DNA of 35,688 nucleotides, taken from contig JABGSX010000052.1 of assembly GCA_018647505.1 (NCBI GenBank), positions 1 to 35,688 of the forward strand. The letters run 5' to 3'. This DNA is from a bacterium (GTDB lineage: Bacteria > Babelota > Babeliae > Babelales > JABGSX01). The position numbers and the translations under genes were made by a program. The notes beneath the pieces are model-generated. The model was not told where the DNA came from, ran no database searches, and was given only the letters and a program-made list of their open reading frames with translations. Numbering within the stretch: position 1 is the stretch's first letter; each line of letters starts with the position of its first letter. Below, piece after piece: positions 1 to 35,688 of this stretch.

Positions 1-215
1 CGACCTCGATCAACCACTTCTTGTCCACGGTCTCTAATATCAGATGCTCGCTCGCGTACTCCTTCTGCTGTCTCTTCTAGTCGTTCACGACCTCGATCAA
101 CCATTTCTTGGCCACGATCTCTAATGTCAGATGCTCGCTCGCGCACACCTTCTGCCGTTTTTTCTAGGCGTTCACGGCCGCGATCAACCATTTCTTGGCC
201 ACGATCTCTAAGCTC
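1..215. repeat. 87-bp tandem repeat, at least 2.4 copies, inside the lipoprotein gene
   Basis: The same motif, beginning CGACCTCGATCAACCA or a close variant, starts at 1, 88 and 175, an exact 87-bp step. Copies 1 and 2 differ at about ten positions by eye. The period is in frame (29 codons). The array continues off the left edge, so the total copy number is unknown. Confidence 0.9.
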
Positions 216-1259
216 TTGATATTTTTCGCGTGTTTCTTCTATTTTTTCTTGTATCGGGGCAGCAAGCTCTTGGCCCTTCTGTTTTAATTCGTCATATTTT
301 TCTTCTACTTTTTCCTTAAGTTCTTGGTATTTTTCTTGTGCTTGTTCGTATTTTTCTTCTGTTTTATCTTTAAGCTCTTGGTATTTATCTTGTGCGGTGT
401 CGTATTTCTCTTTATATTTTGAAAGAAATCCGCCTTCTTCTTGTGACCGTTGTAGGTGTTCGTCTGCGTATTCTTGTACCATTCCGCCAAGTTCTTCTTT
501 TCCTTTTGCTATTGCTTGGGATGCTATGTCTTTAGCCGCTTTTTTAAGTTCCACCTCAAACGCGTCACCAGCAACCTTTACGGCTTCTTTTAATGTAAAT
601 TCAAATTTGACGGTTATCATTTTTGGGTCTGGAACTTTATTTGTTGACATGTCCAGGGCAATTTGGTGTCTCTGAGAAACGAATTTTTCCAGAGTTCTTC
701 TGAATTCAAATTTTAATTTTTTAGCGAAGATTTCTAGCTGGGCATTGAATATGTCCTCTATTTTATTTTCGTATTCTTCGCCCTGTACCTTTTGTCCAAT
801 CAGGTGTTCTTGTTGTGGGCTTGGTGGCATATCGGAAAGGATATTCATTATGTCCGGGAGATGTACTGGTTCGAATCCAGCTTGTTGCTTGCGAGATGAA
901 TCTTCTATTTGATCAATTTTTTCTGTGAAGGCGAGTACTTTTTTGGTTGTAAAATTTTTATACTTTTCCAATGTAAGATCAAAAGATTGTTCGCCTTCGG
1001 GATCTGGATCATATTCTAGGCATTCTTTAAGGTACATTCTGTAGAAATTAAACATTTCTTCGCATTTTTTTGCTAGCATCTTGAATGTTTCAATTTCGTA
1101 CTCTCTAGCTGATCCTATTGGTCCCTGGACCGGAATTCCTGGGGCAGAATTTTCGGGAACAGGAGGTCCCGCGTCTTCATAGTACGTGCAAGAAGAGGCA
1201 AAATATGAACATGCTAAAAGCGCCAGAAATAATGTTATCCTTGTGTTTATTTTCTTCAT
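1..1259 (-). CDS. Secreted coiled-coil lipoprotein with 29-residue tandem repeats (partial, C-terminus beyond window)
   Basis: The frame reads open from an ATG at 1259 down to the window edge, at least 419 codons. The start has AGGAG a few bases upstream. The protein begins MKKINTRITLFLALLACSYF, a basic n-region and hydrophobic core, with Cys17 (LLAC) and Cys24 (FASSC) as possible lipidation sites, so a lipoprotein is likely. Residues about 25-260 are a mixed charged region without a family I recognise. From about residue 270 the chain becomes Glu/Lys/Gln-rich predicted helix with K-Y-Q-E-L units. It then turns into a 29-residue repeat containing D-R-G-Q-E-M-V-D-R-G-R, encoded by an 87-bp tandem repeat. 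Such amphipathic repeats resemble apolipoprotein-like or LEA-like helices, but that is only a compositional likeness. No function is assigned. Confidence 0.8.
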   Translation of the reverse strand, partial: MKKINTRITLFLALLACSYFASSCTYYEDAGPPVPENSAPGIPVQGPIGSAREYEIETFKMLAKKCEEMFNFYRMYLKECLEYDPDPEGEQSFDLTLEKYKNFTTKKVLAFTEKIDQIEDSSRKQQAGFEPVHLPDIMNILSDMPPSPQQEHLIGQKVQGEEYENKIEDIFNAQLEIFAKKLKFEFRRTLEKFVSQRHQIALDMSTNKVPDPKMITVKFEFTLKEAVKVAGDAFEVELKKAAKDIASQAIAKGKEELGGMVQEYADEHLQRSQEEGGFLSKYKEKYDTAQDKYQELKDKTEEKYEQAQEKYQELKEKVEEKYDELKQKGQELAAPIQEKIEETREKYQELRDRGQEMVDRGRERLEKTAEGVRERASDIRDRGQEMVDRGRERLEETAEGVRERASDIRDRGQEVVDRG

Positions 1260-1312
1260 ATGGTCTCCTATAACTCAATAGAAACAATCGTTCCACATAC
1301 ACTTATTTTCGT

Positions 1313-1342
1313 AGTATATAGCCAAGGAGTAATGTGTGTAAA
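1313..1342 (-). promoter_or_regulatory. Sigma70-type promoter for the lipoprotein gene
   Basis: On the minus strand TTTACA (1342-1337) is followed after 18 bp by TATACT (1318-1313). This lies about 55 bp upstream of the lipoprotein ATG at 1259. Both hexamers match the consensus at five of six positions. Confidence 0.55.
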
Positions 1343-1384
1343 CAGGTTATATATGTGAAGGTGGAATTATTTTTTGTGTCTTGT

Positions 1385-1390
1385 TATTAT
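1385..1390 (+). promoter_or_regulatory. Possible extended -10 element for the lone pentapeptide-repeat gene
   Basis: TATTAT at 1385-1390 is preceded by TGT, giving an extended -10 (TGN). The -35 region (TGGAAT, 1362-1367) is poor. The gene starts at 1441 with AGGAG seven bases before its ATG. Confidence 0.3.
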
Positions 1391-1440
1391 GCAATACTGG
1401 TTGCGCTCTATTGAGATCTTTTCAATGTTAGGAGATTTGT

Positions 1441-2244
1441 ATGAAAAAAGGGGTATTATTGTTAGTGCTTTTTGTTTGGGGTGTAGGAATGAAACCTTTT
1501 TCGTTTGACTTTGGTATTTCTAAATTAAAAAGTTTGATCATTGCTAAGAAAGTCTTTGAAAATGCTCATAGCGACAAAAAGAGTGTTGCGGTAGGAAAGG
1601 ACATTATAATTAGAAAAGGGGCAGAGCCAACCGTAGGGGCTGCACCAAAAACATCTTATCCTAATTTCACCGGGGCAAGTCTAAAAGGTCTTGACCTTAG
1701 TGGATATAATTTCGAAGGAGCTATGTTGCAGAATTCTAATTTAAATAGCGCCAATATTAGCGGAGCAAACTTTAAATATGCAAATCTTCGTGGTTCATTT
1801 TTTTCTAAAGCAGATTGTGAAGCCTGCAACATGTCAAAAACCAATTTGAGTAACACAAATTTCTGGAAAGCTAATATGCAAAATGTTAATATGACAGGGG
1901 CGATATTAGATGGTTCTTTTTTTTGGGAAGTCAATTTGAGTAAATCAATATTATATCCAGTTAGTGCGCTGGGTGCTCAATTTCATAGAGCATTTTTATA
2001 TGAAGTTGATGCTCGTGGTGCTAATTTTCAGGGCGCAATATTTAAAAATGCATTTTTATGGTTGGCTAATTTAGAACAGGCTGACTTACGTGGGGCAAAC
2101 TTGTGTATGGCTGATCTACAGAATGCAAAAATATCCGGTGCAAAGCTTAAAGGGGCGCTTGTTTGTAAAAATACCATATGGATTGATGGTGAGCCAATGA
2201 CAGAAAAATTAGCTAATAAAAAAAATATGGTTTGGGTTAGTTGA
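1441..2244 (+). CDS. Secreted pentapeptide-repeat protein (lone copy)
   Basis: This 267-residue protein has an N-terminal hydrophobic signal (MKKGVLLLVLFVWGVGM) and about 50 residues of linker. From roughly residue 78 it becomes a run of A-x-[LF]-x-x pentapeptides (for example S-G-A-N-F, A-N-L-R-G, G-A-N-L), the signature of a right-handed quadrilateral beta-helix. The solenoid ends in C-K-N-T-I-W-I-D-G-E-P-M, close to the T-K-W-I-D-G cap of the large proteins at 18438-35136, so it is probably related to their solenoids. It lacks the roughly 100-residue N-terminal module those proteins carry. The ATG at 1441 has AGGAG upstream. It is followed by a strong bidirectional terminator. The signal peptide points to export; the function is unknown. 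Confidence 0.85.
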   Translation: MKKGVLLLVLFVWGVGMKPFSFDFGISKLKSLIIAKKVFENAHSDKKSVAVGKDIIIRKGAEPTVGAAPKTSYPNFTGASLKGLDLSGYNFEGAMLQNSNLNSANISGANFKYANLRGSFFSKADCEACNMSKTNLSNTNFWKANMQNVNMTGAILDGSFFWEVNLSKSILYPVSALGAQFHRAFLYEVDARGANFQGAIFKNAFLWLANLEQADLRGANLCMADLQNAKISGAKLKGALVCKNTIWIDGEPMTEKLANKKNMVWVS

Positions 2245-2250
2245 AATTTG

Positions 2251-2290
2251 TTAATAATTAGGCCGGATTTTAATCCGGCCTAATTATTAA
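2251..2290. terminator. Bidirectional intrinsic terminator between convergent genes
   Basis: A perfect 18-bp inverted repeat (2251-2268 with 2273-2290) surrounds a 4-base loop TTTA. The GC-rich GGCCGGAT centre is flanked by TTAATAATTA arms, so each strand ends its hairpin in an AT-rich tail. It sits between the stop at 2244 (+) and the stop at 2305 (-), as expected for a shared terminator. Confidence 0.8.
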
Positions 2291-2304
2291 CTTGTTATAA
2301 AATA

Positions 2305-2811
2305 TTATTCAATCATTTCCCTATTAGTAGAAGGAATATTAAGCGAACTGAACGGTGAAAGCATCTGAACTTCGGTTTTTTGTGGTTCTGCTTTTGCCGC
2401 TTCTTTTGCAACGGCTACTTTTAGTTCAGCGTGAGCTTCTTTTGCTTTGTGTACAGCCTTTTTTGTTTTGTCGACTTCTTTTTCTGCTTTTTCTACGTGC
2501 TTTGCTGGGTCATGTTTTGTGACAATTTTGGTACTTTCTTTGTGATCTTTTTGTGCGTCTTTGTCTTCAGGCTTTACGATGGCATTGTGTGTTATAGCTT
2601 CGTGTTTTGCGGCAATAGCTTCATGATGTATTTGTGTTTTGTGGTGAAGATGGAAAAATGCTGCCAGGTGTCCCCAGGCTTGGTCGGCTTTTTCTTGTAC
2701 GTGGGCGGCGACTTCTTTAAAATCTATCCATAAACTTTTTTCTTCTTTGCAAACTGTAGGTAGTGCACTTGCGAGTAAAAATGCAAAAATGATAATAACG
2801 CTTTTTTTCAT
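2305..2811 (-). CDS. Small secreted Lys/Ala/His-rich helical protein, unknown function
   Basis: This 168-residue protein begins MKKSVIIIFAFLLASALPTV, a clear signal peptide, and continues as a highly charged, Lys/Ala/Glu/His-rich sequence. Residues about 50-75 are notably His-rich (H-L-H-H-K-T, H-H-E-A, K-H-E-A). The region from about 95 to 145 is predicted continuous helix with K-A-E-K-E-V type heptads, probably coiled coil. The start has AAGGAAG upstream. It lies 49 bp downstream of the next minus-strand gene and may be co-transcribed with it. No known domain is recognised. Confidence 0.7.
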   Translation of the reverse strand: MKKSVIIIFAFLLASALPTVCKEEKSLWIDFKEVAAHVQEKADQAWGHLAAFFHLHHKTQIHHEAIAAKHEAITHNAIVKPEDKDAQKDHKESTKIVTKHDPAKHVEKAEKEVDKTKKAVHKAKEAHAELKVAVAKEAAKAEPQKTEVQMLSPFSSLNIPSTNREMIE

Positions 2812-2860
2812 AATTCTTCCTTGTTTATTTTTATATTAAAATATAAATTTATTATTTTTT

Positions 2861-3340
2861 TTAAGCAACAATGACCATTTTTTCGCTATTTTTAGCTCCA
2901 TCGTCGTGTGCTTTTTGGCCTAGGTCTACAAGTTTTTTGGATGATTTTTCAGTTTGGTCACTTGCTTTTTCAAGTGCGGATATTGTTTCTTTAATAAGTT
3001 TTTTTACTTCCTTGTTGTCCTTTAGGCCGAGGCGGTTGGCGCAAGCGATTGTGTATTTTAGGGTTTCAATTTCTTTTTCGATATCATTCTTTAAAGTTTG
3101 CAACTTTAGACCGTGTCCCTTAAGATTTTCTGTTGCTTCTGCGCATCTTATAGCGTAAAGTTGAGCTAATGCTGAAGGTGTATTTTTAGAGAGCCATATG
3201 CATGGGTGAATTACTTTTCTTTTCGGTGCTTGCCTTGTTGAGTGTGTTGTTTTTCCTCTTCTTTTCGAGACTTTTTTTGCATCTAGACACATTGATGTTG
3301 CTAAAATGGCTGTGAGTAAAACAAGATATGTACGTTTCAT
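2861..3340 (-). CDS. Small secreted Lys-rich protein, unknown function
   Basis: I choose the ATG at 3340 (159 residues) rather than the in-frame TTG two codons earlier, because AGGGAG lies six bases before this ATG. The N-terminus MKRTYLVLLTAILATSMCLDA is a signal peptide. It is followed by a basic stretch (K-K-V-S-K-R-R-G-K) and then helical segments with charged heptads (L-K-N-D-I-E-K-E-I-E and similar). The family is not recognised. The gene shares strand, size class and character with its downstream neighbour at 2305-2811, so the two may form a small operon of periplasmic or surface proteins. Confidence 0.7.
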   Translation of the reverse strand: MKRTYLVLLTAILATSMCLDAKKVSKRRGKTTHSTRQAPKRKVIHPCIWLSKNTPSALAQLYAIRCAEATENLKGHGLKLQTLKNDIEKEIETLKYTIACANRLGLKDNKEVKKLIKETISALEKASDQTEKSSKKLVDLGQKAHDDGAKNSEKMVIVA

Positions 3341-3442
3341 ATACAACTCCCTTTGAGTTTTTTGAAAGTAACAAATTACTACTACTAAACATAATTCCTA
3401 CTATATAATTTTACATTGTGCAAGCTTAGAGTAGAAAATTTC

Positions 3443-4810
3443 TTATACTGAAAAGAAAACTAAAATGGATGCAAAGAGAATTATTAAAAAATTACGTAAT
3501 CGAATTGTCCAGGAGGCCTTGATGTTCCAAATTTTGTAAGAGACATATATCATTGCGGCGTAGTAAAACACTCTTATTATAGCCAGGGATGCATAAGCGA
3601 ACAGAAGGTGCTTTCCTCCAAAAAGATATATTATAATGGCAAAGATAGAGAGGGCAATAGAGTTTGCATAAAAAAGGAGTTGAACTTTTTCCTCTATAAT
3701 GTAAAACCTTTCATACACAACAAAAAAGTTGTGTAAAAAAGCAAAAATGAAGAAAAAGTAAATAGTTCCCCAGCTTACAGATATGCCTGAAGCTGGAATA
3801 AGCCTTGTTATATTGATGACCATAAAGATAAAAATTGTGTACAAAATAGGAAACAGTCTTGATGATGCAAGGTAAAACATTTTTTGTTTGCACGAGAGCG
3901 TGGCCTGTTTTATGTGTGCCAAAAGTGCGTTGCTTGTAAGCCCGAACATTCGCTTAATAATTGAGCGAATGTATTGTTCTGTGCTGCTGATAATCTGAAA
4001 AACTCCGGCTTGTTCCATGCCGATATGAACGGCAAAAAATGGAACCAAAAAACCATGCGAAAAAAATTGAGTGCTAAGCTCATGTGAATAGTTAAATATT
4101 CGATTTTTAAAGATAGATTTTAATGGGATTTTTGTTTCTAGAGCCTTTTCTTCTGGAAGCCCTTTATGCCATTTTGCAACCCATCGTGACATTATAATGA
4201 CGCTTATACCGGTTGAAATTACTAAAGATCCAAACGTTGAGTACAAAGATAATGGTATTCCAGCAAAATATTGTCCCCATACGAGGGACAAATATACTGC
4301 TATGGCAACAATTTCTGCGCACGCAGCCTGTTTGTTTAAAAAGGCAACCTGCATTAAGCCATTTAATGTTTTGCGTGCTCCGTCAAAGGCAATTGCGGCT
4401 AAAAATATTACAAGCATATACTTGTGTTGAATAAATATTTGTACAATTGAGATGTGCTTAAAATTTAAAAATATTGGCTTGTGGTAAAGAAAAAAAATGG
4501 TTGGTATTAATATGAATAGTGCAAGCTGGGGAAAAAGAACGTAGCGACACCAAGATTTAAAGTTTTGTTTGCAAGAAGAAAGCCATGTAAACAACGGTCC
4601 TATTGAAGACAAGTACCCAAAGTCTAACAATGATTCTATCATATAAGATAGAGCAAAAAGCGTTCCAAATTGACCGTAAAATTTTGGGGTGGTTAATTTA
4701 AAAACAACAAGTTGGTGAATAATAATTGCTGCATGAAAAACCAGAGCTTCAACAGTGTTCCATGCGACACCTCGAAAAAATTTTTTTTGTATTCTTTGAA
4801 TTGTTTCCAT
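3443..4810 (-). CDS. Polysaccharide/lipid-linked oligosaccharide flippase-like membrane protein (MOP superfamily)
   Basis: This 455-residue, very hydrophobic protein has about 12 predicted membrane helices. Its N-terminus (FFRGVAWNTVEALVFHAAII, then F-K-L-T-T-P-K-F-Y-G-Q-F-G-T) matches the usual start of Wzx/PST-type flippases, where an amphipathic first helix is followed by a short L-x-P-x-x-Y/F-G motif. These proteins move lipid-linked sugars across the inner membrane. No glycosyltransferase genes adjoin it, so the substrate cannot be named. There is no strong ribosome binding site before the ATG at 4810. A possible extended -10 (TGGTATTTT on the minus strand, 4855-4847) overlaps the divergent promoter of the next gene. 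Confidence 0.7.
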   Translation of the reverse strand: METIQRIQKKFFRGVAWNTVEALVFHAAIIIHQLVVFKLTTPKFYGQFGTLFALSYMIESLLDFGYLSSIGPLFTWLSSCKQNFKSWCRYVLFPQLALFILIPTIFFLYHKPIFLNFKHISIVQIFIQHKYMLVIFLAAIAFDGARKTLNGLMQVAFLNKQAACAEIVAIAVYLSLVWGQYFAGIPLSLYSTFGSLVISTGISVIIMSRWVAKWHKGLPEEKALETKIPLKSIFKNRIFNYSHELSTQFFSHGFLVPFFAVHIGMEQAGVFQIISSTEQYIRSIIKRMFGLTSNALLAHIKQATLSCKQKMFYLASSRLFPILYTIFIFMVINITRLIPASGISVSWGTIYFFFIFAFLHNFFVVYERFYIIEEKVQLLFYANSIALSIFAIIIYLFGGKHLLFAYASLAIIRVFYYAAMIYVSYKIWNIKASWTIRLRNFLIILFASILVFFSV

Positions 4811-4823
4811 CTAAATTTTGGGT

Positions 4824-4851
4824 TTGAATTTTAAGTGAACAATGTTAAAAT
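4824..4851 (+). promoter_or_regulatory. Promoter of the secreted protein gene at 4895
   Basis: TTGAAT (4824-4829) is followed after 16 bp by TAAAAT (4846-4851). The predicted transcription start near 4858 lies after an upstream in-frame ATG at 4835 and before the ATG at 4895, so it supports the later start. Confidence 0.45.
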
Positions 4852-4894
4852 ACCACCACGTCTAACCAGTTTTGTATGTTGCAAGGAGCGTAGA

Positions 4895-5767
4895 ATGATA
4901 AGATCCCCGAAGAATCTCGTGTTTTTCGTGCTGCTGTTTTTATTAGCATACGGCAGATCTTTACATACGAACGAACATTTTAACTATACCACACATTATA
5001 ATGAAGATGAAGACGATTCATGGCAGTTTTGCTCGATAAAAGATGTTGTTTATAGAATTGATCGGCATGTTGGGTATTTAACATCTCTAATAGAAAAGTA
5101 TAAAAAATTGTGGAGTTTGCTGCGTTTGAATAAGTTCCCAATTTTGAGATTTATAGGCCCGAACAAAGCATATCTTGACTACCTGGTAGTTGATCCAGAA
5201 ATTTCATTTGGACATCCTCTTATGAAATCGTGTTTAGATGGTATAAAGAAAAATAAAAATCTTAATGGGTTTTTCTCAACTTGGGCGTCTTTTGAAGCTG
5301 GAAATGTAAAAAGAGAGCGCTTATTTTTGAAAGAATTTTCGGTTCTTCTTATAATTATTTACACAAATATTTGGAAAAATTCTGTAAAAGGAAGAAGCAT
5401 GCGCCTTTCTTTGCCAGATCTTATTAGCCTTTACCAAAAAGCGTCCGGTCTTCCGATGTTAAAATTGCTTGATGCATTGGATGAATTTTTAAGCCAGTTT
5501 GAGCCTCTTTTGGCTGAATATGACATCGAGGATGCTTCGTGGCCAGCATGGAAGCGCTGGTTACTTAGAAAAGGAGTGAGCTACCTGGTTGTTTTAGCTG
5601 CCATCACTTACAAGGTTTTGACGCGTGGCAATACTATTATTCAGCCTAGGGATTTTCTAAGAGAAGATTATTTTTCGGAACCAGCGTGGCAATATCCAAT
5701 TGAGGAAAAATTTATGGTTCGACCGCAACAAAATAGGCCGCGATATGATATAGCATTTGGTGAGTAG
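4895..5767 (+). CDS. Secreted protein of unknown family
   Basis: The frame is open from 4835, but the ATG at 4895 is preferred. It has AAGGAG six bases upstream, and the product then begins directly with a signal peptide (MIRSPKNLVFFVLLFLLAYG). The mature part of the 290-residue protein starts acidic and polar (H-Y-N-E-D-E-D-D). It is then mostly helical, with a hydrophobic stretch near residue 150 (F-S-V-L-L-I-I-I-Y) and another near 227 (G-V-S-Y-L-V-V-L-A-A-I), which could be amphipathic or membrane-associated. The C-terminus is Pro/Arg-rich. No domain is recognised. It stands alone between the flippase and the CarD-like gene. Confidence 0.7.
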   Translation: MIRSPKNLVFFVLLFLLAYGRSLHTNEHFNYTTHYNEDEDDSWQFCSIKDVVYRIDRHVGYLTSLIEKYKKLWSLLRLNKFPILRFIGPNKAYLDYLVVDPEISFGHPLMKSCLDGIKKNKNLNGFFSTWASFEAGNVKRERLFLKEFSVLLIIIYTNIWKNSVKGRSMRLSLPDLISLYQKASGLPMLKLLDALDEFLSQFEPLLAEYDIEDASWPAWKRWLLRKGVSYLVVLAAITYKVLTRGNTIIQPRDFLREDYFSEPAWQYPIEEKFMVRPQQNRPRYDIAFGE

Positions 5768-5851
5768 AAACTATAGCACCAAAGCCAAAACGCAAATTAT
5801 CTTTTAGGTATGGGGGTTTCTGTAAAATTAAAAAAATAAAGTGCTCAATTG

Positions 5852-5881
5852 TTTTATTTTCTATCCAAATTTTGGTATAAT
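5852..5881 (+). promoter_or_regulatory. Extended -10 promoter upstream of the CarD-like gene
   Basis: TATAAT at 5876-5881 is a perfect -10 preceded by TGG (extended -10). The -35 region is only a T-rich stretch (5852-5858). It probably starts the transcript of the downstream housekeeping run. Confidence 0.6.
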
Positions 5882-5940
5882 CTCATACGCACATTATGGC
5901 TTAGCTTTTTGAAGGATCAGTCCTTTAGGAAGGGGGCCCT

Positions 5941-6429
5941 ATGTTGTCTGTAAATGATAAGGTTGTATATCCTGGGTACGGTGTAGCGCGAATCATAAGA
6001 GTTATTGAGAGGAATGTTGGCGGTCTGCCAATATGCTTTTTTGAATTAGATTTTTTAAGCAAAGATATGACCGTTTTAGTCCCGGTTGATAAAGTTATTT
6101 CTGTTGGTGTTCGTCCATTGTGCACTAAGTCGAGAATAGATGATATTCTTCAGATGCTTTCGGATTCTAGAATCGGAATTAAAAGGGAATCAAAATCGAG
6201 CAACTGGAACAAGCGAAGCAAAGATTACCAAACAAAGTTGTGCAGTGGAAATTTGTTTGAAATATCAAAGATTTACAGGGACCTGAAGTTTATTTCGCAG
6301 AAAAAAGAGCTTTCATTTGGTGAAAAGAGCTTGCTGCAAAGAACTGAGGGTTTGCTAGCCGAGGAAATTTCTGTGGTTAATGAATTAAAAGAGGATAAAG
6401 CAATTGAGACATTGCGATCTTTTTTTTGA
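5941..6429 (+). CDS. CarD/CdnL-like transcription regulator
   Basis: This 162-residue protein opens with M-L-S-V-N-D-K-V-V-Y-P-G-Y-G-V-A-R-I, the RNA-polymerase interacting fold of the CarD/TRCF-RID family (usual pattern V-Y-P-x-H-G-V-G-x-I). It continues with D-M-T-V-L-V-P-V-D-K-V and G-V-R-P-L, the family's vPv..k...GlR element. The C-terminal half is helical and charged, as in CdnL proteins, which bind the RNA polymerase beta subunit and stabilise open complexes at rRNA and other promoters. The length agrees with the family. AGGAAGGGGG precedes the ATG. The gene is followed 29 bp later by miaA. Confidence 0.85.
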   Translation: MLSVNDKVVYPGYGVARIIRVIERNVGGLPICFFELDFLSKDMTVLVPVDKVISVGVRPLCTKSRIDDILQMLSDSRIGIKRESKSSNWNKRSKDYQTKLCSGNLFEISKIYRDLKFISQKKELSFGEKSLLQRTEGLLAEEISVVNELKEDKAIETLRSFF

Positions 6430-6458
6430 AAGAATGTAGGAGGTAACTGATTCTGGAG

Positions 6459-7430
6459 ATGTGCAAGTTTATTATTGTTCTTTTTGGTCCGACAGGTGTT
6501 GGAAAGAGTTCGCTGGCAGAAAAACTGGCGCGTAAATTTTCTGGCGAGATTGTAAATGCCGATGTCGGTCAATTTTATTTACCTTTTTCTATAGGCACGG
6601 CAAAACCAGAATGGAAAGACAATCCGATTGCTCACCATCTTTTTGATATTCTAGATTCCCCAAAAAATTTAACGGTTTGCGATTATCGATCAAAACTTAT
6701 CGAGTGTGTAAAAGATATTCATGGTCGCAAAAATGTTCCAATTGTTGTTGGCGGTTCCACATTTTATCTTTTGTCTCTTTTTTTTCCTCCTCTCTCTTTG
6801 GCGGCGAATATAAAAAAAAATATAGATAGAGATGGTTCGCAAGATTTATGGCAGAAACTTTATGATATTGATCCAGTCAGGGCGCAAGAACTTAGCAAAA
6901 ATGATGAATATAGAATTAAGAGGGCCTTAGACATTTGGGAGTCTTCTGGGATAAAGCCGTCTAAGCTAAAACCACCGTACAATCCTGTTAGCCGTTTTAT
7001 ATACGTTTATGTCGATCGTGATCGTTCGCAATTGTACGAGCGAATTGACAAGAGAACAATCGAAATGGTTCGGGATGGATGGATTGAAGAGGTGGAAGCT
7101 GTAAAAGAAAAAAAATGGAAAAAGTTCTTGTGTGAGAAAAAATTGATAGGATACCCAGATGTTTTGGACTATTTGGAGGGGAAAATTGCGACGAAAGATG
7201 AGCTTATAAATATTATTCAGAAAAAAACTCGCAATTATGCAAAGCGTCAGATTTGTTTTGGTAAAATGATTTTAAGAAAGTTGAAAACAGCTCAAGAAGA
7301 AGATAAACTACATAGCGAAGATTCCAGATCTAAAGAAATTTCTGTAAATTTAACGGATGAGCAAGTTGAGAAAAAGCTGGAAGAATTAGAAAAAATGATT
7401 ACACAATTTGCTGCTAAGATTGGAAAGTAG
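6459..7430 (+). CDS. miaA: tRNA dimethylallyltransferase MiaA
   Basis: MiaA transfers a dimethylallyl group to N6 of A37 in tRNAs that read UNN codons. The 323-residue protein shows the Walker A loop G-P-T-G-V-G-K-S (10-17), catalytic Asp35 in N-A-D-V-G-Q-F-Y, I-G-T-A-K-P (45-50), H-H-L-F-D-I-L, the D-R-x-x-L-Y-x-R-I segment and T-R-N-Y-A-K-R-Q near the C-terminus. The usual G-G-T-x-L-Y element reads G-G-S-T-F-Y-L, and the DSxQVY motif is altered around the Asp. About 45 extra charged helical residues follow the normal end. The ATG at 6459 has only GGAG touching it. A better AGGAGG at 6438-6443 is 15 bases away, so the exact start is uncertain. Confidence 0.93.
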   Translation: MCKFIIVLFGPTGVGKSSLAEKLARKFSGEIVNADVGQFYLPFSIGTAKPEWKDNPIAHHLFDILDSPKNLTVCDYRSKLIECVKDIHGRKNVPIVVGGSTFYLLSLFFPPLSLAANIKKNIDRDGSQDLWQKLYDIDPVRAQELSKNDEYRIKRALDIWESSGIKPSKLKPPYNPVSRFIYVYVDRDRSQLYERIDKRTIEMVRDGWIEEVEAVKEKKWKKFLCEKKLIGYPDVLDYLEGKIATKDELINIIQKKTRNYAKRQICFGKMILRKLKTAQEEDKLHSEDSRSKEISVNLTDEQVEKKLEELEKMITQFAAKIGK

Positions 7431-7442
7431 TTAGGAGAAAAT

Positions 7443-8108
7443 ATGTTTAAAGATGAAGAAGAAAATAAATATCAAGAAAACAGAGAAAACGGGATTTTTT
7501 TAACGACAAGACAGTTGAGTGGTGTTGTTGCGATTTTTTTGTTTTTGGGGATTGCAATTTTTATTTCGGGATATTTTTGGGGGCAGAGAAAAATTGTTGA
7601 AACAATTTCTGGCCATTTAAAAGAAGAATCGTTTAACGCGCAAGTTGCAACATCGATGGTTTCGTTGTATGATTCAGCCTCTTCCGCAGCAAATGAAGAG
7701 GTTGCACAAGAAGAAAAAGAGCTTGAAGAGCAGGTTGGCAAGGACAAAAAATCAGATGCTGATGTTGTTTTTGGTGATGAGGTTGTTGAAGGTAAGGCTA
7801 AAGAGGTTGAGGCTTTGACAGACAAAAAGGCGTTGGATAAAAAACCAGAGCCGGATGGCAAAAAATATTATGCTCAACTTGCAGGGGGAACGTACAAGGC
7901 AATGTCGCAATTTAATCAGCGGTTGAAAAAAAGAAACATTCCGCCGATTATTATAAAAAGACGACAAGGAAAAGCAAAGAGTGGTAAAAAAATTATTTGG
8001 CATCAAGCTGTTACGGATGTTTTTGACAGCAGGCGTGAGGTCGAGGATCTTATTGAAAGAATTAAAGAAAAAGAAAAATTAAACGGTGTGATTATCTTAT
8101 CGGTATAG
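7443..8108 (+). CDS. Single-pass membrane protein with SPOR-like C-terminal domain
   Basis: This 221-residue protein has a short cytoplasmic N-terminus and one membrane helix at about residues 27-48 (VVAIFLFLGIAIFISGYFWG). An acidic Glu/Lys-rich linker follows to about 140. The last 80 residues start K-Y-Y-A-Q-L-A-G-G-T-Y and contain a second half with W-H-Q-A-V-T-D-V-F-D-S-R-R-E-V-E-D-L. This layout (Y-x-V-Q-L-G-x-F, then V-x-V-G-x-F-x-x-R-x-x-A) resembles SPOR domains, which bind denuded peptidoglycan at division septa. The match is by eye and not strong. TTAGGAG precedes the ATG. It is 12 bp after miaA and 24 bp before the PpiD-like gene. Confidence 0.6.
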   Translation: MFKDEEENKYQENRENGIFLTTRQLSGVVAIFLFLGIAIFISGYFWGQRKIVETISGHLKEESFNAQVATSMVSLYDSASSAANEEVAQEEKELEEQVGKDKKSDADVVFGDEVVEGKAKEVEALTDKKALDKKPEPDGKKYYAQLAGGTYKAMSQFNQRLKKRNIPPIIIKRRQGKAKSGKKIIWHQAVTDVFDSRREVEDLIERIKEKEKLNGVIILSV

Positions 8109-8132
8109 AAATTAGTAAGAAAGGTTGATTTG

Positions 8133-10034
8133 ATGATAGTTTCATTTAAGCGTTTTCTACATGGACGGTTTGCAAAGGTTCTTTGGGGGCTTATCGCGTT
8201 AGGATTTGTTACCCCGTTTTTGATTCAAAGATTTGGTCCAGGGCCAAGGGTTGCCTTTGAAGTTGATGGAAAAAAAATATACTTATTCGAATTTAACGAG
8301 AAAGTTAAATCAGAACGAGAGCGGTTTTCTGGCTTTAAAAAGGAAGAGCGCGAATATTATAAGATTATCCTGGAATCGATGGGGGAAAGCACAGATCCTC
8401 AAGTGATGGCGTATGTTAATCTTATTAGAGAATCGCTTTTGAGTGACTTTTCAAGCAAATTGTCAATATCTCCTACTACAGACTTTGTTTTAAAATATGT
8501 TTCCGAAAAATTTCCGCATTACTTTACAGAAGGTAGGACTTTAGATTCGTTGCGCATGATGTTGCAGCAACAAGGAAAGACCCTTGAAGGGTTTATTGAG
8601 TCTGAAGGCGAGGAGCTGGCAAGAATGCTCAGCCTGGTCTTGGTTGGTCTTGCAACATATGTACCAAAGTTTCAAATTAAGCAGGAATGCATAAAAGAGT
8701 TTGTTCCTCGTAAATATTCTTTGTTGAAATTCCCATTTTCTGATTATGAAAAAAAGTCTAAGGGCGAGAAGGTTGACGAAAGTGAGCTTAAAAACTTTTT
8801 CAGAAAAGAAAACAAAGAATCAAAGCGATATTGGATACCGGAAAAGCGTGGTGGTAAGCAATGGGTCTTTGACTACAAACATTACAAGCTAAATGTTAGC
8901 GAAAAAGAGATTAACAGCTATTACAATTTAAACAAACATAAAGAGTTTTTGAAAAAGGCTGCCGAAGTAGAAATTCGTATGATTTTGTGTAAGGAGAAAA
9001 CAAAAGCGGATAAATTGTATCAGGAGCTTTCAAAAGACTCAAAAGAATTTGCGCAAGTTGCCAAGAAAGACTCTGAAGATGAAAAAACATCATCTAAGGG
9101 TGGTATGATTGGATTCATTAAAAAGGGTGAACTTGAAAGGTCGATAGAAAAGGCAGCTTTTTCTATTAAAAAAGATGGTGCAATTTCTAAAGTTGTAAAA
9201 GGTGAAAATGGCTTTGTAATAATACAGAGGGTTAGCAGGAAAAACTCAGAGTTTGTGCCATTGGAAAAGGTAAAAGATAAGATCGTAGAGCAAAAACAAA
9301 AAAACAAGTTTCCACGTATGTTTAAGGCTCAAATGAGCGCACTTGTAAGTGGCTATAAGCACAACAAGGCTTTGCTTGATAAAATTGTTAAAATGCATGG
9401 TGGAAAAAAGAAAAGCGTAGAGTTGATTGAGGACAATGGGTCCGATTTGGCTAAATGCTTATTCAAAACAAATAAGGATTCTCTGGGTTATTATACGTCT
9501 GATAATGAAGGCCATCTGTTGATTGTTGATAATGTCGAAAAAAGTTCTGTGGAAAAGTTTGACGATATTAAAAATAAAGTTGAAGAAGATTTTAATCAGT
9601 TTAGAGCTGCAGAGTTTTTAAAAAAGGCTTTAACCGAAGCTAAACAATCAGGAAAATCTCTTGAGGAGCTTGGTAAAGAACTAGATGAAAAGATAGAAGA
9701 AACTTCTTGGATTCGTCCAGATAATGCTATAGAGCATAAAAAAATGCTAAATAAAGGATTCCCTATTTCCACGATGCTTGAGCTTGAAAAGGTTGGAGCG
9801 ATTAGGGAATATTACAAGCCAAATAGTACAGACGATGGTTACATAGTTCGACTGGATAAGGCTGAAAGCATTGCTCCAGAAAAAGTATCAGAAAAGGAAG
9901 AGGAAATTGAGCCGCATCTTTACAAGACAGCACAATCACTTTGGACTGATAGCTTTATTGCGTCTTTGTACAGAAATGCTAAAATAAAACATATAGATTC
10001 ATTTATTAACACAAAAGAAGATCTTCCATTATGA
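8133..10034 (+). CDS. PpiD/SurA-like membrane-anchored peptidyl-prolyl isomerase chaperone
   Basis: The ATG at 8133 is chosen over the in-frame TTG at 8130, with AAAGG eight bases upstream. The 633-residue protein has one N-terminal membrane anchor (about residues 15-30), then a SurA_N-like helical region. A parvulin domain lies at about residues 270-375: [40 protein letters not shown] and [10 protein letters not shown] long helical C-terminal part follows. Length and order match PpiD (about 620 residues), a periplasmic chaperone for proteins leaving the Sec translocon. Its stop overlaps the recA start (ATGA), so the two are translationally coupled. Confidence 0.85.
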
Positions 10035-11083
10035 AACAAAAAAAACAAGCAAAAGAGTCCCAAGAGGCAATAGTAGATATGGCAGCGAAGAGAGGGGCGT
10101 TGGAAGTGACATTTGCTCAAATTGACAAGCAGTATGGCAAGGGAGCAGTTATGCTTCTTGGGCAAAAGGCTGTAGTCGAGTGTGACTCAATTTCTACAGG
10201 ATCGATTTTAATCGACAACGCCGTTGGGGTTAACGGTCTTCCTAGAGGTAGAGTTATAGAAGTTTTTGGCCCGGAGTCATCTGGAAAAACAACGCTTGCG
10301 TTACATGCTTTAGCTCAGGCCCAGAAAAAAGGTGGAATTTGTGCATTTATAGATGCAGAACACGCTCTTGACCCTGGCCATGCTAGAAGATTGGGTGTAA
10401 ATACAGATGAATTAATTATTTCGCAGCCAGATTACGGAGAGCAGGCGTTGGACATTGTTGAAATGTTAACGCGATCAGGAGCTGTTGATATTATTGTTGT
10501 TGATTCTGTTGCGGCGTTAGTCCCAAAAAATGAACTTGAGGGTGATATGGGAGACCATCATGTTGGGCTTCAGGCAAGGTTAATGTCACAAGCGTTGCGC
10601 AAGTTAACACCGATTGTTCACAAATCAAAAACAATTTTGATTTTTATTAACCAAATAAGACAAAAGATAAGCTCAATGTCATTTGGGAATAATGAAACAA
10701 CTTCTGGTGGAAATGCTCTTAAGTTTTATTCGTCACTTCGTCTTGATGTAAGGCGAATTGGGGGACTGAAAAAAAATGATGTTCTTTTTGGCAATCGTAT
10801 AGCTGTTAAAGTTGTAAAAAATAAGGTTGCCGCACCATTTAAACGAGTTGAGTTAGACTTGTTGTTCACAGAAGGTATTAGCAGAGAACTGGATTTGCTC
10901 GATGCGGCTATTCACTTTAAAGTGATTAAGCAATCGGGATCGTGGTTTTCATTGGGCGATAAAAAGTTCGCTCAAGGAAGAGAACAGGCTTTAAGTTTTT
11001 TAAAAGAGCATTCTGATACTGCCGATGCCATTCATAATGAGGTGAAAGCAATGATAAGAGAACAGCAAAGTCAACCACGTTGA
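10031..11083 (+). CDS. recA: Recombinase RecA
   Basis: RecA forms ATP-dependent filaments on single-stranded DNA, drives strand exchange and promotes LexA-type self-cleavage. The 350-residue protein has Walker A G-P-E-S-S-G-K-T (80-87), the catalytic Glu region F-I-D-A-E-H-A-L-D (106-114), Walker B V-D-I-I-V-V-D-S (152-159), L1 around [11 protein letters not shown], and L2 N-Q-I-R-Q-K-I through [10 protein letters not shown] (207-233). It is full length. It starts inside the stop of the PpiD-like gene (ATGA overlap) with no promoter of its own visible, so expression seems tied to the upstream genes and not to an SOS-type operator. Confidence 0.98.
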
Positions 11084-11105
11084 ATTTTTATATGATTGGG
11101 TACCA

Positions 11106-11651
11106 GTGAGAGAAAATAAAAAAAGTGGAAATATGCCTCTTGCAAATCACCTGATAAAATCTGAGAAGATTCAGGTTATTGCAGAAAACGGGGATAATAT
11201 TGGGGTTATATCCCGCTCCGATGCACTAAGAAAGGCAACGGAGGCTGAACTTGATCTTGTGCAAATTGCCGATAAGGGTGGCGAGGGTTACCCTGTTGCA
11301 AAAATAATGGATCTAGGTAAAGCTCTTTATGTTAGGAAGAAGAAGCAGGTTGAAGCAAAAAAACACCAGAAGATTATACAGATTAAAGAATTGAAATTCC
11401 GTCCAAAAATTGGCGAGCATGATTATATGACAAAAATGAACCATGCCCTTCAGTTTTTAAAAGATGGAAAGAGAGTGAAGATGACTCTTTTCTTCCGTGG
11501 TAGAGAAATGGCGACTAAGGAGGAGAGAGGTCGGGAACTGTTTGAAAAGATTGAAAAAACATTTGATGGTTTTGGTCTTGAAAACATGGTAAGAGACCGA
11601 GACTCAAGGGCTGGACCATTTTGGTCTCGCGTTTATTATTTAAAAAGTTAA
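11106..11651 (+). CDS. infC: Translation initiation factor IF-3
   Basis: IF-3 binds the 30S subunit, prevents premature 50S joining and checks the start codon. The 181-residue product has the N-domain (A-N-H-L-I-K-S-E-K-I-Q-V-I, G-V-I-S, E-L-D-L-V-Q-I, P-V-A-K-I-M-D-L-G-K) and the C-domain (I-K-E-L-K-F-R-P-K-I-G-E-H-D-Y, F-L-K-D-G-K-R-V-K, F-F-R-G-R-E-M). I use the GTG at 11106, which gives the family's usual leader of about 13 residues before the conserved Asn. An ATG at 11133 would shorten it. A weak start is normal for infC, whose product represses its own unusual start codon. rpmI and rplT follow, the standard order. Confidence 0.96.
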   Translation: MRENKKSGNMPLANHLIKSEKIQVIAENGDNIGVISRSDALRKATEAELDLVQIADKGGEGYPVAKIMDLGKALYVRKKKQVEAKKHQKIIQIKELKFRPKIGEHDYMTKMNHALQFLKDGKRVKMTLFFRGREMATKEERGRELFEKIEKTFDGFGLENMVRDRDSRAGPFWSRVYYLKS

Positions 11652-11672
11652 CAACAAAAACGGGTGATTAAT

Positions 11673-11867
11673 ATGCCAAAGATGAAAACGCACGCAGCAT
11701 CTAAAAAAAGGTTTAAAAAAGTTGGAAGCTCAAAGATTAAGAGATCAAGCGCCTATAGAAGGCACTTGTTAACAAAAAAGACAGCTAAGAGAAAGCGAGA
11801 TTTGAGAAAAGATGTATTTATAGATTCGGTTGATGCACCAAGAATGAAAGTATTGCTTCCATATTAA
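11673..11867 (+). CDS. rpmI: Ribosomal protein bL35
   Basis: The ATG at 11673 gives M-P-K-M-K-T-H-A-A-S-K-K-R-F-K, the universal bL35 start. The in-frame GTG three codons earlier is not needed. The 64-residue basic protein is full length and ends R-M-K-V-L-L-P-Y, with the Lys/Arg-rich middle (K-K-T-A-K-R-K-R-D-L-R) typical of bL35. GGGTG upstream serves as a modest ribosome binding site. It lies between infC and rplT. Confidence 0.97.
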   Translation: MPKMKTHAASKKRFKKVGSSKIKRSSAYRRHLLTKKTAKRKRDLRKDVFIDSVDAPRMKVLLPY

Positions 11868-11931
11868 AGAATTTATTAATTCCAGATGTAATGTTAAAAT
11901 TTAAAATTTAAAATTTTGTAAAAGGAAATAT

Positions 11932-12303
11932 ATGACACGTGTAGCACGTGGGATTGTGACACGCAAAAAGCATAAAAGGTTAATTAAAAAGGCTAAGGGC
12001 TTTTGGGGACAACGCAAAAATGTTTTTAGAAGAGCAAAAGAGACTCTTTTAAGGGCTATGGCTTACGCGTTTAAAGGTAGAAAACTAAAAAAACGTGACA
12101 CAAGAGCGTTGTTTATAACTAGAATTAATGCAGCTGTAAGAAATCATGGATTGTCATATAGTACATTTATACATGGTCTTGATAAAGCTAAAATTCTATT
12201 AAATAGAAAGATGCTTAGTCAGATTGCAATATTTGATCCAGACGTTTTTGCCAAGATTGCATCTGAGGCAAAAGGAGTGCAAAAGAAAAAAGAAGAGCTG
12301 TAG
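11932..12303 (+). CDS. rplT: Ribosomal protein bL20
   Basis: This 123-residue protein begins M-T-R-V-A-R-G and contains R-K-K-H-K-R-L-I-K-K-A-K-G-F-W-G-Q-R-K-N-V-F-R-R-A-K split over the 23S-binding N-terminal helix. The globular part has R-D-T-R-A-L-F-I-T-R-I-N-A-A-V-R-N-H-G-L-S-Y. bL20 is essential for early 50S assembly and in several phyla represses its own operon through the mRNA leader. The 64-bp AT-rich gap before it (11868-11931) holds a triple AAAATTT repeat but no pseudoknot I can see. AAAGGAAA precedes the ATG. Confidence 0.97.
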   Translation: MTRVARGIVTRKKHKRLIKKAKGFWGQRKNVFRRAKETLLRAMAYAFKGRKLKKRDTRALFITRINAAVRNHGLSYSTFIHGLDKAKILLNRKMLSQIAIFDPDVFAKIASEAKGVQKKKEEL

Positions 12304-12304
12304 C

Positions 12305-12346
12305 TTGACAAGTATTTGTGCTTTGAATTAAATTGCTAAGTATAAT
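12305..12346 (+). promoter_or_regulatory. Promoter region for the zapB-like/zapA genes
   Basis: A perfect -35 TTGACA (12305-12310) begins two bases after the rplT stop. At 17 bp it is followed by TTAAAT (12328-12333). A perfect TATAAT (12341-12346) lies further on and could pair with TTGTGC (12316-12321, 19 bp). Which pair is used cannot be decided by eye, but a promoter here is likely. Confidence 0.5.
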
Positions 12347-12367
12347 GAAAATTGTTAAGGGGAGATA

Positions 12368-12616
12368 ATGGAAGTGTTAGATGCTCTTGAAAAAAAAGTA
12401 GTTGGATTGTTAGAGTCGGCCAATAGGCTGAAAGAGCAAAGTAGCACTTTGTTGAAAGAAAACGAAGGGCTAAAAGAGAGGGTGCAGACTCTTGAGGCTC
12501 GACTTGAAATAGGTAGTGAGAATAGCAAAGAGTTGATCAGCGATCGCGCAGAGGTAAAGACATCGGTTGACGGGTTGATTGCTGACATAAATTCGTTTAT
12601 AGATAGCGAAGATTGA
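12368..12616 (+). CDS. Small coiled-coil protein, ZapB-like
   Basis: This 82-residue protein is almost entirely predicted coiled coil: L-D-A-L-E-K-K-V-V-G-L-L-E, then L-K-E-N-E-G-L-K-E-R-V-Q-T-L-E-A-R-L with Leu at heptad positions. Short coiled-coil proteins of this size located directly before zapA are common in proteobacteria, and ZapB itself is a coiled-coil partner of ZapA at the Z-ring. The assignment rests on size, coiled coil and neighbour, not on diagnostic residues. AAGGGGAG precedes the ATG. Its stop overlaps a possible TTG start of zapA. Confidence 0.55.
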   Translation: MEVLDALEKKVVGLLESANRLKEQSSTLLKENEGLKERVQTLEARLEIGSENSKELISDRAEVKTSVDGLIADINSFIDSED

Positions 12617-12624
12617 ATAAAACT

Positions 12625-12909
12625 ATGAATGAAACAAAACGATATACGGTTTCTATTTTGGGAGAATCATATACGTTGCTGAGTGATGATACAGAAGAAC
12701 ATATACTCCAAACAGCACGAATGGTTAATAGTTTGTTGAAGGATATATTGGAAAAGACGAGTGTAACCGATACAAAGCGAGCGGCAGTGTTGGTTGCGTT
12801 TAGATTCGCAAGCAAATTGATCCGAGTAGAAACTAATAAAGCAGAACAAGAAGGAATGTGTAACAAGCTTATTGATTTAATTGACGAAAAGTCTGAAATG
12901 TTAGATTAA
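12625..12909 (+). CDS. zapA: Cell division protein ZapA
   Basis: ZapA cross-links FtsZ protofilaments. The protein has the N-terminal strand and turn R-Y-T-V-S-I-L-G-E-S-Y-T-L-L-S-D and then I-L-Q-T-A-R-M-V-N-S-L-L-K-D-I. The helix V-T-D-T-K-R-A-A-V-L-V-A-F-R-F-A-S-K-L is the family's dimer/tetramer helix. I give the ATG at 12625 (94 residues). An in-frame TTG at 12613 overlaps the stop of the preceding gene (TTGA) and would add four residues, and coupling from there is possible. Neither start has a strong ribosome binding site. The length fits the family. Confidence 0.85.
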   Translation: MNETKRYTVSILGESYTLLSDDTEEHILQTARMVNSLLKDILEKTSVTDTKRAAVLVAFRFASKLIRVETNKAEQEGMCNKLIDLIDEKSEMLD

Positions 12910-12930
12910 ATTAAATTATATCAGATTATT

Positions 12931-13068
12931 AAGTCGCATAACTTTGTGTTTTTTATTGTTTGGCTTCTCTCTTTTTGAGTATCTCTTAGGATTCTCAACT
13001 CTTTATAATCTCTAATTCTTTTCAAGTCTAGTTTAAAGTTTTTTATTTTTGTGTATGACGATTTTTTG
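12931..13068 (+). ncRNA. Candidate structured RNA downstream of zapA (speculative)
   Basis: The 208-bp gap between zapA and rny has no ORF. AAGTCG-CATA (12931-12940) can pair with TATG-A-CGATT (13054-13063), a ten-pair closing stem with one bulge and one G-U pair, directly followed by a T-run. Inside, AACTTT/AAAGTT can pair, and TTGAG-T-ATC (12975-12983) pairs with GAT-T-CTCAA (12990-12998) around a six-base loop. 6S RNA often lies just after zapA, which makes the position suggestive. The sequence has few GC pairs, and I see no clear 6S bubble or strong promoter. Confidence 0.2.
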
Positions 13069-13117
13069 TTGTCGCATCTAGAAATTGTGTGGTTATGATT
13101 TGAAATTAGGATGAATT

Positions 13118-14680
13118 ATGGTTGAGTTAATCAGTGTTGTAGGGATTTCGGGGCTTTCCCTTGTTGGGGTAAGCTTGTTGCTTTTTGGTTATTCGATGAT
13201 GCGAATCAAAAAGTCTCAGGTTCTTTTGTCAAAGTCTGTCAATAGATGGAAAAATACCAAGCGTGAAATTGAGAACGAGCGTCGAGAGGCTTTTTTAAAA
13301 GTAAAAGACGAAATATACAAACGAAGAAATGAGTTTGAATTAGAGATTAAACGAGAGCGCTTTGAGTTGGAACGTTTGAAAAATAAGATCAATTCAAAAT
13401 ATGAGACTCTTGAGCAAAAAGAAGAAAGTATGGAGCATTCCAAGCTTGAGCTTCAACAAAAGGAGCGCGAGCTGTCACGTCTTTCAGATAAAATTCGTAT
13501 AGATGAAAGTAAATTAAAGAGCGTATACAATGAGCTCATTAGCAAATTAGAAGCTATAAGTGGAATGACAAAAGATGAAGCAAAAAAGGCTTTGTTTGAT
13601 TCGCTTGATTCTGAGGTGAGATTTGCAAATGAAAAGTGGATTCAGAAAGTTGAAGAAGAGGCGCGGCAACTTGCCAAACAAAAGGCAATAGATATTGTTA
13701 TTGGTGCTATGCAGCGATATACAACCGAGCAGGTTTCTCCGCATTCTTCGTGTGTTGTCCATTTGCCAAATGATGATATGAAGGGGCGCATTATCGGTAA
13801 AGAGGGTCGCAATATCAAGGCTCTTGAACTTTCAACTGGGATGGAGTTTGTAATTGGAGAAACGCCGGAGATTATTACAATTTCAGGATTTAATCCGATT
13901 CGAAGAGAAATAGCAAAGCAGGCTCTGGATAGGTTGATTGCTGATGGTCGAATCAATCCAACACGAATAGAAGAAACTGTTGCGCGGTGTGAAAAAGAAA
14001 TAAACGAAACGATTGATGAAATTGGAAAAGGTGTTGTTTTAGAGTTTAACTTGCAAGGAGTTCACAAGGACCTTGTGACGATGCTTGGCAAACTTCATTT
14101 TCGAACCAGTTTTTCACAAAATGTTTTAGAGCATAGTAAAGAGGTTGGCTCTCTTGCTCGGATGATAGCCGAAGAGCTTGGCTTGGATGGTGACGTGGCG
14201 CTCAGAGCTGGTCTTTTGCATGATGTTGGAAAAGCTGTTAGTGAGGAGGTCGAAGGGCCACATGCAATTGTGGGTGGAGATGCTGCAAAGCGTTGTGGCG
14301 AGAGATCCGAAATTGTTAATGCAATAGCTGCTCACCACGAAGAAATTCCGTTTGCATCGTTTTATGCTCCAATAGTTCTTATTGCAGACTCTATTTCTGC
14401 ATCACGGCCTGGTGCGCGCAGAGAAACATTAGCCGCATATCTTAAGCGTCTTGAAAGGTTGGAAGAAATAGCAAATACATTTGATGGTATCAAAAAGGCA
14501 TATGCACTTCAGGCTGGTAGAGAAATCCGAATCATTGTTGAAGAAAATACAGTCAATGATGAAAAGGCTCAAGAACTAGCTAGAAATATTGCAATTAAAG
14601 TTGAAGAAGAGTTGAGTTTTCCTGGTCAGATCAAAGTTAATGTGATTAGGGAAAAACGATCTATAGAATATGCTAGATAG
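13118..14680 (+). CDS. rny: Ribonuclease Y
   Basis: RNase Y is a membrane-bound endonuclease that starts mRNA decay. The 520-residue protein has an N-terminal membrane helix (about residues 5-26) and a long charged coiled coil to about 150. A KH domain follows (V-H-L-P-N-D-D-M-K-G-R-I-I-G-K-E-G-R-N-I, about 208-275), then an HD domain (V-L-E-H-S-K-E-V and L-L-H-D-V-G-K-A, then A-A-H-H-E-E). The C-terminus ends I-K-V-N-V-I-R-E. Length and order match the family exactly. AGG lies seven bases before the ATG at 13118. An out-of-frame ATG at 13111 encodes only four residues. The YmdB-like gene follows after 12 bp, as in Bacillus. Confidence 0.96.
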   Translation: MVELISVVGISGLSLVGVSLLLFGYSMMRIKKSQVLLSKSVNRWKNTKREIENERREAFLKVKDEIYKRRNEFELEIKRERFELERLKNKINSKYETLEQKEESMEHSKLELQQKERELSRLSDKIRIDESKLKSVYNELISKLEAISGMTKDEAKKALFDSLDSEVRFANEKWIQKVEEEARQLAKQKAIDIVIGAMQRYTTEQVSPHSSCVVHLPNDDMKGRIIGKEGRNIKALELSTGMEFVIGETPEIITISGFNPIRREIAKQALDRLIADGRINPTRIEETVARCEKEINETIDEIGKGVVLEFNLQGVHKDLVTMLGKLHFRTSFSQNVLEHSKEVGSLARMIAEELGLDGDVALRAGLLHDVGKAVSEEVEGPHAIVGGDAAKRCGERSEIVNAIAAHHEEIPFASFYAPIVLIADSISASRPGARRETLAAYLKRLERLEEIANTFDGIKKAYALQAGREIRIIVEENTVNDEKAQELARNIAIKVEEELSFPGQIKVNVIREKRSIEYAR

Positions 14681-14692
14681 GATATTTTAAAA

Positions 14693-15493
14693 ATGAAAGA
14701 AAAAATACGGATTTTGGCATTGGGAGACATAATTGGGAGTTCTGGTAGAACCGTTTTCCAAAAACATATACAAAACTTAAAAGAAACATATAATGTGGAT
14801 TTTGTTGTTGTGAACGGAGAAAATAGCTCTCATGGCAGAGGCATTACAACAAAAATTGCTCGTTTTTTTAAGCAGCACGGAGTGGATGCGATTACTTCTG
14901 GAAATCATATATGGGCCAATAAAGAAGTTTTCAAGTTTATGGATGAAGAGCAGTATGTTTTGCGTCCTGCAAACTATCCAGGGGGTTGCCCAGGTTCTGG
15001 CTATGCATTGGTAGAAAAAGACGGAGTTCGAATTGCGGTTGTAAATGTTCAGGGGCGTGTTTTTATGCGCGATACCATAGATTGTCCGTTTAGAACATTG
15101 GAATCGTTGTTGGTTTTTCTAAAAACAAAAACTAATATTATTTTTGTGGATTTCCACGCAGAGGCAACATCAGAAAAACTTGGTCTCGCCTATTATTTGG
15201 ATGGACAGATAAGTGCTCTTGTTGGTACGCATACTCATGTACAAACTGCAGATGAGCGTATTTTGGAAGGTGGCACAGCTTACATAACAGATTTGGGAAT
15301 GGCTGGATCGTTTGATTCTATGATAGGCATGAAAAAGGGCCCAATTATTGATCGCTTTATTACCCAGATGCCACGTAAATTTGAGGTTTCGGAGTCTTCG
15401 CCATTTATATTGACAGGTGCTTGCATAGAAGTAGACGTTGAGAGTGGTAAGGCGACAAGTATTGAAAGAGTCTTTGTAAAAGATGAAGGGTGA
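14693..15493 (+). CDS. ymdB: YmdB-like 2',3'-cyclic-nucleotide phosphodiesterase (TIGR00282 family)
   Basis: This family of dimetal phosphoesterases hydrolyses 2',3'-cyclic nucleotides in Bacillus, where it is encoded next to rny. The 266-residue protein has metal ligands in L-A-L-G-D-I-I-G (Asp12), V-V-N-G-E-N-S (Glu43, Asn44), S-G-N-H-I-W (Asn71), V-D-F-H-A-E-A-T-S-E-K and G-T-H-T-H-V-Q-T-A-D. T-D-L-G-M-A-G near the C-terminus is also family-typical. The length is normal. It is 12 bp after rny with a short AGGA before the ATG, so the two are probably in one operon. Confidence 0.92.
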   Translation: MKEKIRILALGDIIGSSGRTVFQKHIQNLKETYNVDFVVVNGENSSHGRGITTKIARFFKQHGVDAITSGNHIWANKEVFKFMDEEQYVLRPANYPGGCPGSGYALVEKDGVRIAVVNVQGRVFMRDTIDCPFRTLESLLVFLKTKTNIIFVDFHAEATSEKLGLAYYLDGQISALVGTHTHVQTADERILEGGTAYITDLGMAGSFDSMIGMKKGPIIDRFITQMPRKFEVSESSPFILTGACIEVDVESGKATSIERVFVKDEG

Positions 15494-15498
15494 ATTAT

Positions 15499-15687
15499 AT
15501 GATTAAAAGTTTTGCATCTAAAATTATTGGCTTTGCTGTACTTACATTTTTTGTAAATTCTTCAGCAGCGTGCTCTTGTGAGAGTGGTTGCTGCTTGTGG
15601 ATGAAAATTCCCCTGGCTATTTTGGTAATTAGCGTAATTTTATTTTTTGTTAAAAAAGGGTGCAAGAATTGCAAAAACTGCAAATGA
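15499..15687 (+). CDS. Tiny Cys-rich membrane protein, unknown function
   Basis: I choose the ATG at 15499 (62 residues) with AAGGG eight bases upstream; the frame is open from a GTG at 15490. A hydrophobic N-terminal segment (S-K-I-I-G-F-A-V-L-T-F-F-V) ends in S-S-A-A, a plausible signal or first membrane helix. Next comes C-S-C-E-S-G-C-C, then a second membrane helix (I-P-L-A-I-L-V-I-S-V-I-L-F-F-V) and the tail K-K-G-C-K-N-C-K-N-C-K. Seven Cys in 62 residues arranged as two clusters flanking a membrane helix suggests metal or redox chemistry, but this is inference. It follows the ymdB-like gene almost without a gap. Confidence 0.65.
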   Translation: MIKSFASKIIGFAVLTFFVNSSAACSCESGCCLWMKIPLAILVISVILFFVKKGCKNCKNCK

Positions 15688-15719
15688 AGTTTTGCTTTTT
15701 AAATTTACAAGCAAAAACT
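15688..15719 (+). promoter_or_regulatory. Intercistronic hairpin abutting the EamA ribosome binding site
   Basis: AGTTTTGCTT (15688-15697) pairs with AAGCAAAAACT (15709-15719) with one bulged A. It sits directly after the stop of the Cys-rich gene and one base before AAGGAGGG (15721). It could act as a weak processing or translation-control structure, or simply as a weak terminator. Confidence 0.35.
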
Positions 15720-15732
15720 AAAGGAGGGCTTT

Positions 15733-16668
15733 TTGGGTAATATTATTTCTATGATTCTTATTGGTCTTTTGTATTCTATTTTTGCATTTGATTTTGTTTT
15801 ATGTAAACTATTTCTGAATTATTCTCCTCCATTTTTTGGCATTGGGTTGCGTATGCTTTTTGCTGGCATAGTTATTATGCTTTTTTGCTTTTTTCGTTAT
15901 CCGGCCAAAAAGCTTTTTAATAAAACAACATGGACAGAGATTCTTGCTTTAGGATTTTTTAGGGCTGTTATTGTTAATGGTCTTTCAATTTGGGGTGTTC
16001 AGTATATATCCGCAACTAAAGCTTGTTTTGTTTATAATTTTTCACCATTTTTTGCTGTATTTTTTGGATTTCTTTTTTTGAAAGAAAAAATTTCACCAAA
16101 ATCATTTCTTGGAATAATAGTTGGATTTCTTGGATCAATAATCATTTTATGGCCTGACTCTCCTGGTGAAAGTGGGCTAGCAACATTGTTTTTTCTATCA
16201 ACAGCAGAGTTGTCACAGCTTTTAGCCGGTATGGGTTCTGCAATTGGTTGGACTCTTATGAAAAAAATTGTAAATAGAGGCGGCAATTTTTTTGCGGTGA
16301 ATGGTGCTAGTTTTATTTTTGGTGGTATTTTGTCGCTTATTGTTTCGGTTTTTGTTGGAGAATGGTCTGGAGTTCTAGTTGGTTCATGGAAGTTTGTAAT
16401 ATTTTATGTGGTTTTAATAGGAATCCTGGACAATGTGGTTGGTTATAATTTGTTTTCTTTTTTGCTAAAAAAATATTCATCGACATTTATAGTTTTTGCA
16501 GGATTAGCATCTCCATTTCTTGTTGGCTTTTTTGGGCTTATTTTTTTGGGCGAAAGAATTTATTCATCATTTCTAATTTCAGCAGTGTTTGTTTTTGCTG
16601 GTTTATGTCTTTTTTATTATTATGAAGTTCGGCCTAAAATAGAAGAGAGCTCAAACGTAGGGCCCTAA
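15733..16668 (+). CDS. EamA/DMT-superfamily transporter
   Basis: This 311-residue, ten-helix membrane protein is made of two EamA halves. The first half contains F-G-I-G-L-R-M-L-F-A-G and ends L-K-E-K-I-S-P-K-S-F-L-G-I-I-V-G-F-L-G. The second half ends L-G-E-R-I-Y-S-S-F-L-I-S-A-V-F-V-F-A-G. This internal duplication with L-x-E-x-I motifs is typical of drug/metabolite exporters; the substrate is unknown. The start is a TTG at 15733 because a strong AAGGAGGG lies five bases upstream. The first in-frame ATG (15751) is too far from it. The stop lies inside a small hairpin (16658-16675). Confidence 0.85.
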   Translation: MGNIISMILIGLLYSIFAFDFVLCKLFLNYSPPFFGIGLRMLFAGIVIMLFCFFRYPAKKLFNKTTWTEILALGFFRAVIVNGLSIWGVQYISATKACFVYNFSPFFAVFFGFLFLKEKISPKSFLGIIVGFLGSIIILWPDSPGESGLATLFFLSTAELSQLLAGMGSAIGWTLMKKIVNRGGNFFAVNGASFIFGGILSLIVSVFVGEWSGVLVGSWKFVIFYVVLIGILDNVVGYNLFSFLLKKYSSTFIVFAGLASPFLVGFFGLIFLGERIYSSFLISAVFVFAGLCLFYYYEVRPKIEESSNVGP

Positions 16669-16675
16669 GGCCTTA
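16658..16675 (+). terminator. Weak intrinsic terminator candidate after the EamA gene
   Basis: TAGGGCC (16658-16664) pairs with GGCCTTA (16669-16675, one G-U pair) around CTAA, followed by TTTGTT. The stem overlaps the stop codon. It is the only terminator-like element at the end of the housekeeping run. Confidence 0.4.
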
Positions 16676-16937
16676 TTTGTTAATGTAAAAATATTAGTGG
16701 TAAATTGTAACGATTTTATTGTGTGCCTAGCGAATGTTAGAGAAATTGTTTTGATTCAAAAGAGACGCGTTTTTTTTAGCTATATTATATTAAACACTTT
16801 TTTTAATTCAGCCAGAGAGATGTTTTTGTGGGCGACAACAAGAAAGTTGCATGCTGAAAGGTTGAGCTTGTTTTATTATTTTTTCAAATTGGAATGTAGT
16901 ATGAATAGGTCTTTTTCATAAAATTTATATAAATGTA
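16676..16937. other. Non-coding stretch without recognised content
   Basis: Together with the promoter and repeats that follow, this makes a 365-bp gap between the EamA gene and the ribbon-helix-helix gene. It is AT-rich. I see no tRNA, no inverted repeats of note and no ORF with a credible ribosome binding site. The open frame 16697-16921 starts with GTG and has an atypical composition. Confidence 0.5.
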
Positions 16938-16967
16938 TTGATTTTTTTTTGGTTAGCTTGGTATATT
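16938..16967 (+). promoter_or_regulatory. Promoter of the ribbon-helix-helix gene
   Basis: TTGATT (16938-16943) is followed after 18 bp by TATATT (16962-16967), which is preceded by TGG to make an extended -10. The expected start of transcription (about 16974) falls at the edge of the 9-bp repeat array. Confidence 0.5.
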
Positions 16968-16975
16968 TTTCATGT

Positions 16976-17013
16976 TTACTACAATTACAAGGTTTACAGT
17001 TGTTACATTGTAA
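16976..17013 (+). promoter_or_regulatory. Four TTAC-type repeats with 9-bp spacing: probable operator of the RHH protein
   Basis: TTACT (16976), TTACA (16985), TTACA (16994) and TTACA (17003) start exactly 9 bp apart. The last is followed by its inverse TGTAA (17009-17013). The array lies between the promoter and the ribosome binding site of the ribbon-helix-helix gene. Such proteins typically bind short tandem repeats as stacked dimers and repress their own promoters, so this is a likely autoregulatory or accessory-protein binding site. Confidence 0.5.
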
Positions 17014-17033
17014 TATTTTCAAGAGGGAGATAT

Positions 17034-17333
17034 ATGAAAAAAGGATTGTTCAAGCCGGCAGCAACAAAAGGGTTAGAGTGGATTGAAGAAGAAACTGAAA
17101 ATCATGTTGCAAAAATTATTCCTATTTCAGATTCCAATACATATTTACCAAAAGAAACGGCCAAGCAAGGCCTTCCAGAAGGTTGGACCCGCGCAACTTT
17201 TATTATGCGTGAGCAATATCTGGAGGACCTAAAAAACATTGCCTATTGGGATAGGGAAACAATAAAAACTGTTTTGGACGTTATATTGGACAGATTTTTA
17301 AAAGGTAAAAAAGTACCGCCCCGAAAAAAATAA
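17034..17333 (+). CDS. Small ribbon-helix-helix-type DNA-binding protein
   Basis: I take the ATG at 17034 (99 residues). AGAGGGAG precedes it, and upstream codons of the open frame read through the promoter. The first 55 residues are polar and probably flexible. Residues about 57-95 read W-T-R-A-T-F-I-M-R-E-Q-Y-L-E-D-L-K-N-I-A followed by a second helix T-I-K-T-V-L-D-V-I-L-D-R-F-L-K-G. This beta-strand then two-helix layout (T-x-T-F-x-x, helix, turn, helix) is that of Arc/MetJ-type repressors, partition proteins and antitoxins. It precedes a tyrosine recombinase, so it may be a regulator or accessory factor for it. No partner toxin is visible. Confidence 0.6.
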   Translation: MKKGLFKPAATKGLEWIEEETENHVAKIIPISDSNTYLPKETAKQGLPEGWTRATFIMREQYLEDLKNIAYWDRETIKTVLDVILDRFLKGKKVPPRKK

Positions 17334-17341
17334 TAAGATAT

Positions 17342-17361
17342 CCCCGGCTAACCAGCCGGGG
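17342..17361 (+). terminator. GC-rich hairpin between the RHH gene and the recombinase gene
   Basis: CCCCGGCT (17342-17349) and AGCCGGGG (17354-17361) form a perfect 8-bp stem with loop AACC, followed by ACTATTTT. It is nearly all G and C in an AT-rich window. It may end or attenuate the RHH transcript; the T-run is short, and the recombinase ribosome binding site starts nine bases later. An alternative is a protein or recombination site. Confidence 0.55.
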
Positions 17362-17378
17362 ACTATTTTGGAGAATTT

Positions 17379-18296
17379 ATGAAGCCAGAAGCGTTTGACT
17401 TGGTAAAGTTATCGGTGTTATTTGTCTCTTCTTGTGATATTTCGCCTGGTTCACGTGCAACGTATAAAAATGCACTTCTGCGCTTTTGTCGGTGGTGTGA
17501 AAGTTCAGATGTAAAAGAGCCTGCCAGGCAAACTATCCTGTCATATAAGTTGTGGCTAGATACCCACGGGTTTAGCTCGTTTACAAAATCAACCTACATG
17601 GTTGTAGTACGCAGGCTTTTTTCGTGGCTTGAAGAAAATGATTTATACCCAGACGTATCAAAAGGAATAAGGGGGGCCAAACGTTATATTAAGTCCCATC
17701 AAAAGGATTCTCTTTCTATAAAGGCTGTTCAAAATTTGCTTGCAAGTGTTGATGGGTCATCGTTAATTGGGGTGCGTGATTTTGCAATCGTTAATTTGCT
17801 CATTCGGACGGGAGTGAGGTTAAAAGAAATTTCACTGGCAACAATTAATGATATAGAGATCAACGAAAATCAGATGCGGTTGTGGGTCTATGGGAAAGGG
17901 CGTGGCGGAAAAGATGAATTTGTTGTTCTTACCAAAGAATCTCTTGACCCAATAAGAGCTTACCTTCGTTGTAGAGAGTTAAGTAACTCGTCTGAACCGT
18001 TGTTCGCAGCACTCAGTAATCGTAACTATGGAAAAACAATGTCTACATTTGCTTTGTCAAAAATGGTGAAAAGAAGGCTGCGAGGAGCTGGAATCGATAG
18101 CAAAAGAATTTCGGCACATAGTTTGAGACATACTTTTGGGGTGTTGGCCATAAAGGCTGGGGCAAGCCTGTATGATGTTCAGTTGGCAATGCGGCATAGC
18201 ACACCCGGGACCACTGAAATCTATTTAGGCGATATTGAAAAAATAAAAAGAGCAGAGTCTTCTCCAGAGAAAAAAGTTCGGGATTTATTAAGATAA
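17379..18296 (+). CDS. Tyrosine recombinase, XerC/XerD-like
   Basis: This 305-residue protein has an N-terminal SAM-like core-binding domain (about 8-95) and a C-terminal catalytic domain with all six active-site residues: Arg147 (R-T-G-V-R-L-K-E), Lys173 (Y-G-K-G-R-G-G-K), His247 and Arg250 (A-H-S-L-R-H-T-F), His273 (M-R-H-S-T-P) and Tyr282 (T-E-I-Y-L-G). The length fits both chromosomal Xer proteins and small integrases. GGAG lies five bases before the ATG. It sits at the edge of the repetitive paralog array with an RHH gene upstream, so a role in an integrative element is possible, but dimer resolution at dif cannot be excluded. No att or dif site was found. Confidence 0.88.
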   Translation: MKPEAFDLVKLSVLFVSSCDISPGSRATYKNALLRFCRWCESSDVKEPARQTILSYKLWLDTHGFSSFTKSTYMVVVRRLFSWLEENDLYPDVSKGIRGAKRYIKSHQKDSLSIKAVQNLLASVDGSSLIGVRDFAIVNLLIRTGVRLKEISLATINDIEINENQMRLWVYGKGRGGKDEFVVLTKESLDPIRAYLRCRELSNSSEPLFAALSNRNYGKTMSTFALSKMVKRRLRGAGIDSKRISAHSLRHTFGVLAIKAGASLYDVQLAMRHSTPGTTEIYLGDIEKIKRAESSPEKKVRDLLR

Positions 18297-18315
18297 ATTT
18301 TCACAATTTAAAAGT

Positions 18316-18355
18316 ATTCCAAAGGCAAGAAATCAAAATTTCTTGCCTTTGGAAT
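18316..18355 (+). terminator. Strong intrinsic terminator after the recombinase gene
   Basis: A perfect 18-bp inverted repeat (18316-18333 with 18338-18355) encloses loop CAAA, and the 3' arm runs straight into TTTT. The core is CCAAAGGCAAG / CTTGCCTTTGG. It separates the recombinase gene from the pentapeptide-repeat array. Confidence 0.85.
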
Positions 18356-18389
18356 TTTTAACAAAACTATTCTTTTGGTGGCCATAAAT

Positions 18390-18416
18390 TTGTTAATGTC
18401 GTAGCATGTTTATAAA
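18390..18416 (+). promoter_or_regulatory. Possible promoter of the pentapeptide-repeat array
   Basis: TTGTTA (18390-18395) and TATAAA (18411-18416) are separated by 15 bp, slightly short. They lie between the terminator and the ATG at 18438, which has AAGAAGGA seven bases upstream. The next four genes have gaps of 3 to 37 bp and probably share this transcript up to the terminator at 33166. Confidence 0.35.
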
Positions 18417-18437
18417 AACAAAAAGAAGGATTTTGTT

Positions 18438-21400
18438 ATGAAGACTATTCTTAATAAAAAGATTTTTTTTCTATTTCTGTCTATTTCATTTTTATTGTCT
18501 AACAATATGAGCGCAAGTTGGCTTTCTGATATTGATCCTTTTGAGAAAAGTCTAAAAAATCAGAAGAGTGAATTTGTTGAAAGGCAAAAAGAAGAAAGGG
18601 TTGAGGCAGAGGCGCGACAAAAAAAAGAGCAACAATATATACTGGAAAAAAAGGCTGAGGAAACTTTGCAACAAAAAGAAAAGCACCAGTATACTTTGGA
18701 GGAAAATGCTGTTCATGTAGAAAATAATACAGGTTCGCCTATTTTTGTTTTAGCTGGTTGGAAGTACGCAGAAAAAGCTATTTTTCTTTCTGAAAAAATA
18801 GAATCGAAAAAAAATGGGGTTGCAGAATTTATTGGTGCGGAGCGGGCAACGTTATTATGGATTTTTTATGTTGATGACAAAAATCAAAAGAGTCAGCTTT
18901 TTAAGCTTCCTTCTTTGAAAAATAAAGGGCTTGAGGTTTATGATGGTTATATTGTTGAAGAAAGTGGAAAAAAAATAGAAGCAGAGCCTATTGTCATTTC
19001 AAAAAGCTTGAATGATTATATTTTTGGTTCTATTAAAAAAGGTGCTAACATTTCTTCTTCAATATCATTGCCAGAGCCTATAGAGCTAGATCCGTTAAAA
19101 AGGCTGTTAGAAAAAGGAAAAAAGTCGAACAATTTTACTGCAATAGAAAGCGTAGATTTAAATAATTATCTTAATGAAAATGATTATAAAAGTATTTCTG
19201 ACAGCCCTATAAAAGATGTTAATCCTCTTTTTAGAAATTGTTCTTTTGGTGGGGTTAAGTTTGGATCGGCAACGTTTAGGACTTGTCTTTTTAAAAAGAA
19301 CTCAAAATTGGATAATGCAATATTGGATGGAGCGAAACTTCCATTAATTAATATTTTTGACGGTTCATCAATGAAGAATGCTTCTTGTAAAAAAACTTAC
19401 TTTTCTTCGTCATGGGAAACAAAATTAAGCTATTTTGAGTCGGCACCAATTTTTTTAAATGTTGATTTTTCAGGAACAGATTTTTCCGGCGCAAAGTTTG
19501 AAAGATTTGGAATTGTTGGTTGCGATGCTACAGATTCTAATTTTGACTCTGCTAGTTTTAATACTGGTGCATTTGAAAAAATAAAGGGACTTAATAAGAT
19601 AAAAAACTTTAACAAGGCAAAGTTTGAAAATGTTACATTTGTTGATATAAATATGAGCGGAATAGATTTTTCAGGAATTAATTTAATAGATTGTAAGTTT
19701 TCTAATGTTACCGGAATTAATGGTTCAAGTTTTGATAATTCGGTTTTAAATAGGACAACTTTAAATGGATATGACTTTTCTAATAAAAACTTTAAAAATT
19801 GTTCATTTATTGAATCCAATTTATCAAATATAAATTTTGATGGGGCAGATTTATCAGGTGCCGATTTTAAAAAGACGAAGTTTTCTAAGGTAAATTTAAA
19901 TAATACTAATTTAAGTAGCGCAAAAAATCTAGAATTAACAACCTTATCTAAGCTTTCTATTAAAGGAGCAAATTTATCGGGCATAAATTTTGAAGGAATA
20001 GATTTTTCAGGAAAAGATCTGAGTGGTTGCAACTTTTCTGGATGCAATTTATCTAAAGCAAAGTTTGATAAAGCAAATCTTAATAATTCAAAATTTAATG
20101 GTGCAAATCTTTCTGGTGCATCATTTAGTGGTTCTTACATTCAAGGTGCAGATTTTACTGGTATAAAAAATTATAATAATTCAACATTTTTATCTTCAAA
20201 TGCGAATGATGAAACTAAATGGGTAGATGGCAAAAATATAAAATTTAATACCGCTTCAGTTTATGGTATTTCAATTGAAGGGAGAGATGGGTTTATTTTA
20301 GTTAATATGAGACCTGTTTCTTCTATAAGTTGTTGGGGCATATGGAAGAAAAAAGCCCAGGCTTCTTTAGTTTTAAGAAATATAGAAGCTGGTGGTGGCA
20401 TGGGAGAATGTAAGTTTATAGATTCTCGTGGGGCCGACTATTTATGGATTATAGAAAATGATGGAGCAAGTGGAGGCTCTGTATTTTCTATGCCAAAGGC
20501 AGGAGATTGTCTTTGTGCTTTCAGTGATGAAAACAGCTTATTAGATACCTATTTACAGAGTATGACATTTGGGGCAATTTATAAAAAAATAAATATAAAA
20601 TGGACTGGAAGTCTTGACCAAATAGCAAAGCAAAATAAGGTTCCATGGCTTGATGTTGCAAAATTAAACAATTTGGGTGCAATATTAATAACTTTAGGTT
20701 CTGTTAAAAATACATCAGGAAAAGTTGTTAATATTATTCCTAGTACAATTGTTCAAATTCCTTACAATCCGCTTAACTTGTCTTTGGGTAAGGTGAATCC
20801 GTTATATGAAAAAAGTATTAACTTAAAAAAATATTCATGGTACTCGGGCCGAAGTGAAGAATCCAAAATTCACTTTGTTCAGGCTAATAAAAAAATAAAC
20901 GGAGTGAGCTTTGAAAAAGCAAATATTTCCAAATATTTTAATGGAAAATTATTTAAAGGCTTTTTTCCTGGTACTGAATTTGATTCTTGCAATTTTGAAC
21001 ATGCTATATTGGACAGACTTGATTTAAGCCAAGTAACCTTTAAAAACTGTAATCTTAAACATGCTTCTTTTAAGCAATCAAATCTTTCTATGGCCGTTTT
21101 TTCTGAATGCAAAGGTGAAGATGTTGATTTTTCTATTGCAAATCTAGAAGGGGCAACGTTTAATACAAAGACTTATTCTAGTGGATATTTTTACAATTCC
21201 AATTTTAATAAAACAAACCTCAAGGACGTTGTTTTTGGCGGAACCTTTGGAGGCCTAAAAAATCTAAAAGATTCTATAAACTATAAAACAATTAAATTTG
21301 CGAAAACCTGTAGTTTATTTGGAGATTTTAGTGGTTTGAATCTTTCTGGAATGAATTTTTCTGGTGTTGGCTTTGGTGGAACAACAAATTTCAAAGGTGC

Positions 21401-24173
21401 AAACTTACAAAAAGCCAACTTTTCAAATTCGGATTTTAGTGGAGTTGATTTTGAAAATGCAAACTTAAATAATTCTATTTTTGACAATCCCCAAGTTAGT
21501 TATGGTAAAAAAGGATGCCCGTCATTTAAAGGGGCACAATTGAGAAACGTAAAAATTACTCCACTATTTAATTTTTCAATTAGAATAGGGCCGATTAACT
21601 TTTCTGGCGCTGATTTGCGTGGTGCTGATATGACAGCTTTAAAAGAAAATGATAATCCATTTTGGCAGCTTGTAAAAATTAGTCATTATAAGGATTATAA
21701 ACCGGTTTATAATTTTTCAACAATAAAAGGAGCGTGTGTAGACAAAAACACAAAATGGATTGATGGAAGGTCTGCAGCTAAACATAAAAAATCTATTGCA
21801 AGTTATGGTATGTGTTTTGACCAATGGCCTTGCCCTAATTTTTTAAATATGACAACACGCAAAACCATTACGGGAAATAATTTTTCGAATATGAAAATAT
21901 CAAAACTTCTTTCTGGAAAAAATATAAAAACAAATATTTTTACTAATTGTGTGTTCGATTATTGTGATATGTCAGAGCTGAATCTTTCTAGCAAGACTTT
22001 CAAGAATTGTTCTTTTATTGGAACAATTCTGAAAAATGTAGATTTTAAAAATTCATCTTGTATAAATACAAAATTTGATAAATCTATAGTTTATGAGGCA
22101 GATTTTTCTGGTGCAAATCTCTCTGGAGCATTGTTTAATTCAGCAGACCTAAAGGGGGTCAAGAATATAAATAAAGCAAAAAATATATCGTCTGTTTTTG
22201 ATTTTGATAACGCTGATTTAAGCGGGATTGACTTGTCTGGTATTTCTTGGAAGCAAAGAAAGACAAATAAAAAGAGAACATCCATTAAGCATGTTGTTGA
22301 CGCAAAGCAAGAAGAAAAGTTTTCAGCCTTAGCCAAATTTAATTCTAGCTCTTATGACTCAATTGGCGAAGGTGCCTTTGGTGGATATAAGCTAAAAATG
22401 AAACAAGAAACTGTTGTTAGTTCAGACTATATAAAAACAGGACCTTCATTTGTTGGAGCTAAAATGGCTGGTGTAAATCTTAAGAATTCTTCATTGAAAG
22501 AGTCATGGTTTAGCGGTGCGGATCTTACAGGAGCAATTTTAAACAATGCAGATGTTCAAGGCTCTTTATTTGCTAATGCAGTACTTGTAAAAGCTGATTT
22601 ACGAGGAGCCAACTTAAAAGACGCTCGATATTTTGGCAGTAAATGTTCAAGTTCAGACCTTAAAGCTGCAGTTACAGACTTAACGATGGGGAACAATTCA
22701 GAAAAAATAAGCAATAAACTATTAAAAGATGCTGTTTTGGATAGCAATACAACATGGTTGGGTGGATATAAAGTAGCAAAAGAAACGATAAGCGTTAATG
22801 CGGGGACTCTTTTTGTGCCTTTTTATTGGTGGGCAGACTCTTTGTTTGAAGGTTCTTTGAATATATTAAAAAATCCAAAAATAATTTTAAGACACATAAA
22901 TAAAAATAATATGTATTTTCTAATAAATGATAACTATCATTCTTTGTCAAAAAAGACCTCTGAGCATTCAAGTGGAAATAAATTCTTTAGTTCTGTATAT
23001 AAAAGATTAGGGAAGAATAAAACAATAAGAGAGGTAGATTTTTTCTTTGTGGATTCAGGCGTTAACTTAGGAATTAAAAGTAGTTACGGATATTTTTTTG
23101 GTTCTATTGGTGACTATAATATTAATCCTAATGCAGCAAAAAATGCAAAAAAGCTTGAAAATGAAAACGACGTAAAGGTTTTAATTGATATTTCCAGCAG
23201 CGATAGTTCAATAAATAATTCAAATAAGCCTATTGATGTATGGAAAAATACTAATCTAAATGCCTCAGGAAAATTAGTAAAAAATTATGTATCCATATAT
23301 AAAATGAGCGAGAAAGAGTTAATTTTTAAAATAGACGATAGATTTTACTTAAAAGGTTCGGCTGTAAGCCGTTTATCATCAATCGATAAGTTTGATGAGT
23401 ATTTAAAAAACTCCACAAACGGGTCGTTTGTTAAGAATCTTCCTATTATAAAAAAAGTAACCATATATAAAGCCCATGTTAATGGAATCCATTATTACCA
23501 GTGGAAAATAGATCTTAAAAAGTCTTTTGTAAATTCACAAGGGGTTAAAGCAAGCACTTTATATTATATATGGAGCGGTATTATTAGTAATAGATATTAC
23601 TATTTTGGTTCAAAAACTTTAGAAATTTGCAAAATTCCTGGAATTTCTGTTTTAAGCGCAGACAGTGAAGGTTCAATGTTGGCAGAAATTAATGGGAAAA
23701 AAAATTATCTTACAGGTCTTCCGCTTGAAGTCTCTGCAATTAAAAGCATTTTGAAAAAAAATGGATTTAAGGTTGGTGTAAATACCATTAAGAAAGATCC
23801 AAAATATTCTAAGCTTGTTAAAAATTGGCTAAAAGACTCCTGGTTAAAAATGAATATCCCAAAAGAAGTTCAGAATAAAATACATTTAAGTCTAGGAAAA
23901 GAGTGGAAGGCAATGGGTATTGAGCTTTTACTAGGTTCATTTAAAAATCTTGCAGACTTGCCAAAAAACTTGGTGGAGAATACTTTTGGAATTGGGCATA
24001 GTCATCATCATAATCATATAAAAGAAAATACTTCTGTGATGAGTAGTTTATTATCTGTGGATTTAAAATTTTCTGGCGAAGACGTTTATTTAAAGATATC
24101 AATAGGGCTTACAGATAAAACAACAGTTTCTTATGTTTCGAAAGACCCAATTTTTACTTTTAAAAAAGGATAA
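18438..24173 (+). CDS. Giant secreted multi-solenoid pentapeptide-repeat protein (1911 residues)
   Basis: The signal peptide is MKTILNKKIFFLFLSISFLL to about residue 27, followed by a Lys/Glu/Gln-rich coiled coil (35-90). A diverged copy of the family's roughly 100-residue module follows (about 90-205). Solenoid 1 (about 260-590) ends D-E-T-K-W-V-D-G-K. A second, canonical module (about 617-717) has D-G-F-I-L-V-N, C-W-G-I-W and G-A-S-G-G-S-V-F. Solenoid 2 (about 820-1100) ends N-T-K-W-I-D-G-R, then a linker G-M-C-F-D-Q-W-P-C. Solenoids 3 and 4 (about 1145-1445) are split by a Lys-rich insert. A C-terminal module (about 1450-1911) with H-S-H-H-H-N-H is shared with the 29008 gene. The function is unknown. 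Export and a surface or host-directed role are inferred from the signal peptide and repeat type. Confidence 0.88.
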   Translation: MKTILNKKIFFLFLSISFLLSNNMSASWLSDIDPFEKSLKNQKSEFVERQKEERVEAEARQKKEQQYILEKKAEETLQQKEKHQYTLEENAVHVENNTGSPIFVLAGWKYAEKAIFLSEKIESKKNGVAEFIGAERATLLWIFYVDDKNQKSQLFKLPSLKNKGLEVYDGYIVEESGKKIEAEPIVISKSLNDYIFGSIKKGANISSSISLPEPIELDPLKRLLEKGKKSNNFTAIESVDLNNYLNENDYKSISDSPIKDVNPLFRNCSFGGVKFGSATFRTCLFKKNSKLDNAILDGAKLPLINIFDGSSMKNASCKKTYFSSSWETKLSYFESAPIFLNVDFSGTDFSGAKFERFGIVGCDATDSNFDSASFNTGAFEKIKGLNKIKNFNKAKFENVTFVDINMSGIDFSGINLIDCKFSNVTGINGSSFDNSVLNRTTLNGYDFSNKNFKNCSFIESNLSNINFDGADLSGADFKKTKFSKVNLNNTNLSSAKNLELTTLSKLSIKGANLSGINFEGIDFSGKDLSGCNFSGCNLSKAKFDKANLNNSKFNGANLSGASFSGSYIQGADFTGIKNYNNSTFLSSNANDETKWVDGKNIKFNTASVYGISIEGRDGFILVNMRPVSSISCWGIWKKKAQASLVLRNIEAGGGMGECKFIDSRGADYLWIIENDGASGGSVFSMPKAGDCLCAFSDENSLLDTYLQSMTFGAIYKKINIKWTGSLDQIAKQNKVPWLDVAKLNNLGAILITLGSVKNTSGKVVNIIPSTIVQIPYNPLNLSLGKVNPLYEKSINLKKYSWYSGRSEESKIHFVQANKKINGVSFEKANISKYFNGKLFKGFFPGTEFDSCNFEHAILDRLDLSQVTFKNCNLKHASFKQSNLSMAVFSECKGEDVDFSIANLEGATFNTKTYSSGYFYNSNFNKTNLKDVVFGGTFGGLKNLKDSINYKTIKFAKTCSLFGDFSGLNLSGMNFSGVGFGGTTNFKGANLQKANFSNSDFSGVDFENANLNNSIFDNPQVSYGKKGCPSFKGAQLRNVKITPLFNFSIRIGPINFSGADLRGADMTALKENDNPFWQLVKISHYKDYKPVYNFSTIKGACVDKNTKWIDGRSAAKHKKSIASYGMCFDQWPCPNFLNMTTRKTITGNNFSNMKISKLLSGKNIKTNIFTNCVFDYCDMSELNLSSKTFKNCSFIGTILKNVDFKNSSCINTKFDKSIVYEADFSGANLSGALFNSADLKGVKNINKAKNISSVFDFDNADLSGIDLSGISWKQRKTNKKRTSIKHVVDAKQEEKFSALAKFNSSSYDSIGEGAFGGYKLKMKQETVVSSDYIKTGPSFVGAKMAGVNLKNSSLKESWFSGADLTGAILNNADVQGSLFANAVLVKADLRGANLKDARYFGSKCSSSDLKAAVTDLTMGNNSEKISNKLLKDAVLDSNTTWLGGYKVAKETISVNAGTLFVPFYWWADSLFEGSLNILKNPKIILRHINKNNMYFLINDNYHSLSKKTSEHSSGNKFFSSVYKRLGKNKTIREVDFFFVDSGVNLGIKSSYGYFFGSIGDYNINPNAAKNAKKLENENDVKVLIDISSSDSSINNSNKPIDVWKNTNLNASGKLVKNYVSIYKMSEKELIFKIDDRFYLKGSAVSRLSSIDKFDEYLKNSTNGSFVKNLPIIKKVTIYKAHVNGIHYYQWKIDLKKSFVNSQGVKASTLYYIWSGIISNRYYYFGSKTLEICKIPGISVLSADSEGSMLAEINGKKNYLTGLPLEVSAIKSILKKNGFKVGVNTIKKDPKYSKLVKNWLKDSWLKMNIPKEVQNKIHLSLGKEWKAMGIELLLGSFKNLADLPKNLVENTFGIGHSHHHNHIKENTSVMSSLLSVDLKFSGEDVYLKISIGLTDKTTVSYVSKDPIFTFKKG

Positions 24174-24176
24174 AAT

Positions 24177-25778
24177 ATGAAGTTTAGGACAATTTTATTG
24201 GTATCAATTTTATTTGGTTTCTTTTTCTCATCAAGGGCAGATTTTATTTTAATTAATAATGACCCCATGATGCCTGTAGGCGTATGGGGTGTTTGGAAAG
24301 AAAAGGCTCGGGTGATTTTGCTAAAAAAGAATATAGAGTCTGGTGGTGGAATGGCTTTGGTAAATTTTGCTAAAAATAAGCCTGATTATATTTGGATTGT
24401 GCAGAACTTTGGTCTAAGTGGTGGATCTATTTTTAAGTTAACAAAAAACTTGGACTGCTTTTTTATATATCAATCTTCTGATTGTTTTATGGATTGTTAT
24501 CTTGAAAGTGCTTCTTTTGGGGCCATTATAAAATTTGAAAATTCTTCTTTTTGTTCAAGTCAGGATAGCCTTTTAAATAAGAATATTTCTGCATTGGCAA
24601 AAAGAGTTCGGGATTCATTTGCAACAGAAGGCCTTGAGTTTGAAATTCCCTGTTCTCCCGTTGGAAATAGTTGCTATAACGCTGATATTAATGATGGAAA
24701 GTATAAGTTTCCATTTACTTCTAAGACTTCTTTAAGCTTGTTATCACTTTTTACAAAAGGTGGATTTATTGTAGGTAAAGACTATTCGAATAAAGATATA
24801 AGCGGATATTTCTTATCAAATGGGTTGAGTCCAGAAATTCCTTCTAATTCTTATTTTGTAAAATGCAACTTTAACAATGCTAACTTTAATGGGATTGACT
24901 TGAGAAATAGTATTTTTATAGATTGCTCTTTTAAAGAGGCTTTGTTTAAAGAAGTAAGTTTAGACTATTCTTCTTTTTCAAGTTCAACAAATTCAGGTCA
25001 ACCTATATCTTTTGTAGGGGCAGACTTCACAAGTTCTAGTTTTGTTGGAACAGTTATTAGAAATTCAGATCTATCAAATGCAAACTTCAAAAATTGCGTC
25101 TTAAATAAAACAACAATTAACAATTCAAAACTCAAAGGGAATGTTTTTGAAGGTTCCCAGTTATTAAATATGAAGTTAAAAGGTAATTTTGATTCTTCTA
25201 GTCTTATTGGTGCTAATATAACGAATGTTAATTTTGCAGGATCAAGTTTTAAAGAAGCTAATTTAAGCAAATCGGTTATTAAAAAGTCTAAATTTAACGG
25301 TTTAAATTTAGAAAAAGCAAATTTAAGCGGGGCAGTAATTAAAAATACGACGTTTTCTGGTTGTTATCTATTAAAGGCTAATCTTAATGATTCAGACTTA
25401 CGTGGAATAAATTTTGTAAAATCTAATCTTACAAATGCAAACCTAAAAAAAGCGCTATTACAGAAAGCTGATCTTACTGGTGCAAAAATAAGTGGCGCAA
25501 GTTGGAATGGGGCAAATCTTACCGGAACAAAAATGAACAGGACGGATAAAGCTGAAATTGTTTATGGGGGAAGTAAATCGGATAAAAATCAGATAGCAAT
25601 AGATACCGATAAAAGAGAAGCGATGAATTTATGGGGTATAATTCTACGTGAAAGACAACAGGCTTTTGAAAGTCTTGAGAACTTCGGTCGTAATCCTAGC
25701 CCAAATATAAGTGGTTACGGTTATAATAGCGGGTACGGAAATAATCCTTATTCAAGAGATTTACACATAGATTATTAG
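24177..25778 (+). CDS. Secreted pentapeptide-repeat protein with the shared N-terminal module (533 residues)
   Basis: The gene starts three bases after the previous stop, with AAAGGA inside the end of the upstream gene, so it is co-transcribed. The signal peptide is M-K-F-R-T-I-L-L-V-S-I-L-F-G-F-F-F-S-S-R-A, followed by A-D-F-I-L-I-N-N-D-P. The module spans about residues 21-120 with V-W-G-V-W, S-G-G-G-M, Y-I-W-I-V and G-L-S-G-G-S-I-F. A sub-motif A-K-R-V-R-D-S-F-A-T-E-G-L-E-F follows. The pentapeptide solenoid spans about 215-460. The tail is Gly/Tyr/Asn-rich (G-Y-G-Y-N-S-G-Y-G-N-N-P-Y) and ends H-I-D-Y, while the paralog at 33268 ends E-V-D-Y. There is no T-K-W-I-D-G cap. The first 80 bp of this gene and of the next gene are very similar, showing recent shared origin. 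Confidence 0.87.
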   Translation: MKFRTILLVSILFGFFFSSRADFILINNDPMMPVGVWGVWKEKARVILLKKNIESGGGMALVNFAKNKPDYIWIVQNFGLSGGSIFKLTKNLDCFFIYQSSDCFMDCYLESASFGAIIKFENSSFCSSQDSLLNKNISALAKRVRDSFATEGLEFEIPCSPVGNSCYNADINDGKYKFPFTSKTSLSLLSLFTKGGFIVGKDYSNKDISGYFLSNGLSPEIPSNSYFVKCNFNNANFNGIDLRNSIFIDCSFKEALFKEVSLDYSSFSSSTNSGQPISFVGADFTSSSFVGTVIRNSDLSNANFKNCVLNKTTINNSKLKGNVFEGSQLLNMKLKGNFDSSSLIGANITNVNFAGSSFKEANLSKSVIKKSKFNGLNLEKANLSGAVIKNTTFSGCYLLKANLNDSDLRGINFVKSNLTNANLKKALLQKADLTGAKISGASWNGANLTGTKMNRTDKAEIVYGGSKSDKNQIAIDTDKREAMNLWGIILRERQQAFESLENFGRNPSPNISGYGYNSGYGNNPYSRDLHIDY

Positions 25779-25815
25779 TGTAACATAAAATATATGATAT
25801 AAAAAAGGAGCAGAT

Positions 25816-28800
25816 ATGAATAGCGGTGTGAAATTTAGGATCATTTTATCGATATCAATTTTATTTGGTTTCTTTTGCTCATCAAGGGCGGATTTTATTT
25901 TGATCAATAATGATTCTATGAAGCCAATAAGCATTTGGGGGGTCTGGAAAAAGAAGGCTCAGGCAGTATTGCTAAATAAAGAAATTTCGCCTGGGATGGG
26001 CATGGCCTCTATTTCTACTTTAATGGCAAAGGGCGCAACTCACATCTGGGTTATTCAAAATTGTGGTTTAAGTGGTGGTTCTATATTTTTAATGCCGAAA
26101 AACAACGACTGCTTGTATGTTTATTCTGATCAGAATTGTAATTTAGATTCATACTTAGATAGCGTTGCGTTTGGAAATTTTTATAAAAAGTTAAATCAGA
26201 AATGGTGTGGCAATGTTAGTAACTTTGCAACAAAAATTCAGGACATGGCTAATGAAGTTAGAATTTCATATGCAAAAAGGGGGGTTGTGTTTAACCTAAA
26301 ATACTCTCCTTTTGATCTCTCTTACCAAAAAATAAACAAAAATTATAGTTCTACCGATCCTGTTTATACTGGTGTGCCAACAGATGAAAATCTTAAAAAT
26401 TTGGTGTCTAACGAGTATGGGCATACTATGTATAATGCTGACTTTAGTAATTATAATGGATCTGTTAAACCTTCAATTGCAAAGTTTGTTAATAATAATG
26501 GTGGAACAATAAGAAAAGCCATCTTTATTCAATGTAAATTTGATTCTTCGGATTTAAAAGGATTAGACCTGGATGATATATTGTTTCAGGATTGTTCTTT
26601 TAAAGGGGCTAATTTGGCAGGAACAAGTCTGAAAAATACAAGTTTTACTATTACAGAAGGATCGTTGAAAAACATTAGTTTTGCTAATTCAAATTTGACT
26701 GGTTCTCAGTTTATTAATTCAGAAATTGAAAAAGGGGACTTTTCAAAATCTAAACTTTTTGGAGCTAATTTTTCTGGTGCAAGCTTGGTAAATTGTAATT
26801 TTAACGGATTGAGTTTTAATAAAGTTGATTTGCGTGGAGCTGCAAGCCTTAAGGGCTCGACTTTTAAAAAATCAATTTTTAGGGGTGCTAAATTTAACGA
26901 TAAAACTAATTTTACTGGGGCAATTTTAGATCAAGCCATCTTTGATCATATAAATTTGTCTGGAATAAAGTTTGAAGATGTTTCTATGATAGGAGCTTCA
27001 TTTAATTTATCAACTTTTGTTCGTAAGGTTAAAGGGGCTCGAGTAAAATTTTTAGGCGTAAAAACTTTTTTAGTGAAAAAAATTAGAACGAGTTTTAAAA
27101 ATGTAATTTTTTCTACTAAAGCAAATAAGAGTGATTTTTCTAAATTAGATTTTAACGGTGCGGCATTTAATAATGTGCAGTTTAATGGGGCAAACCTTAC
27201 AAATACAAAGTTCATTGGATCTATATTTAAAGGGGCTAGCAGTTTTAATGGGTCGATATTAAAAAATACTAACTTTAAAGGCTCATTTCTAAATGGCGTT
27301 GACCTTAGAGGCATTGCTGGTAAAAAAATTGATACAGCAATTTTAAATAGCGTTGATTTGAGCCATGCAAAAATAGCTGGTATTTCTTTTGACGGGAATA
27401 AGAATCTAAGCTACACAAATTTTTCCAAAAATGATCTTACCGGATGTAGCTTTAAAAATACAGTATTGATAGATTCAAATTTTGGCCAACAAAAAAAACT
27501 ATCCTGTAATTTTTCTGGATCAAATTGTAGTATGGCGAATTTTTCAGATTCTAATTTAATGTCGTGTTATTTTACAGCTGCAAATTGTAGCAATGCAAAT
27601 TTCTCAAAATCTACTTTAGCATCATGCAATTTTACAGCTTTAGGGCCAACTACTGCTAAATTAACAAGCGCAAATTTATCTTCTACAAAAATAAAAAATA
27701 CAAATTTTTCGAGCGCAGATTGTAGCAGTGCAAATTTTGGTTCATCGAATATTGATACGTGTCTTTTTAAGGATAATTCTAAGTTAACAAGCGCTAATTT
27801 ATCGTCCGCTACAATAAAGAATACGAATTTTACAGGTGCAAAATGTAGTATGGCGAATTTTTCAAAATCAACATTAACATCTTGTTTGTTTACTATTTCT
27901 AATTTAATAAAGGCTAAATATTCTCATTCTATATTAGATAAAAATAATTTTGTTGGTGCAAATTGCAACAATGCTGATTTTTCAAATTCAACATTAACAT
28001 CATGTAACTTTACTGCTTGGGGACCAACTACTGCTAAATTAACAAGCGCAAATTTATCTTCTACAAAAATAAAAAATACAAATTTTTCGAGCGCAGATTG
28101 CAGCAGTGCAAATTTTGGTTCATCGAATATTGATACGTGTCTTTTTAAGGATAATTCTAAGTTAACAAGCGCTAATTTATCGTCCGCGACAATAAAAAAT
28201 ACAAATTTTACAGGTGCAAGTTGCAGTATGGCGAATTTTGGTGCATCGAATATTAAAGCATGCAATTTTACATCCTCAACATTAAAAAAGGCTTATTTTG
28301 GTGATTCAAAAATACAATCGACAAAATTTGTCTCAGCAAATTGTATTGGGGCAAATTTTGTACATATAAACAGGACAGAAGGAACTAATGGTTATGATGC
28401 TGCGGATTGTAACTTTAATGATGCAACTTTGGTAAATGCTAAGTTTAATGCGTCCTCATTGATAGGGTCAACTTTTGCTGGTGCTAATTGTACGATTGCG
28501 GATTTTTCATATTCTTGTATTTGTGCGGCACCAGAAACCTGTGGAAGTAGTTTTTCTGGAGCAACATTGAGATCTGCAAAATTTGTGGGGGCTACCGCTA
28601 AACATACAGACTTTACGGAAGTGACAGGTCAGTATGCAAATTTTTCAAAATCTAATTGCTCGCACTCTATTTTTGATTATGCAAATTTTGGTTCAACATC
28701 TGCTGGTCATGATCAGGCTGACTTTAGTAATGCGACATTAATTGGAGCGAGTTTTTCTGCATCTATAATAGACTATGTTTCTTTTAGTTCTTCAAATCTT

Positions 28801-28983
28801 ACAAAAGCAGATTTTAGAGGCTTTGGTGATGGTAAAGGTTATGACGGCGTTCTGCAGACTACTGAGGCTAGAGATATGAACCTGGCTGGAGCAACTGTCA
28901 CAGGGGCTCAGTTTGCACATATTGATTTAAGAGGTGTTGTTGTTCCCCCTGGGGCGCATTTTGGTTATCATGTTTGGAGTTAG
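25816..28983 (+). CDS. Secreted pentapeptide-repeat protein with Cys-ladder solenoid (1055 residues)
   Basis: AAAGGAG precedes the ATG. The signal peptide (about 1-31) is followed by A-D-F-I-L-I-N-N-D, and the shared module runs to about residue 130 (I-W-G-V-W, S-P-G-M-G-M, H-I-W-V-I, G-L-S-G-G-S-I-F). V-R-I-S-Y-A-K-R-G-V-V-F-N-L follows. The region at about 140-280 is a close paralog of the 33268 protein. The rest, about 205-1050, is one very long pentapeptide solenoid without the usual cap, ending G-A-H-F-G-Y-H-V-W-S. Between about residues 565 and 815 many repeats carry Cys at fixed 20-residue spacing, and the region contains a 126-residue internal duplication that is about 97% identical in DNA. 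The function is unknown. Confidence 0.87.
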   Translation: MNSGVKFRIILSISILFGFFCSSRADFILINNDSMKPISIWGVWKKKAQAVLLNKEISPGMGMASISTLMAKGATHIWVIQNCGLSGGSIFLMPKNNDCLYVYSDQNCNLDSYLDSVAFGNFYKKLNQKWCGNVSNFATKIQDMANEVRISYAKRGVVFNLKYSPFDLSYQKINKNYSSTDPVYTGVPTDENLKNLVSNEYGHTMYNADFSNYNGSVKPSIAKFVNNNGGTIRKAIFIQCKFDSSDLKGLDLDDILFQDCSFKGANLAGTSLKNTSFTITEGSLKNISFANSNLTGSQFINSEIEKGDFSKSKLFGANFSGASLVNCNFNGLSFNKVDLRGAASLKGSTFKKSIFRGAKFNDKTNFTGAILDQAIFDHINLSGIKFEDVSMIGASFNLSTFVRKVKGARVKFLGVKTFLVKKIRTSFKNVIFSTKANKSDFSKLDFNGAAFNNVQFNGANLTNTKFIGSIFKGASSFNGSILKNTNFKGSFLNGVDLRGIAGKKIDTAILNSVDLSHAKIAGISFDGNKNLSYTNFSKNDLTGCSFKNTVLIDSNFGQQKKLSCNFSGSNCSMANFSDSNLMSCYFTAANCSNANFSKSTLASCNFTALGPTTAKLTSANLSSTKIKNTNFSSADCSSANFGSSNIDTCLFKDNSKLTSANLSSATIKNTNFTGAKCSMANFSKSTLTSCLFTISNLIKAKYSHSILDKNNFVGANCNNADFSNSTLTSCNFTAWGPTTAKLTSANLSSTKIKNTNFSSADCSSANFGSSNIDTCLFKDNSKLTSANLSSATIKNTNFTGASCSMANFGASNIKACNFTSSTLKKAYFGDSKIQSTKFVSANCIGANFVHINRTEGTNGYDAADCNFNDATLVNAKFNASSLIGSTFAGANCTIADFSYSCICAAPETCGSSFSGATLRSAKFVGATAKHTDFTEVTGQYANFSKSNCSHSIFDYANFGSTSAGHDQADFSNATLIGASFSASIIDYVSFSSSNLTKADFRGFGDGKGYDGVLQTTEARDMNLAGATVTGAQFAHIDLRGVVVPPGAHFGYHVWS
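27646..27861 (+). repeat. Internal direct duplication, copy 1 (378-bp period)
   Basis: This 216-bp block recurs at 28024-28239 with about seven mismatches by eye (about 97% identity). The offset is exactly 378 bp (126 codons), so the frame and solenoid register are kept. Weaker similarity extends upstream of both copies. Confidence 0.9.
28024..28239 (+). repeat. Internal direct duplication, copy 2 (378-bp period)
   Basis: This is the second copy of the block at 27646-27861. Most differences are at third codon positions or in one A-K-C to A-S-C codon change near its end. Confidence 0.9.
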
Positions 28984-29007
28984 TGAAATATTTAAAAAGG
29001 AGTTGTA

Positions 29008-32000
29008 ATGAATCGTCGTGTTGCTTTCTTTGTTGCCGTATATTTTTTTTGTTTTGTGTCGATAATTAAACCAGATGTTATTGTTATGAATATGAGGTCT
29101 GTTTTGCCCGTTGGCGTTTTTGCCGTTTGGAAAGATAAGCCTCAGGCTGCGATGCTTATAAGAGAGGTTTCGACTGGTGGAGGAGTGGGGTCCTTTAAAT
29201 TGTCAGATGCCCACGACGCCAATTATCTGTGGGTTGTGGAAAAAGATGGCTCTAATGGGGGTTCAGTGTTTCCACTTCCTGAAGATAATTCTGTTATAAG
29301 TATTTATTCTGAACAAAGTTCTATAACAGATGATTATTTGGAGAATATTGTATTTGGAACAAAGAGCAAAAAAAATAACATTTCTTGGCAAGGAAAGAGT
29401 GATAGAGAGCTGTCCAAGGAGCTTTTTAGAAAACTCAAACAGCCTATTCCTGACTATTATGTGAGAAAGCTTAAAGATATTGGGGCTGATGTTGTCTCGA
29501 TAAAAAAAGTCTCAAAAAATGGTGTTTTTGTTGATTTTAAACCTGGATTTATTGCGCAAATATTTGTTTCACCCCTTGATATTAAGATGTCTAAAAAAAA
29601 CCCGGAATGGTACGATTCTACAGAGCTTGATGAATATCCTTTAACTTCAATAGGAACTAGCGAAGGCTACTATTTAAAAAAAGGTGCAAATGTTATAGGT
29701 AGAAAAGTATACAAAGGAATAAATTTTAATGAAAAGCTCAGAAAAACTCCAACTAAAACAATTATACCAGGAACAATTTTTAGCCATTGCGGCTTTAGCA
29801 GTGTTTCATTTGATGGGCTTACGTTGAGCAATATAACTTTTGATAATTGTGGGATTGATGATTCTTCATTTAAAAATGCAAAGATACTTAATTGTAAGTT
29901 TAAAAATCAAACATTGTTGCAATCGGTAGACTTTTCTGAAGCAGTCCTAACAGATGTTTCTTTTAATAATTCTGGTGCGACTTACCCAAAGTTTAAGGGG
30001 GCGACTCTTAATAACGTACAATTTGTAGGGGGACAAAAATATAGTCAATGCGTTTTGATTGAGCCTGATTTTGATAAGATAAAAAAACAGAATATTCAAC
30101 TTTGTGGACGAATTGTTTTATCTGGTGATTTTAGCGGCATGTCTCTTGGATATGTCGAACTTATAGACTTGAACAATTTTAAAAACAAACTTTCCTATGC
30201 ACAAGACTATTCAAAAGGTTATGGACCATTAAAAATTAATTTTAGTGGCTGTGACTTAAGAAAGTCTAAAATTGAAAATGCTCTTTTAAAAGGGGTGAAT
30301 TTTTCTGGTGCTGATCTAGCTGGGTCATCTTTGAAAAATTCAAAACTAATTAAAGCAAATTTTTCTAATGCTAAGATGGGTAGTATCAATCTTGAAGGGT
30401 CAAACCTTACAAATGCAAATTTTTCTAATTCTAAAGCATCAGAAACTAATTTAAACAAAGCTATTTTGACAGGTGCTAGCTTTGTTGGAACTGATTTATC
30501 AAATTCTGTTCTTGATGGTTCAACTTTATCAAACACAGATTTTTCAAATGGAATTCTAACGAGTGTTACATTAAGTGGGACCGTTGGTGGAAGAACGGCT
30601 ATTTTTAAAAATTCTAATCTTAAAAAAGTTGACTTGAGGCCGATAAAAGGCTCAGGCGTAAATACCAAAATAAACTTAGAAGGTGCAAATCTCTGTGGTG
30701 CAAACTTGCAAGGTTTTGCTTTCAAAGACTTTGGGCCGTTAAAAGGTGCTTGTGTTGACAAAACGACTAAGTGGTTTGATGGTAAACCACCATTTAAAAG
30801 TGGTTCTTTGTTGGTTAGAAATAATGGAATGTGTTTTAGCAATTGGCCTTGTGGAGATCTTTCTGTTTTAACTAGCAAAGATACTATTGAAAATTTGGAC
30901 TTTTCTTACCAAGAAATTTCTAAGTGGCTAAACAAAAGTATAATGGTAAACGGGAAACAAACTGGCCCATCTAAAAAAATAAAAACAAAGACATTTAAAA
31001 ACTGTGTCTTTGACTATGCAGATTTTTCTTGGGTGGACATGCCTATAGGGTTTGATTGGTCTAAAGTTTCTGTTTCTATGAGTGATCATTATTTAAAATT
31101 AGACTCAAATGGCTTAGATTTGTCTAGTTGCAAGTTTATTAATTGTTCATTTATTGGTGCTAATATTAAAAATGTTAATTTGTCTAACAGCAAAATGATT
31201 GGTGCAAATTTAGAGGGTGCATGCTTGAATGGAGCTATTTTACATAATGTTGATCTTACAAATGCAAATTTAAAAATGGCCAACTTCGTGGACTCAGACT
31301 TAAGGGGTACAAATTTAACTGGAACCAAAAATTTTGCTTTTAATATCATAAGGTCTTCAAGGCGTTCGTGGTCTGATATTTCTGATTACCCAGAAATTAG
31401 TGGAGCCTTTGTATATGATACAACGATAAATAGTGACGGCAAAAATATAACAAAAAAATATTTTGATTCTCATAACTTAGAAAAATTAGGCGTAAAGCAC
31501 TTACCAGTATATTGGAAAAAAGACGACACCCCAATTATTAATGGCGCTTACCAAGTTGGTCATTTTTTAATTAGCGAAATTTTATTTGTTAGTGATAAAA
31601 GGCTTTGTTTTGTATGCAATGGCAAAGATAAGGAAACAACTTATTATTTTTCGCTAGATAGAGAGGCAAAAGATGACAAGTTCTGGAAAGATAAAAAAGC
31701 ATTTAGTTCAAAATTAAATAATATTTCAGACCCCATTAAAAGTTGTTCCATAGATTTATATGTAGACAAGAAATCAAAGGTCTATTTGCGAGTAAATATA
31801 GATTGGATAGGGTATAGCGATATAAAATATAACGATCTTTCATATATATCTTCAAACATACCTCTTAATGTCAACGAAAAGACTTCTTATTATGGGGAGA
31901 TTGGTGAATTGAATGCGTGTGATGATTTTATGAAAGAGTCGTACAAACTGGTTAAAAATAAAGTTGATAAAGCAAAAAATAAAAATATTTCTTCGTGGGT

Positions 32001-33162
32001 GGATGCAAATAATTCTTTACAAGATTTTAACAATCGAGGCAATTCTTTAATTAATAAGTCTAGTGATGTAAGAAGAGCTTTGCGTTTTATAGAGGATGGC
32101 CAAAGATCTTTTGATATTGCAGATCGCGACCCACACTTTAATAATGATGGCAATCCTATAAACGTTTGGGAGATGGTCACGAAAGAGGCTGCTGGTGTAA
32201 AAAGAAAAGATTACATACCAGTATACGAAATTAGTGACAATCGATTGTTGTTTAGTATAGATGGCCGGTATTTCTTAGATGCAATACGCACAAAAGGAGT
32301 TCAACATGGTGAAGGTTGGTATGATTATCAAAATTATCCTACAGACGGAAAATGGATAACTCCGGTTAAGCTTGTTTCATCAGAGACCAGAGATCCTTTG
32401 GATATTGTAGTAAAAAGCGTTAGAATTTGGAAAGAGCATAAATACACAAGACATTATTACGCAATAGAGCTTACCATTCCAACATATACTTCTTCTGGTG
32501 ATAAAAAGGTGTATTACTATTGGAATGGATATGATAGCAATAGATATCTTTGGTACAATGGAAAAAATATTCCTCCAATTTGCTCTTCGCCAAACATTGT
32601 TTTTCACCGGGCTCATAGCAACGGAGAAATGCATCTGACTGCGGACGGAATGTTTGGGTTGTTGTACTCTGGTGGTTTACTGAATAATTCTGGTGCCAGA
32701 AATAATTTAGGGATAGAAAGTATATGGGGCGTTGTCGATCTTAACAATGTATTAAAATATACTCTTCCGTTTGAAGCTGCTTATAATCCTGGTCCACAAA
32801 AACAACTAGATCCATTGGCTAAAAAATCTCTTGAACGGACAGCGCTTCTTATGGGAGTAGAGTTTGTTGCGAGTGGAGGAATCACTGCCTTGCCATTTGC
32901 TGCGGAAGCTGTCATGACTTCTTTAGCACAGCTTTCGGCCGTTGGAGGAAAAGTTTTAGGATTGTTTAAACATCACCATAAGCCTGTTCCAGATAGGACA
33001 AGCATCATGCTTTATATTGAATCCTTGGGCTTGATTCCTAGAAAAACTGATCCAAAAAATCTGTATCTAAGAGTTAATATTAAAACAACTGACAATAAAG
33101 TATGGCGCTTTTATTCTACAGCTCCTGTTTGGACTTTGAATCTAAAAGGTGCTACAGCATAA
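29008..33162 (+). CDS. Giant secreted pentapeptide-repeat protein with C-terminal His-rich module (1384 residues)
   Basis: AAAGGAG precedes the ATG. The signal peptide (about 1-22) is followed by the shared module (about 21-122: P-D-V-I-V-M-N, V-F-A-V-W, T-G-G-G-V, Y-L-W-V-V, G-S-N-G-G-S-V-F). Solenoid 1 (about 250-580) ends T-T-K-W-F-D-G-K, then a linker with G-M-C-F-S-N-W-P-C. Solenoid 2 spans about 660-785. The last 575 residues have no repeats and match the C-terminus of the 1911-residue protein: N-P-I-N-V-W, V-Y-E-I-S-D-N-R-L-L-F-S-I-D-G-R-Y-F-L, H-Y-Y-A-I-E-L, Y-Y-Y-W-N-G, then a hydrophobic stretch and K-H-H-H-K before a final beta-rich piece. A strong terminator follows. The function is unknown. 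Confidence 0.87.
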   Translation: MNRRVAFFVAVYFFCFVSIIKPDVIVMNMRSVLPVGVFAVWKDKPQAAMLIREVSTGGGVGSFKLSDAHDANYLWVVEKDGSNGGSVFPLPEDNSVISIYSEQSSITDDYLENIVFGTKSKKNNISWQGKSDRELSKELFRKLKQPIPDYYVRKLKDIGADVVSIKKVSKNGVFVDFKPGFIAQIFVSPLDIKMSKKNPEWYDSTELDEYPLTSIGTSEGYYLKKGANVIGRKVYKGINFNEKLRKTPTKTIIPGTIFSHCGFSSVSFDGLTLSNITFDNCGIDDSSFKNAKILNCKFKNQTLLQSVDFSEAVLTDVSFNNSGATYPKFKGATLNNVQFVGGQKYSQCVLIEPDFDKIKKQNIQLCGRIVLSGDFSGMSLGYVELIDLNNFKNKLSYAQDYSKGYGPLKINFSGCDLRKSKIENALLKGVNFSGADLAGSSLKNSKLIKANFSNAKMGSINLEGSNLTNANFSNSKASETNLNKAILTGASFVGTDLSNSVLDGSTLSNTDFSNGILTSVTLSGTVGGRTAIFKNSNLKKVDLRPIKGSGVNTKINLEGANLCGANLQGFAFKDFGPLKGACVDKTTKWFDGKPPFKSGSLLVRNNGMCFSNWPCGDLSVLTSKDTIENLDFSYQEISKWLNKSIMVNGKQTGPSKKIKTKTFKNCVFDYADFSWVDMPIGFDWSKVSVSMSDHYLKLDSNGLDLSSCKFINCSFIGANIKNVNLSNSKMIGANLEGACLNGAILHNVDLTNANLKMANFVDSDLRGTNLTGTKNFAFNIIRSSRRSWSDISDYPEISGAFVYDTTINSDGKNITKKYFDSHNLEKLGVKHLPVYWKKDDTPIINGAYQVGHFLISEILFVSDKRLCFVCNGKDKETTYYFSLDREAKDDKFWKDKKAFSSKLNNISDPIKSCSIDLYVDKKSKVYLRVNIDWIGYSDIKYNDLSYISSNIPLNVNEKTSYYGEIGELNACDDFMKESYKLVKNKVDKAKNKNISSWVDANNSLQDFNNRGNSLINKSSDVRRALRFIEDGQRSFDIADRDPHFNNDGNPINVWEMVTKEAAGVKRKDYIPVYEISDNRLLFSIDGRYFLDAIRTKGVQHGEGWYDYQNYPTDGKWITPVKLVSSETRDPLDIVVKSVRIWKEHKYTRHYYAIELTIPTYTSSGDKKVYYYWNGYDSNRYLWYNGKNIPPICSSPNIVFHRAHSNGEMHLTADGMFGLLYSGGLLNNSGARNNLGIESIWGVVDLNNVLKYTLPFEAAYNPGPQKQLDPLAKKSLERTALLMGVEFVASGGITALPFAAEAVMTSLAQLSAVGGKVLGLFKHHHKPVPDRTSIMLYIESLGLIPRKTDPKNLYLRVNIKTTDNKVWRFYSTAPVWTLNLKGATA

Positions 33163-33165
33163 ACC

Positions 33166-33211
33166 ATTTAAACAAAAGAGGTTGCCAAGTAGTAACCTCT
33201 TTTGTTTAAAT
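33166..33211 (+). terminator. Terminator after the 29008 gene
   Basis: A perfect 18-bp inverted repeat (33166-33183 with 33194-33211) encloses a ten-base loop, beginning four bases after the stop. The 5' side is A-rich and the 3' side T-rich (CCTCTTTTGTTTAAAT). It ends the four-gene transcript begun near 18438. Confidence 0.75.
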
Positions 33212-33230
33212 ATTTAGTAATTGGTATTAT
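33202..33230 (+). promoter_or_regulatory. Promoter of the 33268 gene
   Basis: TTGTTT (33202-33207) and TATTAT (33225-33230) are 17 bp apart, and TGG precedes the -10 (extended -10). The -35 lies inside the 3' arm of the preceding terminator, so the two elements overlap. Confidence 0.5.
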
Positions 33231-33267
33231 GTGAAAAATTGCTGTCTTTTTACAAAAAGGGGTGTCT

Positions 33268-35136
33268 ATGAGCTTGCGTGTTATATTTATTATTTCAATT
33301 TTGGTAAACATTTCTTTTTTTTCAAAAGCTGATTTTATCTTAATAAACAACGACCCAATGATGCCAGTAAGTGCATGGCAGGTATGGAAAGACCCTGCGC
33401 AGGCTGTTTTGCTAAGTAAGCATATTGATTCTGGTGGAGGAATGTCGTTAATTTCTATTCCAAAAAATCAAAAAATGGACCATTCGTACTTGTGGATTGT
33501 GCAGAATTATGGAGTAAGTGGTGGTTCTGTTTTTTCAATGCCAGAGGAAAATGATTGTTTGTATGTTAATTCTGAGTTGAAGTGCATTGCGGATTCCTGT
33601 TTGGAGAGTGTCGCATTTGGTTCCATTATTAAAAAAGCTAATCAGTCATGGTGTAAATCCGTTGCCCCCTTTGTGACTAAAGTTCAGGATATGGCGTATA
33701 AAGTTAGAGTTTCATATGCAAAAGAAGGTGTGCCATTTAACCTTCCATATTCTCCTCTTGATGGGTCGTATCAAACAATAAATCCAAATTACAGTTCAAT
33801 TGACCAAGTTTATACTGGTGCGGCAACAACAGAAAAAGCTCTTCTTGAACAATTGGTCTCGACAAAACGTATGACAATGAGAGCAATTGATTTTAGTAAT
33901 TATAATGGAAAAGCTAAGCCTTCAATTGCAAAGTTTGTTAATGAAAACGGGGGAAACGTTAACAAAACGTTTTTTATAGATTGTAAATTTGATAATGCTG
34001 ATTTAGAAGGACTAGTCCTTGACGGAATAACATTTGAAAATTGTTCTTTTAAGGGGGCAAACTTAGCAGGGGCATACGTTCGCAATACAACTTTTTACGC
34101 CTCAGAAGTTTCAGGCATAAAAAATGTTGACTTTACAGGTGCCAACCTAAAGGGTGCAAAATTTGTTGGCGCAACAATTGAAAAGGCCGATTTTTCAAAT
34201 GCACAAGTTTCAAAAACAGATTTTACAGCTGCAACATTGCGAGAATCAAATTTGTCGCAGGTTGATCTTGAGGAAATTATTCTAAATAATACAAATCTTG
34301 ACGGGTCAAACTTTGAAGGTGTGGATCTTAGACAAAGCAAATGGAAACGTACCGGTAAGAAGTTTATTATTGTAAAGATTTATTACAATAATAAGACAAA
34401 TTTTTCCAACACAAATTTAAAAAACACTAGGTGGGACGGCAGTATTGTAAAGGGAATGAATTTTAGCGGAGCCAATTTTACTGGCGCAAAGTTTTATGAC
34501 AATTATTTTGCTGGGGCAAATTTGAGTAATGCTGTGCTTGCAACAAATTTGAGTGGTTTTGAAAGTTCTAATGGGAGAACTTATTCCACAAAGGTTTCCT
34601 TTTCGGGCTCAAATATGCAGGGAGCAAACTTTGAAGGGGCAACGGTTGGTTCAATTCAAAGAGCAAATCTTTCTGGTGCCAATATGAGGGGTATAACGCT
34701 TAATGGTTTTTTATATAAGGTAAATTTAAAAGGTACAGACTTGAGTGGAGCAACTCTTACCGGTGCAAATTTTAGCAATGATGATATGTCAGGAGCTCAT
34801 TTGGATGGTGCGAACCTACAATATGCGAGTATGGGTAAAACCAATTTGAGTGGGGCAACTATAAAAAATGCAAACTTAAAGTTGGCAACGTTGTCTGGTG
34901 CAAATTTAACTAAAACACATCTGGACAATTCTAACCTTAGCCAATCTTGGATTGGTGGCGCAGATTTTACAGGTGCAGCTATGAACTATTCCACAAACTT
35001 AAAAAATGCAATATATGATGAAAAAACAAAATGGATCGATGGAAAACCAATTCCAAAAAGTATAATACGCAAGTATAAAATGGAAACACTTTCTGCTTGG
35101 AAAAGGCAAAACCCACCACCAGAAGTAGATTATTAA
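33268..35136 (+). CDS. Secreted pentapeptide-repeat protein with the shared N-terminal module (622 residues)
   Basis: I choose the ATG at 33268, five bases after AAGGGG; the frame is open from a GTG at 33262. The signal peptide M-S-L-R-V-I-F-I-I-S-I-L-V-N-I-S-F-F is followed by A-D-F-I-L-I-N-N-D-P and the module (about 19-130: A-W-Q-V-W, S-G-G-G-M, Y-L-W-I-V, G-V-S-G-G-S-V-F). V-R-V-S-Y-A-K-E-G-V-P-F-N-L follows. A linker with Y-N-G-K-A-K-P-S-I-A-K-F-V-N-E-N-G-G closely matches the 25816 protein. The solenoid (about 220-585) ends E-K-T-K-W-I-D-G-K-P. The short tail ends P-P-E-V-D-Y. It has its own promoter. The function is unknown. Confidence 0.87.
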   Translation: MSLRVIFIISILVNISFFSKADFILINNDPMMPVSAWQVWKDPAQAVLLSKHIDSGGGMSLISIPKNQKMDHSYLWIVQNYGVSGGSVFSMPEENDCLYVNSELKCIADSCLESVAFGSIIKKANQSWCKSVAPFVTKVQDMAYKVRVSYAKEGVPFNLPYSPLDGSYQTINPNYSSIDQVYTGAATTEKALLEQLVSTKRMTMRAIDFSNYNGKAKPSIAKFVNENGGNVNKTFFIDCKFDNADLEGLVLDGITFENCSFKGANLAGAYVRNTTFYASEVSGIKNVDFTGANLKGAKFVGATIEKADFSNAQVSKTDFTAATLRESNLSQVDLEEIILNNTNLDGSNFEGVDLRQSKWKRTGKKFIIVKIYYNNKTNFSNTNLKNTRWDGSIVKGMNFSGANFTGAKFYDNYFAGANLSNAVLATNLSGFESSNGRTYSTKVSFSGSNMQGANFEGATVGSIQRANLSGANMRGITLNGFLYKVNLKGTDLSGATLTGANFSNDDMSGAHLDGANLQYASMGKTNLSGATIKNANLKLATLSGANLTKTHLDNSNLSQSWIGGADFTGAAMNYSTNLKNAIYDEKTKWIDGKPIPKSIIRKYKMETLSAWKRQNPPPEVDY

Positions 35137-35178
35137 TATGAAAATATAAATAAGACTGTTTATTAAAAAGGAGTTGTT

Positions 35179-35688
35179 ATGACTTTTCGCTTTAGTACCA
35201 TTTTTGCAATTCTGTTTTGTTTATCAAATTTGATAAAAGCAGACTTTATTTTAATTAATAATGATGCCCTTGTACCAATAAGTGTATGGGGCGCTTGGCA
35301 AAATAAGGCGAAGGTAAAGCTTTTAAACAGAGAAATTTCACCTGGAATGGGAATGGCTAATATATCCATGGCAAATAGCGGCACAAATAATCCAACGCAT
35401 ATATGGATTATTCCAAATTTTGGAATAAGTGGTGGCTCGGTTTTTCCAATGCCAAAAAGCAATGATTGCGTCTTTTCTTTTCCTACTCAAGATTGCTCTG
35501 TGGATCACTATTTGCAAAGCATGAGCTTTGGCACAAATACACAAAAATTGCAGCCAGAATCGTGGTGTTATACTCCTGCGAATATTCCGAGTAGTTTAAA
35601 AATTACACCAAATTGGTTTATAGAGAAAAGGGATTTGGCTAATACTGTTGTAAATTCTTTTGTGAATGTTGGGGAAGTATTTGATATA
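35179..35688 (+). CDS. Sixth array member, N-terminal part only (cut by window end)
   Basis: AAAGGAG precedes the ATG at 35179, and 170 codons stay open to the window edge. The signal peptide M-T-F-R-F-S-T-I-F-A-I-L-F-C-L-S-N-L is followed by A-D-F-I-L-I-N-N-D-A and the full module: V-W-G-A-W, S-P-G-M-G-M, H-I-W-I-I, G-I-S-G-G-S-V-F, and the Cys pair nine residues apart (D-C-V-F-S-F-P-T-Q-D-C). No pentapeptide repeats are reached before the cut. By analogy with its neighbours a solenoid should follow. Its gap from the previous stop is 42 bp. Confidence 0.88.
   Translation, partial: MTFRFSTIFAILFCLSNLIKADFILINNDALVPISVWGAWQNKAKVKLLNREISPGMGMANISMANSGTNNPTHIWIIPNFGISGGSVFPMPKSNDCVFSFPTQDCSVDHYLQSMSFGTNTQKLQPESWCYTPANIPSSLKITPNWFIEKRDLANTVVNSFVNVGEVFDI

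Follow-up and report, generated by a model that had tools for sequence, protein, structure and literature searches.

Phased arrays bound by ribbon–helix–helix (RHH) proteins classically have a period of 7 or 8 bp. At the met boxes recognized by the SAM-binding protein MetJ, tandem short palindromes with an 8-bp period form the operators, each unit binding one RHH dimer together with a metabolite co-repressor, and the centromere of the enterococcal PrgP–PrgO system is built from TATA boxes spaced by half a helical turn. Type Ib plasmid partition systems, including ParF–ParG of TP228 and delta–omega of pSM19035, join a ParA-type ATPase gene to a small RHH partner with a flexible N-terminal tail, and the contiguous phased repeats upstream, direct or inverted, act as both centromere and operator (PMC5016525, PMC9499535). 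The RHH ParB of pSM19035 needs at least four contiguous 7-bp repeats for activation of the ParA ATPase (PMC9499535), and whether the repeats are direct or inverted makes no difference to binding (PMC5016525). In archaea, SegAB pairs a chromosomal ParA orthologue with an RHH partner whose sites cluster near the locus and near an origin; the SegB site is a 13-bp TCTAGASTCTAGA palindrome, and SegB is reported to resemble no bacterial protein in sequence (PMC12284271). StbA of R388 has 9-bp direct repeats (stbDRs) around the promoter of the stability operon (PMC3098194).

Here we analyse a bacterial DNA stretch of 35,688 nucleotides (the window) in which four contiguous 9-bp units precede a gene for a 99-aa RHH-like protein. 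From sequence comparison, we put at roughly 0.7 the probability that the 99-aa protein, a ParG/omega-like RHH partner of ParA-type partition ATPases, binds this array as its cognate site, and that the array would act as an autoregulatory, centromere-type operator, here in an orphan state. As in type Ib systems, phased short repeats lie upstream of a small partner gene, and in relatives a ParA gene adjoins the partner. The locus differs from them in using 9-bp TACnnnGTA units instead of the 7-bp heptads of omega, in showing no detectable sequence membership, and in that no ATPase gene was found in the window or its assembly. The four-repeat minimum and orientation-equivalent binding described for plasmid arrays are compatible with a lattice of four units whose half-sites differ in orientation. 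By analogy, the array may work as type Ib partition operators and centromeres do and, on chromosomes, as in archaeal SegAB, whose sites are not a tiled 9-bp array (PMC12284271); the unit here is TACnnnGTA, not TCTAGASTCTAGA, and no ParA was found in the window's own genome. Chromosomal ParABS likewise has a ParA cassette close to the origin and cis sites of its own, whereas the partner here is an RHH-like protein of about 100 aa and not ParB. MetJ operators share the tandem palindromic units but not the period of 9, and the 99-aa protein showed no sequence relation to MetJ and no MetJ family or structure match. The R388 units, unlike those studied here, have the sequence TTGCATCAT and stand 2 nt apart, giving an 11-bp period (PMC3098194). 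A tiled 9-bp TACnnnGTA unit was not found in the literature searched. An earlier note on this DNA had proposed phased operator repeats for an RHH protein; to this the present analysis adds the link to ParA, the palindromic nature of the unit, the orphan status of the gene and the position of relatives close to the origin.

The repeat array and the 99-residue protein

Positions 16976–17013 of the window read TTACTACAATTACAAGGTTTACAGTTGTTACATTGTAA. Displayed as TTACTACAA TTACAAGGT TTACAGTTG TTACATTGTAA, the array has TTAC at 16976, 16985, 16994 and 17003 and the inverse TGTAA at 17009, as the earlier note had described it; TGTAA falls on the same 9-bp lattice. Read in register, these letters form four 9-bp units, TACTACAAT TACAAGGTT TACAGTTGT TACATTGTA (16977–17012), with the consensus TACnnnGTW. 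The locus contains the following features:

16938–16967, forward strand: promoter-like site, TTGATT (16938–16943), 18-nt spacer and extended −10 TATATT (16962–16967); consensus scan
16977–16985, forward strand: array unit 1, TACTACAAT (TTAC from 16976); sequence and matrix scan
16986–16994, forward strand: array unit 2, TACAAGGTT; sequence and matrix scan
16995–17003, forward strand: array unit 3, TACAGTTGT; sequence and matrix scan
17004–17012, forward strand: array unit 4, TACATTGTA, a complete pseudo-palindrome that contains the inverse TGTAA; sequence, lattice and matrix scan
17023–17029, forward strand: ribosome-binding site GAGGGAG; sequence
17034–17333, forward strand: gene for the 99-aa RHH-like protein, an orphan member of a family of ParA partners (centromere-binding); homologues adjoining ParA, low-confidence AF2 model, no ParA in the assembly
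17341–17362, no strand assigned: GC-rich hairpin CCCCGGCTaaccAGCCGGGG, terminator-like on both strands, at the end of the RHH transcript; computed scan
17379–18296, forward strand: tyrosine recombinase (Xer-like), neighbouring gene; family and homology searches

The array thus occupies the place claimed for it, between an extended −10 promoter match and the ATG of the RHH gene at 17034, a start that agrees with the homologues, which begin MKK. The promoter-like site matches 9 of 12 consensus positions in the consensus scan and carries TG ahead of its second hexamer; because promoter matches in the region are no more numerous than chance, this call is only suggestive. The exact four-unit pattern has one match in the 35.7-kb window, with a chance expectation of 0.08 at up to two mismatches, and a search of the whole assembly of 1,075,752 bases for further such arrays returned this site alone. 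The next-best separate match in the assembly has two mismatches (C11:18032), a reversed control pattern gave two matches, and three exact units occur at one other place, which is unrelated.

Curated family searches with the single 99-aa protein returned no Pfam match and no curated RHH family, and a PDB sequence search gave chance matches only, with no credible solved relative; matches to designed 'Pizza' propellers were dismissed because they fall in the N-terminal tail. In an AF2/AlphaFold model of low pLDDT, a disordered tail is followed by a possible TRATFI strand and helices at residues 60–71 and 74–90, a strand–helix–helix C terminus that is consistent with a ribbon–helix–helix fold. Alignment shows that the conserved core, TRATFI … LEKIKAxAYWERxxIK, makes up the C-terminal half of the family proteins. 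A Pontibacillus homologue annotated as RHH scores 18.2 bits (E = 0.0024) against RHH_1, just below the cut-off of 20.5 bits, and aligns to the family profile with 77% probability in hhalign; a second group of ParA partners from the phylum does so with 90% probability. PrgO is also a ParA partner, and 5 of 13 family members match its model (NF041284) weakly, with a best E of 0.0027, whereas the window protein has no match to it. Sequence evidence thus gives the original RHH assignment moderate support at most, through the topology, the homologue near the RHH_1 cut-off and the ParA-partner context; Pfam did not recognize the protein itself. The N-terminal tail is predicted to be disordered and residues 1–52 contain no arginine, and so lack the arginine finger of type Ib partners. 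ParA-linked relatives begin MKKRLG where the window protein reads MKKGLF, an N-terminal arginine being glycine here, and the N-terminal KGLEWI segment common to those relatives is kept.

A 9-bp lattice upstream of homologous operons

Lags between pairs of TAC (or of GTA) were counted in the 250 bp upstream of homologous operons and compared with 500 shuffles. In six other genomes of the phylum lag 9 gave 9 pairs where 0.85 were expected, and at seven plasmid and other loci it gave 10 where 1.3 were expected (0 of 500 shuffles in both sets). Lag 18 was likewise enriched (0 of 500 shuffles), lags 9 and 18 far exceeded other lags, and further peaks appeared at lag 27 and, in the phylum loci, at lag 36, with none at neighbouring periods. 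In the phylum loci GTA falls at +6 modulo 9 from TAC (offsets −30, −12, −3, 6, 15, 24, 33 and 42), which places direct and inverse halves on one lattice; the shared lattice in turn defines a pseudo-palindromic unit of 9 bp, TACnnnGTA, whose copies follow one another head to tail. One relative (G031) carries four such units consecutively, TACTTTGTA TACACCGTA ATACGTGTA TGCAAGGTA. A period set apart from the 7- and 8-bp cases, as originally claimed, therefore recurs upstream of homologous operons, and the proposed check for conservation found the phasing kept on plasmids as well as in further families of the phylum.

When a matrix was trained on the other loci only, the array had the top score in 35.7 kb (15.5–17.1; the best separate position elsewhere scored 7.8–9.1). 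Compared with 1,728 ordinary upstream regions, the window and eight homologous loci rank in the top 0.1–1%, the window's own upstream region within the top 0.5%. The signal is not universal, since six homologous loci (L010, L011, L014, L018, L170 and L171) fall outside the top ranks and show no individual lattice signal; upstream of the L011 and L019 homologues no array was found. In one case that counts against this reading, G097, a relative assembled as a single contig, the matrix ranks other places over the parA upstream region. Its best match in 1.22 Mb is an intergenic palindromic array, GGTAAACACGGTATTCACTGTAAGCTTTGTTTACC (L101:16519–16556; G097:1156519–1156556), which lies 22 kb from the GC-skew minimum of that genome and is a candidate second partition site.

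It is very improbable that the phasing arose by chance or reflects the low complexity of AT-rich DNA. AT richness of the upstream region and the missing signal at some homologous loci speak for such an origin; against it, a matrix built from other loci predicts the array, neighbouring periods show no lattice enrichment, and a pattern expected 0.08 times per window even at two mismatches is unique in 1.08 Mb. We instead favour the array as the operator of the RHH gene. One RHH dimer would occupy each 9-bp pseudo-palindrome TACnnnGTW, so that on four contiguous units dimers would stack side by side over about 36 bp immediately after the promoter, and occupancy of the array would repress the RHH gene. 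The conserved lattice and the window-free matrix support the idea, put forward at the outset, that dimers of an RHH protein stack on phased repeats at the promoter of their own gene, the binding itself being putative. In ParA-bearing relatives, we infer that the array upstream of parA–RHH doubles as a centromere-like partition site, on plasmids and at the chromosome origin. The lattice of 9-bp palindromic units is common to plasmids of several phyla and to chromosomes of a reduced-genome phylum, and it offers a specific DNA code, open to test, for a family missed by Pfam and NCBIfam.

ParA linkage of relatives and the orphan window copy

Close relatives of the 99-aa gene are present in 7 of 101 genomes of the window's phylum (tentatively Dependentiae, from gene content), the window's own included, and in five of these seven the relative lies directly downstream of a ParA gene (44–47% identity; four genomes of one family and one of another). 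Plasmids of Tenacibaculum, Lawsonia, Flavobacterium, Adhaeribacter and Pontibacillus show the same order, with the homologue immediately following ParA. In a further Tenacibaculum plasmid the homologue gene is split and no ParA is listed next to it, and scans of viral contigs contributed one further locus. Because homologues work with ParA, a DNA-segregation motor, both on plasmids and next to the origin of the chromosome, the array is very probably the 99-aa protein's own site. The tree of the RHH family is poorly resolved and does not separate horizontal transfer from descent.

A second, commoner type of ParA partner occurs in the phylum, with the pattern RITIHL..DLI.KVKN.V[FY]WEPG...GRP (L124, L127, L128, L130–L134 and L136–L140). 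It belongs to no Pfam or NCBIfam family, and its upstream regions are enriched for the 9-bp lag (26 against 6.7).

No ParA/MinD-like protein was found in the window's own assembly by searches with AAA_31, a relative's ParA protein and CbiA, the last giving two matches, in FtsY- and CTP-synthase-like genes only; within the window, neither ParA nor a ParA remnant was found. As the assembly is 89.8% complete, absence of ParA is likely and not certain. With ParA not found in its genome the window copy is an orphan, and with the ATPase missing the locus does not make up a complete partition cassette. The orphan keeps its array, and its product probably binds DNA site-specifically and regulates its own gene, as a partition protein that is now a relict or has been repurposed; it would exemplify in nature a centromere-binding protein that has outlived its motor. 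Elsewhere, a homologue on a Bacteroidetes contig (L005:3703–4207) is flanked on each side by a J-domain-like gene, has three TAC repeats at 9-bp phase upstream and has no ParA within 4 kb; an array-bearing gene can thus exist without an adjacent ParA.

Chromosomal position and the neighbouring recombinase

Genome G097 is a single contig of 1,222,284 bases with a clean V-shaped GC skew, its minimum at 1,134 kb and its maximum at about 480–484 kb, and its parA–RHH pair lies at 1,125.3–1,126.5 kb (G097:1125342–1126487; L100, L135). In G027, G029, G030 and G031, which form one syntenic lineage, the skew changes sign on the cassette contig, 12–19 kb away. All five relatives with a close ParA–RHH pair therefore carry the cassette 9–19 kb from the GC-skew minimum, so that origin proximity of the window's type rests on two independent lineages. 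Cassettes of the second partner type lie 10–15 kb from the skew minimum in G004 and away from a local minimum in G047. Placement of the G097 origin at the skew maximum, considered because dnaA lies at 431 kb, was rejected because rpsL–tuf, at 271–275 kb, is co-oriented with an origin at the minimum; the position at the minimum is likely but not proven.

ParB (PF02195) scores above the cut-off in 1 of the 101 phylum genomes and has no match in the window's own genome, whereas ParA is present in 23 of 101, mostly with a small partner gene behind it. ParA and its RHH partner are a possible chromosome partition module where present, resembling SegAB. We tentatively propose, at slightly less than even odds, that chromosomes of this phylum, where an active system exists, are segregated not by ParB/parS but by an origin-proximal ParA whose small RHH partner acts on arrays of 9-bp TACnnnGTA units. 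This bacterial counterpart of SegAB would probably derive from plasmids, and the window's lineage would have lost the motor and kept the RHH protein and its array, now near a terminus-side recombinase and in a different role. Should the origin-proximal cassettes indeed segregate chromosomes, they would constitute a ParB-independent bacterial partition system parallel to SegAB.

The window's block MATE–CarD–miaA–…–recA–infC–rplT–rny–ymdB, with an EamA gene and the recombinase, is also grouped in G097 at 487–505 kb, where it adjoins the skew maximum and has no RHH gene; the window RHH gene thus belongs to a block whose G097 counterpart is on the terminus side. This position bears on whether the window protein is still an active partition protein, its ParA missed in the incomplete assembly (89.8%) and its array the centromere of the chromosome or of an unbinned plasmid. 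We regard this as unlikely: three independent searches of the assembly found no ParA/MinD-like ATPase, the gene is not behind parA, unlike its close relatives, and the surrounding recA–rny–ymdB–EamA–recombinase block matches the terminus-side block of G097 and not its origin. In its favour are the presence of ParA in 23 of 101 phylum genomes, the retained KGLEWI segment and the intact appearance of both array and gene.

The adjoining tyrosine recombinase raises the possibility that it and the RHH protein form one unit, with the array serving as an accessory or excisionase-type site and not as operator or centromere. The recombinase is 36% identical over its length to one adjoining parA–RHH on a Tenacibaculum plasmid, and on a Lawsonia plasmid an integrase with local similarity only follows the partner gene. 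This arrangement is nonetheless quite improbable, less likely than an active partition protein: the recombinase is widespread in the phylum as a solo gene with no RHH protein, the two genes lie about 590–640 kb apart in G097, a strong hairpin separates them in the window, and the array is conserved with ParA operons and not with the recombinase. A direct array–recombinase link was accordingly rejected on the strength of the solo recombinases, and the orphan operator of the RHH gene remains the preferred reading.

In G097 the Xer-like recombinase (L038, G097:487062–488015) lies at the GC-skew maximum, the terminus, with a second Xer-like gene at 477 kb, and it is possibly a chromosome dimer resolution enzyme. 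At the other edge of the window, positions 3–1259 hold the C-terminal part of a lipoprotein-like gene with near-identical repeats, RERLEETAEGVRERASDIRDRGQEMVDRG. Downstream of the recombinase, positions 18438–35688 encode a tandem series of very large pentapeptide-repeat-like proteins of 1911, 533, 1055, 1384 and 624 aa, followed by one that is cut by the contig end.
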